Below are positions 1 to 64,000 of a DNA stretch of 64,000 bases, piece by piece (positions within the stretch are counted from its first letter, which is position 1; each line of letters starts with the position of its first letter). The DNA is from a virus. The stretch is from positions 27,080-91,079 of the IMG/VR virus record IMGVR_UViG_3300027782_000058; one strand, 5' to 3'. The position numbers were made by a program, and so were the translations under genes. Under the pieces are notes generated by a model. The model saw only the letters and a list, made by a program, of their open reading frames with translations. It was not told the origin of the DNA and did no database searches.

Positions 1-64
1 AGTTGTCATGCGTCGACCTTACTCGTGAATCGTATTCGAAGTCGAGCGAGCGGGCGGAGAACGA

Positions 65-76
65 GAAAAAATCTTT
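65..76 (-). repeat. A/T element copy 1 (GAAAAAATCTTT)
   Basis: First of 11 copies of a 12-13 bp element with an A-tract and a T-tract found between genes of the left arm. Here it also serves as the T-tract of a minus-strand terminator and lies in the loop of a 10-bp perfect inverted repeat. Confidence 0.7.
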
Positions 77-95
77 ACTCCGCCCGCCGGGCGGC
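65..95 (-). terminator. Terminator after the 39-aa gene
   Basis: Read on the minus strand, a CCGCCC-GGC-GGGCGG hairpin (81-95) is followed by AGTAAAG and six T residues (66-71), a good intrinsic terminator just past the stop codon. A larger inverted repeat (arms 50-59 and 78-87, ten perfect pairs) also encloses the A/T stretch. Confidence 0.7.
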
Positions 96-215
96 TCACT
101 TTTTCGGTTCTGTCTTCTTCTTGGCTGCAGCGGGCTTTGCCGCCTGAGGAGTTTTTTCAGGGGCGGGCTTAGTCGCGCCGGGCATGTCTTGCGCGCGGAA
201 GTTGGTTTGGGCCAT
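96..215 (-). CDS. Small basic Ala/Pro/Lys-rich protein, 39 aa
   Basis: A 39-residue minus-strand ORF with an ATG at 215, preceded at good distance by AAGGGAGG and followed directly by a strong terminator. These flanks are why it is called. The product starts MAQTNFRAQDMPG and then becomes a low-complexity tail of Ala, Pro and Lys ending in KKKTEPKK, so it is strongly basic and probably disordered. It may bind nucleic acid, but no family is recognised. The inverted repeat at 258-273 upstream resembles the 5'-end hairpins of neighbouring units, but no convincing -10 box lies at the expected distance, so its promoter is unclear. Confidence 0.6.
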   Translation of the reverse strand: MAQTNFRAQDMPGATKPAPEKTPQAAKPAAAKKKTEPKK

Positions 216-257
216 GAGGGCACCTCCCTTCCTAACTTCGATGGGCATGTCAGAATC

Positions 258-273
258 GTACCGTTTTCGGTAC
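258..273 (-). other. Leader-type stem-loop upstream of the 39-aa gene
   Basis: GTACCG-TTTT-CGGTAC is a perfect 6-bp inverted repeat with a 4-nt loop. On the minus strand the loop is AAAA, like the loops of the 5'-end hairpins in the plus-strand units. No TANNNT box is found 8-9 nt upstream. Confidence 0.4.
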
Positions 274-296
274 TGTTCTGCCTTGACATGACAAGG

Positions 297-322
297 CCCC
301 CACTCCCCGAGAGGAGTGAGGG
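297..322 (-). terminator. Terminator after the 119-aa gene
   Basis: On the minus strand CCCTCACTCC and GGAGTGGGGG pair around a TCTCG-like loop, 17 nt after the stop of the gene at 339-698. The sequence then runs into CCTTGTCATG, so the T-tract is weak. Confidence 0.55.
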
Positions 323-338
323 CTTGTCAGGGTGACGG

Positions 339-698
339 TCAGAGTTGGACCAGTCGTCCTAGGTCAAGCACGCGCTGCATGAGCGCGCCCCATGAGCAGT
401 AGTAGTGCATCCCGTACGCGGACCGCGTGCGGGGGTTGTAGGTCCAAGTGGAGTAGGTGTCCACCTTGCTAGGGGCCTCACCGTCGTTCACGGCGTAGGC
501 GTCCTTGAGGGCGATGCCGCACGCGGCACACGGGCGGTCGCCCGCCTCGCCATCGTTCGGCATGTGGAGCATGAACGTCTTACGCATGCGCCGTGCGCCT
601 TCCGCGAGTGCGGCAAACGTGTCCGCCTCATGGTACGCCTTAGCCCCGGTAGTCCACGGCTTGCGGAAGCCGGGGCGGGTAGTGGTCGAAGTCTTCAC
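339..698 (-). CDS. Hypothetical protein with a CxxC motif, 119 aa
   Basis: GTG start at 698, chosen because CTAGGGAGG lies just upstream on the minus strand, the same binding site used by the plus-strand units. The protein has RPCAACG near residue 58 and HYYCSWG near residue 100, which could be two halves of a zinc-binding site. The middle is rich in Asp, Tyr and Thr. No family is recognised. It is the only well-formed minus-strand unit in the array: it has its own promoter (747-775), a 5'-end hairpin CCGGG-AAAAC-CCCGG (723-737) and a terminator, exactly mirroring the plus-strand plan. It is divergent from the next gene. Confidence 0.8.
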   Translation of the reverse strand: MKTSTTTRPGFRKPWTTGAKAYHEADTFAALAEGARRMRKTFMLHMPNDGEAGDRPCAACGIALKDAYAVNDGEAPSKVDTYSTWTYNPRTRSAYGMHYYCSWGALMQRVLDLGRLVQL

Positions 699-746
699 TG
701 TCTCACCTCCCTAGGGTGTCTGCCGGGGTTTTCCCGGTCAGGAGTA

Positions 747-775
747 AAACTACCCTAGATCGAGTCAAAAGTCAA
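747..775 (-). promoter_or_regulatory. Minus-strand early promoter
   Basis: On the minus strand TTGACT (770-775), a 17-nt spacer and TAGTTT (747-752). Nine nt later a CCGGG/CCCGG stem-loop (723-737) would form at the RNA 5' end. Confidence 0.75.
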
Positions 776-789
776 ATCGAGGGTAGGAC

Positions 790-818
790 TTGCGAATGTC
801 AGAGAACTAGGGTACTCT
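790..818 (+). promoter_or_regulatory. Early promoter for the 76-aa gene
   Basis: TTGCGA (790-795), 17-nt spacer, TACTCT (813-818), then a CCCCG-AAGACA-CGGGG hairpin at 828-843. It is divergent from the minus-strand promoter at 747-775. Confidence 0.75.
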
Positions 819-861
819 GATCCCATACCCCGAAGACACGGGGCAGAACTAGGGAGGCACA

Positions 862-1092
862 ATGTTCACTGAAGTCAACTTCATCATCGACGTTTGCACT
901 GACTGCTACGTCGCCGCCGCTGGAGTCGGGGACGCGGGTGAGACTCCCGAGTACGCCCCCCTCGCTCACTTCGACGGGCAGGGTACGGCAGTGCCCACTG
1001 AGGAAGGGGAGGGCCACTTCAGCAATCACGGGTGCCCCGGATGCGGGTCACCCCTTGCGGGGCAACGCTTTGAGGTCACGGTTCTGAACTAG
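862..1092 (+). CDS. Small zinc-ribbon-like protein, 76 aa
   Basis: ATG at 862 follows ACTAGGGAGGCACA, the standard binding site of this array. The product has a CTDC pair near residue 12 and a CPGC pair near residue 58, spaced like the two knuckles of a zinc ribbon, separated by an acidic and glycine-rich stretch. Family not recognised. It forms its own unit with promoter 790-818 and terminator 1105-1126. Small CxxC proteins recur in this array (also at 3512 and 5961), as is common among phage early proteins that bind host factors. That role is only an inference here. Confidence 0.8.
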   Translation: MFTEVNFIIDVCTDCYVAAAGVGDAGETPEYAPLAHFDGQGTAVPTEEGEGHFSNHGCPGCGSPLAGQRFEVTVLN

Positions 1093-1104
1093 GCGCGAGA
1101 GGTT

Positions 1105-1126
1105 GCCCCGGCCTACGGGTCGGGGC
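1105..1126 (+). terminator. Terminator
   Basis: GCCCCGGCC-TAC-GGGTCGGGGC hairpin 12 nt after the stop codon, followed by TTCCCG. The stem is strong and the T-tract poor, as usual in high-GC genomes. Confidence 0.65.
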
Positions 1127-1163
1127 TTCCCGCCCCCGTCAGGAAACAATTCCGGCGTAAGAC

Positions 1164-1192
1164 TTGCGATCCGATCCAAAGTAGGGTATCTT
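1164..1192 (+). promoter_or_regulatory. Early promoter for the 71-aa gene
   Basis: TTGCGA (1164-1169), 17-nt spacer, TATCTT (1187-1192), then a GCCCC-AAACG-GGGGC hairpin at 1202-1216 beginning 9 nt after the -10. Confidence 0.8.
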
Positions 1193-1234
1193 CGTACTAC
1201 CGCCCCAAACGGGGGCCAAACTAGGGAGGTCACA

Positions 1235-1450
1235 ATGCACACACTCATCACCCCCACCCTCACCCTCGCGGGCACCGTTTACTCGGTGTCTGAGCAGTAC
1301 GAGTCCCCTGCGGCTCACTTCACTACCCGCGAGGCTGCAGTGGCCCACGCGGAAGCCCTTAACGCCGCCTACCGGGGTCGATTCAATGACTGTCTTGGCG
1401 ACGACTACTACCCCACGTTCGCGGTGGGGGAGGTCAAGGTCTACTCCTGA
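1235..1450 (+). CDS. Hypothetical protein, 71 aa
   Basis: ATG at 1235 is chosen over an upstream in-frame start because CTAGGGAGG (1221-1229) and the promoter with its hairpin lie immediately before it; a longer reading would start inside the terminator of the preceding gene. The sequence has YSVSEQYESPAAHF followed by a short alpha-helical part (TTREAAVAHAEALNAAY), then an acidic patch DCLGDDYYP. No family recognised. Its terminator is at 1463-1489. Confidence 0.8.
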   Translation: MHTLITPTLTLAGTVYSVSEQYESPAAHFTTREAAVAHAEALNAAYRGRFNDCLGDDYYPTFAVGEVKVYS

Positions 1451-1462
1451 CCACTGGCACGC

Positions 1463-1489
1463 GCCCCCCGGCCATACGGTCGGGGGGGC
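1463..1489 (+). terminator. Terminator
   Basis: GCCCCCC and GGGGGGC arms around GGCCATACGGTC, followed by ATTC. Strong stem, weak T-tract. Confidence 0.65.
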
Positions 1490-1518
1490 ATTCACAACGA
1501 CAGAAGGAAGTGATCACA

Positions 1519-1878
1519 ATGCAGAACCCAGTGACATTCACGCCCACTGAGGCCGTGATCCTCACTCACCGGCTAGAGGCCCCTGACGCTATCGCTGAAG
1601 CCCTCTCTGACGGCGGGGCACCGTGGACCTACGCGGCCATCGAGGAACGCGCCACCGCCATCCTCTCGGGCTGGAGGGGAGGCAAGTCCCTGACCGTCGA
1701 CATGGGCGACTCGCTCACCCGCGCCATCATCGAGGACTGTTGTGATGGCAGTGTGTTCTTCGCCGCGATGGAGTACGCGGTCGACTACGGAGAAATTACC
1801 CCCGCAAAGGCGCGACACCTTGAGCAAGCGGCGACCACGCTGGAAGCCAAGACGGGGGTGCCGGTTCCACTCGGATAG
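1519..1878 (+). CDS. Hypothetical protein, 119 aa
   Basis: ATG at 1519 lies 8 nt after GAAGGAAG (1503-1510). An in-frame GTG at 1510 overlaps that site and is less likely. The product is acidic and probably mostly helical (EAVILTHRLEAP, AYAAIEERATAIL-like stretch, ITPAKARHLEQAATTLEAKTG). Family not recognised. Unlike its neighbours it has no recognisable promoter or 5' hairpin, so it probably depends on read-through past the terminator at 1463-1489. A strong terminator follows at 1896-1922. Confidence 0.8.
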   Translation: MQNPVTFTPTEAVILTHRLEAPDAIAEALSDGGAPWTYAAIEERATAILSGWRGGKSLTVDMGDSLTRAIIEDCCDGSVFFAAMEYAVDYGEITPAKARHLEQAATTLEAKTGVPVPLG

Positions 1879-1895
1879 CCGCGCGCCTAGCGAGA

Positions 1896-1922
1896 AGCCT
1901 CATCCCTACGGGGGATGGGGCT
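1896..1922 (+). terminator. Terminator with T-tract
   Basis: AGCCTCATCC and GGATGGGGCT arms with loop CTACGGG, followed by TTTCG. Confidence 0.75.
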
Positions 1923-1957
1923 TTTCGCATTCCCGTCGCGAGTCGAGGACGCCGCCG

Positions 1958-1969
1958 GAAAAAATCTTT
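1958..1969 (-). repeat. A/T element copy 2 (GAAAAAATCTTT)
   Basis: Identical 12-mer to copy 1, flanked by short arms CGAGG and CCTCG, between a terminator and the next promoter. Confidence 0.7.
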
Positions 1970-2027
1970 GCCTCGCCCCCGCGCGGCCCCGCCCCCGGAC
2001 GAATGGAAAGGCTTCACTCGAAAGAAC

Positions 2028-2055
2028 TTGACACCTGTCATAGGACTGGTATAAG
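2028..2055 (+). promoter_or_regulatory. Early promoter for the DUF4258-like gene
   Basis: TTGACA (2028-2033), 16-nt spacer, TATAAG (2050-2055). This unit lacks the strong 5' hairpin of the others, having only ATCCC-AGAGA-GGGGT. Confidence 0.7.
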
Positions 2056-2100
2056 GTGTGTATACATCCCAGAGAGGGGTGCCACTAGGGAGGTGGGAAG

Positions 2101-2385
2101 TTGCAGTACCGAATCACTCACCACGCGGCTCGTCAGGCCGCAGTCAAGGGGTTCGCCATCGACGCCGTGATCCGAGCGGCTCAATCCCCGAGCATCACTT
2201 ACCCGAGCGGGAAGCGTCACCCCGGTCAGGTCCGTCACATTCGTGACGGCATCGTCGCCGTCGTGGACCCCGTGACGGCAACGGTTGTCACGGTCTACGA
2301 GAACGTGCGGGAGACCGCGCTACGTCCCGATCAGCGCGACCCGGTGGCGCTGGAGTACGGCAGGCAGTGGGGCAAGCGGCACTGA
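2101..2385 (+). CDS. DUF4258-like small protein, 94 aa
   Basis: TTG start at 2101, seven nt after AGGGAGG (2087-2093). The product begins MQYRITHHAARQAAVKGFAI and later has VAVVDPVTATVVTVYEN. This matches my memory of the DUF4258 pattern (T-x-H-A-x3-R near the N-terminus, then a PSGKRHPGQVRHI stretch and a VVTVY strand), a fold related to RelE/YoeB-type toxins. Whether it is a ribonuclease or only a scaffold is unknown. No antitoxin-like partner lies beside it, because both neighbours are separate units. Terminator at 2398-2425. Confidence 0.7.
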   Translation: MQYRITHHAARQAAVKGFAIDAVIRAAQSPSITYPSGKRHPGQVRHIRDGIVAVVDPVTATVVTVYENVRETALRPDQRDPVALEYGRQWGKRH

Positions 2386-2397
2386 CTGACTGAGAGG

Positions 2398-2425
2398 GAG
2401 GCCCCCACCTACGGGTGGGGGTCTC
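2398..2425 (+). terminator. Terminator
   Basis: GAGGCCCCCACC-TAC-GGGTGGGGGTCTC, about twelve base pairs, followed by CCGTTTG. Confidence 0.75.
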
Positions 2426-2447
2426 CCGTTTGTCAGGGGACCCAAAC

Positions 2448-2476
2448 TTGACAGGCAAGGTAGATAGGCGTATTCT
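2448..2476 (+). promoter_or_regulatory. Early promoter for the 114-aa gene
   Basis: TTGACA (2448-2453), 17-nt spacer, TATTCT (2471-2476). No GC-rich 5' hairpin follows. Confidence 0.75.
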
Positions 2477-2516
2477 TTGAGAGTTGGACTCACCACACAG
2501 ACAAGGGAGAACCGAA

Positions 2517-2861
2517 ATGACGACCACCACCGTCCTCGAACTTGTGGAGGACTACATGCAGGCAATCCGCGAGGCTACGGCCAAGTACTACGCGGACAAC
2601 TACCACCACCTTCAGCCCCCGATGATCTATGCGGAGCCGGGTCGCCGGTTCGCCCGCATCGTGATGGAAGGCTCGAATCAGCGTACGGTCCACGCTTTCG
2701 TGGACATGGAGACCGGCGACGTGATCAAGGCTGCAGGCTGGAAGGCCCCGCAGAAGGACAAGGACGGCCTCGCGGTTCGCTACCACCTCGCCGATGAGGC
2801 TGATCGCGCGCGGTGCTACGCGGCCATCGACCCTCACGGTGGATACCTCTACAAGTGGTAG
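2517..2861 (+). CDS. Conserved small phage protein, 114 aa
   Basis: ATG at 2517 follows CAAGGGAGAACCGAA. After a helical N-terminus (VLELVEDYMQAIREA), the core has EPGRRFARIVMEG, QRTVHAFVDMETGDVIKAAGW and ends GGYLYKW. I recognise this as a pattern common in small proteins of actinobacterial phages (a FxKIV strand, a QRSVHAFVD strand and a KAAGWKAP turn), but no function is known to me. It forms its own unit with promoter 2448-2476 and terminator 2877-2898. Confidence 0.85.
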   Translation: MTTTTVLELVEDYMQAIREATAKYYADNYHHLQPPMIYAEPGRRFARIVMEGSNQRTVHAFVDMETGDVIKAAGWKAPQKDKDGLAVRYHLADEADRARCYAAIDPHGGYLYKW

Positions 2862-2876
2862 CCCTCACGAAGTACG

Positions 2877-2898
2877 GCCCCCACCTACGGGTGGGGGC
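2877..2898 (+). terminator. Terminator with T-tract
   Basis: GCCCCCACC-TAC-GGGTGGGGGC followed by TTTTCG. Confidence 0.8.
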
Positions 2899-2942
2899 TT
2901 TTCGTTTTCGCGCGACGGGAGGACTGGTAACCCTCTCGCCGA

Positions 2943-2970
2943 AAGGCCCTCGCCGAAAGGCGGGGGCCTT
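2943..2970 (+). terminator. Second, tandem terminator
   Basis: AAGGCCCTCGCC-GAAA-GGCGGGGGCCTT, about 45 nt after the first terminator and before the next promoter. No gene lies between the two. Confidence 0.75.
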
Positions 2971-3007
2971 TTCGCGTGCGAATGCGGGCCGGGTGATGGG
3001 AGGTGGC

Positions 3008-3020
3008 GAAACTTTTTTTC
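3008..3020 (+). repeat. A/T element copy 3 (GAAACTTTTTTTC)
   Basis: The element in the opposite orientation (A3-C-T7) between a terminator and the promoter at 3058. Confidence 0.6.
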
Positions 3021-3057
3021 CGGTCATCGCGCGCGAGGTCGCTACGCGCGGGACAAC

Positions 3058-3086
3058 TTGACACTCGGTAGGATGTTCGATAAGGT
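3058..3086 (+). promoter_or_regulatory. Early promoter for the 82-aa gene
   Basis: TTGACA (3058-3063), 17-nt spacer, TAAGGT (3081-3086), then hairpin CGCCC-AACCG-GGGCG at 3095-3109. Confidence 0.8.
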
Positions 3087-3128
3087 AGGACTACCGCCCA
3101 ACCGGGGCGCACAACCTAGGGAGTCGAA

Positions 3129-3377
3129 ATGTCCGTCACCACCGTCACCACCTACGCAATCTCCTACACCGCCACTAACCGTAGCGGCGCGGTCCACACC
3201 TACGTTCTGTCAGACCTTGACACCGCCGGTATCGGCGAGGTCATCGCTTCCATGTACGCGCAACGGGATGACTGGTACTGCCGCAACGTCACCATTGCCA
3301 CGATGGGCGGTCAGGTTGTCTACACGTTCGATGGCACCCCGCACGCCGCTACCGTGGCGAGCGTTCTCTCTCGCTAG
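3129..3377 (+). CDS. Hypothetical protein, 82 aa, paralogue of the 45-aa protein at 5694
   Basis: ATG at 3129 follows CCTAGGGAGTCGAA. The stretch YAISYTATN, the LSDLDTAGIGEVIASMY helix and the NVTIATM strand align by eye with FAIAYTVNT, LSGLDSQGLIDAVLYSA and NVTVSS of the 45-residue product at 5694-5831, so the two are probably duplicates. No family recognised. The C-terminal third (GGQVVYTFDGTPHA) is missing from the shorter copy. Own promoter and terminator. Confidence 0.8.
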   Translation: MSVTTVTTYAISYTATNRSGAVHTYVLSDLDTAGIGEVIASMYAQRDDWYCRNVTIATMGGQVVYTFDGTPHAATVASVLSR

Positions 3378-3394
3378 TCACGTCCTAGGCCCCG

Positions 3395-3421
3395 GCCCTC
3401 ACCCTGCGAAAGGGTGGGGGC
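3395..3421 (+). terminator. Terminator
   Basis: GCCCTCACCCT-GCGA-AAGGGTGGGGGC, 17 nt after the stop; no T-tract. Confidence 0.7.
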
Positions 3422-3471
3422 TGGCTGGCTTTCCGGCCCATATCGCCATGCGGCGGGCTAGATACAATGGC

Positions 3472-3497
3472 TTGACATTCCTTGCGCGCCCTACCCT
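3472..3497 (+). promoter_or_regulatory. Possible weak promoter for the 56-aa gene
   Basis: TTGACA (3472-3477) is clear, but the nearest -10-like box, TACCCT (3492-3497), leaves only a 14-nt spacer. No CTAGGGAGG or hairpin follows. Confidence 0.3.
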
Positions 3498-3511
3498 GCC
3501 GGAGGCCCACC

Positions 3512-3682
3512 GTGCCGTTTCGCACGTCGTGCGAGCAATGCGAGGGAGTCGCCACCGTGCTAGTGGCGGGCGGTCGCGCGCACGCGCAATGCCTGCCGCT
3601 GCCGGTGGACTTGACGCGGCTCGCTGCCATGCCGCGACTTCCGGATGGGATCCCGTGGCGGTGCCCGTGGTGCGGCGCTTGA
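3512..3682 (+). CDS. Small zinc-ribbon protein, 56 aa
   Basis: GTG start at 3512, eight nt after GGAGG (3500-3504). The protein begins MPFRTSCEQCEG and ends PWRCPWCGA, so two CxxC knuckles sit close to the two ends with about 40 residues between them, the classic spacing of a zinc ribbon. Function unknown. The stop codon overlaps the A/T element at 3681-3693. This unit departs from the array plan, because it has a different ribosome binding site, no hairpin and a doubtful promoter. Confidence 0.65.
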   Translation: MPFRTSCEQCEGVATVLVAGGRAHAQCLPLPVDLTRLAAMPRLPDGIPWRCPWCGA

Positions 3683-3693
3683 AACTTTTTTTC
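3681..3693 (+). repeat. A/T element copy 4 (GAAACTTTTTTTC)
   Basis: Overlaps the stop codon of the 56-aa gene. The T7 run could act as a terminator T-tract, but the preceding stem is weak. Confidence 0.55.
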
Positions 3694-3749
3694 CTCACCT
3701 ACGCGCACACGGCAGGACATCGGGAGTGCTCGGGCTACCGCGACTTCGA

Positions 3750-3824
3750 GACTTTGCGCGAAAGTCTGCCGTAAGGCTCTCAGACTTGACATGACTTGAC
3801 GCATAGGGCTCTCATGACTTGACA
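3750..3824 (+). promoter_or_regulatory. Inverted and direct repeats before the DUF6011 gene
   Basis: GACTTT (3750-3755) and AAAGTC (3761-3766) form an inverted repeat. GGCTCTCA occurs at 3775 and again at 3807, 32 bp apart, each followed by ACTTGAC sites, giving TTGAC at 3786, 3796 and 3819. It looks like a regulator site or stacked -35 boxes in front of the promoter at 3819. Confidence 0.4.
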
Positions 3825-3846
3825 AACGTTCGGATTCGAGTAAACT
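3819..3846 (+). promoter_or_regulatory. Early promoter for the DUF6011-like gene
   Basis: TTGACA (3819-3824), 16-nt spacer, TAAACT (3841-3846), then hairpin CGGCCC-ACAAG-GGGCCG at 3855-3871. Confidence 0.8.
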
Positions 3847-3890
3847 GGGCACACCGGCCCACAAGGGGCCGCAACCGAAGGGACACCGAC

Positions 3891-4421
3891 ATGACCACCT
3901 ACGCCCCCCGCACCCGCGTCGCCCGCCCCGCGACCGACCGTCAGGTTGCGTACGCCGAGGCGCTGCTGCTGCAGGTCACCGGCCCTGACAACTTTGACGA
4001 GGCCCGCCTCGCGCTCGCCGAGCGGGGTGGACTCGCCACGGTTGACGCGGCGTCGCGCACTATCGACGCCCTGCGGACGCAGGCCGCTGCCATGCGGACG
4101 CAGGCCCCTCGCGCCGCTGCCCCTCGCGCCGCTGCCACTGAGGCCCTCGCACTGGGCATGTACCGCCGTGACGGTGAGGTCTACCGCGTAGTCGCCTCGC
4201 GGGCCGGTCGCCCGTACGCTAAGCGCCTTGACCCGGCCACGGGTAAGTTTGACTACGCGGCGGGCGCGATCCGCACGCTCACCGCTGCGGACCGTATGAG
4301 CCTCTCCGAGGCTGCCGAGTACGGTCGGGCCATCGGTCGGTGTTGCGTATGTGGCGCGACGCTCACCGACCCCGAGTCGGTCGCCCGTGGCATCGGCCCC
4401 GTGTGCGGGGGGCGAGTCTGA
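3891..4421 (+). CDS. DUF6011-like protein, 176 aa
   Basis: ATG at 3891 follows CCGAAGGGACACCGAC. The C-terminus (residues ~148-176) reads CCVCGATLTDPES then GIGPVCGG. This CxxCG-x-L-x-D-x2-S followed by GIGPxC is the signature I know for DUF6011, a short presumed zinc-binding domain of phage proteins. The N-terminus (RPATDRQVAYAEALL) resembles a segment often found in DUF6011 proteins. The middle has an Ala/Arg/Pro low-complexity part including a perfect 15-nt tandem duplication around 4107-4137. Function unknown. Own promoter, hairpin and terminator (4437-4465). Confidence 0.8.
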   Translation: MTTYAPRTRVARPATDRQVAYAEALLLQVTGPDNFDEARLALAERGGLATVDAASRTIDALRTQAAAMRTQAPRAAAPRAAATEALALGMYRRDGEVYRVVASRAGRPYAKRLDPATGKFDYAAGAIRTLTAADRMSLSEAAEYGRAIGRCCVCGATLTDPESVARGIGPVCGGRV

Positions 4422-4436
4422 GGCCCCGAGCGCGAG

Positions 4437-4465
4437 AGGCCCCATCCCTTCGGGGGTGGGGCCTT
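4437..4465 (+). terminator. Terminator
   Basis: AGGCCCCATCCC-TTCG-GGGGTGGGGCCTT, with a stable tetraloop-like turn, 16 nt after the stop. Confidence 0.8.
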
Positions 4466-4509
4466 CGTCATGTCGTGCGGATCACGCGCGAGCGGCGAGC
4501 GGCAGGCGA

Positions 4510-4521
4510 GAAAAAATCTTT
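4510..4521 (-). repeat. A/T element copy 5 (GAAAAAATCTTT)
   Basis: Lies in the loop of an inverted repeat with arms GGCAGG (4501-4506) and CCTGCC (4524-4529). Confidence 0.7.
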
Positions 4522-4591
4522 GCCCTGCCCCCGTCGGGCGTGGAGTCGCGAGAGGTCGCGCGAGTGGTGAGATTCCCTTCCGAGATTCGAC

Positions 4592-4620
4592 TTGACATGC
4601 CGCACGAGGTACGTCATACT
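4592..4620 (+). promoter_or_regulatory. Early promoter for the 81-aa gene
   Basis: TTGACA (4592-4597), 17-nt spacer, CATACT (4615-4620), then hairpin GCCGC-AAGGC-GCGGC at 4629-4643. Confidence 0.8.
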
Positions 4621-4662
4621 GGAGGCATGCCGCAAGGCGCGGCAGCACCTAGGGAGGCAATC

Positions 4663-4908
4663 ATGACCGACTACACCACGATCACCGGAACCCGCGAGGG
4701 TGTTCGCGCCTACTACTCCGAGATTGCCCCCGGAGTGTGGGAGGCGGAGATTGAGTGGCAGGACGACTACGCTCGCGGTGTCTGGCACAACGCCGGTTGC
4801 GTTACGTTCACCAGTGAGCCCGACCTCGCCGCCATCGTGAGCGCGGTACAGTCCTACTGCTCCGATCAATACGACCGCGAAATGGAGTACCGCTCCACAA
4901 AACACTGA
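4663..4908 (+). CDS. Hypothetical protein, 81 aa
   Basis: ATG at 4663 follows CCTAGGGAGGCAATC. The long upstream in-frame extension is rejected because it would run through the terminator and promoter. The protein is acidic, with alternating strands (VRAYYSEIAPGVWEAEIEW) and a C-terminal helix ending in CSDQYDREMEYR. No family recognised. It sits in a textbook unit: promoter, 5' hairpin, binding site, gene, terminator (4918-4948). Confidence 0.8.
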   Translation: MTDYTTITGTREGVRAYYSEIAPGVWEAEIEWQDDYARGVWHNAGCVTFTSEPDLAAIVSAVQSYCSDQYDREMEYRSTKH

Positions 4909-4917
4909 CACCCGAAA

Positions 4918-4948
4918 GATGCCCCGCCCCGAAAGGGTGCGGGGCATC
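4918..4948 (+). terminator. Very strong terminator
   Basis: GATGCCCCGC and GCGGGGCATC arms plus an inner CCC-GAAA-GGG, then TTTGCG. Confidence 0.85.
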
Positions 4949-4999
4949 TTTGCGTTTGGGATTGACAATCCGGCGCGCGAGGGGCACCGCCGCACCGTG

Positions 5000-5011
5000 G
5001 AAAAAATCTTT
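5000..5011 (-). repeat. A/T element copy 6 (GAAAAAATCTTT)
   Basis: Loop of CCGTGG (4995-5000) and CCACGG (5014-5019), with outer arms ACCGC and GCGGT extending the interrupted stem. Confidence 0.7.
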
Positions 5012-5068
5012 GCCCACGGGGCGGTCGGGAGTCGCGCGCGGACTGCGAACCATGCCGATGCACTTGAC

Positions 5069-5096
5069 TTGACACTGCCTTAGATCCGAGTAAACT
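5069..5096 (+). promoter_or_regulatory. Early promoter for the 112-aa gene
   Basis: TTGACA (5069-5074), 16-nt spacer, TAAACT (5091-5096), then hairpin GCCCC-GGCAG-GGGGC at 5106-5120. A second TTGACT lies 5 nt upstream. Confidence 0.8.
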
Positions 5097-5138
5097 GGGA
5101 CTACCGCCCCGGCAGGGGGCCACACCTAGGGAGACCAA

Positions 5139-5477
5139 ATGTCCACTGTCATCGCCACCGCCACCCCCACGTCCGCCGCTATCTCGGACGGCATCGTGCG
5201 GGCAAGTGTCGACCTTATGGGACGCAACCGTGAGGGGCGTCAGGAATGGCGCTACAGCATCGCCTGCGAGTCCGAGGCTCAGACTGGCACCGACCTGCGG
5301 ACGGGAGTTGGGGCCACAGAGACTGGCGTCGACATGCTCCGTACCCTCGCGGGATTCCTCGCGGCACACTCCGAGTCCTCCGAGGGCGGCGAGTGTGCGG
5401 ACCTGTTCGATATCTCGCGAGAGGCTACGGAGGCCATCTCCGAGGTCATCTACTACGCGGTCGGGTGGGATGCCTGA
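5139..5477 (+). CDS. Hypothetical protein, 112 aa
   Basis: ATG at 5139 follows CCTAGGGAGACCAA. The protein is acidic and looks two-part: an N-terminal beta-rich half (VRASVDLMGRNREGRQEWRYSI) and a helical half (VDMLRTLAGFLAAHSES, then EATEAISEVIYYAVGWDA). No motif or family recognised. Own promoter with hairpin, and terminator 5491-5524. Confidence 0.8.
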   Translation: MSTVIATATPTSAAISDGIVRASVDLMGRNREGRQEWRYSIACESEAQTGTDLRTGVGATETGVDMLRTLAGFLAAHSESSEGGECADLFDISREATEAISEVIYYAVGWDA

Positions 5478-5490
5478 CCCGAACGTTCTG

Positions 5491-5524
5491 AAAGGCCCCG
5501 CATCCGAAAGAGCGCGGGGCCTTT
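5491..5524 (+). terminator. Terminator with T-tract
   Basis: AAAGGCCCCGC and GCGGGGCCTTT perfect 11-bp arms with loop ATCCGAAAGA. Confidence 0.8.
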
Positions 5525-5557
5525 CGCATTGCGCGGGGAGCGCGCGCGGTGGAATCG

Positions 5558-5569
5558 GAAAAAATCTTT
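5558..5569 (-). repeat. A/T element copy 7 (GAAAAAATCTTT)
   Basis: Flanked by GCGGT (5546-5550) and ACCGC (5572-5576), between a terminator and the next promoter. Confidence 0.7.
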
Positions 5570-5621
5570 AGACCGCCGCCCCGCCCGTCGCCACGCGCCC
5601 ATCGCCCGGTCCCGATAGAAC

Positions 5622-5650
5622 TTGACAACGCTCGCAGAATCCGGCATACT
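5622..5650 (+). promoter_or_regulatory. Early promoter for the 45-aa gene
   Basis: TTGACA (5622-5627), 17-nt spacer, CATACT (5645-5650), then hairpin GCCGC-AGGGA-GCGGC at 5659-5673. Confidence 0.8.
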
Positions 5651-5693
5651 AGATCCATGCCGCAGGGAGCGGCACTAATCAAGGGAGACTGAA

Positions 5694-5831
5694 ATGACCT
5701 TCGCAATCGCCTACACCGTGAACACCGAGAACATCGTCCTGTCGGGCCTTGACTCGCAGGGGCTTATCGATGCCGTGCTCTACTCGGCTCAATACGGCCC
5801 CATCACGAACGTCACGGTGTCGTCCTACTGA
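5694..5831 (+). CDS. Tiny hypothetical protein, 45 aa
   Basis: ATG at 5694 follows CAAGGGAGACTGAA. The 45-residue product (begins MTFAIAYTVN, ends NVTVSSY) looks like a short version of the 82-residue protein at 3129: both have an AI-x-YT strand, an LD-x2-G helix and an NVT strand. It is called because the complete unit surrounds it: promoter, 5' hairpin, binding site and terminator. No family recognised. Confidence 0.75.
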   Translation: MTFAIAYTVNTENIVLSGLDSQGLIDAVLYSAQYGPITNVTVSSY

Positions 5832-5845
5832 CAGGCACCGCGCGA

Positions 5846-5871
5846 GACCCCGGCCCTTACGGGTCGGGGTC
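5846..5871 (+). terminator. Terminator with T-tract
   Basis: GACCCCG and CGGGGTC arms with inner GCCC-TTAC-GGGT, followed by TTTCG. Confidence 0.75.
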
Positions 5872-5889
5872 TTTCGCTTTCTAGGGGGC

Positions 5890-5917
5890 TTGACAACGTG
5901 ACTCAAACTAGTAGACT
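5890..5917 (+). promoter_or_regulatory. Early promoter for the two-gene unit 5961-6406
   Basis: TTGACA (5890-5895), 16-nt spacer, TAGACT (5912-5917), then hairpin GCCCCG-ATACG-CGGGGC at 5926-5942. Confidence 0.8.
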
Positions 5918-5960
5918 GGGGCTACGCCCCGATACGCGGGGCCTGACCTAGGGAGTCACA

Positions 5961-6098
5961 ATGGCCGTTATGACCACAGAGTGGATCTGTTCCTCATGCC
6001 GTACCGTGTGGGTGAGTGAGGACTACCCGCTTTGCCCGGAGTGCCGCACGGATGAGTGCGCGCTCACGCGCGAGGCGTGGGTTAGGTGGGTACGATGA
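5961..6098 (+). CDS. Tiny zinc-ribbon protein, 45 aa
   Basis: ATG at 5961 follows CCTAGGGAGTCACA. The product has WICSSCRT near residue 10 and PLCPECRT near residue 25, a compact pair of CxxC knuckles typical of a rubredoxin-like or treble-clef zinc site, followed by DECALTREAWVRW. Its stop overlaps the next start (ATGA), so the two proteins are translationally coupled and may act together. This is the only two-gene unit of the array. Function unknown. Confidence 0.75.
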   Translation: MAVMTTEWICSSCRTVWVSEDYPLCPECRTDECALTREAWVRWVR

Positions 6099-6406
6099 CC
6101 ACCACCCGCAACGCAAACGCCGCTATCGCGTCGTGCGAGACGTTCCGCGCGTCGGCCCTGTCGGGAGTCACCACGGTGCCCGGTGCGGGTCGCCTTGACG
6201 GTGCCGACCGTGATCGGTTCTACGCCGACCGGGACGCTATCGCCTACGCGGTTATGTCCTACGGCACGCCTATCGCGTGGCTCACGCCGCGCGGGTGGCA
6301 CGTCGTGGGCCAGCGTTTCAGCGTCACCACTTCACGACACCAGAGCGTCACCTTGCGGGGCGTGCGCGAGTGGTGCGAACGGTCGGGAGTCACTTGCGTT
6401 TGGTGA
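6095..6406 (+). CDS. Hypothetical protein, 103 aa, coupled to the zinc-ribbon protein
   Basis: ATG at 6095 overlaps the upstream stop as ATGA, which decides the start over an in-frame GTG at 6086. The protein has DRDRFYADRDAIAYAVMSYGTPIAW then RGWHVVGQRFSVTTSRHQ, and ends in REWCERSGVTCVW. The middle part resembles short phage proteins with a YGTPIAWxTxxGWxV strand pair, but I cannot name the family. Terminator at 6424-6459. Confidence 0.8.
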   Translation: MTTTRNANAAIASCETFRASALSGVTTVPGAGRLDGADRDRFYADRDAIAYAVMSYGTPIAWLTPRGWHVVGQRFSVTTSRHQSVTLRGVREWCERSGVTCVW

Positions 6407-6423
6407 CCCGCTAGCCTCCGAGT

Positions 6424-6459
6424 GAGAGCCCTGCCCCGTTTGAGGGGGGTGGGGCTCTC
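6424..6459 (+). terminator. Terminator
   Basis: GAGAGCCC-TG-CCCC and GGGG-GGT-GGGGCTCTC, a long stem with small bulges and loop GTTTGA. Confidence 0.75.
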
Positions 6460-6491
6460 GCCGTTTCGCGCGCGGCGTGCGGGCGCTCGAC

Positions 6492-6504
6492 GAAAAAAAT
6501 CTTT
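6492..6504 (-). repeat. A/T element copy 8 (GA7TCTTT)
   Basis: Same element with one extra A. Flanking arms are weak here. Confidence 0.6.
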
Positions 6505-6648
6505 ACCCCCCCGGTGTTTGGCTCGACGGACTACCGAGAGGTGGTCGGGGTCTTCACTTGTCTCCCGGCGGGGTGCGGGGCGGGGCGCGCCCACCCGTGA
6601 CGCTCTCGGGGCGCTATCAAACCGTGACCTAGAAACTTGCGGGAAGTG

Positions 6649-6677
6649 TTGACAGTCTCCCCAAACTCTGACAAACT
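6649..6677 (+). promoter_or_regulatory. Early promoter for the 35-aa gene
   Basis: TTGACA (6649-6654), 17-nt spacer, CAAACT (6672-6677), then hairpin GCCCC-AAACG-GGGGC at 6686-6700. The stretch 6505-6648 before it holds nothing recognisable. Confidence 0.75.
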
Positions 6678-6720
6678 AGAGGCATGCCCCAAACGGGGGC
6701 ACCACCTAGGGAGGCACCAA

Positions 6721-6828
6721 ATGTCACTCACCACCACCACCGCCTACACGGTCACTAGCCTCTGGGATGACGACCTAGAGGACGCACTCTGTGAGTGCGT
6801 TGCCGATGACTGCCCCCTAGATCACTAG
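6721..6828 (+). CDS. Tiny acidic Cys-containing protein, 35 aa
   Basis: ATG at 6721 follows CCTAGGGAGGCACCAA. The 35-residue product is very acidic (LWDDDLEDALCECVADDCPLDH at its C-terminus, with three Cys). It is called because the full unit surrounds it. The last codons and the stop lie inside a perfect 10-bp inverted repeat (6811-6834), so its C-terminal sequence is constrained by a terminator-like structure. Function unknown. Confidence 0.65.
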   Translation: MSLTTTTAYTVTSLWDDDLEDALCECVADDCPLDH

Positions 6829-6834
6829 GGGGCA
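6811..6834 (+). terminator. Palindrome over the stop codon
   Basis: TGCCCCCTAG-ATCA-CTAGGGGGCA, perfect 10-bp arms, includes the last codons and stop of the 35-aa gene and is followed within 9 nt by a second hairpin. Confidence 0.6.
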
Positions 6835-6842
6835 AGCGGGCA

Positions 6843-6864
6843 GGGGCACCCTACGGGGTGCCCC
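6843..6864 (+). terminator. Terminator with T-tract
   Basis: GGGGCACC-CTACGG-GGTGCCCC followed by TTTCG. Confidence 0.8.
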
Positions 6865-6900
6865 TTTCGTTGCCCGGCGGGGGTGCGCGGCGGGCGTCCG

Positions 6901-6913
6901 GAAACTTTTTTTC
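6901..6913 (+). repeat. A/T element copy 9 (GAAACTTTTTTTC)
   Basis: A3-C-T7 orientation, between the terminator at 6843 and the G-rich repeat at 6948. Confidence 0.6.
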
Positions 6914-6947
6914 GTGCCTCGCGCCCCAGCGGCACGGCACGGCCTAC

Positions 6948-6989
6948 GGCAGGGCAGGGCAGGGGCAGGGCAGGGCAGGGCAGGGGGGT
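6948..6989 (+). repeat. G-rich pentamer repeat (GGGCA)n
   Basis: Six G-runs of three or four separated by CA, ending in six G residues. It could form a G-quadruplex on the plus strand. Lies just upstream of the promoter at 7035. Confidence 0.7.
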
Positions 6990-7034
6990 GACGATGACCG
7001 TTATAGAACCGTGACCAAAACTTGCGAGACTGGC

Positions 7035-7064
7035 TTGACACTTGGCAGGCAACTACGGTACTTT
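7035..7064 (+). promoter_or_regulatory. Early promoter for the 86-aa gene
   Basis: TTGACA (7035-7040), 18-nt spacer, TACTTT (7059-7064), then hairpin GCCGC-AAAGG-GCGGC at 7073-7087. Confidence 0.75.
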
Positions 7065-7106
7065 CGTTGTATGCCGCAAAGGGCGGCACCAACTAGGGAG
7101 GCACCA

Positions 7107-7367
7107 ATGTCCAACTACACCTTCACCACCAACACCCCGTTCGTCAACGTCTCTGTCGGTCCGCGTACCGATGTTGCTCAGTACATCTTCCACCTCGCCA
7201 ACGGGGACAGTATCAGCGTTCTCCCCGCCTACGACCCTGCCGACTTCGAGTCGGCGTACATCCCCGCCGGGGACACGTCCGGACGTTGGGATGTTCGTAG
7301 GTGGGACGGCACCGACGCCTCCCCTGAGAGCGTGGCCCTCGCGCACCTCGCGGCACTCACCGCCTGA
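7107..7367 (+). CDS. Hypothetical protein, 86 aa
   Basis: ATG at 7107 follows ACTAGGGAGGCACCA. The protein looks beta-rich (YTFTTNTPFVNVSVGPRTD, then YIFHLANGDSISVLPAYD) with a C-terminal helix (ESVALAHLAALTA). No family recognised. It forms a standard unit ending at terminator 7380-7409. Confidence 0.8.
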   Translation: MSNYTFTTNTPFVNVSVGPRTDVAQYIFHLANGDSISVLPAYDPADFESAYIPAGDTSGRWDVRRWDGTDASPESVALAHLAALTA

Positions 7368-7379
7368 CCCTCGCTCACT

Positions 7380-7409
7380 GGAAGGCCCTCGCTACGGCGG
7401 GGGCCTTCC
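7380..7409 (+). terminator. Terminator
   Basis: GGAAGGCCCTCGC-TACG-GCGGGGGCCTTCC, 13-bp stem with one mismatch. Confidence 0.8.
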
Positions 7410-7415
7410 TCATGC

Positions 7416-7447
7416 GGCAGGGCGGCAGGGCGGCAGGGCGGCAGGGC
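7416..7447 (+). repeat. Tandem octamer GGCAGGGC x4
   Basis: Four perfect copies (7416-7423, 7424-7431, 7432-7439, 7440-7447) between a terminator and the A/T element at 7457. Also G-quadruplex-prone. Confidence 0.85.
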
Positions 7448-7456
7448 GGGGCCTCC

Positions 7457-7468
7457 CGAAAAAGTTTG
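7457..7468 (-). repeat. A/T element copy 10 (CGAAAAAGTTTG)
   Basis: Diverged, shortened copy, 11 nt upstream of the promoter at 7479. Confidence 0.45.
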
Positions 7469-7478
7469 CCGGTAGGTC

Positions 7479-7507
7479 TTGCCATCCGATTCGAAGTACG
7501 GTACTTT
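7479..7507 (+). promoter_or_regulatory. Early promoter for the 75-aa gene
   Basis: TTGCCA (7479-7484), 17-nt spacer, TACTTT (7502-7507), then hairpin GCCCC-AAAA-GGGGC at 7517-7530. Confidence 0.75.
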
Positions 7508-7554
7508 TACCTCAGCGCCCCAAAAGGGGCCACAACCTAACCTAGGGAGACACA

Positions 7555-7782
7555 ATGACCACCACCGCCACCCGCCCCACCCCCACTACCAAGACCGTTT
7601 CCGTTGCCGTTCACCCTAGCGGCGAGTGTTTCGTCGTCACCCGGATCGATGGGTTTTACGACGCGGGTAACGGCTTCCGCGACCGTTCATTCTGGGAGGT
7701 TGTGTTCACCCTCAAGCGGGCAGGCGGGGACGTGCTGCACAAGGTGCCGAACCGCCACTACCGCCCGTGTGAGTGCGGGTAG
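7555..7782 (+). CDS. Hypothetical protein, 75 aa
   Basis: ATG at 7555 follows CCTAGGGAGACACA. After a Thr/Pro-rich start the protein is beta-rich (KTVSVAVHPSGECFVVTRI, then SFWEVVFTLKRAGGDVLHK) and ends HYRPCECG, a Cys pair at the very end. No family recognised. It is the last complete unit of the array. Terminator 7796-7827. Confidence 0.8.
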   Translation: MTTTATRPTPTTKTVSVAVHPSGECFVVTRIDGFYDAGNGFRDRSFWEVVFTLKRAGGDVLHKVPNRHYRPCECG

Positions 7783-7795
7783 TCCGCACCACGGC

Positions 7796-7827
7796 GAGAG
7801 GCCCCGCCCGGAAGGGTGGGGCCTCTC
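7796..7827 (+). terminator. Terminator
   Basis: GAGAGGCCCC-G-CCC-GGAA-GGG-T-GGGGCCTCTC, about 13 bp. Confidence 0.8.
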
Positions 7828-7835
7828 GCATGTCG

Positions 7836-7898
7836 GGCTCACGGCTCACGGCCTACGGCTCACGGCCTACGGCTCACGGCTCACGGCCTACGGCCTAC
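7836..7898 (+). repeat. Tandem heptamer array, nine units
   Basis: Nine contiguous heptamers of form GGCYYAC: GGCTCAC (A) and GGCCTAC (B) in the order AABABAABB. It sits where the promoter, hairpin and ribosome binding site of the next unit would be expected. Confidence 0.9.
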
Positions 7899-7905
7899 GG
7901 CCCCC

Positions 7906-8068
7906 CGTACTTACGGTCACCGCCCTCCCGGACGTGTGGCAGGCCCTGCAGCCTGCCGCCGGATGGCTCACTACCGCGTGGACTGTGGTCGACGGTGCGG
8001 GCCGTGAGTACCGTAGCGACTCCCCCGCCGACGCGGTGGCCTCTACAGGGCAGGAAGGTAGGCCCTAG
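7906..8068 (+). pseudogene. Headless remnant of a small early gene
   Basis: One frame reads as plausible protein (LTVTALPDVWQALQPAAG, then TTAWTVVDGAGREYRSDS, ending TGQEGRP) and is followed by a normal terminator (8081-8116). No promoter, 5' hairpin, CTAGGGAGG site or good start codon precedes it; upstream is the heptamer array. The simplest reading is a unit that lost its front half. A start at the in-frame GTG near 7929 is possible but has no binding site. Confidence 0.4.
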
Positions 8069-8080
8069 GCCCACGACTCG

Positions 8081-8116
8081 GAAGGCCCCGACACCCGCGA
8101 GGGAGTCGGGGTCTTT
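8081..8116 (+). terminator. Terminator with T-tract
   Basis: GGCCCCGAC and GTCGGGGTC arms, followed by TTTCG. It is the last terminator of the array. Confidence 0.7.
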
Positions 8117-8140
8117 CGTTGTGTCCATGCTCACGCGCAC

Positions 8141-8173
8141 TAACGCACGTTAACGCGCGTTAGCGCGCGTTAG
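8141..8173 (+). repeat. Decamer tandem repeat, palindromic
   Basis: TAACGCACGT, TAACGCGCGT, TAGCGCGCGT and TAGG run head to tail. Each unit is near-palindromic around CGCG, so several alternative hairpins can form. Confidence 0.75.
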
Positions 8174-8201
8174 GAATGAGCGACAGGACATGCCCCTATG
8201 C

Positions 8202-8290
8202 CCCTCAGAGAGGCTCTAGAGCATTAGAACACCCTCATCCTCATGTTCCCCCAGACTCACCCTGACAGGCCCTCAGAGAGGCTCTAGAGC
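8202..8290 (+). repeat. 21-bp direct repeat pair with internal palindrome
   Basis: The same 21 bases occur at 8202-8222 and 8270-8290, starting CCCTCAGAGAGG and ending in the palindrome GCTCTAGAGC. The spacing is 68 bp start to start. Confidence 0.85.
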
Positions 8291-8400
8291 CTCAGGGCAG
8301 GAAGGCAGGGCAGGAAGGTAGGGCAGGGGCTTCCTGTCGGGAGGTAGGGGCAGGGAGGCAGGGGCAGGCAGGCAGGGAGAGAGAGAGAGAGAGGGCAGGG
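8284..8400 (+). repeat. Purine-rich low-complexity tract
   Basis: Runs of GGGCA, GGAAGGCA and a (GA)8 stretch near 8379-8396. No start or stop pattern suggests coding on either strand. Confidence 0.75.
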
Positions 8401-8403
8401 ACA

Positions 8404-8590
8404 CTCGACAGGCTCACTCGACAGGCTCGACACACTCGACTGACCCTCGACTCGACTCGACTCACTCGACAGGCAGGCACTCGACTCGACTCACTCGACA
8501 GGCAGGCACTCGACTCGACTCACTCGACAGGCAGGCAGGCAGGCACTCGACTCGACACACTCGACACACTAGACATGGCCCTCGACAGGC
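8404..8590 (+). repeat. CTCGA-rich repeats including 29-bp tandem x3
   Basis: A perfect 29-bp unit (begins ACTCGACTCGACTCACTCG, ends GGCAGGC) occurs at 8450-8478, 8479-8507 and 8508-8536 without spacers, inside a larger field of CTCGA and GGCA repeats. Confidence 0.9.
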
Positions 8591-8599
8591 AGGAAGGCA

Positions 8600-8625
8600 G
8601 GCAGGGGAAAGGTTTTTTCCCTGCC
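8600..8625. terminator. Hairpin with A/T loop, possible bidirectional terminator
   Basis: GGCAGGG and CCCTGCC perfect 7-bp arms. The loop GAAAGGTTTTTT (8607-8618) is the 11th copy of the A/T element. It divides the repeat region from the iteron-like repeats and the structural operon. Confidence 0.55.
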
Positions 8626-8631
8626 CTAGTA

Positions 8632-8679
8632 TGTCCGTTTTGCTCTTGATGTCCGTTTTGATCCTTTCTGTCCGTTTTG
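8632..8679 (+). repeat. Three iteron-like 11-mers TGTCCGTTTTG
   Basis: Perfect copies at 8632-8642, 8650-8660 and 8669-8679 (18 and 19 bp apart), followed at once by TACGAAACG, which makes an inverted repeat CGTTT/AAACG with the last copy. Candidate operator or replication origin in front of the structural operon. Confidence 0.6.
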
Positions 8680-8764
8680 TACGAAACGATCAGGGGAGGC
8701 CCGCCACATAAGCAGAGCCCACTCACACGCCTAACGAATTTCAACTAAAGGTTCACTTTTTTGC

Positions 8765-8794
8765 TTGCATCGTCCAACTTCTTCGCCCTAGACT
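8765..8794 (+). promoter_or_regulatory. Leaderless promoter of the structural block
   Basis: TTGCAT (8765-8770), 18-nt spacer, TAGACT (8789-8794). Only 7 nt separate the -10 from the ATG at 8802 and there is no Shine-Dalgarno site, so the mRNA probably starts at or next to the start codon. Confidence 0.6.
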
Positions 8795-8801
8795 CATCCC
8801 C

Positions 8802-9266
8802 ATGACGCTTCCAGAAGAGGAGACCCTCCTCCTCCGCTCGCTCTCTCAACCAGACCTTCACCCGCGTCTGAAGGCGCTCAACTCCGTTGGCTGGCCGATC
8901 TCGACTCTCGCCAACGCACTCTCCCCCGCACGACCGAAGGCGACCGTCCACTACTGGATCTCCAGATGCCACACGTCCGACCGCCTCGACATCCCGCTCC
9001 CCCACCCCCTCAAGCGCGAGAAGGCAGCACGTCCAGTACGTCCAACCGTCTCCCCGGAGGACGCCGCCACGCTCCGCTCCCTGTCGCAACTCGCACGCCG
9101 CCACCGAGCCCGCCAGCGCCCCGACGCGCCTCAGGCCATCGCGTCCCGAGAACTCACCATCCTCGCCGCACAACTGAACTCCACGGGCGTGCCCACCGCC
9201 GCAATCGCCAAGGCGGCAGGAATTTCCTATCGCGCCATGCACAAAAGGATCACAAACTCTGGTTGA
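8802..9266 (+). CDS. Putative DNA-binding protein with two HTH-like segments, 154 aa
   Basis: ATG at 8802, apparently leaderless. The protein has two similar segments that read like helix-turn-helix units: residues ~22-50 (LKALNSVGWPISTLANAL) and residues ~122-150 (LAAQLNSTGVPTAAIAKAAG, then ISYRAMHKRI). The middle is basic and Pro-rich. By position, first in the late operon and a little before the portal, it could be a small terminase subunit, but no large subunit follows and the sequence gives no other support. A regulator that binds the nearby repeats is equally possible. Confidence 0.7.
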   Translation: MTLPEEETLLLRSLSQPDLHPRLKALNSVGWPISTLANALSPARPKATVHYWISRCHTSDRLDIPLPHPLKREKAARPVRPTVSPEDAATLRSLSQLARRHRARQRPDAPQAIASRELTILAAQLNSTGVPTAAIAKAAGISYRAMHKRITNSG

Positions 9267-9274
9267 ATAGGCTA

Positions 9275-9655
9275 ATGCGCGTACGAGCAGATGTCTTCCC
9301 AGCGATCATCGTCGTGACGCCCAACGGCTCTGTGTCCGAGGACACCATCCAGTCCCTCTCCGCACGCAACACCGCGACGTATCCCGAGGGTGCCCGACGC
9401 CTCGACCGCTGCCGGGTCGCAATCATCCAAGACACGATCCTCGTAGCAGTCGACTCGCCGACCGGACCGACCCTCGTCTTCCGCGACGACATCTCCTACC
9501 ACTCCAAGGACGCCACCCGAGAGCATCGGGCCGTGACCGTCTCGGGCAAGGGCCTCGCGTTCATCAAGGACGAGAACTGCGGCTGCGGATCGCGCCTCCG
9601 CAGTTGGAACCCCTACGGCGCTACCGTGACCGCCTACGCGGAGGACTCCGAATGA
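9275..9655 (+). CDS. Hypothetical protein with CGCGS motif, 126 aa
   Basis: ATG at 9275, eight nt after the previous stop; no clear binding site, so coupling by re-initiation is likely. A first half of alternating strands (FPAIIVVTPNG, RVAIIQDTILVAVD) is followed by VTVSGKGLAFIKDENCGCGSR and SWNPYG. The C-x-CGSRLRSWNP motif is one I have seen in unnamed phage proteins near packaging and head genes, but I know no function. Its stop overlaps the next ATG. Confidence 0.75.
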   Translation: MRVRADVFPAIIVVTPNGSVSEDTIQSLSARNTATYPEGARRLDRCRVAIIQDTILVAVDSPTGPTLVFRDDISYHSKDATREHRAVTVSGKGLAFIKDENCGCGSRLRSWNPYGATVTAYAEDSE

Positions 9656-9954
9656 CCCAGCAGCGAAGCCTCGTCTCACTCGCCATCTCCGGGCTTGCCA
9701 CCTACCGCGCCACACGACTCGTGACGACCGACCAGATCACCGCCCCGATCCGCGACCGCGTCTGGGAGAAGCATCCCCCGCACACGTCAAAAATTGGATA
9801 CCTTTTCACATGTGACTGGTGTACGTCAATCTACGTCGCATCAGCACTTGAGATTTCCCGTATCATTGCACCTAGGTTGACCTCCAGTGCCGAGACAGTC
9901 CTCGCCCTCTCTGCCGTGGCAGGTCTGCTGTCCGCGCACGAGGACGACATCTAG
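9652..9954 (+). CDS. DUF1360-like protein, 100 aa
   Basis: ATG at 9652 overlaps the preceding stop (ATGA). The protein reads LATYRATRLVTTDQITAPIRDR, then GYLFTCDWCTSIYVASALEI, and ends in a hydrophobic Ala/Leu helix. The pattern A-x-YR-x2-R-L-x3-D near the start and a Leu-x-TC-x2-C-x-S segment followed by hydrophobic helices is DUF1360, a small, probably membrane-associated family common in phages. Role unknown. Next comes the portal gene. Confidence 0.75.
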   Translation: MTQQRSLVSLAISGLATYRATRLVTTDQITAPIRDRVWEKHPPHTSKIGYLFTCDWCTSIYVASALEISRIIAPRLTSSAETVLALSAVAGLLSAHEDDI

Positions 9955-9995
9955 AGGTCTTCGCGCTCCGACACAACGAGATTGAGAAGGGCCAA

Positions 9996-11660
9996 GTGGG
10001 AATCTTCCGCAGTGAGTCAGACAGTCCGTCGAGCGGACTCGTCCCTGTCATCTCGCCCGCACGCTCCCTCTCGTACTCGGCACCCCGCTCCCTGACGGCT
10101 GCCGCCGCCCAGATCAAGGTCAATGACAAGGGCGAGTTTGAGCAGTTCAAGTCACGCCGCAGCGCCGGTTCCAGCGCGTGGCAGGCAGAGGCTTGGGAGT
10201 ACTACGACGCCATCGGTGAAGTGAAGTACGCCTTCAACCTCGTTGCTTCCGTTGTCTCCCGAATTCGCATCTACTCGGCCATCGTCGAGGATCCCAGCCA
10301 GACTCCCGTGTCCGTCACCGCGTCCCCCAAGGTAGACGCGCGTCTGGCACAGGCCGCAGAGCGCGCGCTTGACCGCCTGACCAGCGCCTACGGTGGCCAG
10401 CCCGGACTCCTGCGCGACGCCGCGCTGAACCTGAGCGTCGCAGGCGAGTGCTACCTCATCCAGATCCCCGCCCAGATCAGCACCGGCACCCCCGAGTCGT
10501 GGGACATCCGGAGCATCGACGAGGTGAAGACCGACCCGCGTGGCGGGTACTCGGTAATCGGACGCCGTGAGGCCGCGAACTCCAACCAGCAGTCAGGTTC
10601 CGCTCGCAGCCTAGGCTCCAAGGCGTTCGTTGGTCGCATCTGGCGCTCGCACCCCCGCTACTCCGACGAGGCTGACTCGTCCCTGCGCGGCCTTCTGGAC
10701 CTGTGCGCCGAACTCCTGCTGCTCAACCGCACCTTCCGCGCCACCGCACGCAGCCGCCTCAACGCTGGCGCGCTCTACCTGCCTGACGGCTTGTCCGTCG
10801 CGGCTCAGGGCGACCCAGACATCTACGAGGATGACTCGGACCTGAACCCTCCGTACACGCAGGAGGAGGCTGAGGACGAGTTCGAGGAGCAGTTGATCGA
10901 CGCGATGACGACGCCGATCCGCGACGAGGAGTCCGCCTCCGCCGTCGTGCCGCTGATCATTCGCGGTCCTGCCGAATTGGGTGACAAGATCAAGCAGTTC
11001 AAGTTCGAACGGTCCTTCGACCCGGCTCTGGCCGAGCGCTCCGACCGCGTGCTTGAGCGCATCCTGCAGGGTCTGGATGTCCCCAAGGATGTCATCACGG
11101 GGCTGGCGAACGTCAAGTACAGCAACGCACTGCAGATTGACGAGAGCCTGTACAAGGCTCACATCGAGCCGCTGATGCTGCTGATCGTTGACGCGCTGAC
11201 CGTCGTCTACCTGCGTCCCTACCTCGTAGCCTCCGGCTTCGCCCCCGACGAGGTTGACCGGATCGTCGTCTGGTACGACCCCTCAGCCGTCTCCACGCGC
11301 AACGACCGCGCATCGGATGCTGACGCCGGGTACGACCGCTACGCCGTGTCACTCGACACTTGGCGTCGGGCGCATGGCTTCTCAGATGCTGACGCTCCCA
11401 CGCCCAACGAGTTGGCGATCCGCATGCTCGCAGAGCGCGGCACCCTGACCCCTGAACTCACCGAGGCCATGCTCTCGGCCCTCGCCCCTCAGGTCATGGA
11501 GGCCGTGCGCGCCGCTCAGCAGGGTGCCAGCGCCGGAGCAATCCCACCGGAGGTTCAGCAGTTGCTCAAGGCTCAGGGGCAGCAGCCCGGCGCAGCGCCA
11601 GAAGCCCCGGCTCCAGCACCAGCACCCGCACCAGAGCAGGGCGGTCAGCCCAATGCCTGA
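9996..11660 (+). CDS. Portal protein, 554 aa
   Basis: GTG start at 9996, preceded by GAGAAGGG. Length and pattern fit a phage portal: EAWEYYDAIGEVKYAFNLVAS near residue 62, a mixed alpha/beta clip and wing region, ERILQGLDVPKDVITGLANV near residue 355, and a long helical C-terminus with an Ala/Pro/Gln-rich tail. The portal forms the dodecameric ring at one vertex through which DNA is packaged and to which the tail attaches. No terminase gene directly precedes it. Its stop region overlaps the start of the next gene. Confidence 0.85.
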   Translation: MGIFRSESDSPSSGLVPVISPARSLSYSAPRSLTAAAAQIKVNDKGEFEQFKSRRSAGSSAWQAEAWEYYDAIGEVKYAFNLVASVVSRIRIYSAIVEDPSQTPVSVTASPKVDARLAQAAERALDRLTSAYGGQPGLLRDAALNLSVAGECYLIQIPAQISTGTPESWDIRSIDEVKTDPRGGYSVIGRREAANSNQQSGSARSLGSKAFVGRIWRSHPRYSDEADSSLRGLLDLCAELLLLNRTFRATARSRLNAGALYLPDGLSVAAQGDPDIYEDDSDLNPPYTQEEAEDEFEEQLIDAMTTPIRDEESASAVVPLIIRGPAELGDKIKQFKFERSFDPALAERSDRVLERILQGLDVPKDVITGLANVKYSNALQIDESLYKAHIEPLMLLIVDALTVVYLRPYLVASGFAPDEVDRIVVWYDPSAVSTRNDRASDADAGYDRYAVSLDTWRRAHGFSDADAPTPNELAIRMLAERGTLTPELTEAMLSALAPQVMEAVRAAQQGASAGAIPPEVQQLLKAQGQQPGAAPEAPAPAPAPAPEQGGQPNA

Positions 11661-12909
11661 TAGGAAGGCCCCTCCGGGGGACAGGATCAAAGGCTCTGAG
11701 AGCAATCGTCCGAAGAGTTCGGAGAGCCAGAGTTCCGCGCGTTCCATCGAGTTCTCCGAGGCAACCGAGAAGGCGCTCCAGAACAAGGTTGAGAAGAACA
11801 ACGAGGACGCTTCCACTGCCAAGAAGACATCGCTCGCCACCCTCAAGGCTGTGTACCGCCGTGGCGCTGGTGCGTTCTCGTCTAGTCACCGACCCGGAAT
11901 GACGAGGAACCAGTGGGCGATGGCCCGCGTCAACGCATTCCTTTATCTGCTGAACAACGGTGCCCCTGAGAACAAATCTTATGTGTCGGACAACGATCTG
12001 CTGCCCACTGGGCACCCCCGCTCGACGAGGAAGAAGGAGAGCATGAGCCTGAGCCCGAACTCCAAGGACGCCCGGATGATCTACTTCGGCGCTGATACGG
12101 AGGAAGCGATCTCAACCCGCGTCTCCGCCTACAACGCCAAGGCTCCCAAGGGCTTCGAGGTCTCGCTGCCCACAGCCCGCGCTGTCTTCCGTCGCGGCGC
12201 TCTGGCGATGACCGCCTCAGGCACCAGCCGCCGCACTCGCAACGACTGGGGCTTCGCCCGTCTCGATGCGTTCCTGTCCCTCGTGCGACACGGACGCCCA
12301 CACAACCCTTCGTACACTGAGGACAATGACCTGATTCCGCTCACTGCCAGCGCCGCTCGCAGCGAGGAGAACGCTGCAGGCACCGTCACTGGTGAGGAGA
12401 GCGATCTGGCCGGTGCTCTTCTGGACATCGCAGAGAAGTACGGCAAGTTCAACCAAGACGCCACCGGCATCTGGGCCGGGTACGTCCCTGCAGCGGAGAA
12501 CGAGGTTGCTGAGATCGGTGTGATGTGCGCCAACTGCGTGCTCTACCGTGGCGAGGACCAGTGCGCGATCATCGCGCTTCCGGTGGAGCCTGCGGGTCGC
12601 TGCCGTTTCGCGGTCATCCCAGATGGTGTCGTGAAGCCCGAGCCGCCCATCGAGGATGAGGTGCGCGCACTTCCGAATCTCATCTCGTTCATCAAGGAGC
12701 AGGACGACTACGAGTCGAACGAAGACGCGATTCTTGACATGACCGAGTACTCCGGTCTCGGCTATGACGCGGAGCCTGCCATTCGTGCTGCGTGGATTCG
12801 TGCCACGAATGATGACTCAGATCCATTCAAGCGTGCATTATCTATGGCAGAATTGACAGACCAAAGCATTGACGCCGACCTACTGCCCCGCTTTGAGAAG
12901 GGTGTCTAG
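11653..12909 (+). CDS. Multidomain virion-type protein, 418 aa
   Basis: ATG at 11653 overlaps the end of the portal gene by 8 nt in another frame. After a disordered Ser/Lys start there are two copies of a ~60-residue module: residues ~60-118 (VYRRGAGAFSSSHRPG, then NQWAMARVNAFLYLL and DNDLLPTGHPRS) and residues ~175-232 (VFRRGALAMTASGTSRRTRN, then ARLDAFLSLV and DNDLIPL). I recognise this module from large structural ORFs of actinobacterial phages, without a known function. Residues ~295-320 carry CANCVLYRGEDQC and PAGRCRF, a cysteine cluster also seen in phage head proteins. Probably a head component or a protein carried with the portal. Confidence 0.7.
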   Translation: MPDRKAPPGDRIKGSESNRPKSSESQSSARSIEFSEATEKALQNKVEKNNEDASTAKKTSLATLKAVYRRGAGAFSSSHRPGMTRNQWAMARVNAFLYLLNNGAPENKSYVSDNDLLPTGHPRSTRKKESMSLSPNSKDARMIYFGADTEEAISTRVSAYNAKAPKGFEVSLPTARAVFRRGALAMTASGTSRRTRNDWGFARLDAFLSLVRHGRPHNPSYTEDNDLIPLTASAARSEENAAGTVTGEESDLAGALLDIAEKYGKFNQDATGIWAGYVPAAENEVAEIGVMCANCVLYRGEDQCAIIALPVEPAGRCRFAVIPDGVVKPEPPIEDEVRALPNLISFIKEQDDYESNEDAILDMTEYSGLGYDAEPAIRAAWIRATNDDSDPFKRALSMAELTDQSIDADLLPRFEKGV

Positions 12910-12911
12910 CA

Positions 12912-15900
12912 GTGAAGGACAACATCGATGGCGCAAGCGCCAAGTCGACAGCCCGACTCAATGCTCGGATTGATGCGCTGGTCGCGTCTGCGAATGATGG
13001 AACCCCGGCCCAGCGTCGGGTGAACCTTGGTGCTGCCCGTGAGGTGGTCCGACGCTCGCTGAAGTCAACACAGGGTAGGGCATTCTCTCAGCGCGAACAC
13101 ATCGCACTGACAGCGCTCTCGCACTTCATCACTCTGGCACAGCGTGACAAGTCAGTCGCGCTCTACCCGGCCAACACTGACCTTCTTCCTCTCGGCCACC
13201 CCCGGTCGACCGCTTCCAACGCCCTCACAGCCTTCGCCCTCCGCGAGCACCGCGCTCGCTGGTTTGCCGCTGACCACCGCGTCTTGGACGAGCACCGCGC
13301 GCTGGTTGCGTCTGCTCTTGCTGCTGAGTACGGCTCGATGGAGCACTTCTACGCGCTCTCGATGCTGGAGCAACTGAACGATGGCTCCGCCCTCGTTGCC
13401 CTCGTTGCATCCTTCGGTGACGGCAACTCGCGTGCTGCCCGTTCGGCTCGTGCCCGTCGTCAGCGCCGCGACCGTTTCGGTCGATTCGCCTATCAAGGCG
13501 GCGGTCTCCGCAGCCTTCTCCGCTTCGGAGACGGCAGCGTTCGCTCGCTCACTGGTAGTTATGTCAAGGACTCTGATGACGGTGAGTCGTTTGATGTCGA
13601 GACCCCGGACGGAACCCTCTACCGGATCCCAGCGAGCAAGGCCGAGTCTGTCAAGGCCGTACTTTTTGACAGTCCCGATGGCTTCAGTCCCATGCCCGCC
13701 AAGTATGACTCATCTGATCCGATCATCGACGTTGCTGACCTTGTCAAGATTGACATGCCATCCGGCTACATCGAGAAGTCTCGCGACAAGGATGGATCGG
13801 TCACATACGGTCTGGCCAATGGTGACGACTACCTGATTCGTGCGACTCCTGCAGGCAACGGCACGACTGCGTACGAGGTCGTGCGGAATGATGGCAAAGA
13901 CACCCCGGTTGGTCTTGCCAGCAACTGGTCTGACGTACACAAGATGGTTGTGCAAGACGGCAAGAAGGCCAACCGCGAGGACGCCGCCAAGGCTCGTCTT
14001 GAGGGCAAGTCCGGTCCTGAGTCTGACTACCTAGACTTCCTTCCCGATGTCAACATCGCGGCCAAGGATGAGGGCAGCGAGGTTCGTCGTCAGGCACAGT
14101 CGATCATGGACTTCTTCGAACTGGATGAACTTCCAGATGGAATGTCCGCCCAGCAACTGGCCGACCGCACACGTCTGAACGCTGATGCTCTCAAGGATGG
14201 CTCGCTCAAGGGCGGCGAAGACCTCGCTCAGGACTTCTACGACGCTGCTGACGCCATCGAGCGCAAGTCTGGTCTCGCCAAGCCCGAGAAGAAGGCCGAC
14301 CTGACCCCCGCTCCCTCCACTGCCCCAGCCCCCGAGGCCGGTAAGTGGGAGCCCAGCGACACCCGCATTGACCTGCCCTACAAGGAACCGATCATCGGCC
14401 CGGACGGCAACCTGACCGGAGAGTACAAGGACGGAACGGCGAATATCGTAGACATCAATGGCCGCAAGGTCGTGGTGGTGGATATCAACGGAACTCCTGT
14501 CCCCTTCTACCTGTCTTCCGGCGACGGCGGCAAGAAGGATGTAGAGGCTGGTAAGTGGTACCCCTTCTTCGGCTGGGGCATGGACGGCTGGATGAACAAG
14601 GGTAAGTCCGACGAGATCAACGACTACTACGGGTCTCCTGAACTCCGGGCGCAGGCCGAGTGGCTCGACGCGAACATCGGAGATATCCGAGACGACAAGA
14701 GCATCCCGCGCGATTCCTCAAGTCAGGGCAACCTCGACATGTGGATCAACGATCACGTTGGTCTCAAGCCTGCATCCAACGACACCCCCACCACACGCAC
14801 TGAGTTCGACGCAAACGTCGCTGAGATCAAGCGTCGGATTGAAGCAGGCAATGGTGGCTCCAACAAGGAGCAGGCCCGCCTAGATGCCACTCCTACTCCA
14901 GAGTCAGGAGGCACATCGGCCTCACCGGAGCAGATCGCCGAACTCCGCAGGCTGATGGACGAGCGTAATGTTCGTGATAACGTTCCCGATCTTGCCGATG
15001 GCATCGAAAAACTGATCGCGGACAACACCCTAGGTAAGGAACAAGCAGACCGGCTGATCAGTGGAATCAGGGAAAACCGGGACGTGTTCCCTGAGCCCGA
15101 CACCACTCCCGAGAAGGCTCCCAGTAAGTCCGACGACTTCAACGCACCTGAGGGCGCTTACGCGCTGAACCAGACTGCAATCGACAACTTCGAGCCTCAG
15201 GGTCGCGTAGATGAGAGCAGTACGGACTTCACCGACGACCCCTCCGAACTCGCGCAGCGGTTCGACACAGATGACCTGACGGCTGCTCTTGAGCAGGCCC
15301 TCATCGGTGAGGACGGCGCTGACGGCGACGTTCAGGGCCGTGGTGCTGGCAATCTCCAGTTCAACAGGGGAGACGAGTGGGTTCCTGCTGAGGCGCTTTA
15401 TCAAGCACTCGACCAGCAGGACGAGGATGCCCGCGCCATCGCCAACGATATCTACGACAGTGCGCGCAAGGGTCAGATGAAGGAGCAGGCCCGCCTTGAC
15501 GGTGCTCCGCTTCCTGAGAAGGCGACCAAGGATGAGACTCCCGTCTCTGCCCCCGAGAAGCCAGCGGCGCAGTCTGAGATGAAGCCTCTTAAGGAACTGA
15601 AGAAGGGAGATGTGGTTCGCTTAGAGGACGGCACTCTTCGCACTGTCTCTGAGGTCTATGGCGTCCGTAGTTACAATTCGAGGACCAACAGTTTCGATGG
15701 ATCCACCGAGGTCGAATTCACTGACGGCTCTACCATGCGTCGTTCTAACGAGGATGCGCGGAACAAGCCTGACTTCGAGGTAGTTTCGTCCGAGTCCGAG
15801 TCCGGCGTCAACATTCCAGAGAATCTCCCTAGCCTGCTGGAAGACCTGTCTCCAGAGGACCGCGCTAACTACGAGCAGACCGGCGACTACCGTCCCTACC

Positions 15901-18900
15901 TGCCCGAGAACGCAGACATTCCTGACTACCCGTCTTCCATGTACCAGATGGATCAGTCTCCTCTGTCGCCAGAAGAAATTGGCCCGCTGGCGGAAGACGC
16001 CCCGCAGGGGTTCGACAACGACCCGATGCGTCTGGCAACGGAGTACAACTCTGAGACGCTCACTGAGGAACTCACCAATGCTCTGACCGGCGATAACGAG
16101 CGCGACCTAGGCTACGGCTACTTCGGCTACACGGATGAGAATGGCGAGGAGTGGGCGGGCAACATCCCCGCCGAGGCCATCCGTGACGCGCTTCAGTTGC
16201 AGGGTGTCAACACTGATCAGATCGTTCAGGATGCAATTGACAAGACAGCCAAGGCCCCAGAAGGAGTAGAAGTAGACGTACCAGAAAAGCCATCGCGTGA
16301 GCCTTCAGCAGAGCCTCTCACTGATGTCCGGTACAGCGATGCGATCCTGCTGTCCAACCCTGAACTGCAGAACTCCATCGACGCTGCCCTTGAAGATGCC
16401 ATGAACGAGGGCCGCAACATCGGCAGGAACGCCACTCGCTCCTCTGCCAATCGACTCGAAGTCCTGCTGAACGAGCAGGCCATGCGTCGGGCTGGCGCAT
16501 CTCGCGCTGATCGTGTGAAGGCTCAGCGTCTGCTGGAGCAGATTCAGGCCCTGCGTGACACCAACATGCCCGCTGACTTCAGCAAGCCCTCGATGCGTGG
16601 CGGTAAGAAGGATCAGGACAAGGAGAAGAGCCTTGTCGATCAGTTCAACGCCATCCCCGGCGTAAGCCAGCAGCGCTACAGGCTCGACACCCCCAGCAAG
16701 ACCGTCGAGAAGCAGGGTGGCGTACCCAGTCTCTACGCTCCGTCAACAATTGAGGTCGCACCCGGCCTCAACTGGGAGCAGCGCGATAATGGCCGGTCAA
16801 AGGGTGGAAAATTCGGATCCCAGTCTGGAAGCACCTACATCATCTCTGGCTCCCGCGCCAAGGATCTCAATCCTGACGAGATGAAGAAACTCGGATTCTA
16901 CTGGGATGAAAACTCTCAGTCATGGATCAACTACAACGGTGCTGTTGGCAATATGTCCTCCAAGGACAAGAAGAACATCACTGACTCCCTCAGCAAGTCC
17001 GGATTCGATGTCAACCCTGCATTCACCAATGGAGGCTTCATTCCTTCATGGCTCAGGGACTCCGCTGACGTTGTCAACCCGAAGATTGTTGAGACAGTGT
17101 CGGCTCCTAGGCCGCGTCGTCCTTCTCCCCCCGGTCGTCCGATCACGGATGGAAGGCTTCGCGACCTGCTGGAGCAGGCTGACGGTGACCCCAAGAAGTT
17201 CCGTGAACTTCTTGGTAAGGAGAACGTCCACGTCTTCGACTTTGAGACGACCGGCATCCGGTTCGACGAGAACGGGAACATGATCGACTCCGGTGAACCG
17301 TGGGCGATTTCGGTTGCGCGCTACAACCCGGCCACGGGTGAGATGGAGCAGAAGACCTTCTACATGAACCCCGGCCAGTCCATCAAGGACACTTGGGCTG
17401 GCGGGACGAATGAAGACGGCAGTCCTCGCGCCATTGACTCAGATGGAAAACCGCTCACTGACGAGTGGCTCGCACAGCAGCCTTCGCAGGCTGAGGCTCT
17501 GCAGGCCGCTCTTGATTTCATGGGTCAGGATCCGATCCTGTTCGGGCACAACTCAACCTTCGACCACGACACGTTCACCCGCAAGGCGGACGAACTCGGT
17601 CTGGACTACCGCCCGGCTGCCATTGGTGACACGATGAGCCTTTCTCAACTGGTGCATGATGGCGAGCAACTGCCATCGCACTCGCTCGGTTATCTGGCCA
17701 AGCATCACGGGATTCCCAGTCAGGGCACCGCGCACACGGCTGATGCTGACACCCGCACGACTGCTGCGCTGCTCGACAAGTTGCTCACGAAGGCCGAGCG
17801 TGCAGAACTCGGCATGACGCCGGAGAACCTCGACAGGTGGCAGGGTAAGAACGAGGATCGATACAACAAGGCACTGGCTGACTACAACGAGGCCAATGCC
17901 CCACGGGTAGCCACTGAGGCAGTCCTTGAGGCCGCTCAGGATCCGACTGAGGTTCCTTCTCCGGAAGAGACCTCTGCCCGCGTTGACAAGATGATCAAGG
18001 ACATGTCTGGCAACCCTGATGGTGCGCCTAACCCTGAGACAGACATCGTTGATGAATCATCAGATGGAGCCGAACCGCTTCCTAACGGTTACAGCCGTAG
18101 CAATCTGCATGAGTTGGCTCAGTCGGCACTGGATGAGTTTGATCGCAACAGTGATATCAACAGTTACACGCAGTTCACGCCTCAGGAGATCAAGGAGGTT
18201 CAGGACAAGATCGATGCTCTTCGTGAGATGTCCAATGACCCCTCGGTCAGCGACGAGCAGGTAGCCGCTGCACTGGATGACATCGCTGAAGACCTTGATG
18301 CAATGGTCAGCCGTCTCGGTGACCCGAACGACGACCGCACTCCTCTGCGAAACATCGACATTATCGAGAATCTCAACCGAGAGCGGGACTACGTCACCGA
18401 GACCGCAGACATGCTGCGCGCTCGTAACGGCGAGAACAAGCCGGAGCCGGAGTCCGACGACACCACCAACGAGGTGGATGACGCACAGGTCCGCGACCAG
18501 ATGGCTGGGGAGGCTGCCGGAATTCGCAACATCGTCAACGAGACTGGCAGCACTAACGCCGACCTAACTGATGAAGAGCGCCAGAGGTTCTGGGACTATC
18601 AGACTCGCCTTGAGGAGGTCATCGCTCTCGTTCGTGGCAACCGCAAGGACGAGATGGGTGACAGGGATCTGGCAACCTACGTCAACCGTGTGGCAATTGA
18701 CCTGAAGAATGACTTCGGCCCCGGTGGTGAGTTAGAGGATGTCGCGTACTCGCGCGGCATGGACCGCAACAAGGTTGAGAACATTCTTGATCTGGCGGAC
18801 AAGTTGGAAGTGCTCACCAACCGGCTGATGCAGCAAGTCTTGGATCGTGAGGGAAGTAAACCTCCCGCAGTCCGCACGCCTGCCATACCAAAGAGTGGTC

Positions 18901-21900
18901 CCGGCTCGAAGCCTGAGGCACCGACGAAGCCGGAAGACTCTGGACAACTCAAGCCGCTCAAGCCAGCCAACAACCCATCCCGAGATGAACTGATTGACAT
19001 TCGAAGTAATTTTGACAGCCTCATGGCGAACGAGACTGACTCTGAAATTATTACAATGGGATCAGATATTTCAAATGCATTGAACGATGTGCTAGATCTC
19101 ATCGAGGCCGATCCAGATGGCAAGAACCGCGAGACTGGTCGGTCACTGGACGCGCTGGCAGGAGACATTCAAGAGTTGGCAGATGTTGTCGAAGACGACA
19201 GGCTGAAGTCATTTGACGGACTACTAGACAGAATCCGCACTCTTTCACGCGCATATCGTCGTCGTAACCGCGAACAACGTGGGGGTAACGGTACTGCCCG
19301 TAACCGCCGTCAAACTCCCGCAGCGCCTAAGAGCGAGCCGGTTGACACCCCGGAGACGAAGCCGGGACCAGACGCTCCAACTGTCACTAGAAAGGCTCAG
19401 TTTACTAACCCGGACACTGGAGCACGGTCAGAGAACTGGACTCTCAGTAACGGTGACCAAATTATTGCTATTGATTCCGTCACTGGTAGTGGGATTGCCA
19501 CGGTTTACTATCACGATGATGAGCCTGAGGTCAGGCGTTGGGACACTGACAACTTCGCTGAGGCTCTTCAACTGCACCTCGCTGAGCGCAGTGGCAACTC
19601 CTCCTCCGCATCTCGGGAGATCACGCAGCCGAACCCGTCGAACCTCCCACCAGAGGTCAAGGTTGGGAAGACTGGCAAGACTGGTGTTGGTGCCAAGGTT
19701 CCCGACGCTCCCGGCGAGCGTGCGGTCGGCATCACCAACGGAGCCGACCTTCCCAGTGCGCCTCCTCCCCCGAACAGCGATGGGCCGGTAGGCCCGAACG
19801 GGGAGCGGCTGCTTCGTCGTGGCCGGGAGAATCGCAACTTCTGGGATCACCCGATCATGCAGAGTTGGGCGCGTCGTCGATTCCGCAAGCCGCTTGAGGG
19901 TCAGTTCGTCGACCGGAGCCGTGTGCCGATTGCCTACGGAGACCGCGTCGTACACACTAACCCGAAGGCCGCTCGTTCGACTCTTCGTCCAGACGGCACT
20001 CCAATGACAGGTGTTGTCCTCAACCGTCAGGACAATGTTGGTCGCGAGAATGGCCACAACCGTGACCACGTCACGGTTCAGTGGGAGAACGGAACAGTGT
20101 CACACTACGTTTCCCACAACCTGCAGATCGTCGGACTCACTGAGGCTGACACTGAGTGGCGTACCCTCGTGCATCCTGACGAGACTCCTGACACTCCTGA
20201 GTCTGAGCGTATCGACCTACCGGCTGGCTTCGACTGGAACCAGAAGCGTCGAGGAGCAGCGCCATCTGGACGTATGGGACCAAATGGCAGGCTATCTGGA
20301 GAGGGTCGTGGGCAGAACAACATCCCTGTCGAGGCCGGAGACGAGTCCACTCGCTTCGAGCGAGGCGAAGGTGTAGAGGGTCTGATCGCTGACTTCAACG
20401 GCGTACAGATTCAGGTCGGCGACCGCGTCTACCACCGAGGCAAGGTAGGATCACGTCGCGGGCTCACTGGCGGAACAGTGATCGGGAAGAAGTACATCGC
20501 CCGGTACCGCACGATCACGGACGAGAACGGTAACAAGAAGCGAGTCCGTGTCGGCTACGCCTACCAGCCTATCGTCCGCTGGGACAACGACCCCGAGATT
20601 AAGGAGTGGTCGGCCAATCAACTGATCGTCACGACTCCTGATGCTGAATCTCGGAATGTCTCAGATGCGCCGATCCCGACCCTTCGTCGTGAAGGACGCG
20701 GAGCGAGTTCTAAGTGGGTTCCTGACACTGAGGCACCGGACTACAACGCCGATTCGGCTAGTGGGTTCGAGCCGATCCCGGCAAACGGCGGAGGTTCTGG
20801 GGCTCCTTCGACTCCAACCCCCTCCCGCTCTCGCCGAGTCCAGCCCTCCGGAAATCGACCGGGATACGAGTTCGTTGGCTCTAGAGAAGTTCTCTTCATC
20901 GGAACGTCCGAGCAGATCAATCGTCTCATCGATAACTATGCTGTCGATGACCAAGAGGCGGAGTTGTTCCGGTCTGAGATCGTAGACGACACCAACCCCG
21001 ATGGCACGCAGAGTGGTAACGATCAGATTATTCTGTCAATTGACCAAGGCGTCACCAATAGTGGGAAGACACCCAGAGAGTACGTTGAGGGCGTTCTCGA
21101 CGAGACATTCGGTTCTGCCTCTTCAGGCACCAGCCCGACTTCCTCCACACCAAACGCCCCGGAAGCAGATACCTCCACTCCTGACGATGGAATGGTGGTG
21201 CAGCCTAAGGACAAGAACGGTCAGTTGCTCGACCTTGGTGACATTGTCGAAGCCAACAACGGCAAGCGAGGCATGGTTCGAGGCTTCACTCCAGACGGCA
21301 AGGTGCGAGTCAAGTACGAGGATGGCCGTTACGGCAAGTTGAATGCTGACAAACTATCTCGCACTGGCCAAACGACACGCGGTCCTGCTGACCCAACCGG
21401 CGCTGTCGGCGAACCCGTCGAGGGTGAGTTCGGTGAGTGGGGTGCCCGCGCTGAGAAGATCCGTGAGGCCAAGAACCGTGGTCCGGCAGATCTTACTGAT
21501 CTGATTCAGCGAGGTGATGATGCCCTACCTCCGGGCAAGACCCTCAAGGACTTGATGCAGGAGGTCTGGGGCCTTGAGCACAAGTACAAGGACAAGGACG
21601 GCAATGAACGAAGCCTACGGGCCGAGGTCACTGGCGCTCACGTCTCTCGCGGCAGGCAGATCTCGGTCTCGATGAGAATTCTTGATGAGAACGGTCGTGT
21701 GGTTGGGACGATGAGTCGCCAACTCAAGATGGATAATAACGGCAATCTGTCTGTCTACCACGCATATTTTGAGATCACTGACAGCAAGCGTCAGGGCACT
21801 GGCTTTGCAACGGCTATCAACCGCTACGCCGAGGACTTCTACATTGCTCAGGGCGTTCGAGAGATCGGTGTTCAGGCTGCTCTTTCGAACGGTGGTTACA

Positions 21901-22277
21901 CTTGGGCCAAGCAAGGCTTCGAGTGGGACCACCCACACTACGGGACTCCGTGGGCTGACCCTCTGAGGAGGCTGGGAGAGTACGGTCGAAGAGGAAACAT
22001 GTCCCCGGCGCTGAGGAAGGTCTACGATGACCTAATGTGGCGTTTCCGCAACCTAGACCCAAGTGATCCCAACTTCCCGACTCCGCAGGAAATCGTCATG
22101 TTCGGATGGACACCCGGAGCCACTTCTTGGCCCGGAAAGTCGATCCTTGTTGGATCTGGTTGGTATGGCGTCAAGCGTCTCAGGCCCGGTGGTCGCAGGA
22201 CCACTCAGGGCGAGCGCGATAATGGCAAGTGGTGGCATGACCAGATCTTCAGGCGGAACAACCAGAGGAAGGCGTAG
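12912..22277 (+). CDS. Giant multidomain virion-type protein with DEDDh exonuclease, 3121 aa
   Basis: GTG start at 12912, 2 nt after the previous stop. Residues ~25-95 hold a third copy of the YRRGAGAF-type module (VVRRSLKSTQGRAF, NTDLLPLGHPRST). Long acidic linkers alternate with small beta domains that look SH3/KOW-like (GDVVRLEDGT, GDRVYHRGKVGSRRG, GDIVEANNGKRGMV). Residues ~1435-1625 are a DnaQ-type DEDDh exonuclease: DFETTG (D1443, E1445), GHNSTFD (D1551) and HTADAD (H1608, D1613), all catalytic residues present. The C-terminus (~2930-3010) has RQGTGFATAINRYAE and GGYTWAKQGFEW, like a GNAT fold. No cleavage sites were identified. Between portal and capsid genes it is probably packaged and perhaps injected. 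Confidence 0.75.
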   Translation: MKDNIDGASAKSTARLNARIDALVASANDGTPAQRRVNLGAAREVVRRSLKSTQGRAFSQREHIALTALSHFITLAQRDKSVALYPANTDLLPLGHPRSTASNALTAFALREHRARWFAADHRVLDEHRALVASALAAEYGSMEHFYALSMLEQLNDGSALVALVASFGDGNSRAARSARARRQRRDRFGRFAYQGGGLRSLLRFGDGSVRSLTGSYVKDSDDGESFDVETPDGTLYRIPASKAESVKAVLFDSPDGFSPMPAKYDSSDPIIDVADLVKIDMPSGYIEKSRDKDGSVTYGLANGDDYLIRATPAGNGTTAYEVVRNDGKDTPVGLASNWSDVHKMVVQDGKKANREDAAKARLEGKSGPESDYLDFLPDVNIAAKDEGSEVRRQAQSIMDFFELDELPDGMSAQQLADRTRLNADALKDGSLKGGEDLAQDFYDAADAIERKSGLAKPEKKADLTPAPSTAPAPEAGKWEPSDTRIDLPYKEPIIGPDGNLTGEYKDGTANIVDINGRKVVVVDINGTPVPFYLSSGDGGKKDVEAGKWYPFFGWGMDGWMNKGKSDEINDYYGSPELRAQAEWLDANIGDIRDDKSIPRDSSSQGNLDMWINDHVGLKPASNDTPTTRTEFDANVAEIKRRIEAGNGGSNKEQARLDATPTPESGGTSASPEQIAELRRLMDERNVRDNVPDLADGIEKLIADNTLGKEQADRLISGIRENRDVFPEPDTTPEKAPSKSDDFNAPEGAYALNQTAIDNFEPQGRVDESSTDFTDDPSELAQRFDTDDLTAALEQALIGEDGADGDVQGRGAGNLQFNRGDEWVPAEALYQALDQQDEDARAIANDIYDSARKGQMKEQARLDGAPLPEKATKDETPVSAPEKPAAQSEMKPLKELKKGDVVRLEDGTLRTVSEVYGVRSYNSRTNSFDGSTEVEFTDGSTMRRSNEDARNKPDFEVVSSESESGVNIPENLPSLLEDLSPEDRANYEQTGDYRPYLPENADIPDYPSSMYQMDQSPLSPEEIGPLAEDAPQGFDNDPMRLATEYNSETLTEELTNALTGDNERDLGYGYFGYTDENGEEWAGNIPAEAIRDALQLQGVNTDQIVQDAIDKTAKAPEGVEVDVPEKPSREPSAEPLTDVRYSDAILLSNPELQNSIDAALEDAMNEGRNIGRNATRSSANRLEVLLNEQAMRRAGASRADRVKAQRLLEQIQALRDTNMPADFSKPSMRGGKKDQDKEKSLVDQFNAIPGVSQQRYRLDTPSKTVEKQGGVPSLYAPSTIEVAPGLNWEQRDNGRSKGGKFGSQSGSTYIISGSRAKDLNPDEMKKLGFYWDENSQSWINYNGAVGNMSSKDKKNITDSLSKSGFDVNPAFTNGGFIPSWLRDSADVVNPKIVETVSAPRPRRPSPPGRPITDGRLRDLLEQADGDPKKFRELLGKENVHVFDFETTGIRFDENGNMIDSGEPWAISVARYNPATGEMEQKTFYMNPGQSIKDTWAGGTNEDGSPRAIDSDGKPLTDEWLAQQPSQAEALQAALDFMGQDPILFGHNSTFDHDTFTRKADELGLDYRPAAIGDTMSLSQLVHDGEQLPSHSLGYLAKHHGIPSQGTAHTADADTRTTAALLDKLLTKAERAELGMTPENLDRWQGKNEDRYNKALADYNEANAPRVATEAVLEAAQDPTEVPSPEETSARVDKMIKDMSGNPDGAPNPETDIVDESSDGAEPLPNGYSRSNLHELAQSALDEFDRNSDINSYTQFTPQEIKEVQDKIDALREMSNDPSVSDEQVAAALDDIAEDLDAMVSRLGDPNDDRTPLRNIDIIENLNRERDYVTETADMLRARNGENKPEPESDDTTNEVDDAQVRDQMAGEAAGIRNIVNETGSTNADLTDEERQRFWDYQTRLEEVIALVRGNRKDEMGDRDLATYVNRVAIDLKNDFGPGGELEDVAYSRGMDRNKVENILDLADKLEVLTNRLMQQVLDREGSKPPAVRTPAIPKSGPGSKPEAPTKPEDSGQLKPLKPANNPSRDELIDIRSNFDSLMANETDSEIITMGSDISNALNDVLDLIEADPDGKNRETGRSLDALAGDIQELADVVEDDRLKSFDGLLDRIRTLSRAYRRRNREQRGGNGTARNRRQTPAAPKSEPVDTPETKPGPDAPTVTRKAQFTNPDTGARSENWTLSNGDQIIAIDSVTGSGIATVYYHDDEPEVRRWDTDNFAEALQLHLAERSGNSSSASREITQPNPSNLPPEVKVGKTGKTGVGAKVPDAPGERAVGITNGADLPSAPPPPNSDGPVGPNGERLLRRGRENRNFWDHPIMQSWARRRFRKPLEGQFVDRSRVPIAYGDRVVHTNPKAARSTLRPDGTPMTGVVLNRQDNVGRENGHNRDHVTVQWENGTVSHYVSHNLQIVGLTEADTEWRTLVHPDETPDTPESERIDLPAGFDWNQKRRGAAPSGRMGPNGRLSGEGRGQNNIPVEAGDESTRFERGEGVEGLIADFNGVQIQVGDRVYHRGKVGSRRGLTGGTVIGKKYIARYRTITDENGNKKRVRVGYAYQPIVRWDNDPEIKEWSANQLIVTTPDAESRNVSDAPIPTLRREGRGASSKWVPDTEAPDYNADSASGFEPIPANGGGSGAPSTPTPSRSRRVQPSGNRPGYEFVGSREVLFIGTSEQINRLIDNYAVDDQEAELFRSEIVDDTNPDGTQSGNDQIILSIDQGVTNSGKTPREYVEGVLDETFGSASSGTSPTSSTPNAPEADTSTPDDGMVVQPKDKNGQLLDLGDIVEANNGKRGMVRGFTPDGKVRVKYEDGRYGKLNADKLSRTGQTTRGPADPTGAVGEPVEGEFGEWGARAEKIREAKNRGPADLTDLIQRGDDALPPGKTLKDLMQEVWGLEHKYKDKDGNERSLRAEVTGAHVSRGRQISVSMRILDENGRVVGTMSRQLKMDNNGNLSVYHAYFEITDSKRQGTGFATAINRYAEDFYIAQGVREIGVQAALSNGGYTWAKQGFEWDHPHYGTPWADPLRRLGEYGRRGNMSPALRKVYDDLMWRFRNLDPSDPNFPTPQEIVMFGWTPGATSWPGKSILVGSGWYGVKRLRPGGRRTTQGERDNGKWWHDQIFRRNNQRKA

Positions 22278-22285
22278 GGACTCCG

Positions 22286-23212
22286 ATGAACAGCAAGCAG
22301 CGCTCCGCCAATGCGGCGAAGGTCTATCAGGACTGGATCAAGGCAAATCCGAAGATGGACCCGGACAACCCGACTCCGGAGCAAGAGAACGACTACTTCA
22401 TGCGTCTCTACGAGTCGGATCCTGATGTCGCAGGCAAGGGATGGGCTGATGCCGTATCCAAGATGAGCGAAGAAGAGATCACACAGTATTTGGACGATCA
22501 GGAGAAGGCATCTCCCGAGACAGCAAACTCCTTCCGTGTACAGGCTCTGATGGCGGCTGTAGATGAGTCGACCGACGAACTTGTTGGTCTGGTGCTATTC
22601 GTTCCATCATCTGGAACAAAGGGTCTAGAGACCGAATGGGTTCGTGTCGATGGTGAGTGGGTTCCCGAGAGCGTCAGCCCTCTGGCCGATATGTCAGAAG
22701 ATGATCTGGTCTACTACCCAGTAACGGACGACTACATCTTAATCTATGATGGAGGATCACGGTCCATCGAGGACGCGATGAGCCACAAGACGGAGATCCC
22801 TGAGCCTGTTGCGCCAGTCTCGTCACCCATCACTGCCGCAGCCTTCTCATGCCCGGCTCCCACGCAGGACATCCCTCTCAACCTAGCCAATCGACAGAAG
22901 GCCATTGATGGCGCTGGCTACGGACCGATGAATCCAACACGCCCGAATGAGCAGTTCTGGCAGGCAAAGGCAGACCGTTGGAGCACCACTGTAGAAGAGG
23001 CTAAGTCGTCCAAGTGCGGCAATTGTGCAGCATTCATTATCACTGCTTCTATGAGAGAATGTATCAATCAAGGGCTAGGCGATGACGCGGACTCTTGGAA
23101 CGTGATCAACGCTGGTGATCTCGGATACTGTGAAGCATTCGACTTCAAGTGCGCTTCTGAGCGGACTTGTGACGCATGGATCGTCGGCGGTCCCATTACT
23201 GAGGAGAAGTAG
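22286..23212 (+). CDS. Virion-type protein with cysteine cluster, 308 aa
   Basis: ATG at 22286, 8 nt after the giant ORF. The N-terminal two thirds are acidic and contain short beta repeats (GLETEWVRVDGEWVPE). The C-terminal domain (residues ~192-300) begins CPAPTQDIPLNLANRQ and carries KCGNCAAF, MRECI, LGYCEAFDFKC and RTCDAW. This arrangement of about seven Cys, with NP-x-FW-like motifs before it, matches a small domain I know from tailed-phage head proteins that resembles high-potential iron-sulfur proteins. Whether it binds a cluster or zinc is unknown. Confidence 0.65.
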   Translation: MNSKQRSANAAKVYQDWIKANPKMDPDNPTPEQENDYFMRLYESDPDVAGKGWADAVSKMSEEEITQYLDDQEKASPETANSFRVQALMAAVDESTDELVGLVLFVPSSGTKGLETEWVRVDGEWVPESVSPLADMSEDDLVYYPVTDDYILIYDGGSRSIEDAMSHKTEIPEPVAPVSSPITAAAFSCPAPTQDIPLNLANRQKAIDGAGYGPMNPTRPNEQFWQAKADRWSTTVEEAKSSKCGNCAAFIITASMRECINQGLGDDADSWNVINAGDLGYCEAFDFKCASERTCDAWIVGGPITEEK

Positions 23213-23214
23213 TC

Positions 23215-23535
23215 ATGGAAGAAGAGTTCACCTTCCCGTCGCAACTGTGGGTGCTTCTCGACGAAGACACCCCTACCAGTCTTGTCTTCATGACAGACGC
23301 TGGCGCTTGGGTGCGCGAGGATGGCGAGTGGGTCGAGTTCGTCATCGACGACAAAAACCCCAAGCGTCGCTTCGAGGGAATGCTGATCGCTCCCGTCGAT
23401 CCCCGGATCATCGACCTGTGGGATGCACAGAACGGCGAACTGTCAGACGCTGAGGTCGACCCCTTCGAGTACAAATGGAACCCGCCGTCAGTAGTCGGCA
23501 AGCCTGAAGATGCGGCTACGAAGCCGAGCAACTAA
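23215..23535 (+). CDS. Hypothetical acidic protein, 106 aa
   Basis: ATG at 23215, two nt after the previous stop, with GGAGAAG just upstream. The product has repeated strand pairs (SLVFMTDAGAWVREDGEWVE) that resemble the VRVDGEWVPE strands of the preceding protein, then RIIDLWDAQNGEL and a Pro/Ser-rich end. Probably a small accessory domain of the same complex. Family not recognised. Confidence 0.65.
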   Translation: MEEEFTFPSQLWVLLDEDTPTSLVFMTDAGAWVREDGEWVEFVIDDKNPKRRFEGMLIAPVDPRIIDLWDAQNGELSDAEVDPFEYKWNPPSVVGKPEDAATKPSN

Positions 23536-23592
23536 AGGAAGCAGCAGCAGTAGGCAGAATACTGAGCAATTATACTTTATTTGGAGCGTAAG

Positions 23593-24054
23593 ATGATGAT
23601 TCCGATGGACGGCCAGATGCATTCAGTACTCGTCGCTGCTCTTCGCCAACTCATGGCAGACACTTCAGCCGTGTACCAGCATGCTCATGGGTTTCACTGG
23701 AATGTCAAAGGTCCAGACTTCAGCCAGTACCACGCGCTCTTCGCTGCAATCTACGAGGACATCTACGGCAGCCTAGACCCGACAGCCGAGTGCCTTCTCA
23801 AGATCGGCGAGGACGCACCCTTCACCGCGAGTGAGTTCGCTGCGCTGTGCTCCATCGATGACATGACAACCACTGACACTCCTCAGTCGATGACTGAGAG
23901 CCTGTACATGCTCAACGAGGCGCTGATCCGATCCACCAAGACCGCGTTCGACGCTGCCATCGGATGCGACAACCAAGGTGTGGCCAACTTCCTCGCCGGT
24001 CGTCTTGACCAACTAGCAAAGTGGTCTTGGCAGTTGCGGGTTTCTGCTTCCTAG
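23593..24054 (+). CDS. Dps/ferritin-like protein, 153 aa
   Basis: ATG at 23593 is 6 nt after GGAG (23583-23586), preferred to an in-frame TTG at 23581 that overlaps this site. Residues 27-76 read like Dps: HGFHWNVKGPDFSQYHALF, then YEDIYGSLDPTAE. Lining up with E. coli Dps, H35, H47, D62 and E66 fall on ferroxidase residues H51, H63, D78 and E82, while A51 falls where D67 is expected. The length (153) is normal for the family. Dps proteins form hollow 12-mers that oxidise and store iron and can bind DNA. Placed among head genes, this one may be a virion component or may protect DNA from oxidative damage. An AT-rich 50-bp gap precedes it. Confidence 0.85.
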   Translation: MMIPMDGQMHSVLVAALRQLMADTSAVYQHAHGFHWNVKGPDFSQYHALFAAIYEDIYGSLDPTAECLLKIGEDAPFTASEFAALCSIDDMTTTDTPQSMTESLYMLNEALIRSTKTAFDAAIGCDNQGVANFLAGRLDQLAKWSWQLRVSAS

Positions 24055-24114
24055 GTTCTAGTACTACGTCAAGTTCGCTAGAATATAGGAACAAACAGTC
24101 AGAATGGAGAGACC

Positions 24115-27100
24115 GTGGGCTACTTCGGTAGGTCTGGCGATCTAGCGCTGTTCGTGTTCGACGAACTGGGTGTCGTCGTGGACGAGGGGCTCAACCTCGT
24201 CGTGGAGAAGGGGCATCTGGATGCCCTGATCGCTTCCGGCGACTGGAACACTGACGACTCTGAATACTCCAAGGCGGCAGAGGACATCGCGCAGGCGTCC
24301 ATCACAGATCTCGATATCCACGTCTTCTCGTCTAATGACCGTCTCTACACGATCCCGAAGTCCGTCCAATCGGAGGCCAAACGTGCTCTTGAGTGGAGGA
24401 AGACGCACAAGCGTGGCGGAACTCCAGTAGGACTAAACACCGCTCGCACTCTGGCCGAGGGTGGACAGATTGGGATCAAGAAGATCCGCCACATCGCTCG
24501 CTACTTCCCTCGTCACGAGGTTGATAAGCGTGGCCAAGGGTACAAACTGGGAGATAAGGGATTTCCCAGCAACGGTCGAATCGCATGGGCTCTCTGGGGA
24601 GGGGACGCTGCACAGAAGTGGGCAGCGACTATCGTAGAACGAGACGACAAGAAGAAAAAGTCTCTCACTGCTGATGGACTTCCTTCCGAGTACTTCGAGC
24701 CGAGCAGCAGTCGATTTGACTACTTCCGAATGGCAGAAAATCTGCCTGCTGAAGAGGCTCCGGAGTTCATGGCCCGAGTCCGTCTCGACGGGAGCGGGAT
24801 TGACCGCATCTACATGATGGATGCTGATGGGATCGTCTACATCTGGGACGACGGATCTTGGGATGACCTAGGTCTGTTCGAGCAGGACATCATGTCATTT
24901 GATGCTTTCTTCGACATGCCAGACGACGACGTAGACACCATGTACGTTCCAGTGGACGCTGAGGCTGCTGTCAAGATCTGCGCCCTCATCGATGCTGAGC
25001 CGTTCTCCCCCAAAAACACTAGCGACTTCTCTTCTGACGAAGAGATGCTAATGGTACATAGCGCCCTGTCCGAGATCGACTGGGACGAGGTCGACAGGGT
25101 TCTGGTAGCCGCTGGTGAGGCTCCTGCAGCAGATGCCCCCGCCGACCAGCCTCAGGGGGATGGCAACTACACCCCGGATGAGCGCTCCAAGAATGCGTCC
25201 AAGCAGGTTCGTGACGCGACTGGCAAATTCTCGAAGAGCGGATCACGAGTAGTTGTTGGCAATGACACGAACTCCCGTGGAACGATCACGTCGATCAATC
25301 CTGACACTCAGACTGTCGACGTACAACTGGACAACGGAAACACTGTCACCGTCCCCGGAACTGCCACTCAGGGGGAGGACAAGTTCGTAGACGTGTCGGC
25401 AGAGAACGAGACCAACATGACTGTCCCTCCGAGTGCCACCGCTGGCATTCTAGGCCAGCCTCGCGTCCCATCAAATCAGCCGAATGCTCGTATCCCCGGC
25501 ATGCTTCCCCCTCTCACTGGAGAAAGCATCTCTCTGCTGCTCAATGACTGGCCTGCATGGGTTGCAGCCGAGCGTGAGTTGTACCGGCAGACCGCTCCCA
25601 AGACTCCCCCGAACATCGGTCCGCGCCAGTACAACGTTCCCCAGCGGGACAACACTGGTGTAGATGTCCGAGACCCCTCCACCGGAGGCACTCGAAACGT
25701 CGCATGGAATCCGATGCAGGCTCCCAACGCATACAACCACCCCCTGCTGCGCGACTGGCTGAAAGGCAGCGACCGTCACGGCCACCCAAACCGTGGATGG
25801 TACAACCCAATCGTTCGCAGGAACGTGATCGAGCCCCGCAGGTACTTCTCCGCCGAGGTTCTCATCGCTGCTGGTGCCGAACATCCTGAGGTGCAGGAGA
25901 TCAAGAAGCCTGATCCCAATGCTCCCAAGGCAAAGTCAGGCCCTGACTTCACACCTGAAACCTCTGACGTTCCTCCCATGTACATGGCCATCGTCGCTCA
26001 GGATGATCCTCAAGCCGTCATGGACCTGATCTCTCTGGTTCCAGTGAACTCCCAGTCATCCACTCCGACCATCTTCCGCAGGGAGCCCGGTGAGTGGGTC
26101 AAGGATGATGCCATCCTCGCTGACCTGAACTCTCCCACGCCTCCACCAGTGGTTGTGCTGGACAACAAGAACCTAGCATCAGTGGTCGAGCAGATCGACC
26201 AAGCCTTGGTGGCATCTGCCTCTTATCTGCTTGACCGTCGTCTTGCTGATCTCTGGATCAGCGGTGCTGATGTCATGGCGATTGTCGCTGCTGGTGGCGT
26301 TGACCGCAACCGTGGCAACGCTGAGAAACTACGTCGGTACTGGACTGTTGGTGAGGGTGGAGCGAAGATCCGCTGGGGGACTGGCGGAGACTGGAAGCGC
26401 TGCGTTCGCCACCTGTCGAAGTATCTCGGTCCGCGTGCGAAGGGCTACTGCAACCTTCGTCACAAGGAGATGCTGGGCATCTACCCCGCTACCCACGCGA
26501 AGCGCCTCCGCGAGAACTCGATGGAGCAGCCTCTATACATGGAGGTTCCAGACTCTGACCTGCAGATGCCCATCGAGGCCATTCATGCTGAGGAAGACAA
26601 GAACTTTGATCACGAGTGGGAGCCAAACGAAGAAGTCGTTTGGATGCTCATCGAACTCAAGGATCTTGATGACGACACGTTCAGCCTAGTAGCCGCTGGC
26701 GGTCTAGACCGCAATCGCGGAAACGCTGAGGAGTTGCGCCGCTACTGGACGGTCGGCAAGGGTGGAGCCAAGATTCGCTGGAACACCAAGGGCGACTGGA
26801 CCCGCTGCACACGTCATCTTGCCAAGTACCTAGGCCCACGAGCCAAGGGCTACTGCGCTCTCCGCCACAAGGAGATGACAGGTATGTGGACCGGAGATCA
26901 GGCTCACCGTCAGATGTACGGGCGCAAGTCTTTCAGCACCGACTTCATCCTGCCTGAGCAGCAGATCATCGAGAACGCTGCACTGTCTGCTCAGATCGCC
27001 TCTGCCAAGGCCCGTATCTCTGGTGTCACTGCTTCCGGCAGCACTCCTGAGTACGGCTCTGCATTCTTCATCCCTCTGGTCATCCCTGAGCAGATGGAGT

Positions 27101-28611
27101 CTGGTGATGGACGGAAGTTCACCAAGGACGCCATCGACATGCGTCAACTCCCTCTCCCCCTGCTGTGGCAGATCAAGACTGGAGCCGGGCACGACGGTTC
27201 GGTTGTGGTTGGAAAGATCACGCACATGCAGCGGACTAAGGATGGCATCGGTCATGCCTTCGGCGTCTTCGACAACGGAGAGCATGGACGCGAGGCTGAG
27301 CGCCTTGTCCGTGGCGGCTTCATTCGTGGTGTCTCCGCAGATCTGGACCGATTCGAGGCAAGTGAAGAACCTGAGGAAGCCTCAGGTGACGACTCCAAGA
27401 AGATCGGCTCAAGCAAGATCAACATCACAAAGGCCCGCGTAATGGCCGTTACCCTTGTACCTAAGCCAGCATTCCAAGAATGCACGATTGAACTCATTCC
27501 AGACATGGCGCATAAGCAGCAGGAGGAAACCGTGGTACCTGACGGAGTGTATGTCGAGGATTCGGATGCCGCCGAGGCTTCCGCGCTGCTCGCTTGCGGA
27601 ATGGTTGCCGGTGCGATTCCGGTAACTCCGCCGAAGGAGTGGTTCACCAACCCCGGACTGTCCAAGCCGACTCCCCTCACCGTTGATGAGGAGGGCCGAG
27701 TGTTCGGTCACATTGCCGCATGGCATGTGGACCACATCGGCATGTCGTTCGGAACTCGTCCTCCCCGAAGCGCCAGCCAGTACGCCTACTTCCACACTGG
27801 AGTCATTCGTACTGAAGAGGGCTCAGACGTTCCGGTTGGTCAGTTGACACTGGCTGGAGGGCACGCCTCTCTGGAGGCAAGCGCCTCCGAGGCCGTTCGT
27901 CACTATGACGACACTGCCAGCGCCATCGCTGATGTCCACGCAGGCGAGGACAATCACGGCATCTGGGTAGCCGGAGCCCTGCGCCCCGGAACCACTCCCG
28001 AGCAGGTTCGTGCGCTGCGCGCTTCTGCCCCATCCGGTGACTGGCGTCCGATCAAGGGCAAGTTGGAACTGGTTGCCGTGTGTCAGGTCAATGTTCCCGG
28101 CTTCCCCGTCGCCCGCGCGCGTGTGGCGTCTGGTCAGGTTCTTGCTCTGGTTGCCGCTGGGGCAAACACTCTGGCGAAGATGAAGGGCGATCCGGTAGCC
28201 GAACTAGCCGCTCGGATCGACAAATTGGAGCAGTTGGAGAAGGCTCCTCTGGTTGCTGCCGCTGAGGCTGCCAAGGCTCGCATCGCATCAGTCCGGGCTG
28301 CTGAACTGAGCGCCCGAGTGCATGGCACCGGAGAGTTCGCAATCTCAGAGGAGACTCGGATGCGTCTGGCCGGGGAGGGCAAGGCTCTGCCTGACGGCTC
28401 CTACCCGATCCGCAACGTCTCTGACCTCAAGAATGCGATCAAGTCCTACGGGCGGGCCAACAAGAGCGACCGGGCCAAGGTCCGCAAGCACATCACGAAG
28501 CGGGCCAAGGCTCTGGGTCATCCTGAACTGATCCCCGATGAGTGGACCGCTGCTTCCATTCTTGAGGCTCGCGTCGCCTCCGCCATGACGGAGGAGCCAA
28601 GTGCCGAGTAA
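24115..28611 (+). CDS. Multidomain protein with putative capsid maturation protease, 1498 aa
   Basis: GTG start at 24115 after GGAGAG. Order of parts: a helical module near residues 80-170 (RGGTPVGLNTARTLAEGG, then GRIAWALWGGDAAQKWA); acidic and SH3-like linkers; two ~75-residue repeats at ~728-800 and ~865-940 (RYWTVGEGGAKIRWGTGGDW, KYLGPRAKGYC-x-LRHKEM); a protease-like domain at ~975-1110 with GHDGSVVVGKI (H1026) and FIRGVSADLD (S1074), the His-Ser arrangement of S78-type prohead proteases; a conserved region at ~1180-1350 (GHIAAWHVDHIGM, VPVGQLTLAGGHA, VNVPGFPVARARVASG); and a DUF6582-like end (LPDGSYPIRNVSDLKNAI). Just before the capsid genes, it is the best candidate for head maturation. 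The third catalytic residue was not identified. Confidence 0.7.
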   Translation: MGYFGRSGDLALFVFDELGVVVDEGLNLVVEKGHLDALIASGDWNTDDSEYSKAAEDIAQASITDLDIHVFSSNDRLYTIPKSVQSEAKRALEWRKTHKRGGTPVGLNTARTLAEGGQIGIKKIRHIARYFPRHEVDKRGQGYKLGDKGFPSNGRIAWALWGGDAAQKWAATIVERDDKKKKSLTADGLPSEYFEPSSSRFDYFRMAENLPAEEAPEFMARVRLDGSGIDRIYMMDADGIVYIWDDGSWDDLGLFEQDIMSFDAFFDMPDDDVDTMYVPVDAEAAVKICALIDAEPFSPKNTSDFSSDEEMLMVHSALSEIDWDEVDRVLVAAGEAPAADAPADQPQGDGNYTPDERSKNASKQVRDATGKFSKSGSRVVVGNDTNSRGTITSINPDTQTVDVQLDNGNTVTVPGTATQGEDKFVDVSAENETNMTVPPSATAGILGQPRVPSNQPNARIPGMLPPLTGESISLLLNDWPAWVAAERELYRQTAPKTPPNIGPRQYNVPQRDNTGVDVRDPSTGGTRNVAWNPMQAPNAYNHPLLRDWLKGSDRHGHPNRGWYNPIVRRNVIEPRRYFSAEVLIAAGAEHPEVQEIKKPDPNAPKAKSGPDFTPETSDVPPMYMAIVAQDDPQAVMDLISLVPVNSQSSTPTIFRREPGEWVKDDAILADLNSPTPPPVVVLDNKNLASVVEQIDQALVASASYLLDRRLADLWISGADVMAIVAAGGVDRNRGNAEKLRRYWTVGEGGAKIRWGTGGDWKRCVRHLSKYLGPRAKGYCNLRHKEMLGIYPATHAKRLRENSMEQPLYMEVPDSDLQMPIEAIHAEEDKNFDHEWEPNEEVVWMLIELKDLDDDTFSLVAAGGLDRNRGNAEELRRYWTVGKGGAKIRWNTKGDWTRCTRHLAKYLGPRAKGYCALRHKEMTGMWTGDQAHRQMYGRKSFSTDFILPEQQIIENAALSAQIASAKARISGVTASGSTPEYGSAFFIPLVIPEQMESGDGRKFTKDAIDMRQLPLPLLWQIKTGAGHDGSVVVGKITHMQRTKDGIGHAFGVFDNGEHGREAERLVRGGFIRGVSADLDRFEASEEPEEASGDDSKKIGSSKINITKARVMAVTLVPKPAFQECTIELIPDMAHKQQEETVVPDGVYVEDSDAAEASALLACGMVAGAIPVTPPKEWFTNPGLSKPTPLTVDEEGRVFGHIAAWHVDHIGMSFGTRPPRSASQYAYFHTGVIRTEEGSDVPVGQLTLAGGHASLEASASEAVRHYDDTASAIADVHAGEDNHGIWVAGALRPGTTPEQVRALRASAPSGDWRPIKGKLELVAVCQVNVPGFPVARARVASGQVLALVAAGANTLAKMKGDPVAELAARIDKLEQLEKAPLVAAAEAAKARIASVRAAELSARVHGTGEFAISEETRMRLAGEGKALPDGSYPIRNVSDLKNAIKSYGRANKSDRAKVRKHITKRAKALGHPELIPDEWTAASILEARVASAMTEEPSAE

Positions 28612-29371
28612 CGACGCTCCTCTGGATGCTGACGCGATCCTTGCAAGCATGAGGGCGCGTATCAGCGAGTTTAACAAGACTGAGGACATTATCCAGTCGA
28701 TCCCAGATGCGCCCAAGCCTGAGGATCTGATCAAGGCTGTAGAGAAGATCCAAAAGGTAGATGCTCCAACTCCTAAGAATCCTACAAATGTCAATAAAGA
28801 TGGAGTTCCGGAGGGCACTGTTGTACCTGCCCCTGCTGAGAGAATGACCCCAGCAGAGGCGCTCAAGTACACCGCTGAGACACAGCCACGAGATGCTCGC
28901 GGGCGATTTCGTCAGGTGCTGGCACGGATCAAGCAGGATCTAGGAACGTCTGGAAATCAGGATGCACTTGCCAAGATCGCTCAGGTCGAGAACCTTGACT
29001 TTGCAGGAAACTACACAGGCGCTGTAGAGGCATCTGGTGATCTTCTAAGCATTATTGATCGTCTTGACTCTGGAGCGCTAAACGCAACTTCACTAGAGAA
29101 TGTCCGATCTAGTGCTGCTGAACTTGGAAAAGTAATTTCTAATCTTCCTTTTGCATTTGGAGACGACAACGCAAAGATTCGCTATAGCGATGTCCCTCCA
29201 GCGCTGAAGAGTCTCATGGAAGAGATGATCAAGCGGGTTGAGGGAAAGATTGGCAAGAAGGATTCTGCCAAGGCCACTACCACTCTTAGGGAGTTCAAGT
29301 CTGGCGGTCTGTACATGAATCAAGCGCAGATCTCAAGCGAAATGTCAACGCTCCTGCGTTTGCTCACATAG
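28601..29371 (+). CDS. Possible scaffold-like head protein, 256 aa
   Basis: GTG start at 28601 overlaps the previous gene by 11 nt, with GAGGAG just upstream. The protein is helical and charged: LDADAILASMRARISEF near the start, then the RDARGRFRQVLARIKQDL motif often seen in phage head-associated ORFs, and a C-terminal series of helices (ALKSLMEEMIKRVEGKI). Lying directly before the capsid gene, it could be a scaffold or chaperone, but the capsid protein itself seems to carry a scaffold-like region. Family not named. Confidence 0.6.
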   Translation: MPSNDAPLDADAILASMRARISEFNKTEDIIQSIPDAPKPEDLIKAVEKIQKVDAPTPKNPTNVNKDGVPEGTVVPAPAERMTPAEALKYTAETQPRDARGRFRQVLARIKQDLGTSGNQDALAKIAQVENLDFAGNYTGAVEASGDLLSIIDRLDSGALNATSLENVRSSAAELGKVISNLPFAFGDDNAKIRYSDVPPALKSLMEEMIKRVEGKIGKKDSAKATTTLREFKSGGLYMNQAQISSEMSTLLRLLT

Positions 29372-29494
29372 AATCATTCAACTGCAACAGATAGACAACT
29401 AAATAGCCCACAAATAATGTATCATTCAGTATCAGGTGGAGTGCCTCCGCACAGTTATGCGGCTGGAGTCCCTCAGCCTCGACTGATCATCGAA

Positions 29495-29515
29495 TGGCGA
29501 ACGCTCTGTTCGCCA
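29495..29515 (+). other. Leader hairpin before the capsid gene
   Basis: TGGCGAAC-GCTCT-GTTCGCCA, perfect 8-bp stem, 24 nt before the GTG start of the capsid gene. It covers an upstream in-frame ATG (29494), arguing that this ATG is not the start. A smaller hairpin CCGCA-CAGTTA-TGCGG lies further upstream. Confidence 0.6.
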
Positions 29516-29538
29516 CTGACTGCCCCGGAGGAGGGACA

Positions 29539-31449
29539 GTGGACCGAATCAAGCAGATGATGGACTCACTGCCTGAACTTAGTGACGATCAGGTCACCGA
29601 ACTTCAGAGTGAGATCATCAACGAATTCGAAACGGTCGAGAAGGAAGAGCCGACTCCGCAGACAGTTGACGCGATGACTTCTCTTGCCGACATGCTCGAC
29701 ACAGTGCGTACCGAGGTCAAGCGCCGCGAGGCCGCTGCCGTCGAACTCGTTCAGGTTGCCGCAGAGGCTGCCTCTCGCGTTCACGGCTCGACCGAGGGCG
29801 AGGCCGAGACCGAGGCCGGTAACATGACCGACGAGGTCGTGGAGGACACAGTCTCAGAGGTTGTTGAGACTCCCGCCGCCGAGGCCCCTGAGGGAGAGGC
29901 TCCTGCCGCTCCCGAGGAGAAGGCACCAGTCGAGGCTCCCGCCGAGGGAGACGAGTCAGAGGAAGAGAACATGGATGGTGAGGCCAAGAAGAAGGCCGCA
30001 CCCGCCGAAGCGTCAGCCGATGCAGAGAGTGCTGCTGAACTCTCGACCGAAGCCGCCCCAGAAGCCGAAGCCGCAGTCCTCGTTGAGGATGGGGCCGAGG
30101 CTGCTTCAGAAACATCAGACAACACTGAGGCGCAGACCGCGCCAGAAACTATGGAGGCACCCGTGACCGCCGCTGCTGAGAATGCAGACCTCACCCCTGA
30201 GGTTCCGGCTGACCGCCGTCCCACCCCTGATTCATCGGCTGTCGTGGCGATCACGGCTGGCGCTGACATTCCGGGCTACACGGCTGGCAGCCCCTTGTCC
30301 GACATGACTGAGGTCTCCGAGGCGATGGTTCGTCGTCTCCACGGCCTCCGTAACATCAAGGGTGGTGACGGCGACCAGCACATCGTGGCCTCGCTCATCA
30401 CCTCCTACCCGCAGGAGCGCACGCTCACTGCTGACACCGAGTCGAACAACGCGAAGATCAAGGGTGTCGAAGCCCTTGTTGCTTCCGGTGGCCACTCGAC
30501 CCCGTTCGAGGTCCGCTACGACATCTTCGCGTTCGGTAGCACCGTTCGTCCGGTTCGGGACTCGCTTCCGCGATTCCAAGCCGACCGTGGCGGTATCCGC
30601 TACATCGTTCCCCCGGTTCTGTCGGACTACGACAACGCCGTTGGCGTCTGGACCGCTGCCAATGACGCAGCCACCAGCCCCAGCCCAGCGTCGAAGACCA
30701 GCCTCACCGTTGCTGCCGCTACGGAGACGACCGTCGCAACCGACGCCGTCACCCTGCAGTTGCAGTTCGGTAACCTCGTGACCCGCGCCTACCCCGAGTT
30801 GGTTGCTCGTCACAACGAACTGGCCCTGATCCAGCACGCTCGTGAGGCTGAGCAGTACCTCATGAGCAAGATCGGCGCTGGCTCAACCGCCATCACGAGC
30901 ACCAGCCTCATCGGTGTTGCTCGCGACTTCCTAGTTCAGGTTGGTCGTGCCAGTGCGGGCTACCGCTCGCGTCACCGTCTCGACCCTAATGCCCCACTTC
31001 GCGTTATTGCCCCCGCGTGGGTGAAGGACGCGATTCAGGCTGACCTTGCTCTGGCCATGCCCGGTGACGGCACCCTTGCCGCCTCCGAGGCCGAGATCGA
31101 GGGTTACCTTCGCGCTCGCAACGTCCTGATCACTTGGACGATTGACGGCGACGTGTTTGGTGCTCAGAGCGCAGCCGCGATGGTTGAGTTCGGTGACACC
31201 TTCGTCTGGTACATTTTCGCCGAGGGCACCTTCCTGTTCCTCGACGGCGGTACGCTCGATGTCGGTATCATCCGTGACTCGACCCTCGTCGGCACGAACG
31301 ACTACAAGATGTTCATCGAGACCTTCGAGGGCATCGCAAAGGTTGGCGTGGAGTCGCTCAAGGTGACCTCAACCATCTCGGTGAACGGTGCGGCTGCTGC
31401 CCTCCGCGACACCACTGGTGGTGCCACCGCCGCTGCCATCGAACTGTAG
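29539..31449 (+). CDS. Major capsid protein with acidic N-terminal scaffold region, 636 aa
   Basis: GTG start at 29539 is chosen because GGAGGAGGG (29527-29535) lies just upstream; the in-frame ATG at 29494 has no binding site and falls in a hairpin. Residues 1-230 are helical and then extremely Glu/Ala/Pro-rich, like the scaffold (delta) region of HK97-type capsids that is removed on maturation. From about residue 235 (AVVAITAGADIPGYTAG) the sequence looks like an HK97-fold capsid: VRRLHGLRNIK, DIFAFGSTVRPVRDSLPRF, GIRYIVPPVLSDYD, RVIAPAWVKDAIQADLAL and WYIFAEGTFLFLDGG. It builds the icosahedral shell. The protease at 24115-28611 is the likely processing enzyme. Confidence 0.85.
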   Translation: MDRIKQMMDSLPELSDDQVTELQSEIINEFETVEKEEPTPQTVDAMTSLADMLDTVRTEVKRREAAAVELVQVAAEAASRVHGSTEGEAETEAGNMTDEVVEDTVSEVVETPAAEAPEGEAPAAPEEKAPVEAPAEGDESEEENMDGEAKKKAAPAEASADAESAAELSTEAAPEAEAAVLVEDGAEAASETSDNTEAQTAPETMEAPVTAAAENADLTPEVPADRRPTPDSSAVVAITAGADIPGYTAGSPLSDMTEVSEAMVRRLHGLRNIKGGDGDQHIVASLITSYPQERTLTADTESNNAKIKGVEALVASGGHSTPFEVRYDIFAFGSTVRPVRDSLPRFQADRGGIRYIVPPVLSDYDNAVGVWTAANDAATSPSPASKTSLTVAAATETTVATDAVTLQLQFGNLVTRAYPELVARHNELALIQHAREAEQYLMSKIGAGSTAITSTSLIGVARDFLVQVGRASAGYRSRHRLDPNAPLRVIAPAWVKDAIQADLALAMPGDGTLAASEAEIEGYLRARNVLITWTIDGDVFGAQSAAAMVEFGDTFVWYIFAEGTFLFLDGGTLDVGIIRDSTLVGTNDYKMFIETFEGIAKVGVESLKVTSTISVNGAAAALRDTTGGATAAAIEL

Positions 31450-31509
31450 GCAGTAAGCACTAAGCAGTCATCTGGCGGCGCTGAAGAGATCTGAAGGAGA
31501 GTAAGCGAA

Positions 31510-32598
31510 ATGGTGTTCAAGGGTATCTACCCAGCACTAGAACTTCGTCCTACCGAATTCGGACTCTTCAGCGCCGCACAGGTGTCTGAGAGCAAGGTTC
31601 CAGACGAGCAGTGGGTTCGCGGGTTTTCATTCGAGTTTGATTCTCGCCCCACGCTTCGACTTGTTCAGCAAAATGGAACCGTCTCAAAGACAATGTTTGA
31701 TGGCACTGGGCTTGCTCGATTCTTAGAAGTAGAGTCTTTCTACATCGAAGTCGAGGACTACCACTCAACGTTTGCCGCTAATAACGAAGATCGATTCGCC
31801 CGCGTCCTCAAGCAACTCAACGCCGCTACGCAGAAGGGCGTTGAGGCTGAGTTGATGAACGGGTATACCGCCCGAGGCGAGAACAACACCAACAACTACT
31901 TGGCCATGAGTGGTGTTACGACGATGGCATCAGCCACTCCGGGCACGGCGGTAAGTGTTGCCACCGGGCTAGCAATGCTTGAGTACGCCTTGGCTGCCTC
32001 TCCCACAGGGGAGCAGGGGCTCATCCACCTGACCCGAGACGTTGCTGCAGCCCTTGGCTCCCAGTGGCTTCTCATGCGCGTCGAAGATGACCCCGGACAT
32101 TTCCACATTGAGACCATGAATGGGACTACTACTTCTATTGGCTCCGGATACACCGGAGATGGTCCCATTGCTCGTGTCAGTTTCAAGCGTCGTACTGGCG
32201 GAAACTTGGCGCATATAACGACCACAACTCCTCACTACCTATCAGTGGGAGATACCGTTCAGGTTTCAGGTGTTGATTCCACGTTTAATGGCAGTTTCAC
32301 TGTTTCTGCTATAACAAATAGCACTGAGTTTGACTACGCAAGTACGGGCACCAACGTCAGTACTACTGCTGTATCACCATATGGCAGTGCTCAGATGCTT
32401 GGATCTAATACAACCAAGTGGATCTATTCAAGTTCCAATGTTGGTGTTCTACTAGGAGAGTCTACTGTTGTCAATGACAACATCGCTCAGGGCTATGACG
32501 TAACCGCCAACCAGAACAACCTTCGGATCAAGGCTGTGCGACCGGCTGCGATCTACTTTGATCCTTCAATGACGTACGCCGTTAAAGTCACTGTCTAG
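31510..32598 (+). CDS. Capsid-associated structural protein with one FCCH-like module, 362 aa
   Basis: ATG at 31510 after GAAGGAGAG. The start (FKGIYPALELRPTEFGLFSA) and the body (VRGFSFEFDSRPTLRLV, VAAALGSQWLLMRV) match a conserved protein usually found right after the capsid gene in actinobacterial siphophages, without a firm function. Residues ~235-295 are an inserted module (HYLSVGDTVQVSGVD, TFNGSFTVSAI, TEFDYASTG), the same kind that recurs in the tail proteins downstream. The C-terminus (LRIKAVRPAAIYFDP) returns to the core. Probably a capsid decoration or second shell protein. Confidence 0.65.
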   Translation: MVFKGIYPALELRPTEFGLFSAAQVSESKVPDEQWVRGFSFEFDSRPTLRLVQQNGTVSKTMFDGTGLARFLEVESFYIEVEDYHSTFAANNEDRFARVLKQLNAATQKGVEAELMNGYTARGENNTNNYLAMSGVTTMASATPGTAVSVATGLAMLEYALAASPTGEQGLIHLTRDVAAALGSQWLLMRVEDDPGHFHIETMNGTTTSIGSGYTGDGPIARVSFKRRTGGNLAHITTTTPHYLSVGDTVQVSGVDSTFNGSFTVSAITNSTEFDYASTGTNVSTTAVSPYGSAQMLGSNTTKWIYSSSNVGVLLGESTVVNDNIAQGYDVTANQNNLRIKAVRPAAIYFDPSMTYAVKVTV

Positions 32599-32649
32599 TA
32601 GTTCTTGTAGAATAAGCCCTACGAGAGCGTCACCTAAGGAGAAATACGA

Positions 32650-33882
32650 ATGGCTACTCAGGACTACGCGGCGAGCGTTCAGGGCGTGTCCATCCGGGTC
32701 ACCCGGCTCGACGCCGCAGGAAACCTGCTCACTGGGGTCATGGACTCCTACACTACCTCCGCCTTCATGCGCGTGTCGTTTACCCCTGAGTACGAAGAGG
32801 GCGACGAAATCACGGAGAAGTCGGCCAACGGTGTCATCTGCGTCTCGTACAAGGCTCCCGACACCCTCAAGCGCATCACGATGGAACTTGCCATCTGTGA
32901 GCCTGACCCCGAGATGACCAGCCTAATCTCAGGCGGTCTGCTCCTCCGCAAGACGGTGAGCAGCGTTGAAACCAGTGTTGGTTGGGCTGCCCCCGGCGTC
33001 GGTGACGACCCTGCAGGCAATGGTGTTTGCGTCGAGGTGTGGTCGTTCGCCGTCAAGGACGGCAAGCGCGCTGCCACTCTTCCCTACTTCTACTGGGTCT
33101 TCCCCTACGTCCGTCTACGCCAGTCTGGCGACCGCGTCATTGAGAACGGCATGCTCGCGAGCACCTTCGAGGGCTACGGTCTTGGAAACGCCGCATTCGG
33201 CATCGGTCCGGATGGCCGCTGGGAGTGGCCAGTCGCTGCAGAGCGTCCCTACTCCTACGCTCGCACTTCATGGGCACCCACCGGCCTCAAGGGCTTCTAC
33301 CAGTGGTACCCAGTATCGACTGCCACAGTCACCACCAAGGCTCTTGCAACTGACATCGCCACCATCACTACTTCGGCTTCCCACGGCTTCCTTACCGGGC
33401 AGACCGTCACAGTGGCAAGCCTTGGTAGTCCGTTTGATGGTACCTACACCATCAACTCGACCACGACCAACACCTTCACCTACAGCAAGGTTGGCGCAAC
33501 CGTGACCAGCACTGCCACTACTGGAACCGCAACTCGCGGCCCCGGCTACAGCGCGGTGTCCAGTCTCACTGCTGGCACCACCCTCGCGAATGTCTCGAAC
33601 AAGGCTCTCACGAGCAACGTGGCAACCATCACTACATCGGCTGCACACAACTTCACCGTTGGTCGGGATATCTACGTCACTGGAGTCGGAAGCCCGTTCG
33701 ATGGCTCCTACGCCGTCGCGAGTGTTCCTACTGCAACTACTCTTACCTACACCCGAGTTGCGGACAACGTCACGTCCACCACGTCAACAGGTACGATTCA
33801 GGACGCCTTCAACGTCCCCGGAAGCATCAACTACAATGCGGATCTGGCTATCGACACCATCGTCGGCTCGACTGCAGGCTAG
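32650..33882 (+). CDS. Major tail tube protein with two FCCH-like modules, 410 aa
   Basis: ATG at 32650 after AAGGAG. Residues 1-215 look like a siphophage tail tube protein (VQGVSIRVTRLDAAGN, VSFTPEYEEGDEI, GKRAATLPYFYWVFPYVRLR, ASTFEGYGLGNAAFG). Two tandem modules follow at ~240-300 and ~325-385 (TITTSASHGFLTGQTVTV, PFDGTYTINS and TITTSAAHNFTVGRDIYV, PFDGSYAVAS), then a short tail. In a tube protein such C-terminal modules would be displayed on the outside of the tail. A strong hairpin (33897-33941) follows. Its position before the connector genes is unusual, as tube genes commonly lie after them. Confidence 0.7.
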   Translation: MATQDYAASVQGVSIRVTRLDAAGNLLTGVMDSYTTSAFMRVSFTPEYEEGDEITEKSANGVICVSYKAPDTLKRITMELAICEPDPEMTSLISGGLLLRKTVSSVETSVGWAAPGVGDDPAGNGVCVEVWSFAVKDGKRAATLPYFYWVFPYVRLRQSGDRVIENGMLASTFEGYGLGNAAFGIGPDGRWEWPVAAERPYSYARTSWAPTGLKGFYQWYPVSTATVTTKALATDIATITTSASHGFLTGQTVTVASLGSPFDGTYTINSTTTNTFTYSKVGATVTSTATTGTATRGPGYSAVSSLTAGTTLANVSNKALTSNVATITTSAAHNFTVGRDIYVTGVGSPFDGSYAVASVPTATTLTYTRVADNVTSTTSTGTIQDAFNVPGSINYNADLAIDTIVGSTAG

Positions 33883-33896
33883 TCAACATTCTGAGA

Positions 33897-33941
33897 ACGA
33901 GCGGCGTGCGCGCGTGTGTGAACACGTCGCACGCCGCTCGT
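33897..33941 (+). terminator. Long hairpin after the tail tube gene
   Basis: ACGAGCGGCGTGCG and CGCACGCCGCTCGT are perfect 14-bp arms with a further inner CGTGT-GTGA-ACACG stem. There is no T-tract. It may terminate or protect the abundant capsid and tube messages. Confidence 0.65.
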
Positions 33942-33965
33942 ATCAGTTAGAAGCGAGGAGAAGTC

Positions 33966-35102
33966 ATGACGAACCTCTGGGTGAACGTCGAAGACCTCGG
34001 CGTCTATGCCACGTCTGACTACGCCTACGACGCTGTCAAGACATCCTCATATATGCTTTGGGCCATGTCTGGGCGCAAGTTCAATGGAACTTCGACTGTA
34101 ACCGAGAGGTATGTCGCCCCCGTCCGTGGCTTTCGAAATGCTTCTGGTCAACGGTTCAGTTATTTTCCAACTCTTGTCAACGGAGAAATTGTCAATCTTC
34201 AGAACACATCTGACACGGACTTTTCTGATGGGTTCTTCTATAACGAAAACTCGACTCGATTTCGAGTGCGCCTTCGTGGGCGCAGGGTCATCAAGATCCA
34301 CACCCTGCGTGACTGGAACGGGACCATCATTCCAGAGACCCAGTACTACCTTGCGGATCACTCGCAGATTCAAGCAGCCCCTAATGCTCAGTGGTCTACC
34401 TCTAACGTCGAAGTGACCTATACCTACGGAACCCCGCCTCCCTTTGCTGGGAAGGCTGCAGCCAAGATGCTTGCTATCGAACTTGTCAAGATGTATGAAG
34501 GCGACGAGTCATGCTCTCTTCCTCAGCGTGTGACTAGCGTTGCTCGTCAGGGCGTGAGTTACACAGTCCTAGACTCGCAAGACTTCATCGCAGACATGAG
34601 AACTGGTGTATACGCCATTGACTTGTTCCTTAAGGCTGCCAACCCAGACAATGCTCGCACACGATCTCGTGTCTTCTCTCCTGACCTGCCTCGTGGTCGT
34701 CGTCAGATCCCACGGGACAAGGTTCTCGCTACGTCTCTCTATGACCTTGCAGTGAAGAAAACTGGTGGGTCCATTGAGATCCCGATGCTAGACATCGATG
34801 CTGACGAGATCTTTGCAAATAATCAATGGACATACTCAGTAGTTGTATCAAACTGGCCGGGTACTATCACTGGGACACTTGCAACTGCGCCAGTTATCGA
34901 CCAAGTTGGAGACACTGTCACGATCTCAGCGGCGTATCTTGAGACCAAAACTATCCTTGTGCTTCGTGACCCCGGAACATATACCCTTTACGCGAGTAGG
35001 CCAAGCCTCGCCAATCCAGCAATTCCCGAGGTTGTCGAGTTGTATTCGGGTAACATTGAGATTCAGTTGGCCGAGCCGGTCGAAGCAATCTACACGCCGT
35101 GA
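33966..35102 (+). CDS. Head-to-tail adaptor, 378 aa
   Basis: ATG at 33966 after GAGGAGAAG. The first 240 residues resemble actinophage head-tail connectors: NLWVNVEDLGVYATSDYAYD, WAMSGRKFNGTSTVTERY, an RDWNGTIIPETQYYL strand, GKAAAKMLAIELVKMYEGDE, and TGVYAIDLFLKAANPDNART. The C-terminal third (TYSVVVSNWPGTITGTL, RDPGTYTLYASRPS) is an added beta domain. The protein should sit below the portal and start the neck. Next genes are other neck proteins. Confidence 0.75.
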   Translation: MTNLWVNVEDLGVYATSDYAYDAVKTSSYMLWAMSGRKFNGTSTVTERYVAPVRGFRNASGQRFSYFPTLVNGEIVNLQNTSDTDFSDGFFYNENSTRFRVRLRGRRVIKIHTLRDWNGTIIPETQYYLADHSQIQAAPNAQWSTSNVEVTYTYGTPPPFAGKAAAKMLAIELVKMYEGDESCSLPQRVTSVARQGVSYTVLDSQDFIADMRTGVYAIDLFLKAANPDNARTRSRVFSPDLPRGRRQIPRDKVLATSLYDLAVKKTGGSIEIPMLDIDADEIFANNQWTYSVVVSNWPGTITGTLATAPVIDQVGDTVTISAAYLETKTILVLRDPGTYTLYASRPSLANPAIPEVVELYSGNIEIQLAEPVEAIYTP

Positions 35103-35107
35103 GGTGA

Positions 35108-35614
35108 ATGATGCCATTAGACAACATTGCTGGTATTGACGAAGACGCTTACCATTTAGCAGATCATCTCCAGAACGTACTGGACAAGGTAGTCCAGACA
35201 TATCAGTCGTATAGCATGCCCATTCCAGATCGTCAGTACTGGACCGTTGGTCAGCCTGTCGTGGACTGCGAGCAGATCGTAGTCACGTTCATGCAGATGT
35301 ACATCGGATCTCCCGGCGATGAGGCAGTCGAGCCTCGTCGATGCTCTGATCCTCGAAGCGCCACGATCAACATCTTGGTGTCTCGATGTATCCCCGTAGT
35401 TGGGCCGGGTGGCCGAGCACCATCTGCGGAGCGTATTCAAAATGGCTCTCTTATGGCTGCGTATGACGCATGGATCCTATTAGAGAGTGTTCGACTTCTC
35501 GACACATGGGATCAGACCTCGTACGGACTCGGTGTAATTGCAACCGTAGAGACTCCACCCGCTGAGGGTGGCTTCCAGTCCGTAATGCTCACAATGACAT
35601 CGGCGGTGCCGTAA
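35108..35614 (+). CDS. Tail terminator or neck protein, 168 aa
   Basis: ATG at 35108 after GTGAGGTGA. The sequence (LADHLQNVLDKVVQTYQSY, VDCEQIVVTFMQMYIGSPG, ATINILVSRCIPVVG, then a helical C-terminus and TVETPPAEGGFQSVMLTMTS) matches the tail terminator type of small neck protein found between the adaptor and tail completion genes in actinophages. Its stop overlaps the start of the next gene by one base. The assignment rests mainly on gene order. Confidence 0.6.
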   Translation: MMPLDNIAGIDEDAYHLADHLQNVLDKVVQTYQSYSMPIPDRQYWTVGQPVVDCEQIVVTFMQMYIGSPGDEAVEPRRCSDPRSATINILVSRCIPVVGPGGRAPSAERIQNGSLMAAYDAWILLESVRLLDTWDQTSYGLGVIATVETPPAEGGFQSVMLTMTSAVP

Positions 35615-35994
35615 TGGCTAATGTAACGTTCTATCCTTCTATGGACTATATGCTGACCAATCCAAATGGAGATGTTGGTAAGTACCTATCTAGTAGAGGA
35701 AAACTTGTCACTGCGCTGGCCAAACGTCAAGTAGGAGTTCGGACTGGAGCACTTAGGGCTTCTATCCATATGAGGCATCTTCGAGACAGCCGTGGTCAAT
35801 ACCTATGGATTGGGTCAGAACTGAATTACGCCCTGCTCCATCATGAGGGTAGTAGGCCCCACATGATCACTCCTAATAGGGCAAAGATGCTGAAGTTCCA
35901 GTCCAGAGGCAGGACTGTATTTGCTCATGTCGTCATGCACCCCGGAACCAAGGCTAACAAGTACTTGAGCGACAACCTTAAGTACGTCTTCTAA
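35614..35994 (+). CDS. HK97 gp10-like tail completion protein, 126 aa
   Basis: ATG at 35614 overlaps the previous stop (TAATG). The pattern GKLVTALAKRQVGVRTGALRAS, IGSELNYALLHHEGSRPHMI and VVMHPGTKANKYL is typical of HK97 gp10-like proteins: a helix, a VRTGALR-x-SI turn, a Y-x2-x-HEG-x-RPH strand and a P-G-T-x2-x-YL end. These proteins close the head or join the tail. Position after adaptor and terminator genes agrees. Confidence 0.8.
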   Translation: MANVTFYPSMDYMLTNPNGDVGKYLSSRGKLVTALAKRQVGVRTGALRASIHMRHLRDSRGQYLWIGSELNYALLHHEGSRPHMITPNRAKMLKFQSRGRTVFAHVVMHPGTKANKYLSDNLKYVF

Positions 35995-36060
35995 GACTAC
36001 AAATTGATACACTAACTCAGTACCGACGTACCTACACCTACATCACAGACTGGATAAAGA

Positions 36061-36405
36061 ATGACTAGATTCAAGGACTTTGGCGCAGGAGATGTTGACA
36101 AGACTCCTCTTTCTTTCAAGTTGTACGAAGAAGAGTTTCACTGCCGTCCCGCTATTCAGGGTTCGGCTCTACTCAAGATGGTCTCAGATTCGGAGTCTGA
36201 TGATGGCGCTACGGTAGCCAACATCATCACTACCTTCTTCTCCAAGACCCTTCAGCCAGAAAGTTACGAGCGCTTTGAGGTTCTTCTTGAAGATCCTGAC
36301 AGAATCGTCACAGTCGAGACTCTTGGTGAAATCACGGCTTGGCTGGTGGAGGCGTACACGGACCGCCCTACTCAGGAGCCCGCGCCCTCCTCGAATGGGC
36401 AATAG
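36061..36405 (+). CDS. Tail assembly chaperone, short (G) product, 114 aa
   Basis: ATG at 36061 after GGATAAAG. The protein (FKLYEEEFHCRPAIQGSALL, ESYERFEVLLEDPDRIVTVE, LGEITAWLVEAYTDRPTQEP) matches the first tail assembly chaperone of siphophages, including the W-L-x-E-x-Y-x2-RPT ending after which a programmed frameshift usually occurs. It lies just before the tape measure gene, as expected. Chaperones coat the tape measure during tail assembly and are not in the virion. Confidence 0.8.
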   Translation: MTRFKDFGAGDVDKTPLSFKLYEEEFHCRPAIQGSALLKMVSDSESDDGATVANIITTFFSKTLQPESYERFEVLLEDPDRIVTVETLGEITAWLVEAYTDRPTQEPAPSSNGQ

Positions 36406-36614
36406 ACATCTGGCCCTACATCAACGGTAGGGCACTGATGCACGGGCTCCAACTCAGCGGTATGGAGTGCTCAGACATGCTTGATGTACTTCATTATATG
36501 TTTGAGGAAGATCTACAAGCAGAGTCTTCTGAGCATGCCGAGGCGAAGAGTCAACTCAGAACTACTTTGTACGATACTATGTATGATAGAAGATACAAGT
36601 ATGCGCTACAATAG
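36330..36614 (+). CDS. Tail assembly chaperone, -1 frame (T) segment
   Basis: The -1 frame relative to the G gene is open from 36330 and carries a T-type segment (ARALLEWAIDIWPYINGRAL, MLDVLHYMFEEDLQAE, LRTTLYDTMYDRRYKYALQ). Fusion to the G product by a -1 shift within 36330-36405 would give the usual GT protein. No canonical slippery heptamer (X-XXY-YYZ in frame) is visible in that window, so the exact site is open; a separate start (TTG 36339) is the alternative. The frame hits TAG at 36612 but continues open beyond it. Confidence 0.65.
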   Translation, partial: NHGLAGGGVHGPPYSGARALLEWAIDIWPYINGRALMHGLQLSGMECSDMLDVLHYMFEEDLQAESSEHAEAKSQLRTTLYDTMYDRRYKYALQ

Positions 36615-36827
36615 AATGGAAGCAGTACTGGATCGTTTGACTTCGATACAGATGATGGGTTCGTCAACAATTCAGAATCTGGAGTAATACCGTTTGATCC
36701 CACAAAACACTTAGAAGCGACAGCCAAGCCGGAAACGACAAAACCGAAGCGTTACGTCCCGCCAACAGACTTCAACTCGGACATGACGCTTCCATTCGGC
36801 AAAATCCTAGATTCTCCTATGAACTAG
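36615..36827 (+). other. In-frame continuation of the T segment past an amber codon
   Basis: After CAA-TAG (36609-36614) the same frame stays open for 70 codons to a second TAG at 36825. It has no early start codon of its own. The sequence is protein-like and acidic, then ends YVPPTDFNSDMTLPFGKIL-DSPMN, an ending I associate with the C-terminus of T-type chaperones in related phages. This suggests stop-codon readthrough, a recent nonsense mutation, or a sequencing error. No other gene explains 36615-36867. Confidence 0.6.
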
Positions 36828-36829
36828 AA

Positions 36830-36859
36830 TAATAGGCTGGAGGTTAATAGGCTGGAGGT
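36830..36859 (+). repeat. 15-bp tandem duplication carrying the ribosome binding site
   Basis: TAATAGGCTGGAGGT occurs twice in direct succession (36830-36844 and 36845-36859). Each copy holds a GGAGG, so the tape measure gene has two Shine-Dalgarno sites. The second is 8 nt from the GTG at 36868. Confidence 0.9.
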
Positions 36860-36867
36860 GGTGGCGC

Positions 36868-39800
36868 GTGGCTGTAGTTGGCGAAGCACATATTATCGTT
36901 CGCGCCATTACTACGGGTGTCAAAAGAGACATCGAGAAGGCATTCGACGGAGCAGACCAAGCAGGCGGTAGAGCCGGTCAGCGAGCCGGTAAGTCCTTTA
37001 GCAATGGCTTCAACCGTGGTAGCGGTAGGAATAATACATTTAAGAAGTTTGAAAAAGAGGCAATGGATGCCAGTAAGGCATTCTCTAGCCTAGCCACTGC
37101 TGGCATGGCTGTAGGCCCCCTGATCGCTGGGGCTGCTTCTGCAATTGCTGCTGCAGGCGCTGGTCTTGCAGCACTAGCGGCACAGGCTGCCACTGCTGGT
37201 CCGGCCTTGCTGGCTCTAGGTAACATTTTTGGAGCGTTGATTCAAGGTGCTGGTGTTCTCAAGTTAGCCTTTGCTGGTGTTGGTGCTGCTTTATCTGCAG
37301 GACTTAATGATGGAGGAAGTAAAAAAGCAAAGACAGCAGTAGACAACACTAAACGAATCTCAGATGCGCGCAAAAGACTGGCTCAGACCATTGAACAAGC
37401 CGCTGAAACTGAAGAGCGTTCTCAACAGACCGTGGCTCGCTCTTGGCGTAACTACCAAGATGCTGTCGTCAGTACCCAGAAGGCTATTGAGAACCTCCAG
37501 AAAGTACAAAAGCAAGCGGCTGAAGATACACAGCAACTTGGATTCGACGCTGAGGATGCTGCTCTAGCCGAGCAACGAGCCGCGCAGGACTTGGAAGATG
37601 CCCGGACACAGTTGGCTGCAGTCCAAAGCCTTCCCCCAGACAGCAAGGCTCGTCAAGAAGCAGAGTTGGCGTACAAGGAAGCCGATCTCAATTACCGACG
37701 TGCCATTGACCGCAACCAAGACCTGAAGCAGTCGCAGGACGAGGCCAACAAGGCTGGCTCAGCAGGTGCTGAGGACATTGCAAACGCTGCAGAAGAAGTC
37801 CAGAGCGCCAAGCGTGACGAAGCAGATGCATACAACGAGTTTCAGCAGTCAATTATCGATGCAGAACGCGCCCGCCGTGACTCAGCACGAGCGATTGTTG
37901 ATGCAGAAGAAGCCCTAGCCGAGGCCATGAAGAAGACTGGAGATGCCGCAGATGCGGCTTCTGGAGGTCTTAGTGCCTTTGAGAAGGCTATGGCAAAGTT
38001 GTCTCCCGAGGCCAGACACTTTGTCAATTACTTAATAGGTATCCAAGGAGAACTAAAAAAACTTAAGGCTGCTGCTGGAAGAAAACTTTTTCCTAGCCTT
38101 GAAACTGCTATTGGTAATCTAGTTAAAAATCTATTCCCAGATCTTGAAGACATGCTTGAAGCCACTGGTGGCGTCCTTGGAGATGTTGCTGTTCAACTAT
38201 CTGGCACGATCACCGAAGCACGCAATATGAACAACCTCAAGGCAATCTGGTCTTCTAATGACAAACTCATTGGAAATATGGGAACTACGGTAGGCAACCT
38301 TTACTCGATCATGCTTGAGTTGTCCCGAGCAGCAATTCCTCTGGCTGAAGACTTCGGAGCATGGATTGCTACGATGACCGGCGGTTGGAAAGCCACTCTT
38401 CGAACTGAAAAAGGCCATAAAAAACTCAATGACATAATGAAGGAGGCAGGAAGAGTTGCCAGACAACTTGGACGAATTTTTGGAAACTTATTTCGAGCAT
38501 TCAAAGATATCGCTGTTGCTGCTTCTGGACCGGGGAGCGGTGGCGAACTTCTACTTAATACACTAGAGACAGCAACAAAAAAGTTTGAGAACTTCGTCAA
38601 AAAAGTTTCTGGAGATGGGTCTCTACAGCAGTTCTTCTTGGATGCTGCTAATAACCTAATCCCGATGGGGCAGGCTGTTACGACAATAGCCGAAGGCTTC
38701 TTGAAGTTGGGAAACAACAAGGGAGTTGGTACCTTCTTCTCTACGATTTCCAAAAGTGGTGGCGCTATTGATCAAGTATTCGCAGCGCTAGAAAAAATGT
38801 CTGGTGGAGATCTAGGTGCAAAGATTGGCGAACTTGTAAATAAGATTGCAACTATTCTTAGTTACTTTGTGGACTCCAAGTCAATTGAAATGTTCTTTGG
38901 AGTCCTAAATAAGGCAGCAGATATTCTGCTAGTTGTATTTGGTAACAGCATTGTTCAGAAGATCATTATCTGGGGTGGCGCAGTTCATGGTGTAGTTCTT
39001 GCACTTCTTCTTCTGTGGAAGATCGGCAAGAAAGTCTTCATGACAATGGTTGGCGGGCCTCTCAGAGTTCTCAGTGCTGTTAAGAAACTAGGTAGTGGAT
39101 TCGGTCTCCTAAATAAAGAATCAAAGAGCCTACGCAAAGAACTTGAGCACCAGCGCAAGGTAGAAGAAGCCAAGGCTAAGGGCCTAGGGCATCTCGATAG
39201 AGAGACCAAAAAGACATCTAGGTCATTCCACGGACTAGACAGAGCATCAACTGCTGCTAGAGGTGGGATCGGTAAAGCCAAGGCTAAGGTCGATTCTCTC
39301 AATAGATCAATGCATAAGAGTAACGGTGCCGCCGGAAAGATGGGCAAGTCACTTAAGGGAATCGGTAAGGGTCTTGCTATCGGTGGTGGTCTAATCGGAA
39401 TGCTAGTTGGTGGTCTGCTGATGATGGGCGCAGATCAGATCAAGGAACTTGGAAACAAGGTAACAGAGTTCGTCAACAAACTTCCGGGTCTAATTACTGA
39501 ACTCGGTAAGCAACTCCCCGGTGTAATTGAAAAAATTGCTGCTGCCTTTCCCGTTGTCATTCAGTCTTTGATTGACGCACTGCCTAGCGTACTAAATGCA
39601 ATTGTTGCAGCCATTCCAGTAGTGATCGACGCCATTGGGACTATGCTCCCCAAGGTTCTTGACTTTGTTGCGACCATGCTTCCAAAGGTAATCACTGGAC
39701 TTCTATCTGCGCTACCTAAGGTAATCTCGACTCTTGTAGCGCTAGTCCCTAAGATCATTGACGCAGTAGTCAAGTTAGTTCCTGCTTTGATCGGCGCGCT

Positions 39801-41445
39801 GGTTGCTGCGCTACCAGCAGTCATTACCGCACTGGCTGAGGCGATTCCGAAGATCGTTACTTCTCTCGCTGAGGCGATTCCGAAGATCATCACTGCACTA
39901 GCCGAGGCGATTCCTCAGGTGATCGTGGCATTGGCTGCAGCCATCCCACAGATCATCGTTGCGCTACTCACCGCGATTCCTCAGGTGATTGTGGCACTTC
40001 TCAAGGCGATTCCGCAGATCATCATCGCTCTGCTCAAGGCCATCCCGAAGATCATTGTGGCGCTAGTCAAGGCAGTACCTCAAATCATCATGGCGCTAGT
40101 TAAGGCAGTACCTCAGATCATTGAAGCGCTAGTTAAGGCAGTACCTGAGATCATCACGGCTCTCACTGAGGCAGTCCCCGAAATCATCAAGGCATTTGCA
40201 GAAGCAGGGCCAGAAATTGCTGCGGGATTTGCTGAAGCGTTTACGGGAATCTTTACTGGTGGTCTTCCCTCTATCGACTTCAGCGGAATCTGGGAAGGAT
40301 TCAAGACCGGCCTCACTGATACATGGAATAGTATCATTGGCTTCTTCACCACGACAATTCCAAACTTTCTTTCTAAGATTCCTGAAATGCTTGCCAAGAT
40401 TGGAAAGAAGGCTTGGGAGTTTTTGATCATTGGCTTGAAGTTCTACTGGAAGGTTGTCACTACCTTCTACGGAACGATCTGGAACTTCATTAAAGCGATC
40501 CCCGGTAAACTCGTAGAGTTGGGTTCCAAGGCTTGGGAGTTCCTGATTAACGGGCTCAAATGGTACTGGAACTTGGTAACGACGTTCTACGGAACGATCT
40601 GGAACTTCATCAAAGCAATCCCCGGAAAGTTAGTTGAACTCGGGTCCAAGGCTTGGGAGTTCATACTTACTGGAATTAAATGGTATTGGAATGCCGTCAC
40701 TAACTTTTACTCCACTATCTGGAACTTCATCAAAGCAATCCCCGGAAAGTTTGCCACTCTCGCTGAAGCCGTCTGGACGTGGCTCAAGGATAAGTTAGTC
40801 ACCGCTTGGAGTACAGTCACCGGATTCTTCACGAATACTCTCATCCCAGCAATCACTGGGCTCCCCGCAAAAATTGCAAGTGCTGCATCTGGAATCTGGA
40901 ATGGACTAACTAGCACTCTTAGTAGCGTCTGGACTACGATCAGCGGAAAGTTCACTGACATTGTCAATGGAGTTCTTGGTCTACCAGCGAGGATTGCTAC
41001 TGCTGCTGTTGGGATGTGGAATGGATTCACAACCGCATTCAAAGAATCAATCAATGGAATTATTAGATTCTGGAATAATCTAAATTTCACTTTCCCATCT
41101 TTTGATGGTGACTGGAATGGACCGCTTCCGGGTGGAGACTTCAAAGTTGGTGGATGGGTTCTGAATACGCCAGATTTGCCCACCTTCCTAGCCAAGGGTG
41201 GAGTAGTAAGTCCAAGCAGCGGAGGTACGTTGGCCTTGCTGGCTGAGGCTGGAAAGCGAGAGCGCGTCGAGCCTCTAGACCCAGACGGCCTCTCAAAGCG
41301 AGACAAGGCAATGATTAATATGCTGTCTGGTGGGGGCGGTGGTATGACCATCAACGTCTACCCGTCAGCCGGTATGGATGAGCGTGAGTTGGCTGCTCAG
41401 GTATCACGACAGATTAGACTTCAGATGCGGAAGGGCGCTGCATAA
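36868..41445 (+). CDS. Tape measure protein, 1525 aa
   Basis: GTG start at 36868. The N-terminus (~80-150) has hydrophobic Ala/Gly helices (AAGAGLAALAAQAATAGPALL), followed by coiled coils (~160-370), more hydrophobic segments, and from ~885 to ~1115 about twenty 11-residue repeats of the type AIPQIIVALLK. Then three copies of a ~33-residue repeat (FYGTIWNFIKAIPGKLVELG). The C-terminus (KGGVVSPSSGGTLALLAEAG, RERVEPLDP) is the usual tape measure end. It fixes tail length; at about 0.15 nm per residue this would be roughly 230 nm if the whole chain is used. No lytic domain was recognised. Confidence 0.9.
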   Translation: MAVVGEAHIIVRAITTGVKRDIEKAFDGADQAGGRAGQRAGKSFSNGFNRGSGRNNTFKKFEKEAMDASKAFSSLATAGMAVGPLIAGAASAIAAAGAGLAALAAQAATAGPALLALGNIFGALIQGAGVLKLAFAGVGAALSAGLNDGGSKKAKTAVDNTKRISDARKRLAQTIEQAAETEERSQQTVARSWRNYQDAVVSTQKAIENLQKVQKQAAEDTQQLGFDAEDAALAEQRAAQDLEDARTQLAAVQSLPPDSKARQEAELAYKEADLNYRRAIDRNQDLKQSQDEANKAGSAGAEDIANAAEEVQSAKRDEADAYNEFQQSIIDAERARRDSARAIVDAEEALAEAMKKTGDAADAASGGLSAFEKAMAKLSPEARHFVNYLIGIQGELKKLKAAAGRKLFPSLETAIGNLVKNLFPDLEDMLEATGGVLGDVAVQLSGTITEARNMNNLKAIWSSNDKLIGNMGTTVGNLYSIMLELSRAAIPLAEDFGAWIATMTGGWKATLRTEKGHKKLNDIMKEAGRVARQLGRIFGNLFRAFKDIAVAASGPGSGGELLLNTLETATKKFENFVKKVSGDGSLQQFFLDAANNLIPMGQAVTTIAEGFLKLGNNKGVGTFFSTISKSGGAIDQVFAALEKMSGGDLGAKIGELVNKIATILSYFVDSKSIEMFFGVLNKAADILLVVFGNSIVQKIIIWGGAVHGVVLALLLLWKIGKKVFMTMVGGPLRVLSAVKKLGSGFGLLNKESKSLRKELEHQRKVEEAKAKGLGHLDRETKKTSRSFHGLDRASTAARGGIGKAKAKVDSLNRSMHKSNGAAGKMGKSLKGIGKGLAIGGGLIGMLVGGLLMMGADQIKELGNKVTEFVNKLPGLITELGKQLPGVIEKIAAAFPVVIQSLIDALPSVLNAIVAAIPVVIDAIGTMLPKVLDFVATMLPKVITGLLSALPKVISTLVALVPKIIDAVVKLVPALIGALVAALPAVITALAEAIPKIVTSLAEAIPKIITALAEAIPQVIVALAAAIPQIIVALLTAIPQVIVALLKAIPQIIIALLKAIPKIIVALVKAVPQIIMALVKAVPQIIEALVKAVPEIITALTEAVPEIIKAFAEAGPEIAAGFAEAFTGIFTGGLPSIDFSGIWEGFKTGLTDTWNSIIGFFTTTIPNFLSKIPEMLAKIGKKAWEFLIIGLKFYWKVVTTFYGTIWNFIKAIPGKLVELGSKAWEFLINGLKWYWNLVTTFYGTIWNFIKAIPGKLVELGSKAWEFILTGIKWYWNAVTNFYSTIWNFIKAIPGKFATLAEAVWTWLKDKLVTAWSTVTGFFTNTLIPAITGLPAKIASAASGIWNGLTSTLSSVWTTISGKFTDIVNGVLGLPARIATAAVGMWNGFTTAFKESINGIIRFWNNLNFTFPSFDGDWNGPLPGGDFKVGGWVLNTPDLPTFLAKGGVVSPSSGGTLALLAEAGKRERVEPLDPDGLSKRDKAMINMLSGGGGGMTINVYPSAGMDERELAAQVSRQIRLQMRKGAA

Positions 41446-44261
41446 TGACGACCGAAAACATCACTGCCTCATATCAGGCAAGCGAGAACTTCAACGTCCG
41501 CAAGGGTCTGACTCCGATGCCGGAGCCAACCATCACGGGCATGAAGTTGCTCGGCGATGTGATCGTTGACGGTGCCACTCATGTGATCAATCAGGTTGTC
41601 GTCTCCGGAACTACCGTCACAGCCACCACCAGCGATGCTCATGGCTTCCTGCCCGGACGCACGGTCCTCGTCTCCCATCTCGATGGGAACACTGCCATCG
41701 CCAATGGAACGTGGACGATCACGTCAGTCACCAGCACTACCTTCACCTTCACTGTCACCAGTACTTCGGCCAATGGAACGTACCCCGGTCTCTCAGGCGC
41801 TGCTCGTACCCGTCTAGTCCTCAATACCATCGACAGCAGCGGAAACGTCTGGGTAGCAACTGACATTGAAGGCTGGTGGACCGGGGCTGACTCGGACTTT
41901 CCTCAAGTAGATAAAGCATTCGGTGACGGCTCTTATGACGCCAGTGGTCGTAGGCTTGCCCGACAGTTGGCTCTGTCTGGGTCAATCCTTACCAAGGATC
42001 CCTCCTACGTTCCAGCAGCCCGAGAGCGTCTAGTTGAGGCCGTCGATCTTGTCTACAAGGGTGCATGGCTGAAAGCAGTAGAGCGTCAGGCCGGAACTGC
42101 GACAGTCGCAGTGAGCAACGTTGCCCTTACTGATGGACTAGCAACGATCACTACTTCCGCTGCTCATGGGTACTCAGTAGGTGAAACCGTTGAGATCTCC
42201 AACGTCACCTTCTCCGCCACTACCTCCGGTAGTACTCCAGCCGGAACCTCAATGGTGCTCACGAGCGCTGCTGGAATCCTCGTCGGATGCGGCATCAGTG
42301 GAACGAGCATTCCTACAGGAACCACTGTCACCGCAATCAGTAGCAACACTTTGACTTTGTCAGCAGCCACTACCGCTACCATTGCAACTTCTACCTCGGT
42401 GACAATCTTGCTTCCTCACTTCGCAGGTACCTCTGTTGTCACGTCAGTGCCAGACTCAACATCCTTCACTTGCTACATCTCAAAGAACAACTACTCATCG
42501 AAGGCAGTCACTGGGACAGTCCGTCTGGGAGACATCGTTAAGGCAGCGTTCGTCCGACTTAGCGGACAGCCAGACATTGCCAACGTGAATGCTCGCGGTC
42601 GGCTCGACTTCAACATAGGACTCTCTGCTGCTGACCCGGTCAAGTACCAGTGGTCTGACAGGTTTGATGGAAAGGAACAGGCTAAGTTCCCGTCCGTTGG
42701 AGCGTCTGCGACCAAGACTTTGGTTAACACAGGCAACTTGAACGTTGGCATGGAACTCGTAGTTACTGGTCCGACTGTCGGCACTCTCTCGATTGCGAAC
42801 AGTCAGACCGGAGAGACCCTCAACATCATCGAGCCCCTGAATGGGTCATCTACATATACCGTAATTAGAAAAAGTTTGACTGGGAGTCTTGCTACGCTCA
42901 CTACGGATGTGCCGAATGACATTGTTGTCGGCCAGCAGATCTTCGTCTACGGTGTCGATTCAGACTTCAATGGTTCTACTATTTCGACCACTGCAACGGG
43001 GACTAGCGCAACCAACACTGTCACGCTGGCAAGCGCCACTGGGGTAGCCGTAGGGTACGGGATTCGCGGCACAAACATTCCTACTGGAACCATCATCACG
43101 GCGCTTGTCCTGAACGTTGCCACACTGTCTGCCAACCTTACTGGGGCACTGTCGGCTACCGCAGTAACTATTGACATTCCAGTGACGGTTGTCTACAAGC
43201 CAGCGTCTAATCAGATCAGTTACACAAAGTCTCTGGCAAAGACCGCGACAGTGAGTTCATACGCTCTCAGTGCCGCCGACCCTCCAGTGGCTACCATCAC
43301 TACATCGGCTGCTCACGGATTCTTGGCCACGGAAGTCGTGACAGTACGAAACGTCGATGGGTCAGTCAACATTGACTCCGTAGAAATTGCCATACCCACA
43401 TCTACCACGTTCACATACCCCACGACTCGCACTAAATTAGTAAAAAGGGTCGAGTTTAAGAGAGTCGGTTCTCGCTGCACGATTTACACAACAGAGCCTC
43501 ATGGGTACAGAGTAGGCGATTCGTTCGCAATCACTGGGTGCGGACGACCTTTTGATGCTGCCTCTGAGACAGTAGTGGCAGTAAACAATGCCACTAATTC
43601 GATCTCTTATGACGTAACCTCAAGACTCATCACAGTCACAGCAATGACAGTCAAAAAACTCAGCAATACTCAGGCTCTTGTTACAGTCACAGCAGCAGGT
43701 CACTCATTTAACACAAGTGACATCGTCATTCTTGCAGCAAAAACTGCTGCTAGAGCAGCACCCTATTTACAAGGCTTACATACTATTATAAAAACTGGAC
43801 CAAACAACTTTACATATATAAAAACTACTACTACTGGAACAAGCCCCAAGTATCAGACATGGTTTGGTGTGAACATGTCCACTACTCCCCAGACTGTTCC
43901 CTCTTTGACTGCAGCCAGTGCCAATCTTGCTGACATTGCAAAAAACTTAACTACACGAGGCACTGTCACCAACACCAACGCCATCACCACCACGGCCAAG
44001 GGTGGTAACGCAACGATCTCCTCGATCAGTGAGCAGGATGCTTCGGGATCTATCGTGTCTATTCCAGACGTGCTGTCTATCGACACTTTCCAGCGATCCG
44101 CATCAATCAATTCAGGCACCAATGGTCGATCCAAGATCGAGGCAATTACAGACTGGGTGACACTTGCTCCCGGCCCGAACTCGCTCACAATCATTGATGA
44201 TGGAAACTCGTCTTCAACTGCTGTCGTCCAGATCAAGTACCGATCTGGCTGGCTGTCCTAG
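41445..44261 (+). CDS. Distal tail (Dit-like) minor tail protein with many FCCH-like modules, 938 aa
   Basis: ATG at 41445 overlaps the tape measure stop (TAATG). The Dit-like core is split by modules: residues ~130-205 read NVWVATDIEGWWTG, FGDGSYDASGRRLARQL and AARERLVEAVDLVYKGAWLKA, the pattern of first minor tail proteins after the tape measure in actinophages; the end (SKIEAITDWVTLAPGPNSL) fits the same family. Inserted are about half a dozen FCCH-like modules (SDAHGFLPGRTVLVSHLDG, SAAHGYSVGETVEISNV, SAAHGFLATEVVTVRNVDG, TEPHGYRVGDSFAITGCG). It forms the ring that joins tube and tip. Confidence 0.75.
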   Translation: MTTENITASYQASENFNVRKGLTPMPEPTITGMKLLGDVIVDGATHVINQVVVSGTTVTATTSDAHGFLPGRTVLVSHLDGNTAIANGTWTITSVTSTTFTFTVTSTSANGTYPGLSGAARTRLVLNTIDSSGNVWVATDIEGWWTGADSDFPQVDKAFGDGSYDASGRRLARQLALSGSILTKDPSYVPAARERLVEAVDLVYKGAWLKAVERQAGTATVAVSNVALTDGLATITTSAAHGYSVGETVEISNVTFSATTSGSTPAGTSMVLTSAAGILVGCGISGTSIPTGTTVTAISSNTLTLSAATTATIATSTSVTILLPHFAGTSVVTSVPDSTSFTCYISKNNYSSKAVTGTVRLGDIVKAAFVRLSGQPDIANVNARGRLDFNIGLSAADPVKYQWSDRFDGKEQAKFPSVGASATKTLVNTGNLNVGMELVVTGPTVGTLSIANSQTGETLNIIEPLNGSSTYTVIRKSLTGSLATLTTDVPNDIVVGQQIFVYGVDSDFNGSTISTTATGTSATNTVTLASATGVAVGYGIRGTNIPTGTIITALVLNVATLSANLTGALSATAVTIDIPVTVVYKPASNQISYTKSLAKTATVSSYALSAADPPVATITTSAAHGFLATEVVTVRNVDGSVNIDSVEIAIPTSTTFTYPTTRTKLVKRVEFKRVGSRCTIYTTEPHGYRVGDSFAITGCGRPFDAASETVVAVNNATNSISYDVTSRLITVTAMTVKKLSNTQALVTVTAAGHSFNTSDIVILAAKTAARAAPYLQGLHTIIKTGPNNFTYIKTTTTGTSPKYQTWFGVNMSTTPQTVPSLTAASANLADIAKNLTTRGTVTNTNAITTTAKGGNATISSISEQDASGSIVSIPDVLSIDTFQRSASINSGTNGRSKIEAITDWVTLAPGPNSLTIIDDGNSSSTAVVQIKYRSGWLS

Positions 44262-44301
44262 GCTAGACTCGACACACGAGACATGACGAGGATGAATTGA
44301 C

Positions 44302-47300
44302 ATGATTGATAGAGTTGACTATAGGTACTACACAGTTGATCTGCTGACGAATGTGACCCTCGCTGAGATCCCATTCTCATCCGTTAACTGGGGTAGAGCC
44401 GTGCGTCGAGCCGGTGAGTTCAGCGGCAGCGTTCAAGTCATCGCAGCCAACGACCATCTCAATCTTTACGACAACACCATGCCGGGACGGACTGCTCTCT
44501 ACGTCGTTCGCAACGGAGTCTGCGTCTGGGGCGGGATCATCTGGTCTCGCTCGTACGATCCTCTAGGCAGAACTCTCAGCATCAGTGGTGCGGAGTTCCC
44601 CAGTTACTTCTACCACCGCTTCGTGTGGAAGACGCTCACCAGAATGTTCACTTCGTCAGATCGCATTCTTATTGACTCTTTCAGTATCACCAGCGGACAG
44701 ATGACTGTGACCACACGAGGGGGACTTCCTCACAACCTTAACGACAGAGATAATGTTCTCATCTCCGGAATCGCCACCCTCAATCCAGACCTTGAAGGTG
44801 TCTTTACAGTCGTATCTATTGTCTCTGATACTTCATTTATTCTTGACACATCTGATATTGCTGATACTGCTAGTACCACTACAACGGCAACTAGGTTCCA
44901 GAAGGTGACTGACAACTACACGTTTGTCAGGACACTGCTCAACTACATGGCAAGTGACTTTGCTGGCCTCTTGATCGCAAGAGTAGAGCCCGCAATTCCG
45001 GGCAAGAATAGAGTGCTGTCAATCATCCAGAGTGAGCGTCTCAACAAGATTGCACGTCTGGTTACTGACACACCACACGAACTAATTCCCGGACAAGAAG
45101 TAATTGTCAAAGACCTCAGTGATGATTTTGATGGTACCGATACGCAGACTGTTACCTCGGTTCGATCCGGGCTGTCCTTCGAGTACTCCAATGCAGCAAA
45201 CTCGTCCGGTACAGCGCTCTCTGACGCAGCAATGACGACAGAGGCTGGCTATCGAACTTACGGAATTACAGGATTCAGCGCAAAATCATTTAAGGACACA
45301 TCTACTGTCCCGAACAAAAGATACACAGACGTGACGTTGACCTTAGACGCAGCGCACAGTGCAGCAATAGGGGACGAGGTAATTGTTGATGTCAATACTC
45401 CGACCCCTCAACTCACGACAGATTTTCAGATCTTTGACAGTGTAGAAACGATTAGAACTGTTCCTGATGTCAACATTCTTACCTACAGACACAACAACCC
45501 CGGAGGCTCCGACACTGGTTGGTACCTGCAGAGGAATGTCACCCACAACGGACTTGTCTATAGCGCGGGAGTCTGGACAGTCACTCTTGCAGTCGACACT
45601 GCTCACACATACCAGAAAGGGGCTGACATCAAGGTAGAGGGACTCATCCCGTGCTTTAACGGAGAGTACACAATTGCCAGTGTCACGCCTGTACCAACAC
45701 AGGTCACCTACACGATCAGTAGGCAGTTCAATATTCTTGGTGTGCGCTGTAAGGGCGGTGTAGTCACACTGACTACTGATGGTGTCCACAGAATGGTTGC
45801 CGGAGAAAGCATTCAAATTTACAACTATGGAAGCGCATCTAACAATAATCAATTTGGTGGCGTTGAATTCATTATCGACACTGTTGCAAGCAACAAGATC
45901 ACGTTCAGAAAGCAGTCAACAGTCAGCCGAGTAGGTTCTTGGACAAAAAACTCTACGTCAATAGTAGTAGATGATGGCTCGGGAATCATTGCTGGAATGT
46001 TTGTCGAAGCGGGGAGTGGGATGCCTACCGATGCAAAGGTAGTGTCAAGAGTCGGAACAACAGTGACCATCGATAAACCAACTACAGCGGCGGCTACTTC
46101 AGTCACAAAACTCACATCAGGAAGTACTCCTTCTGCATCTCCGACTATCACTCTTGCGAACGTTACTGGCATTAAAGTAGGAATGTCAGTTCAAGCAGCA
46201 GGAGTAGACTCAGTCATAACATCAATCTCAAGCAACACGATTACCATCAGAGATGCAACTACAGCGATCATTTCAACCAGTACTTCATTGAGTTTTAAAT
46301 GGCCTGTTTTGTTTCACAACAAATATCCTCAATCAGATAAGACACTTGGTAAGTCAGTAGCCCCCACCGCATATGTACGATGCGTCTCTAACATCACCTA
46401 CACAGATATCAATACTGCTAACGATGAGACGATCACACGAACAAATATGGTGAATGTCAGCAGTGGCGGTACTGTAACTCTCGGTCCTCGCGTCTATGCG
46501 GCTACCTATGGTGGGTTCGCCTACAACAGTGACATCGATCTTGGATTTATGGAAGAGTCCGACTCTGGTGGAACTGCAGATAGGGCCATCTACACAGCGA
46601 GCGAGATGATGAGTGTGGGCCAGATTCTTGAGGCCGTCTCCGCCGGGTCTGATGGATTCGAGTATCGAGTTGACTGTAACTATGACGAGAGTTCTGGATC
46701 TTTTACAAGGACATTCGTCGTCTCTGGGTACGACATCCCTGAAGACTTGGAACCGGGAGAAGCAAGGACACTGGAGAGTCTAGGAGCAGACAAGTTAGTC
46801 TTCGAGTACCCCGGTAATATCAGTTCCTTTGGTCTCGACGAATCTGCGGAAGAGGCTGCAACCCGCATGTGGGTAGTCGGGGCAAGTGGAAACAGTGGCG
46901 AAGGAGTAGAGCAACCCAGAGCCGGAGCCACCAAAACATCCATGCTGGAAGACGGATGGCCACTGCTCGATGCCACTGAACAGATGGAAGACCAGAGTGG
47001 GACGCTGGCTCTCTACAAGCAGGCCGAGAGTTTTCTGGAGGAGTCTCTTCCGCCAATCGATACTCTTGATGTAAAGGTCAATGGCTCTCTAGACCCACAG
47101 GTCGGGACATACAAGCCGGGAGACTGGTGCTCTCTGGTATTCGATGACCTGTATATGCAGATGAGGCTTGCCAGCAGTCAAGAGCCTCGGGACAACATCA
47201 TGGTCCGAAAGATCATGGGATATAAGGTGACAGTGCCAGACTCTTTCGGAATCCCAGAGTCCGTCGATCTTGACCTAATGCGAGACTCGGAGGTGGACGG

Positions 47301-47322
47301 CGTTGGCAACCAACAGGCGTAG
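44302..47322 (+). CDS. Minor tail protein (ReqiPepy6 gp37-like / tail tip), 1006 aa
   Basis: ATG at 44302. The N-terminus (YRYYTVDLLTNVTLAEIPF, SGSVQVIAAND, YVVRNGVCVWGGIIWSRSYD, LSISGAEFPSYF) matches the baseplate-hub-like minor tail protein family I know as siphovirus ReqiPepy6 gp37-like, usually second after the tape measure. The family core resumes near residues 760-1000 (AVSAGSDGFEYRVDCNYDE, VNGSLDPQVGTYKPGDWC). Several FCCH-like modules are inserted (GGLPHNLNDRDNVLISG, TPHELIPGQEVIVKDL). The next gene starts inside its last codons. Confidence 0.75.
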   Translation: MIDRVDYRYYTVDLLTNVTLAEIPFSSVNWGRAVRRAGEFSGSVQVIAANDHLNLYDNTMPGRTALYVVRNGVCVWGGIIWSRSYDPLGRTLSISGAEFPSYFYHRFVWKTLTRMFTSSDRILIDSFSITSGQMTVTTRGGLPHNLNDRDNVLISGIATLNPDLEGVFTVVSIVSDTSFILDTSDIADTASTTTTATRFQKVTDNYTFVRTLLNYMASDFAGLLIARVEPAIPGKNRVLSIIQSERLNKIARLVTDTPHELIPGQEVIVKDLSDDFDGTDTQTVTSVRSGLSFEYSNAANSSGTALSDAAMTTEAGYRTYGITGFSAKSFKDTSTVPNKRYTDVTLTLDAAHSAAIGDEVIVDVNTPTPQLTTDFQIFDSVETIRTVPDVNILTYRHNNPGGSDTGWYLQRNVTHNGLVYSAGVWTVTLAVDTAHTYQKGADIKVEGLIPCFNGEYTIASVTPVPTQVTYTISRQFNILGVRCKGGVVTLTTDGVHRMVAGESIQIYNYGSASNNNQFGGVEFIIDTVASNKITFRKQSTVSRVGSWTKNSTSIVVDDGSGIIAGMFVEAGSGMPTDAKVVSRVGTTVTIDKPTTAAATSVTKLTSGSTPSASPTITLANVTGIKVGMSVQAAGVDSVITSISSNTITIRDATTAIISTSTSLSFKWPVLFHNKYPQSDKTLGKSVAPTAYVRCVSNITYTDINTANDETITRTNMVNVSSGGTVTLGPRVYAATYGGFAYNSDIDLGFMEESDSGGTADRAIYTASEMMSVGQILEAVSAGSDGFEYRVDCNYDESSGSFTRTFVVSGYDIPEDLEPGEARTLESLGADKLVFEYPGNISSFGLDESAEEAATRMWVVGASGNSGEGVEQPRAGATKTSMLEDGWPLLDATEQMEDQSGTLALYKQAESFLEESLPPIDTLDVKVNGSLDPQVGTYKPGDWCSLVFDDLYMQMRLASSQEPRDNIMVRKIMGYKVTVPDSFGIPESVDLDLMRDSEVDGVGNQQA

Positions 47323-50300
47323 GACAGAGAAGAAGAACATCGGACAAACGCTCAACGATGTTGAGAACCGGATCAAGAAGGTAGAGCGTAGAAGCACTCC
47401 TGTACTCGGCGTTGCTCAGGTTGGTACTGACAACATCGGTAGCAGTTCCGTCACCTATGACAAACTTTCAGAAGATGTCCGGGCTCTGCTCGACACACTG
47501 ATCAACTCTGTTGACTCGGTGTCAACCAACCTGTCCGACATTAACGTCTTGGCGAGCAATCTCTCAGACAGTACGAGTTATGCTCAGGCCACTGCTGACG
47601 GTAAGAACATCATCTACTACCAGAACATTGCTCCTGCCGATAGCCCAGACCTTAAAATAGACGACCTCTGGTTTGACACCGACGATGCGTACAAGCCGTA
47701 CCGATGGGACGGCACCGCATGGACAGCCGTGCCCTTCGGCAGCAACGCGATCTCTGACCTCAACGTCGGGAAACTGACTACCGGAACCCTAAGCGCCTCG
47801 ATGGCGATTCAGGTTGGAACTCTTGCCAACAACTCAAGCCGGATCGTTATTGATGGTGGCCTCAGCGCAGCAGGCATCCGACTCATCAGCCGTAACGGCT
47901 CAGGTGTCGACACGATCACAGTCAACCTTGATGCCAGTACCGGAAGCGCTTCGTTCCTCGGAGATATCACTTCGGGTTCGACGATCACCGGCTCGACTTT
48001 CAAAACTTCTACGAACGTTGGCAACGGCAGCACAGCGGGCGTCAAGATCGACTCCACAGGTGCCAACTTCTACAACGCCGCGTCATCGACTCCTGTCACC
48101 TCGATCAACTCGACTACTGGCGTCCTGAGTGCTACCGGAGCAACTATCTCTGGAACTCTGACAGCGACTGCCGGAACAATCGGTGGATTCACCCTCAGTG
48201 GTAGTTCCTTATCTGCAGGCTCTGCCGGAACCTTCGTCACGATGTCGACCGGGGCAACTGCGTTCTCTGCTGGAGGAGCCACTCCTGCCAGTGCTCCGTT
48301 CAATGTCTCGCAGGGTGGAGCATTGACTGCATCTAGTGCCACCATCACCGGAACGATTAATGCTACAGATGGTTTCTTCGGTGTAGACGGAACCAACGGC
48401 TGGAACATCAACTCCAACCTTCTGCAGTCGAAGTCTGTCTCCTCGAAGTCGATCACGCTCGACGCTGCCAACGCCAAGATCTACATTGCAAATGGGACCG
48501 GAACATACGGAAACGCAGCAACTGCTTTTTACGTTGATAGCACCGGACTGTTCTCCATCACAGACAAGTTACTGTTCGACCCCGGCCTGACAGACTCTGG
48601 CGGTTTCGCAACTCTCACTGTCATTGGACGCATTCGCGGTGCCATTGATAATGTTGCGATTGTCCCCCCAGACTCGTCCACTTATACAGTCACCGGAACA
48701 GTGATCTCTGGTACTACTCCAAACCAGACGGCAGTGCTGACGACTTCAGCAACTCACACTTTCCTTGTCGGTGACACAGTCATTGTTGCTGGGCTCACTG
48801 GTAGCGCTGCTCTTGCGAATGGCGCTTGGGAGATCACCGCAAAAACAACTAACACTCTCACTTTTACCGGGGTGTCTGGGGCAACTAACGGTACCTATAC
48901 TGGACTATCTGGCACCGCCCGTGTACGAGAACTTACCCTCGGGCTTCATCCGGCACTCAACGGATCACCAGCAGGCATTGGAATCAGGCTTGATGAATAT
49001 AACTACTGGTTCCTCAACAACAAGTTTCGAGTCGGTACTGCAGGCTCCTACGTCCTCTGGGATGGTACGACTCTGTCCGTCTCGGGCACGATCAACGCCA
49101 ATGCCGGTAACTTCACGAGCACCGTCACAGTAGGGAGCGGTGCTACAGCAGGAACTCTGACCGTCGGCACGAACGCGACTGCCACAAATAGGATCACGAT
49201 CACCGGAACTGACACAGCAGCGACTACCAAGATCTACTCCGGCACAGGGACGTTCACCAACGCGAATACCCCGTTCTACATGGATGCGTCCGGACAGTTC
49301 AGCCTCGGTGCAAACTTTGCAGTTAGCACTGCCGGAAACCTGTCTCTGGCTGGGACGATCACATCTGCTGCAACAATCACTGGTGGTGTGGTTCAAACAG
49401 GCGCACCATCCACTACAACTGCATCAGTTCAGATGAACGCTTCAGCCTCTGACTACATTTTTAAAGCATCTCCCAAACTAGGTAGTAGCACGTTGGCTGT
49501 AGCACTAAACAATACTGATACTCAGTTCACTATAGGCGTCTCTCTTGCTAACTATTCATCTTTCTCTGGAAATGTTCCACCATATATTGCTAGAGTCAAC
49601 AATAACGAATATGTGATGGTGACTGCTGGTCCTTGGTTTGGGCTATTCAATATGCTTCGTGGCGCTGGTCCAACAATGGTCTACGCATCAGCATTTTCTA
49701 GGTCTGGGAGCACTGTCACTGTCACCACGTCTGCGGCGCATGGCCTTGCTGCAAGTGACTCTGTGACTATTAGCGCCTTCTACGACTTCTACACTGAATG
49801 GTCTGGAAATTTTACAGTTCTTGCTACTGGTCTTACTACTACTCAGTTTCAAGTTACCAACGCTGCATCTACCAGCACATCAATCGAATTTGGTGGAGTC
49901 ATTTCAAAAAGATCCGTGGCTCCTCAGACTGCAGCCTCTGGAAGTACTTTTGTTCAAATCACTGAGTCATATATCCCACCGTTTAGTATCAGCGCATCTA
50001 ACGGATCTGCAACTCTTAGCCCCACTATTCGAGGTGGGTCACTAGAAGGCACGTTATTCACGGGTGTCTTTGGGTCTATCATTACTGGACTTAAATTCTC
50101 CCCTAACGACACAAGTATCGGAATTAGCACTGGAACCATTGAAGCGGTAAAACTTGACTCAAGTTCTCTCCCTCAAACTACATTCATATTAAGTGCATCA
50201 GATGGTGCGCTACGTCTCTATGGAACTACCCCCACCGTCTCACTTGCTAGTACTGGACATCCTCTTCAAATTGGGCTGTCTTCTGGATATAACTTGGCAT

Positions 50301-50902
50301 TTGGTACCGACAGTGGCGGCAGCAAGACAGTTATTCAATCTCGAAATGCCGGTGCTGCAGCAGCCCTACAGTTGAACGCTCTCGGTGGAAATGTTCAAGT
50401 AGGAGACTCTTCCAGTACGGTAACTATCTCTGGGCTTGTCACCGCTCCAAATATGAATGTCTACACATATGTCACAGAAACAGACATAACTTTGGCAGCC
50501 AACCAAACTACATATGCTGGTACTCCAGATGCTAGTACAGCGGGTGGAAGATCTTTTGTTGCTCCTGCTTCCGGATGTGTAGTTGTAACAATTTTATTTT
50601 TGTGTGCGTCAGGCACTGCCAATAGTGCTGCAATGTCTTTCCAAGTGCGTACAGGAGGGACTGTTGGATCAGGAACAATTGTGGTCCCAAACTCATCGCC
50701 ATCAACTGCAGACTATAATGCTAATGCTGTGTGGGCCTACGGTAACCCCGGAGGTAATCAGTACTTATCTTCATCATGGACTACTCGTGTCACAGGTCTG
50801 ACAGCAAACACTACTTATAATATAAAATTAGTTCACTACAACAGCGACACAGTAACAAGAGTCGTTGCTCGACGCAGGATCATTATCCAGCCAGAGTTCT
50901 AG
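47303..50902 (+). CDS. Tail fibre / receptor-binding-type protein, 1199 aa
   Basis: TTG start at 47303 overlaps the preceding gene by 20 nt, with GGAGGTGG about 8 nt upstream. A coiled-coil start (QTLNDVENRIKKVERR) is followed by a segment with DDLWFDTDDAYKPYRWDGTAW, common in tail-tip fibres. Then come long Thr/Ser/Gly/Ala-rich beta repeats (TSGSTITGSTFKTS, GVLSATGATISGTLTATAG) typical of beta-helical fibres, two or more FCCH-like modules, and a C-terminal jelly-roll-like domain (~1060-1199: FVAPASGCVVVTILFLCASG, LTANTTYNIKLVHYN) that could bind the receptor. No chaperone domain was seen. Confidence 0.75.
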   Translation: MATNRRRTEKKNIGQTLNDVENRIKKVERRSTPVLGVAQVGTDNIGSSSVTYDKLSEDVRALLDTLINSVDSVSTNLSDINVLASNLSDSTSYAQATADGKNIIYYQNIAPADSPDLKIDDLWFDTDDAYKPYRWDGTAWTAVPFGSNAISDLNVGKLTTGTLSASMAIQVGTLANNSSRIVIDGGLSAAGIRLISRNGSGVDTITVNLDASTGSASFLGDITSGSTITGSTFKTSTNVGNGSTAGVKIDSTGANFYNAASSTPVTSINSTTGVLSATGATISGTLTATAGTIGGFTLSGSSLSAGSAGTFVTMSTGATAFSAGGATPASAPFNVSQGGALTASSATITGTINATDGFFGVDGTNGWNINSNLLQSKSVSSKSITLDAANAKIYIANGTGTYGNAATAFYVDSTGLFSITDKLLFDPGLTDSGGFATLTVIGRIRGAIDNVAIVPPDSSTYTVTGTVISGTTPNQTAVLTTSATHTFLVGDTVIVAGLTGSAALANGAWEITAKTTNTLTFTGVSGATNGTYTGLSGTARVRELTLGLHPALNGSPAGIGIRLDEYNYWFLNNKFRVGTAGSYVLWDGTTLSVSGTINANAGNFTSTVTVGSGATAGTLTVGTNATATNRITITGTDTAATTKIYSGTGTFTNANTPFYMDASGQFSLGANFAVSTAGNLSLAGTITSAATITGGVVQTGAPSTTTASVQMNASASDYIFKASPKLGSSTLAVALNNTDTQFTIGVSLANYSSFSGNVPPYIARVNNNEYVMVTAGPWFGLFNMLRGAGPTMVYASAFSRSGSTVTVTTSAAHGLAASDSVTISAFYDFYTEWSGNFTVLATGLTTTQFQVTNAASTSTSIEFGGVISKRSVAPQTAASGSTFVQITESYIPPFSISASNGSATLSPTIRGGSLEGTLFTGVFGSIITGLKFSPNDTSIGISTGTIEAVKLDSSSLPQTTFILSASDGALRLYGTTPTVSLASTGHPLQIGLSSGYNLAFGTDSGGSKTVIQSRNAGAAAALQLNALGGNVQVGDSSSTVTISGLVTAPNMNVYTYVTETDITLAANQTTYAGTPDASTAGGRSFVAPASGCVVVTILFLCASGTANSAAMSFQVRTGGTVGSGTIVVPNSSPSTADYNANAVWAYGNPGGNQYLSSSWTTRVTGLTANTTYNIKLVHYNSDTVTRVVARRRIIIQPEF

Positions 50903-50915
50903 AAAGGAAGACTCA

Positions 50916-51227
50916 ATGGCAATTACAGCCGAGTATGTGGTGCAGACTGATAGCGGTGGATTTCCCTGCTGCTATCTGGTCATCTCAAGCGACAGTGTTG
51001 GAATCAACAGAGTAGAGTCAAATGTCGTGTCCGAGGCCCCAGCGATTGGTACCACTATCCTTGGGCAGTATCAGCAGGCGCTCAAGGATCGGGCTCAGGA
51101 GACTATAGACAGGGTCGTTGGAGCAGACTTTTCAGGAGCGTATGTGTCAGCATCTTGCATGGAGTACTCAACAATCGGAAGTCGACTTCTAGCCGTGGAA
51201 AACGCGATTCAGTCGCTGAGCCAGTAG
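50916..51227 (+). CDS. Hypothetical protein, 103 aa
   Basis: ATG at 50916 after AAAGGAAG, 13 nt downstream of the fibre gene. The product has YVVQTDSGGFPCCYLVISSD, then a helical part (QYQQALKDRAQETIDRVV) and ends in LLAVENAIQSLSQ. No family recognised. Its place suggests a small tail-tip or fibre-assembly protein. Confidence 0.7.
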   Translation: MAITAEYVVQTDSGGFPCCYLVISSDSVGINRVESNVVSEAPAIGTTILGQYQQALKDRAQETIDRVVGADFSGAYVSASCMEYSTIGSRLLAVENAIQSLSQ

Positions 51228-51292
51228 TTTTTCGAGTAGGATCATCCGTAGCACGACATGAAGCGACATACACACAAGGAGATAGATTAGAT

Positions 51293-51484
51293 ATGCCAGA
51301 CAACCAGACAACCACTCTTGAACTTGTGGCTCAGGAACTTCAGAACCGCATCGGGCAGATCACGAGCAACTACGAGACTCAGATCGCGCTGCTCAAGGCT
51401 CAAGCCACACAGCAGATCAACGACCTTCAGCAGAAGGTTCAGGATCTAGAAACAGCAGTTACCACTAAAGCATCCTCGAAGTAG
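51293..51484 (+). CDS. Small coiled-coil protein, 63 aa
   Basis: ATG at 51293 after AAGGAGATAG; longer in-frame readings lack a binding site and overlap the previous gene. The product is one long predicted coiled coil (LELVAQELQNRIGQITSNYE, AQATQQINDLQQKVQDLETA) with a short Lys/Ser end. Such proteins follow tail genes in many actinophages. No function known. Confidence 0.7.
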   Translation: MPDNQTTTLELVAQELQNRIGQITSNYETQIALLKAQATQQINDLQQKVQDLETAVTTKASSK

Positions 51485-51523
51485 GAGAGATGACTCTAAA
51501 AGACGACAAGACAGAGGTGTCTG

Positions 51524-51994
51524 ATGCATGAGGTACGAGACGGTTCACGCATCCTGAAATTCGATGGAGACCTTCTGGGGTCGTCCACCTCGTGGAGACG
51601 AGGGTCAGATCGATGGATCGAGTTTCAGTTGTTCAAGACCAAGAACGGGTCTTACATCCTGTCTCGGGTCGGGGTCTCTCTCGTCTTCCACGGCGCTGCC
51701 TGTCCTTTGGTCAAGAGGTACGGTCTTATTGAGGCTCAAGTGTCTGACCTTCGGGACAACGCAATCCCCTGCGAGACATGTACCCCGTCATCTGACCTGC
51801 CGGTGGTCTTCCCCGAGAAAGATCGGACATGGGCTCAGGTCAGTGAAGACCCGGAGGCAGTGCTCGATGCCCTCTACAAGTATGACCAAGGCGGTACTCG
51901 ATACCTGACAAACGTGGCTCATAGGCTTCTGGAGCAGGCGTCGAACATTGACTCTCAAATTGAGTCCGTGTACCGTATCGAGACAATTCCCTAG
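51524..51994 (+). CDS. Hypothetical protein, 156 aa
   Basis: ATG at 51524 after GAGGTG. The first half is beta-rich (RILKFDGDLLGSSTSWRRGS, RWIEFQLFKTKNGSYILSRV, SLVFHGAACPLVKRYG) and has a CETC pair near residue 87; the second half is helical (AVLDALYKYDQGGTRYLTNV, HRLLEQASNIDS). It resembles conserved actinophage proteins that display an E-F-x-x-x-x-K-x-x-x-G-x-Y-I-L-x-R strand, but no function is known to me. Confidence 0.75.
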   Translation: MHEVRDGSRILKFDGDLLGSSTSWRRGSDRWIEFQLFKTKNGSYILSRVGVSLVFHGAACPLVKRYGLIEAQVSDLRDNAIPCETCTPSSDLPVVFPEKDRTWAQVSEDPEAVLDALYKYDQGGTRYLTNVAHRLLEQASNIDSQIESVYRIETIP

Positions 51995-52004
51995 GAGGGT
52001 CAAC

Positions 52005-52166
52005 ATGCAGGAAGAGAATGCCAGTCCGCTCCGAGAAGGAGCGATCATGGCGCACGAGATGTACGAAGAACTCCGGAATGCTGGATTCAAGAGGCGTGAT
52101 GCCCTTGAATTACTGGCAAAGATGATGACTGGTGCGATTGGCGCTGGCATGGAGAGCGACGACTAG
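52005..52166 (+). CDS. Small helical protein, 53 aa
   Basis: ATG at 52005, six nt after AGGAGGG. The product (AHEMYEELRNAGFKRRDALE, LLAKMMTGAIGAG) resembles very short phage proteins encoded just before replication genes, with an acidic end. Longer in-frame readings overlap the previous gene. Function unknown. Confidence 0.7.
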   Translation: MQEENASPLREGAIMAHEMYEELRNAGFKRRDALELLAKMMTGAIGAGMESDD

Positions 52167-52186
52167 ACAGAGGGTGGGCAAGGAAA

Positions 52187-54022
52187 ATGACTGAACGACG
52201 AGAAGGACTAGAGGGAGTTCAACTTCACTACGTTGACTCCGTGGAGAAGGCCGAGGAGTTCCTTCGGTGGCTCAGCGAACGTAGGCCCGGATCAGCAGTG
52301 TCAGTCGACATTGAAACCGGGGAACTCCCCGGAAGAGATCGTAAGGACGCATTGTCTCCTTGGCATGGGACCATCCGTCTCGCTCAGGTGGGCGATGGCA
52401 TGCAGGGATGGTCTATCCCGTGGGGCGAGTGGTCTGGTGTCTTCTATCAGGGCATGGTGCCGTTTGACGGTCCAGTGGTCTGCCACAACATTGCCTTCGA
52501 GGCCAAATGGTTTGCTGTGCAGTCCCGGTGGAAGTTTCCGTGGCATCAGGCGCACGACACCATGATCATGGCGCACCTCATCGATCCGCTCGGGTCTGGT
52601 GCCCTCAAGCAACTAGCCGCGTATCACGTCGACTCCAAGGCTGTCGCTTTGCAGTCCACGCTTGATCAGCAACTCTCTGCCAATGGTTGGACGTGGGGTT
52701 CGGTCCCGACATCGTTCCAGCCTTACTGGTCATACGGTGCTCTGGACACCATCCTGACGATGCGTCTTTGGGAGAAGTTCTACGAGAAGTGCGGTCCGGG
52801 CGGTGCCTACGCGATCCCCTACGAGTTGGAGATGGCGACTCGCAGGATTGTGACGAGCATGGAGATCAACGGCGCTCGTGTTGACCTTGAGTATTCCAAG
52901 AAGAAGTATGAGCAATTGATCGACTACACCGAGTCCGTGAAGGACTGGTGCCGCAAGACATACAACGGAACCTCGATCACGTCGAATGCTCAGTTGGTTC
53001 GGCTCTTCGAGAGCCTTGGTGGAGAGATCACCGAGTACACGCCTACCGGAAACAAGTCTTGCACCAAGGACCAGTTGAAGTTGTTCGTCATCGGCGGTAA
53101 TCCCGAGGTCAAGGCTCTGGCTGAGGCCGTACTCGCGCAGCGCAAGGCTGACAAGTTGGCGGGCAGTTACTTTCTCAACTTTCTCAATCAGTCAATCGAC
53201 GGGTTCGTTCATCCGTCAGTGCGGACTCTCGGTGCTCGGACAGGACGTATGTCTATCACCGACCCAGCACTGCAGACGCTTCCTTCCGGAGACGCCACGG
53301 TTCGTAGGGCATTCATCCCAAAGGATGACGAACACGTCATCGTGTCCTCCGACCTCGATCAGGTCGAGTTCCGCCTGACAGCGGCTCTGTCCGGAGACGC
53401 TGACCTGATCCGTCTGTTCCACGACGCCGATGCGACTGGTGGAGATGCGTTCACCAGCATCATGCGCGACATCTACCAAGACCCCACCGCAACCAAGTCA
53501 GACCCGCGACGCAAGTTGGTCAAGGGCGTGGTCTACGGAAAGTTGTACGGCGCTGGAGTCGCGAAGATGGCCCTGACTGCAGGAGTCGCTGAGCCGCAGA
53601 TGAAGTCTGTCGTTGATGCCTTCGATGGTGCCTATCCCGGTGTGAAGAAACTGCAGCGGGATATCGAGAACGTCGGGATGCTTCGTCTTCGTGATGAGGG
53701 TCAGGGGTACGTCCTCACCCGAACTGGAAGACGACTGCCATGCGATGACGACCGTGTCTACTCGCTCACCAACTACTTGGTTCAGTCAAGTGCTGCGGAG
53801 GTGTTCAAGGCCAACCTCGTGAAACTCGATCAGGCTGATCTGACAGACATGATGATCGTGCCAGTACATGATGAGATCGTCCTTCAGGTTCCACGAGATG
53901 GTGCCGAGGAAGTCATGCATGTCGTTCAGCAGTGCATGACGACCTCTGAGGGATGGGCCATTCCACTGACCGCTGGCGTTGACGGTCCGTTCGACAACTG
54001 GGGACAGAAGTATGAGCACTAG
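52187..54022 (+). CDS. DNA polymerase I-like (family A) with 3'-5' exonuclease, 611 aa
   Basis: ATG at 52187 after AAGGAAA. The N-terminal proofreading domain has VDIETG (D41, E43) and CHNIAFEAKW. The polymerase domain has motif A SSDLDQVEFRL (D389), motif B with R442, K446 and Y450 in RRKLVKGVVYGKLYG, and motif C HDEIV (H561-D562-E563). At 611 residues it has no 5' nuclease domain, like T7-type phage polymerases. The residue matching E. coli F762 is Tyr (Y450), the variant linked to easy dideoxynucleotide use. It is the replicative polymerase, beginning the replication block. Confidence 0.9.
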   Translation: MTERREGLEGVQLHYVDSVEKAEEFLRWLSERRPGSAVSVDIETGELPGRDRKDALSPWHGTIRLAQVGDGMQGWSIPWGEWSGVFYQGMVPFDGPVVCHNIAFEAKWFAVQSRWKFPWHQAHDTMIMAHLIDPLGSGALKQLAAYHVDSKAVALQSTLDQQLSANGWTWGSVPTSFQPYWSYGALDTILTMRLWEKFYEKCGPGGAYAIPYELEMATRRIVTSMEINGARVDLEYSKKKYEQLIDYTESVKDWCRKTYNGTSITSNAQLVRLFESLGGEITEYTPTGNKSCTKDQLKLFVIGGNPEVKALAEAVLAQRKADKLAGSYFLNFLNQSIDGFVHPSVRTLGARTGRMSITDPALQTLPSGDATVRRAFIPKDDEHVIVSSDLDQVEFRLTAALSGDADLIRLFHDADATGGDAFTSIMRDIYQDPTATKSDPRRKLVKGVVYGKLYGAGVAKMALTAGVAEPQMKSVVDAFDGAYPGVKKLQRDIENVGMLRLRDEGQGYVLTRTGRRLPCDDDRVYSLTNYLVQSSAAEVFKANLVKLDQADLTDMMIVPVHDEIVLQVPRDGAEEVMHVVQQCMTTSEGWAIPLTAGVDGPFDNWGQKYEH

Positions 54023-54338
54023 CAAGTTTCTGAAGCGAGCCATTGAGGTGGCTGAGCGCAGTCGATGTCACTACCGTCATGGGTGCGTTGTCGTGTCCAA
54101 TGGAAAGGTGGTGGCGGCAGAGACTAATCGCAGGGTGGGAGATCCAGATAGTGAGTGGAGGAAGTCTCATATCCATGCGGAGGCAGCGGCACTGATGGCT
54201 GCCGGAGACAAGGCGTACGGAGCGACTGTGTACGTCGCTCGTGTGTCGAAATCAGGCGCTCCAGCAGAATCCCGCCCGTGCAAGAAGTGCGAGCGGCTCA
54301 TCGACAAGTACAAGGTTGCGACGGTGGTATGGACATGA
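54012..54338 (+). CDS. Cytidine/deoxycytidylate deaminase-like protein, 108 aa
   Basis: ATG at 54012 overlaps the polymerase gene by 11 nt. The protein has the zinc site of the deaminase family: HIHAEAAAL (His plus catalytic Glu) and SRPCKKCERLI (PCxxC), with the usual HGCVVVSNGKVVAAETNR strand pair before it. It is short for a dCMP deaminase (108 residues), so substrate (dCMP, cytidine or another base) is uncertain. Beside the polymerase, a role in nucleotide supply is likely. Its stop overlaps the next ATG. Confidence 0.8.
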   Translation: MSTSKFLKRAIEVAERSRCHYRHGCVVVSNGKVVAAETNRRVGDPDSEWRKSHIHAEAAALMAAGDKAYGATVYVARVSKSGAPAESRPCKKCERLIDKYKVATVVWT

Positions 54339-54814
54339 TCAGAGTCATCATTGCGGTGGACCCCGGAAAGACAACTGGAATCTCAGTGCTGCAGATCAAG
54401 CCTGATGAAGAGCCTGTGATCCTCGACTCGAACGAACTGATCGTCGAGGACTTTGCTCCGTATCTCCGGAATCAGTTCGATGCTTTCTGGATCGGACCTC
54501 GTGAGCCTGAGATCAAGATGGAGATCGTGTGCGAAAGATTCACGATCAACGCTCAGACAGTCCGAAACTCTCAGGCTCCGTGGTCACTTGAGCAGATTGG
54601 TGTTATGAAGCAGATTTGTCGTGACTACAACTACTCGGAGGACAAGATCATCTGGCAGCAGCCTGCAGACGCCATGAACATGTTCAATAATGAAAAGTTG
54701 AAGCGTCTAGGCTACTGGCATCGTGGAGGCAAGGATCACGCCAACGACTCGATCCGACACGCACTTCTACGAGCAGTCAAGGTTGGCTGGGTGCCGAAGG
54801 GTCTGCTAGGCTGA
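54335..54814 (+). CDS. RuvC-like Holliday junction resolvase, 159 aa
   Basis: ATG at 54335 overlaps the previous stop (ATGA). The RNase H-like fold is shown by IIAVDPGKTTGISVL (first Asp near residue 9), MEIVCERF (Glu near residue 67) and GGKDHANDSIRHALL (last acidic residue), the order of RuvC-type resolvases. It would cut branched DNA before packaging or during recombination. The stop codon lies at the left arm of the inverted repeat described at 54813-54856. Confidence 0.8.
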   Translation: MIRVIIAVDPGKTTGISVLQIKPDEEPVILDSNELIVEDFAPYLRNQFDAFWIGPREPEIKMEIVCERFTINAQTVRNSQAPWSLEQIGVMKQICRDYNYSEDKIIWQQPADAMNMFNNEKLKRLGYWHRGGKDHANDSIRHALLRAVKVGWVPKGLLG

Positions 54815-54856
54815 CACTTACAGCAAAACAATTCGTGGTACTTTCCTGTAAGTGTC
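54813..54856. promoter_or_regulatory. 11-bp inverted repeat flanking the helicase promoter
   Basis: GACACTTACAG (54813-54823) and CTGTAAGTGTC (54846-54856) are perfect inverted arms with a 22-nt middle. A promoter fits inside: CTTACA (54817-54822) as -35, 16-nt spacer, TACTTT (54839-54844) as -10. An operator or a terminator of the upstream operon are both possible. Confidence 0.6.
54817..54844 (+). promoter_or_regulatory. Promoter of the helicase operon
   Basis: CTTACA-N16-TACTTT. The GGTACTTT -10 context equals that of the early promoters at 7035 and 7479. It is followed by a ~60-nt leader and AAAGGGAGG before the ATG at 54912. Confidence 0.5.
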
Positions 54857-54911
54857 ATGGTGTACGATGTGGAAACGACGTAACGACGATGTGAAAGGGA
54901 GGTAGGCCGCA

Positions 54912-56726
54912 ATGACTGTTCTGGCCGAGATTGACCCGGACGGTAGGCGGATTAAGGTTGATCTGCCGTACCGTCTCAAGGAACTTGTGAAGGCCCTGCC
55001 GGGGTCATCTTGGGACTCCAAGGCTGAGGTGTGGCATGTGCCCCTCAGTTGGTCGTCCTGTCTGGCTCTTCGGTCTACGTTCAGGACTGACCTTGAGATC
55101 GGACCTGTGCTCTCTCAGTGGGCGTTTGATCTGCTCAATCAGCAGATCAACCCTGCCAATGCACTCCGTGAGGTTGAGACCGTCGAGGATCCCGCCAATG
55201 AGGATCTCTTTCCCCATCAGCGTGCCGGGGTAGCATTCCTCTCCACCGCCCGCCGTGCGCTTCTCGCAGATGAGCCGGGTCTGGGCAAGACCGCTCAGGC
55301 TATCCGTGCCCTCAAGGCTCTGCAGGACAAAGGAGACGATGTCTTCCCTGCTCTCATCGTCTGCCCCAACACGCTGAAGAAGAACTGGAAGCGCGAGTTC
55401 GAGCAGTGGTGGCCGGGGCTGAACGTTCAGGTCATCAAGGGAACCGCCACTCAGCGGCGCAAGCAATTCGCAAGCGAAGCCGATATCTATGTATGTAACT
55501 GGGAATCCCTGCGCTCTCACTCGCGTCTAGCCCCATACGGTTCCATTGCACTCAAGCGCTGCGTGGAGTGTGGTGGGCATGATGAGACTGTCTCGCTCAC
55601 TCGATGCGAGGTCCACGCTCGGGAACTCAACAGCATCGACTTCAAGTCTGTGGTGGCTGACGAGATTCACCGCTCCAAGGATCCCAAGTCCAAGCAGTCA
55701 CGGGCTCTGTGGGCCGCTACTGGAGACGCCGATATCAGATTCGCTCTCACTGGTACTCCCATCGCCAACAATGCTGTCGACCTCTGGGCGATCCTTCACT
55801 GGATCAGTCCCGAGAACTGGCCCACCAAGACCAAGTGGATCGACCGCTACGTCGACACGATGATGAACGCCTTCGGCGGAATGATCATTCTCGGCATCAA
55901 GCCTTCGATGGAGCAGGAGTTTCACCAGACGATCAATCCTCACATGCGACGGATGCTGAAGGCTCGTGTGCTTCCTTGGCTCCCTGAAGTCATGACTGAG
56001 CGACGAGACGTGGAGATGTCCACGAAGCAGAAGAAGGCATACGAGCAGATGCGCGACAACATGATCGCGGAGTTGGAGAACGACGGATCTGATGGCATCA
56101 TCACGGCCCCGAGTGTGCTGACTCAGACGACTCGTTTAGTACAACTTGCCAACTCGTATGCAGAGACTCACGTCGATGAGACGACCGGGGAGATGACACT
56201 CCGTCTGGCTGAGCCTTCATGCAAGGTCGACTCCTTGATGGATGACATCAAGAACGGGGACTTTGGTGACGACTCGGTGGCTGTATGCGCTGTGTCCCGT
56301 CAGTTGATCGAACTGCTCAGTGCCGCACTGACCAAGGCTGGTATTGAGCATGGCCTCATCACTGGAGCGCAGGACGAAGACGAGCGTCAGAAGTCGATTG
56401 ACGACTTTCAGTCAGGCAAGACCAAGTGGATCTTGTTCACGGCTCAGGCTGGTGGGGTCGGTGTCACCTTGACAGCAGCGCGTCGTCTTGTCATGCTTCA
56501 GCGTCCGTGGTCGCTGGTAGATCACAAGCAGGCTCTGGATCGTGTTCACCGTATCGGTTCTGAGATTCACGACTCGATCATCATCATGGACTACGTCACT
56601 GAGAACACGATTGAGGATCGGGTAATTCAGGCCCTTGAGGCAAAGGCAGACAACTTCGATCAGATCGTCCGAGACCGAGCCAAGTTGCTCGACCTTCTCA
56701 AGGATGACAAGTCAGGAAAATCATGA
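54912..56726 (+). CDS. SNF2-type helicase with HARP-like N-terminus, 604 aa
   Basis: ATG at 54912 after AAAGGGAGGT. Residues ~8-60 (IKVDLPYRLKELVKALPGSS, KAEVWHVPLS) resemble the HARP-type or related N-terminal DNA-binding part. The motor has Walker A DEPGLGKT (K126), DEIH (D250-H253), ALTGTPIAN and QALDRVHRIGS (motif VI). An insert near residue 220 has CVECGG and TRCEVH, a possible zinc knuckle. SNF2-like phage helicases act in replication fork remodelling or recombination. It overlaps the next tiny gene by ATGA. Confidence 0.85.
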   Translation: MTVLAEIDPDGRRIKVDLPYRLKELVKALPGSSWDSKAEVWHVPLSWSSCLALRSTFRTDLEIGPVLSQWAFDLLNQQINPANALREVETVEDPANEDLFPHQRAGVAFLSTARRALLADEPGLGKTAQAIRALKALQDKGDDVFPALIVCPNTLKKNWKREFEQWWPGLNVQVIKGTATQRRKQFASEADIYVCNWESLRSHSRLAPYGSIALKRCVECGGHDETVSLTRCEVHARELNSIDFKSVVADEIHRSKDPKSKQSRALWAATGDADIRFALTGTPIANNAVDLWAILHWISPENWPTKTKWIDRYVDTMMNAFGGMIILGIKPSMEQEFHQTINPHMRRMLKARVLPWLPEVMTERRDVEMSTKQKKAYEQMRDNMIAELENDGSDGIITAPSVLTQTTRLVQLANSYAETHVDETTGEMTLRLAEPSCKVDSLMDDIKNGDFGDDSVAVCAVSRQLIELLSAALTKAGIEHGLITGAQDEDERQKSIDDFQSGKTKWILFTAQAGGVGVTLTAARRLVMLQRPWSLVDHKQALDRVHRIGSEIHDSIIIMDYVTENTIEDRVIQALEAKADNFDQIVRDRAKLLDLLKDDKSGKS

Positions 56727-56863
56727 CGATCCTAGAACTGAACGATCAAGAGTACGCATGCGCGATCATGCGCGGCTGCGGAGTTCTCAATATCGCTGCA
56801 GCCCTAGGTAGGGACCACTCGCTCGACTGCAGATTCTGCACAGGAAAGATGGAGATCACATGA
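56723..56863 (+). CDS. Tiny Cys-rich protein between helicase and nuclease, 46 aa
   Basis: ATG at 56723 overlaps the helicase stop and its own stop overlaps the next ATG at 56860, both as ATGA, so it is firmly placed in the operon. The 46-residue product has AALGRDHSLDCRFC and four Cys in all (residues ~13, 19, 36 and 39), which could bind zinc. No family recognised. Confidence 0.75.
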   Translation: MTILELNDQEYACAIMRGCGVLNIAAALGRDHSLDCRFCTGKMEIT

Positions 56864-57783
56864 CAGTAAGACTTTCTAACTCAGAGATCCAAACGTTCAA
56901 GGATTGCCGACGCAAGTGGTGGCTGGCCTACTACCGACGACTGCAGCCCCTTTACAAGGAGACGACTGGAGCGCTTGCACTCGGCTCTCGCGTTCACGAA
57001 GCGCTGGACATGTATTACTCGAAGGACATTCCTCTTCTGGTGGCCCACGCTGAGTTGGTCGAGAAGGATCGACTTCTTGTAGCCGATCACATGTTCGGCA
57101 CTGAAACCCTCGACAAGGAAGCCGACCTAGGTCGCATCATGCTGGAGGGATACCTTCAGTGGATCGAGGAGGAGGGCATCGACATGGAACTTGAGTTCGT
57201 GTCCTCCGAGGAGAAGATCTCGGCCAGCCTGTTCAATGGTGAGGTTGAGTTGCAGGGAAAGTTGGACATGCGTGTCCGGCGTAGGGCAGATGGTGTCCGG
57301 TTGTTCCGAGACTTCAAGACAGTCGGAGGAAGTCTCTCGGACTTTGCCAACCTTGCTCAGACTAACGAGCAGATCCTCACCTACATGCTTCTTGAGTCAA
57401 TGAAGGTCGATGAGCCCGAGCGTTGCGAGGGCGGCATCTTCACGATGCTCAAGAAAGTTCGTCGTACTGCTGCTGCGAAGCCGCCGTTCTACGATCAGAT
57501 CACAGTTCGACACAACGTGTTCGCGCTCAGGACTTTTTGGAAGCGAATTCACGGAACAATCGCAGACATGATGCGAGTGCGTAAGGCACTTGATGACGGT
57601 GAGGATCATGCGTTTGTCGCATACCCACGCCCGACTCGTGACTGCAAGTGGAAGTGCCAGTTCAGCACCATCTGCCCGATGTTCGATGACGGCAGTGCAG
57701 TAGAGGAAGCCATATCTGACATGTTCACAGAGGGCGATCCTTACGACTACTACAACACCAACGAATCAAAAGGAAGTGAGTGA
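56860..57783 (+). CDS. Cas4/RecB-like PD-(D/E)XK nuclease, 307 aa
   Basis: ATG at 56860. The nuclease signature is complete: LGSRVHEAL (H46), GKLDMRV (D136) and RDFKT (D151, K153). Four Cys, C16 in FKDCRRKWW and C262, C266 and C272 in DCKWKCQFSTIC, match the iron-sulfur staple of Cas4 and AddB-type nucleases. No CRISPR array is present, so it is a recombination or end-processing nuclease. It acts beside the RecA-like ATPase and the single-strand binding-like protein that follow. Confidence 0.85.
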   Translation: MTVRLSNSEIQTFKDCRRKWWLAYYRRLQPLYKETTGALALGSRVHEALDMYYSKDIPLLVAHAELVEKDRLLVADHMFGTETLDKEADLGRIMLEGYLQWIEEEGIDMELEFVSSEEKISASLFNGEVELQGKLDMRVRRRADGVRLFRDFKTVGGSLSDFANLAQTNEQILTYMLLESMKVDEPERCEGGIFTMLKKVRRTAAAKPPFYDQITVRHNVFALRTFWKRIHGTIADMMRVRKALDDGEDHAFVAYPRPTRDCKWKCQFSTICPMFDDGSAVEEAISDMFTEGDPYDYYNTNESKGSE

Positions 57784-57786
57784 CGT

Positions 57787-58578
57787 ATGAGTGTTATTCA
57801 ACGCTCTCTCACGGTGATGGTGTACGGCGAGTCCAAGGTCGGTAAGTCGACCTTCGCTGTCACCGCTCCGTACCCTCGACTGATGCTTGATGTGGAAGGC
57901 GGTCACCGCTTCCTTCCCGTCATCGTCAAGTACTGGGATCCGATGCGGGAGGAGCCTCCTGTCGCTGATGGCACTTGGGACACATGCGTTGTCACGGTTC
58001 GTGACTACGACACGGTTCTCAAGGCGTACGCATGGCTACAGACTGGCAAGCACCAGTTCAAGAGCCTGATCATCGACTCGATCTCCGAGTTGCAGGTCAA
58101 GTGCATGGATCAGATTGCTGGGTCCGAAGCGATGAAGATGCAGCAGTGGGGAGAGTTGCTTCGCCACATGGGAGGTCTTCTCCGCGATCTTCGTGACCTG
58201 ACGATGCACCCGACCAATCCGCTGGAGGCGGTGGTCTTGACCGCTATGGCGCGTCAGGATCAGACTGGCCGCTACAAGCCTTACCTTCAGGGTCAGTTGG
58301 CGATTCAGGCTCCGTACTTCTATGACATCCTCGGTGCTCTCACCGTCGAAGAGGTGTCCAACCCTGATCCAATGCAGCCCCCGTACAAGGTTCGACGGAT
58401 GTACGTCGAGCGGACGAACACCTATGAAGCGGGTGAGCGTGTGCAGGGTCGTCTTGGCTCAATCGTCGAGCAGGAGAATCTTTCTATCGAACGCATGCTT
58501 GACATTACCTTCGGCTCAGCCCAAGATCAGAACAGCGCAAGAAAGACAAACACCAAAAAGGAAGAGGTTGCATCATGA
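57787..58578 (+). CDS. Sak4-like RecA-fold ATPase, 263 aa
   Basis: ATG at 57787. Walker A is VYGESKVGKST (K20), Walker B SLIIDSISE (near residue 96), in the order of the AAA_24/Sak4 group of phage RecA-like proteins. The length and the downstream DUF669-like gene agree. Sak4 proteins promote single-strand annealing together with a partner. The start of the next gene overlaps its stop (ATGA). Confidence 0.8.
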   Translation: MSVIQRSLTVMVYGESKVGKSTFAVTAPYPRLMLDVEGGHRFLPVIVKYWDPMREEPPVADGTWDTCVVTVRDYDTVLKAYAWLQTGKHQFKSLIIDSISELQVKCMDQIAGSEAMKMQQWGELLRHMGGLLRDLRDLTMHPTNPLEAVVLTAMARQDQTGRYKPYLQGQLAIQAPYFYDILGALTVEEVSNPDPMQPPYKVRRMYVERTNTYEAGERVQGRLGSIVEQENLSIERMLDITFGSAQDQNSARKTNTKKEEVAS

Positions 58579-59108
58579 CATCGCTCAACTGGAACGACCT
58601 GATCAAGGACGCTGGAGACAGCGGCGCATCATTCGAACCCCTGCCCGATGGGGACTACGATCTGGAGATCGCTGAGGCCACTGCGACTGTGACGCAGTCG
58701 GGCAAGGCTATGTTCAAGGTCAAGGCTCAGGTTCTCTCTGGCCCGCACGCCAAGCGTCTGGTCTGGGACAACCTCGTGGTCTCTCCCGAGAACCCGAACG
58801 CTCTCGGCATCTTCTTCCGCAAGATGTCTGCTCTCGGTCTTGGTCAGGAGTTCTTCGCCAACAACCCGAGCAACGCTCAGATCGAGTCGGCGATGCTCAA
58901 GCGTCGGTTCCGTGCTCAGATCGGCTCTCGGACGTGGAACGGTCAGAAGCGCAACGAGGTCAAGAACTACTACCCGGCTCAGCAGACTGCGACCGCCTCG
59001 GCGGCTCCTGCCCCTGCCCCTGCCCCTGCCCCTGCCCCTGCTCCTGCTCCGGCACCGGCTCCTGCCACTGCGGCAGAAGCCACTATGGCCCCGGCTGCTC
59101 CTTTCTAG
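58575..59108 (+). CDS. DUF669-like single-strand DNA binding protein, 177 aa
   Basis: ATG at 58575 overlaps the ATPase stop. The N-terminal 135 residues (NWNDLIKDAGDSG, LPDGDYDLEIAEATATVTQ, GKAMFKVKAQVLSGPHAKRL) have the DUF669 pattern, which I know as OB-fold proteins paired with Sak4/RecA-like ATPases. The tail is an Ala-Pro repeat of about 20 residues and ends AAPF, where single-strand binding proteins often end in an acidic-Phe tip; here the acidic part is missing. The repeat is coded by CCTGCC hexamers near 59008-59045. Confidence 0.75.
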   Translation: MTSLNWNDLIKDAGDSGASFEPLPDGDYDLEIAEATATVTQSGKAMFKVKAQVLSGPHAKRLVWDNLVVSPENPNALGIFFRKMSALGLGQEFFANNPSNAQIESAMLKRRFRAQIGSRTWNGQKRNEVKNYYPAQQTATASAAPAPAPAPAPAPAPAPAPAPATAAEATMAPAAPF

Positions 59109-59126
59109 GACTGGTATCGCTGGTTC

Positions 59127-59148
59127 GTCGCCCGCTAGTCGGGCGGCG
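59127..59148 (+). terminator. Hairpin after the DUF669-like gene
   Basis: GTCGCCCG-CTAGT-CGGGCGGC, 19 nt after the stop, followed by GTTCC. It may end the helicase operon. Confidence 0.5.
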
Positions 59149-59177
59149 TTCCAGTTGGACTAGACGAGAGGACTTCC

Positions 59178-60194
59178 ATGAGAGTGCTTCTGACAGGCTG
59201 CACGTCGCAGCATGTATCAAAGAGCATCAATGACAGAATCCCCACATTCGCTGGACTCCTCAAGAAAGCATTGACAGGAGCAAGTAATGATGTAGTTTGG
59301 ATTGAGCCCTCGATGAGCATGGATGAGGAGTACGTCTCCTCATTTGATCTAGTCATCGTCGGCCTTGTGTCGCCTAACAGTCTGGTGGCCAACTACCTAT
59401 ACCCAGCACTTTCCGTGGCTGAGCACGCCTATCGGTCGGGAAACCTTGTCCTCATGACTGATGCCCCTGAGCCTCAGCGCCTATGGGCTGGTCTTGTGGC
59501 CGTTTCTGCCTCTCCTGAGAGCCTCCTGAAGGCCCTGTACGCCCGCAGGAAGGACTATGACAAGGCATGCGCCCCTGAGGTAGAGAAGCGGCTCAAAGGG
59601 TTCATACAGGCTCTCACAAGCGACGAATGGCCTCTCACTATTGCCCCATCTTTTCCGTGGACCGATCCCACGTTCCTTACTAGGCATATCCCGACGCTCA
59701 CTCAGGAGCGGTCTGCTGGAATCAACCTAGACTCTATGATAAATATCGGCAGTCTTCCCGATGCTGACGAAGGCTCATACTGGTGCGCTGAGGCTCCTGT
59801 CACTCCGTGGAGCACGAAGATGTCCAAGACTCTGGCTCTTCCGGTGGTACCTCTCAAGCAGGACCGAGCAGATGATATGCCAGTCATTGTTGAGCGGCTC
59901 AGGGGGAGTATCGGGACACTGGTCAGCACGCACCGGGGAGGGGAGCCGTGGTGGACGCCTGCTGTGTCGATCTCCCTCAAGGCTTATACTCCTGTCATCT
60001 CAGACTGGCGTGCTACTGAACATCTCGGTTGGATCTGGTCGATGCTTCCTGCAAACATCGAGGAGATGAGCCTTGAAGTCCGACGTGACTTGGCGACCCA
60101 ACAGGCTGCATCATACAAATCTAACACCCTAGACAGCATGCGCTCTATGGCGGCACTCATGTCCGTACTGAAGACTGCGGTTCCTGTGTCCTGA
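59178..60194 (+). CDS. Unknown protein, possibly GT-B-like, 338 aa
   Basis: ATG at 59178 after GAGAGGA. The start MRVLLTGCTSQHVSKS looks like the first strand and turn of a Rossmann-type fold, followed by the FDLVIVGLVSPNSLVANYLY strand and a long helix, NLVLMTDAPEPQRLW and a second half with SAGINLDSMINIGSLPDADE. Several parts (a first strand with a flexible loop, then VIVG) resemble glycosyltransferases of GT-B type, as found in phages that modify DNA, but no family motif is definite. It may instead be another nucleotide-binding enzyme. Confidence 0.5.
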   Translation: MRVLLTGCTSQHVSKSINDRIPTFAGLLKKALTGASNDVVWIEPSMSMDEEYVSSFDLVIVGLVSPNSLVANYLYPALSVAEHAYRSGNLVLMTDAPEPQRLWAGLVAVSASPESLLKALYARRKDYDKACAPEVEKRLKGFIQALTSDEWPLTIAPSFPWTDPTFLTRHIPTLTQERSAGINLDSMINIGSLPDADEGSYWCAEAPVTPWSTKMSKTLALPVVPLKQDRADDMPVIVERLRGSIGTLVSTHRGGEPWWTPAVSISLKAYTPVISDWRATEHLGWIWSMLPANIEEMSLEVRRDLATQQAASYKSNTLDSMRSMAALMSVLKTAVPVS

Positions 60195-60203
60195 ATAATT
60201 TTC

Positions 60204-60236
60204 TTGTCGGCGAACTGACTCTTTCTGCCCTAGGAT
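60204..60236 (+). promoter_or_regulatory. Possible leaderless promoter for the 81-aa gene
   Basis: TAGGAT (60231-60236) lies 7 nt before the ATG at 60244, the same spacing as at 8802 and 62169, and no Shine-Dalgarno site is present. The -35 is poor: TTGTCG at 60204 leaves a 21-nt spacer. Confidence 0.35.
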
Positions 60237-60243
60237 TTTGACT

Positions 60244-60489
60244 ATGACTGAATACTCAGACTCGACACGATGGACACCAGCAAACCACTCGCAACTGGTT
60301 AATGGGGATCTTGTCCGAGTGCTTCCAAATGCCTTTGGACATCGAGCCGGTGAGATCCATAATGGGAGAGTCGGAGTCGTCATTGACATCTCGGACGGTG
60401 ACATCGTGGTCAAGTCTGTAGATGACAAGTTTCCAGTCCTGAAAGCAGCGCACTACCCGATCTACAAGTTAGAAAAGAGTGCCGGATGA
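60244..60489 (+). CDS. Hypothetical protein, 81 aa
   Basis: ATG at 60244, apparently without a ribosome binding site. The middle (NGDLVRVLPNAFGHRAGEIH, GRVGVVIDISDGDIVVKSV) looks like a small SH3/KOW-like barrel, as in proteins that bind nucleic acid or ribosomal partners. Its stop overlaps the next ATG. Function unknown. Confidence 0.65.
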   Translation: MTEYSDSTRWTPANHSQLVNGDLVRVLPNAFGHRAGEIHNGRVGVVIDISDGDIVVKSVDDKFPVLKAAHYPIYKLEKSAG

Positions 60490-60704
60490 TCACCGCAGTT
60501 ATCCATCTGAACGTTGATGGAGACTCGTATGACGAGATCTTGGACAAGACGTACAAGATTCTTGGAGTAGTGCTTGACTTGGACTCAGATCAGGTACAGG
60601 ATCAAGTCAACATCGAGATCGAGATCTTTGAAAACGAAGAACTGATGGAAAATGACTCAGACCTGACGGCCACTATCACAGCAAGGTTGAAGAATGTCAG
60701 ATAA
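60486..60704 (+). CDS. Hypothetical acidic protein, 72 aa
   Basis: ATG at 60486 overlaps the previous stop (ATGA). A ferredoxin-like mix (TAVIHLNVDGDSYDEILDKT, YKILGVVLDLDSDQ, then an acidic strand VNIEIEIFENEELMEND and TATITARLKNVR). It resembles small phage proteins with no known role. Very acidic. Confidence 0.65.
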   Translation: MITAVIHLNVDGDSYDEILDKTYKILGVVLDLDSDQVQDQVNIEIEIFENEELMENDSDLTATITARLKNVR

Positions 60705-61074
60705 CGATACCGTGACCACTCCTGCAGCCCCAGCCCCAGCCCCCAGTGCTGCTGCTGCTAAGGACAAGACTCAGGCGGCGCAGGAAACAGTTGAACTTCG
60801 AGTAGAGGCTCTCCGAGAAGCGGCAGCAATCATCAGTAGTGATCGTAATGTCCAGTACGGACCTCCTGAAGAGAACTTCCAGAGGATTGCTGATCTCTGG
60901 TCCCTGCTGTTCGGTATCCCGATTACGCAGGAAGACGTTGCAATGGCATTCGTCGCCACCAAGATGGCGCGTTACATGAACCGCAGTTCCGGCTTCCAGC
61001 GCGACACTTGGATTGACATTGTTGGGTATGCAGGCTGTGGCTATGAAGTAGGGATGAAAGCCTCAAGCAAGTAG
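60694..61074 (+). CDS. DUF6378-like protein, 126 aa
   Basis: ATG at 60694 overlaps the previous gene by 11 nt. After an Ala/Pro-rich start, the core reads EALREAAAIISSDRNVQYG, PPEENFQRIADLWSLLFG, ITQEDVAMAFVATKMARYM and RDTWIDIVGYAGCGYE. This follows the DUF6378 pattern (DRxxxYGxPxxNFxRIAxLW, then DVaxxxxxxKxxR and DxwxDixGYaa), a helical family common in phages. Some members sit near nucleotide metabolism genes; the activity is unknown. Confidence 0.8.
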   Translation: MSDNDTVTTPAAPAPAPSAAAAKDKTQAAQETVELRVEALREAAAIISSDRNVQYGPPEENFQRIADLWSLLFGIPITQEDVAMAFVATKMARYMNRSSGFQRDTWIDIVGYAGCGYEVGMKASSK

Positions 61075-61113
61075 GGCAAAAATTTTCTTTAAAACAGACT
61101 TTGGGAGCATTTG

Positions 61114-61413
61114 TTGAGCCGGAATTCAATCTATCAAATCACGCCTCCGTGGAACTTTGATCAACCTCTATGCGCTGAGATTGGTGTAGAGATGTACTAC
61201 TTTGACTCTAAAGACGTGGATCTTCTTCCAAAAAGTGGCTATGACGTGGTGAAGAGTCTTTGCTTCAAGTGCGCGCATCAGACCGACTGCCTTGAATGGG
61301 GCATCAGGTACGAAAGTCATGGGCTCTGGGGTGGAGCCTCTGAGACTCGTCGTAGAGAGATTCGCAAGGAACGAGGAATTGTCCTTAACGAGGATCTTGA
61401 CCGATCTGCATGA
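61114..61413 (+). CDS. WhiB-family transcriptional regulator, 99 aa
   Basis: TTG at 61114 is 6 nt after GGGAG (61103-61107); the TTG at 61111 is closer and less likely. The four Cys of a WhiB [4Fe-4S] site are C20, C50, C53 and C59, exactly the C-x29-C-x2-C-x5-C spacing, followed by ESHGLWGGASETRRREIRKE, the G-x-WGG turn and basic helix. WhiB proteins bind the host primary sigma factor and alter transcription; phage forms are known to redirect or silence host genes. AT-rich sequence precedes it. Confidence 0.85.
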   Translation: MSRNSIYQITPPWNFDQPLCAEIGVEMYYFDSKDVDLLPKSGYDVVKSLCFKCAHQTDCLEWGIRYESHGLWGGASETRRREIRKERGIVLNEDLDRSA

Positions 61414-61426
61414 CCATACTCCACTA

Positions 61427-61452
61427 AAATGATGTGTGTATGCACGTCATTT
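61427..61452. promoter_or_regulatory. Palindrome before the 107-aa gene
   Basis: AAATGATGTG-TGTATG-CACGTCATTT, 10-bp arms with one wobble, ends just before the Shine-Dalgarno site (61454-61460). It overlaps a TAAAAT box (61425-61430). Could be an operator or a translation-control hairpin. Confidence 0.45.
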
Positions 61453-61466
61453 ATGGAGGTGTTCTA

Positions 61467-61790
61467 ATGGCAGCCAGTTCGTCAGTGCCACTGGCGATGT
61501 GTGAGTCATGCTGGCTCGTGGAGAACACCATGTGGGAGCCCGAGAGCATGGACGAAAACGGGCAGGTATTCGTTCGTCTTGTCGGTGTAGGCATGCCTGA
61601 AATCGTCGGAGCAGACACTGTAGAGGTCTGCTGCATGTGCGGAGAACTTACCGTCGTCGGCATCTATGTACTCAGAGACCCGTCAACTGTCCCCTTCCCA
61701 GATGGAGGAGAGGCAGACGGATTCGGCTTTGAAGTGGAAATGTCTGACTCAGACTCTGACTTTGAGACTGACTTTGAGGATGATGACTGA
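61467..61790 (+). CDS. Zinc-ribbon-like protein with acidic tail, 107 aa
   Basis: ATG at 61467 is 6 nt after TGGAGGT. The protein has LAMCESCWLV near residue 14 and VEVCCMCGELTVVGIYV near residue 58, two CxxC knuckles forming a likely zinc site with the first after a short Ser-rich start. The end is strongly acidic (DSDSDFETDFEDDD). It lies between two WhiB genes, so a regulatory role is likely but unproven. Confidence 0.75.
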   Translation: MAASSSVPLAMCESCWLVENTMWEPESMDENGQVFVRLVGVGMPEIVGADTVEVCCMCGELTVVGIYVLRDPSTVPFPDGGEADGFGFEVEMSDSDSDFETDFEDDD

Positions 61791-62131
61791 TGAAGGACCA
61801 TCGTCATGGGGATCAGTTGTGGGAAGAGTGGACCGGAAACGGGTATGAAAAACTCTTAGATGGAATCGTGTACTTCACGCACCCACATGTGTCACTTGAC
61901 GAAGATGTCGTGAAAAGAGCACTGGCATCAGCACTCCAGCGAGATGGAGTTGCAGACTCCCTTGGGATCGGATTCAAGATGGTCGAGTTCGCTACCATTT
62001 CATATCAATGGTCAGGATATGTGAGCGAAGAAATGCAGATGTCCTTCTGTGACGAGTCTGGTGAGACTTTCTATGGTGACTCAGTCGAAGTAGTCTTTCC
62101 GACCACCTTTGTGGAAATTGACTACCTTTAA
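61790..62131 (+). CDS. Hypothetical protein, 113 aa
   Basis: ATG at 61790 overlaps the previous stop (TGATG). The protein is acidic with a DEDVVKRALASALQRDGVAD helix and strands (KMVEFATISYQWSGYVSEEM, VEVVFPTTFVEIDYL). No family recognised. The next gene begins after a 37-nt gap that contains a putative promoter. Confidence 0.7.
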   Translation: MKDHRHGDQLWEEWTGNGYEKLLDGIVYFTHPHVSLDEDVVKRALASALQRDGVADSLGIGFKMVEFATISYQWSGYVSEEMQMSFCDESGETFYGDSVEVVFPTTFVEIDYL

Positions 62132-62161
62132 TCAACAAATGAGAAGAATGCTCTGTAGAAT
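62132..62161 (+). promoter_or_regulatory. Leaderless promoter of the second WhiB gene
   Basis: TCAACA (62132-62137), 18-nt spacer, TAGAAT (62156-62161), then 7 nt to the ATG at 62169. No Shine-Dalgarno site precedes that ATG. Confidence 0.45.
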
Positions 62162-62168
62162 ACAGTGC

Positions 62169-62669
62169 ATGTGGTCTCCGGCAAACAACCTCTCATGGCA
62201 GCGCGACTCCGAGTGCTCCAAACCAGAGAATGCCGAGGCTCTAGAATGGTTCTTCTCCCCCGACTTCAATCAAAAGTATCAGGCCAAAAACCTCTGCCAC
62301 TCGTGTCCTGTCCGCAAGGAGTGCCTTCAGTGGGCTCTTGAGCATCGCCAGATCTGGGGAATCTGGGGAGGCCGTGATGAGATTGACATTCGAAGAGCGC
62401 TCTCTGTCTCCTACAACGGAGAAGAAACTCGTCGTCGTAGATATCCAAACTGTCCTTACTGTTCAGCCCGTCCATCAAAGTTGGTCACGGATACGGTCGA
62501 CGTTCCCGGTGGCGGTCGCTGGACAACAGCAAAGATTGTCAGATGCACTGAGTGTGACTTTTCATGGAGAAGTCGTACGAGTGTCAATGCTGTCAAGGCA
62601 TATCAGGCTGAGAAAACAGAAAAGGCGGCTAAAGCCGCCAAAGAACGAGAGACAAAGAAAAAGCCCTAA
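62169..62669 (+). CDS. WhiB-family regulator with extra C-terminal zinc ribbon, 166 aa
   Basis: ATG at 62169 is chosen because WhiB sequence starts here (MWSPANNLSWQRD) and a -10 box lies 7 nt upstream. In-frame ATGs at 62139 and 62148 would add residues without a binding site. Cluster ligands are C16, C43, C46 and C52 (CHSCPVRKEC), followed by HRQIWGIWGGRDE. The unusual second half has NCPYCSARPSK and RCTECDFSW, a two-knuckle zinc ribbon, and a Lys/Ala-rich tail. Its stop codon overlaps that of the opposing fibre gene. Confidence 0.8.
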   Translation: MWSPANNLSWQRDSECSKPENAEALEWFFSPDFNQKYQAKNLCHSCPVRKECLQWALEHRQIWGIWGGRDEIDIRRALSVSYNGEETRRRRYPNCPYCSARPSKLVTDTVDVPGGGRWTTAKIVRCTECDFSWRSRTSVNAVKAYQAEKTEKAAKAAKERETKKKP

Positions 62670-64000
62670 ACGGGAAGTCCCCAACCAATGAATGACGCTG
62701 GGTAGTACTGACTGGACATGACTTCTTGTAGTTGCGCTTGATCTGAGAATCCTCTGAATCCTGTGACTCTAGTGTTGATCTGGTCCAGCGCAGTCACACT
62801 GTCTAGAAGGTTAGTTCGTATTCTCTGCCCAACGTTGGACAGACTGTCGACAGTGGTAAGCGCCTGAGGTACTGGTCTGCTCTGGGTAAGTGTTCGTGAT
62901 GCTGTATCCAGCATCGATACCGAATCTGATAGTGCTCTCTGCAAAGACTTAGGACTAGCAATCACGTCAGAAGAAGACATCGAGTCAAGGGCACTTCGTA
63001 CGGCAGTGACTCTAGCCAGTACAGAGTCTCCACTGCTGATCGTTTCTAGCAGCGTTCGTACTCGCACTATCGAAGATGCCACAGTATCTGCAGCAGTAAT
63101 CGTGTCAGAAATGACTCGATATACAGCACCAAGAACTAAATCAGAGAGTGTGACTGAATCTTCCGTAGGTCTACTCAGTGTTTGTGATCTAGAGAGACTG
63201 TCAGATGTAGTGATCGAGTCTGAAAGTGCGCGGCTGAGTGCTGATACAGCAGTAATCGGCAGCACCACAGTTGACTGACGTGTACCCGCTGCTGACTTGT
63301 TGATCGTAACTGTTTGACCTGTAGTTGCAAGGAACGTAGTTGAGGCCGCACTAGTGATCCGATTGCAATTAACGTCGAGGACGGTGGTGCCGTTGATGCC
63401 GTTGAGGAATAGAAACCTTCCATAACGGCCCGCTAGGACGTTGGTGTATCCGGTTCCAAACGACCCAAAGGCAAGGTCTTCCGTTGATGCATTAGGTGTG
63501 CCACTGGTCACTGTTCGCGTGGTGCCCAACTGTGTCCACGTTGACCCATCCGGCGAAGTATAGAAGATCACTTCGCCCGTTGACGCCAGATAGGTTGTTC
63601 TAACCCAGAGCCACAAATTGGTGAAACCGCTGTCGACGGCGGCGTTAGACGTTGCGGTCCTGAAAGTCGAGCCGTCGGAAAGAATCAGCCCGAGCGACCC
63701 ATTGGTGTTTACGGGAAAGTACCAACTTGACGTTAAAGCCGTACCAGAATAACGACCTGCTAGACCACTCTGTGTGGACGGGCGCCACGTCTCAAGGTTG
63801 ACATAGGCTCGGATATCAAGGTCGGTAACATTGAATGAGGTGCTCGTCGGGACGGTGAGACGGTTGACCCCAGAACCCGGCAGGTACACATAGCCGACAG
63901 ATTCAGAGTCAAGAGATGCATACTTTTCTGCAAGTGCGCGTGGCTTAGAAGATGATCTAGTTAACGCATCAGACGAGGTGATGCTGTCACTTATTGATCG
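62666..64000 (-). CDS. Tail fibre-like protein with LamG-like domain and DSVT repeats (5' end missing)
   Basis: The frame is open to the right window edge, so the true start lies outside; the C-terminal 444 residues are visible. A jelly-roll, LamG-like part (RAYVNLETWRPSTQSGLAGR, SSWYFPVNTNGSLGLILSDG, LWLWVRTTYLASTGEVIFYT, YGRFLFLNGINGTTVLDV) is flanked on both sides by short repeats of type DSITTSDSLSR (for example ALSDSITTSDSLSR, RTLLETISSGDSVLARV). It ends QYYPASFIGWGLPV. This is typical of phage fibres or adhesins that bind sugars. It converges on the WhiB gene, overlapping by 4 bases. Confidence 0.75.
   Translation of the reverse strand, partial: RSISDSITSSDALTRSSSKPRALAEKYASLDSESVGYVYLPGSGVNRLTVPTSTSFNVTDLDIRAYVNLETWRPSTQSGLAGRYSGTALTSSWYFPVNTNGSLGLILSDGSTFRTATSNAAVDSGFTNLWLWVRTTYLASTGEVIFYTSPDGSTWTQLGTTRTVTSGTPNASTEDLAFGSFGTGYTNVLAGRYGRFLFLNGINGTTVLDVNCNRITSAASTTFLATTGQTVTINKSAAGTRQSTVVLPITAVSALSRALSDSITTSDSLSRSQTLSRPTEDSVTLSDLVLGAVYRVISDTITAADTVASSIVRVRTLLETISSGDSVLARVTAVRSALDSMSSSDVIASPKSLQRALSDSVSMLDTASRTLTQSRPVPQALTTVDSLSNVGQRIRTNLLDSVTALDQINTRVTGFRGFSDQAQLQEVMSSQYYPASFIGWGLPV

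Follow-up and report, generated by a model that had tools for sequence, protein, structure and literature searches.

Short RNA hairpins at the probable 5′ ends of early messages in a virus of actinobacteria

Most small early genes of the virus described here, which is probably a virus of actinobacteria, appear to carry a short RNA hairpin at the probable 5′ end of their message. Recurring as a leader module at dozens of phage promoters, and retaining their fold although evolution has exchanged their arms many times, these hairpins provide strong evidence that 5′-end structure is under selection. The window under study is a 64,000-nucleotide stretch (positions 27,080 to 91,079) of IMG/VR record IMGVR_UViG_3300027782_000058, hereafter the record.

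An earlier note on this DNA had listed twelve stem-loops in the early region, and all twelve (12/12) were found where it had placed them (Table 1). It had put the start of the stem 8 or 9 nt past the -10 element; we find 7-9 nt, and only an additional outer base pair, present in some of the units, accounts for the discrepancy. A thirteenth hairpin, at 2065-2081 and with one G-U pair, was absent from that list. Within 700-7560, 13 of the 14 promoter units have a hairpin, the sole exception being the unit at 2448 (gene 2517). The element extends beyond this region and beyond a single phage; about 10 further hairpins lie within the record's 27 kb to the left of the window.

Table 1. Promoter units of the early region (hairpins as arm-loop-arm; a single number is the first position of an element)
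Unit	Span	Strand	-35	-10	Inferred +1	5′ hairpin	SD
minus-strand unit, gene 698-339	723..775	-	TTGACT 775-770	TAGTTT 752-747		CCGGG-aaaac-CCCGG 737-723	
gene 862-1092	790..861	+	TTGCGA 790	TACTCT 813	825	CCCCG-aagaca-CGGGG 828-843	CTAGGGAG
gene 1235-1450	1164..1234	+	TTGCGA 1164	TATCTT 1187	1199	GCCCC-aaacg-GGGGC 1202-1216	
gene 2101-2385	2028..2100	+	TTGACA 2028	TAAGGT 2052	2064	CATCCC-agaga-GGGGTG 2065-2081 (one G-U pair)	
gene 2517-2861 (DUF7717)	2448..2516	+	TTGACA 2448	TATTCT		none	
gene 3129-3377	3058..3128	+	TTGACA 3058	TAAGGT 3081	3093	CGCCC-aaccg-GGGCG 3095-3109	
gene 3891-4421 (DUF6011)	3819..3890	+	TTGACA 3819	TAAACT 3841	3853	CGGCCC-acaag-GGGCCG 3855-3871	
gene 4663-4908	4592..4662	+	TTGACA 4592	CATACT 4615	4627	TGCCGC-aaggc-GCGGCA 4628-4644	
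gene 5139-5477	5069..5138	+	TTGACA 5069	TAAACT 5091	5103	GCCCC-ggcag-GGGGC 5106-5120	
gene 5694-5831	5622..5693	+	TTGACA 5622	CATACT 5645	5657	TGCCGC-aggga-GCGGCA 5658-5674	
gene 5961-6098	5890..5960	+	TTGACA 5890	TAGACT 5912	5924	GCCCCG-atacg-CGGGGC 5926-5942	
gene 6721-6828	6649..6720	+	TTGACA 6649	CAAACT 6672	6684	TGCCCC-aaacg-GGGGCA 6685-6701	
gene 7107-7367	7035..7106	+	TTGACA 7035	TACTTT 7059	7071	TGCCGC-aaagg-GCGGCA 7072-7088	
gene 7555-7782	7479..7554	+	TTGCCA 7479	TACTTT 7502	7514	GCCCC-aaaa-GGGGC 7517-7530	

Promoter units were defined independently of the hairpin, the only requirements being a promoter, a ribosome site and an ORF, and the chance level was obtained from shuffled leaders (200 dinucleotide shuffles for the record). 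Hairpins were detected in 18/32 units of the record, against a shuffle mean of 0.69 and maximum of 4, in 13/31 units of record G009 (0.39 in shuffles) and in 55 of the 357 units of 31 records taken together (3.6 in shuffled leaders). The regular placement that had been claimed is apparent: in the record the loop starts 12-15 nt past the -10 element and almost nowhere else, and in relatives it starts mainly 11-13 nt past it, with few cases elsewhere. Just 2.0% of all positions in window 1-8700 have a perfect stem-loop at that offset. The hairpin signal is one of fixed position and covariation, not of stability; the folding energies of single leaders are unremarkable (shuffle z-scores -2.1 to +0.3), the G/C-rich composition making such scores uninformative here. 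A hairpin is not a property of every early unit. The 14/32 units of the record that are devoid of one often have A/C-rich unstructured leaders, and the hairpin is therefore not required for expression.

In most hairpin units a pyrimidine-A step is present at nucleotides 6-7 past the -10 element, in agreement with the proposal that the hairpin is located at the 5′ end of the RNA. The A seven nucleotides past the -10 element is the most likely transcription start; with this putative +1, the stem would begin 0-4 nt from the 5′ end in most units. Of the record's 18 hairpin units, seven are predicted to leave three unpaired 5′ nucleotides, which is the edge of the protective range.

Compensatory change between the arms, claimed for this genome, is borne out and now extends to orthologous genes of related phages, the comparison that the earlier note had named as a check; these genes retain the hairpin with different arms. 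Thus, GCCGC/GCGGC corresponds to CCCGT/ACGGG, TAGGC/GCCTA to GTAAGC/GCTTAC, and CGGCCC/GGGCCG of the DUF6011 gene to GTGAAG/CTTCAC in its orthologue in IMG/VR record G003. Since the hairpin is kept in relatives while its letters change, the shape itself appears to matter. Both members have a hairpin in 11 homologous gene pairs, and one member only in 41. When arms were swapped between units, the hairpin was lost in 75% of chimeras of the record and in 96% of those of G009. MAFFT alignments of the leaders misaligned the stems, because the arms vary, and left no covariance model; shuffles, arm swaps and orthologue pairs took that role. The loops are indeed purine-rich (75% purine on the sense strand, n=55 hairpins). 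Single mismatches in the stems comprise nine G-T and one A-C, and this bias, together with the sense-strand purine loops, points to RNA rather than to a DNA operator.

Two other structures were rejected. In a repressor operator each site would have the same arms, but here the arms differ between units and chimeras mostly lose complementarity. An intrinsic terminator or attenuator does not fit either, as no T run follows the stem and an A/C-rich spacer and the Shine-Dalgarno (SD) sequence are found there instead. No Rfam match was obtained at threshold for L004 and L005, and none above the gathering score for window 1-9000.

Of the three functions proposed in the earlier note, protection of the 5′ end accounts best for the data; the variability of both arms and loops makes a sequence-specific protein site less likely, and on control of promoter escape the evidence points neither way. 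We lean, with moderate confidence, towards a cap-like 5′-terminal stem-loop that hinders 5′-end-dependent decay and leaves the SD free. Each unit would give rise to a short, mostly single-gene mRNA with a small 5′ structure, i.e., a stem of 5-7 bp and a purine-rich loop of mostly 4-6 nt, beginning 0-4 nt past the 5′ end, so that the triphosphorylated end would adjoin the duplex or fall inside it. By analogy with the ompA, papA and aprE leaders, pyrophosphate removal, 5′-sensing RNase E and the 5′ exonuclease RNase J may be the steps hindered, and we infer that the hairpin forms in vivo and affects half-life. It would also tie up the G/C-rich bases of the leader, keeping the downstream ribosome site CTAGGGAG open. 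The sequence of arms and loop may be nearly free because only fold and place matter. The SD is predicted to be unpaired at 0.79, compared with 0.62 when the upstream sequence is shuffled, and the value is higher in 17/18 hairpin units. Stabilisation of mRNAs by 5′ stem-loops has been described, and for B. subtilis RppH to act, two or more 5′ nucleotides must be unpaired (PMC7509114, PMC3997798). Against this reading stand the units at the edge of the protective range, the hairpin-less units, the 41 gene pairs with a hairpin in one member only, the unremarkable folding energies and the fact that no NUDIX protein, a possible link to 5′-end chemistry, was found in the record. An unlikely extension of the protection reading is that the hairpin serves as a shape-coded "self" tag by which early phage mRNAs are told from host mRNAs during generally accelerated mRNA decay; such a tag would operate infection-wide through structure, not sequence, via 5′-end protection alone or via a bound phage factor.

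The improved SD accessibility (seen in 17/18 and 11/12 hairpin units) and the tendency of hairpin-less units towards A/C-rich unstructured leaders would also be expected of a translational insulator, in which the hairpin mainly sequesters the G/C-rich leader to keep the SD single-stranded and decay is unaffected. We consider this somewhat unlikely: an A/C-rich leader would achieve the same without a hairpin, the hairpin is also present in relatives with lower G+C genomes (43-48%), and where leaders are long, in the record and in G009, it follows the promoter rather than the SD, the stem staying close to the 5′ end and the distance to the SD lengthening to 10-30 nt.

Certain regularities of the loop could be taken as a recognition tag, a stem and A-first purine-rich loop bound by a phage or host protein that marks or regulates early mRNAs. 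The first loop base is A in 43/55 hairpins, the closing pair is C-G in 33/55, and the loop AGGGA occurs in seven hairpins of the record. Loops are otherwise variable in length and sequence (42 different ones among 55 hairpins) and the arms vary freely, which makes this function distinctly improbable. The constant distance from the -10 element would suit control of early transcription, with the nascent hairpin acting on promoter escape, pausing or antitermination. A precedent is the put RNA of phage HK022, which suppresses termination and, like the hairpins described here, consists of RNA hairpins near early promoters; put acts in cis and has a conserved sequence and two larger stems. We find this very doubtful, since a put-like conserved sequence is absent and several units are followed by an inverted repeat that is rich in G/C and has a T-rich tail, so that antitermination would make little sense. 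Finally, DNA operators or chance G/C-rich palindromes near promoters are hardly credible even though some arm families recur (GCCCC, GCCGC, TCGGC), given arms that differ and covary, G-T and not A-C mismatches, strand-specific purine loops, and 55 hairpins where 3.6 are expected.

The principle of a stabilising 5′ stem-loop, which protection would invoke here, is already known. The ompA, papA and B. subtilis aprE leaders have, as the present messages probably do, a stem-loop at the extreme 5′ end with few unpaired nucleotides and an open SD behind it, and in ompA-type leaders the sequence is of little importance, as it is here according to the orthologues with different arms and the arm-swap control. 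Unlike in those leaders, the present hairpin is a module repeated on many separate phage promoters, with a fold conserved across diverged genomes and a presumed effect on half-life. The T7 gene 10 (phi10) leader is that of a phage mRNA with a hairpin right at +1, as is probable here; it is made by the phage RNA polymerase and its hairpin is coupled to the promoter sequence, whereas here the promoters are of the sigma-70 type and arms differ per unit. The start-associated sequences of cluster K mycobacteriophages, SAS and ESAS, are conserved repeats of 13 bp and 17 bp, the latter with inverted repeats (PMC3203893). The likeness that had been noted lies in a repeated element preceding many small actinophage genes; in our case sequence varies and structure is kept. 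The SAS 13-bp sequence GGGATAGGAGCCC is not above chance, with one match (two mismatches) in 64 kb against 1.47 expected and none at the units.

In the literature searched, we found no account of a modular hairpin leader across an actinophage clade, cultured phages included. To our knowledge, little is known about mRNA decay in infected actinobacteria. Many natural replicates become available for a question that tends to be addressed with one or two mRNAs, and hairpin leaders could be parts for stable expression in actinobacteria. The element is carried by the cultured Arthrobacter phage Mimi and Microbacterium phages A3Wally and Cece and is therefore directly testable. Among control phages, Jay2Jay had a hairpin in 0/13 units, and phiC31 had no unit. 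By capsid protein, the nearest named relative is DSL-LC01; it was set aside as a source of homologous units, having another promoter type and unstructured leaders. The phage collection contained no close DNA relatives of window 1-9000, and an IMG/VR protein scan returned one distant locus for the DUF6011 gene and none for the DUF7717 gene. A scan of the collection for the hairpin together with CTAGGGAG retrieved one other contig only, record L230 (42.5 kb), in which one unit has this form.

The window comprises bases 27080-91079 of an IMG/VR virus record 91,079 bases long, which, to judge by its portal, major head and tail genes, is a tailed phage. Its capsid protein has its closest match in Actinomycetia phage DSL-LC01 (76%), followed by Microbacterium, Arthrobacter and Gordonia phages (100-195 kb), and is also related to some 70 IMG/VR contigs. 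At 700-7800, small genes lie in a row, the majority with their own promoter (-35 TTGACA or TTGCGA, spacing 16-18 nt, -10 TAnnnT), ribosome site (SD; usually CTAGGGAG) and short leader; downstream of several lie a G/C-rich inverted repeat and a T-rich tail. Many units are preceded by a repeated A/T element, AAAAAATCTTT or AAACTTTTTTT, at a distance from the -35 that is 49-155 nt in most cases; the whole record contains 23 copies, vs 0.025 in mononucleotide shuffles. Dense short repeats (CTCGACAGGCAGGCA and similar) separate early from structural genes.

All twelve hairpins that an earlier note had read from the sequence after the -10 boxes are present where it placed them. A thirteenth, with one G-U pair, was detected; hairpins occur in 13 of the 14 promoter units of the early stretch, and further ones lie left of the window. 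They adjoin units whose A/C-rich leaders are unstructured. Seven hairpins of the whole record share the loop AGGGA on differing stems; these letters are also the core of the SD.

Units were called from the -35, -10, ribosome site and open frame, with structure ignored at this stage; a hairpin was counted if its stem had 5 bp or more and its loop, of 4-6 nt, began 11-15 nt after the -10. Hairpins were found in 18 of the record's 32 units, against a mean of 0.69 (maximum 4) in dinucleotide-shuffled leaders. Across a range of 6-29 nt after the -10, loops start only at 12-15, and just 2.0% of positions in window 1-8700 have a perfect stem-loop at that offset. Folding energy is unremarkable by itself (z -2.1 to +0.3), because the leaders are G/C-rich and some fold is expected anyway. 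The distinctive feature of the leaders is the place of the fold, not its energy.

The excess recurs in related genomes: G009, another IMG/VR record (13/31 units vs 0.39 expected), G008 (3/18 vs 0.04), Arthrobacter phage Mimi (5/50 vs 0.45) and Microbacterium phage A3Wally (3/19 vs 0.16). Other relatives have isolated single cases, and all records pooled give 55/357 against 3.6. When the loop range was widened to 3-12 nt, the excess was limited to loops of ca. 3-7 nt. The same unit test found no hairpin in DSL-LC01, which has a different promoter, GATTCTAAAGATGTTATAATAGAATCA, and unstructured leaders; in the promoter common to its early genes, a dyad (GATTC...GAATC) surrounds the -10, and ACGACGAAAGGA leaders follow. 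Among controls outside the group, Jay2Jay had hairpins in 0/13 units and phiC31 yielded no unit. A single like unit, CCGCCC-atcgg-GGGCGG followed by CTAGGGAG, is present in a 42.5-kb phage record, in front of a gene for a 337-aa protein that matches no Pfam family.

With 3' leader halves swapped among hairpin units, 75% of the chimeras from our record and 96% of those from G009 lost the hairpin. Covariation in related genomes, the test proposed in the earlier note, is borne out by homologous-protein units of different genomes, with the hairpin in the same place and its arms changed. Conservation is not universal, since the hairpin is in both members of 11 homologous pairs and in only one member of 41. 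Computation establishes structure, place and covariation. Orthologous leaders of Microbacterium phage Zooman and L160 have an outer stem, TTGTGCG/CGTACAA, in common, and its loop in Zooman carries an inserted second hairpin.

Coordinates of features and arms of orthologous hairpins (G, related genomes; L005, part of the record)
Feature	Position	Sequences	Remark
Thirteenth hairpin	window 2065-2081		one G-U pair
Hairpins left of window	record ~12.8, 13.4, 15.8, 19.0, 19.6, 20.5, 20.9, 21.3, 21.7, 22.6 kb		
AGGGA-loop hairpins	L005 358-386, 2755-2783, 6599-6627, 7487-7515, 7910-7938, 8706-8734; window 5649-5677		
A/T element	window 65, 1958, 3009, 3682, 4510, 5000, 5558, 6494, 6902, 7459		
Short repeats	window 8340-8590	CTCGACAGGCAGGCA and similar	
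615-aa protein	behind record 15727	GCCGC/GCGGC (own record) vs CCCGT/ACGGG (G016)	54% over 614 aa
DUF6011 protein	window 3891	CGGCCC/GGGCCG (own record) vs GTGAAG/CTTCAC (G003)	39% over 167 aa
Orthologous hairpins		TAGGC/GCCTA (G016) vs GTAAGC/GCTTAC (G019)	
Orthologous hairpins		TGTTGTA/TACAACA (G005) vs TTGTTGGA/TCCAACAA (G006)	T-A to G-C exchange
Orthologous hairpins		GGCAC/GTGCC (A3Wally) vs GCGC/GCGC (Zooman)	
Orthologous hairpins		GGGG/CCCC (Cece) vs AGGAC/GTCCT (A3Wally)	
Zooman and L160 leaders	L085 15779; L160 829	TTGTGCG/CGTACAA	shared outer stem
DSL-LC01 early genes	L080 24200-36500	GATTC...GAATC	dyad around -10
42.5-kb phage record (IMGVR_UViG_2974695397_000001)	L230 3630-3700	CCGCCC-atcgg-GGGCGG	single like unit
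Mimi SD-in-loop stems	L211	GTCC-TAGGA-GGAC, GGC-TTAGGAG-GCC, GTTC-TTAGGAG-GAAC	

Among hairpin units, 38/45 have a pyrimidine at nucleotide 6 after the -10 and 28/45 an A at nucleotide 7; about half of the units that lack a hairpin also have A at the latter position. Start sites usually have this form, a pyrimidine followed by A, and transcription probably starts at this A. With +1 there, most stems would begin within 0-4 nt of the 5' end. In long leaders of our record and G009, the only two records on which the tie of the stem to the 5' end rather than the SD is based, the stem remains near the 5' end and the SD gap widens to 10-30 nt; across all records the two distances increase together about equally.

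Anatomically, the leaders correspond to a protective stem-loop at the 5' terminus before an open ribosome site. Reviews credit 5'-terminal stem-loops with stabilising mRNAs in E. coli as well as B. subtilis, and state that RppH of the latter requires at least two unpaired 5' nucleotides (PMC7509114, PMC3997798). Since the anatomy matches and the reviews describe such stem-loops and this requirement, we favor 5'-end protection as the likeliest function, with moderate probability: folded in the cell, the stem-loop would shield the message from decay, with the SD kept open as a by-product. The predicted unpaired SD probability is 0.79 vs 0.62 with shuffled upstream sequence in our record (17/18 units) and 0.88 vs 0.73 in G009 (11/12 units); that the hairpin is purely an insulator is rather unlikely.

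Single non-Watson-Crick pairs in otherwise perfect stems are G-T in nine cases, one hairpin being counted twice (Zooman and A3Wally), and A-C in one, a misplaced register. Loops on the sense strand are 75% purine, with A first in 43/55. Only the sense RNA tolerates a G-U pair. The G-T mismatches and sense-strand purine loops point to an RNA element, not a DNA operator, which predicts neither bias and needs constant arms. A tag bound by a protein is improbable, and an effect on early transcription more so.

The principle underlying such protective leaders is already known. Sequence is what defines the SAS/ESAS of cluster K mycobacteriophages (PMC3203893); SAS is not above chance in the window, and no Rfam family matches. 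The literature searched, covering few subscription journals, describes no such leader module in actinophages, where it seems to be a known principle in a new form. In the first 20 kb of Mimi, 15/50 units have the SD placed within a loop whose small stem covaries, vs 4.4 in a swap control; this form is reminiscent of the cluster K sequence GGGATAGGAGCCC.
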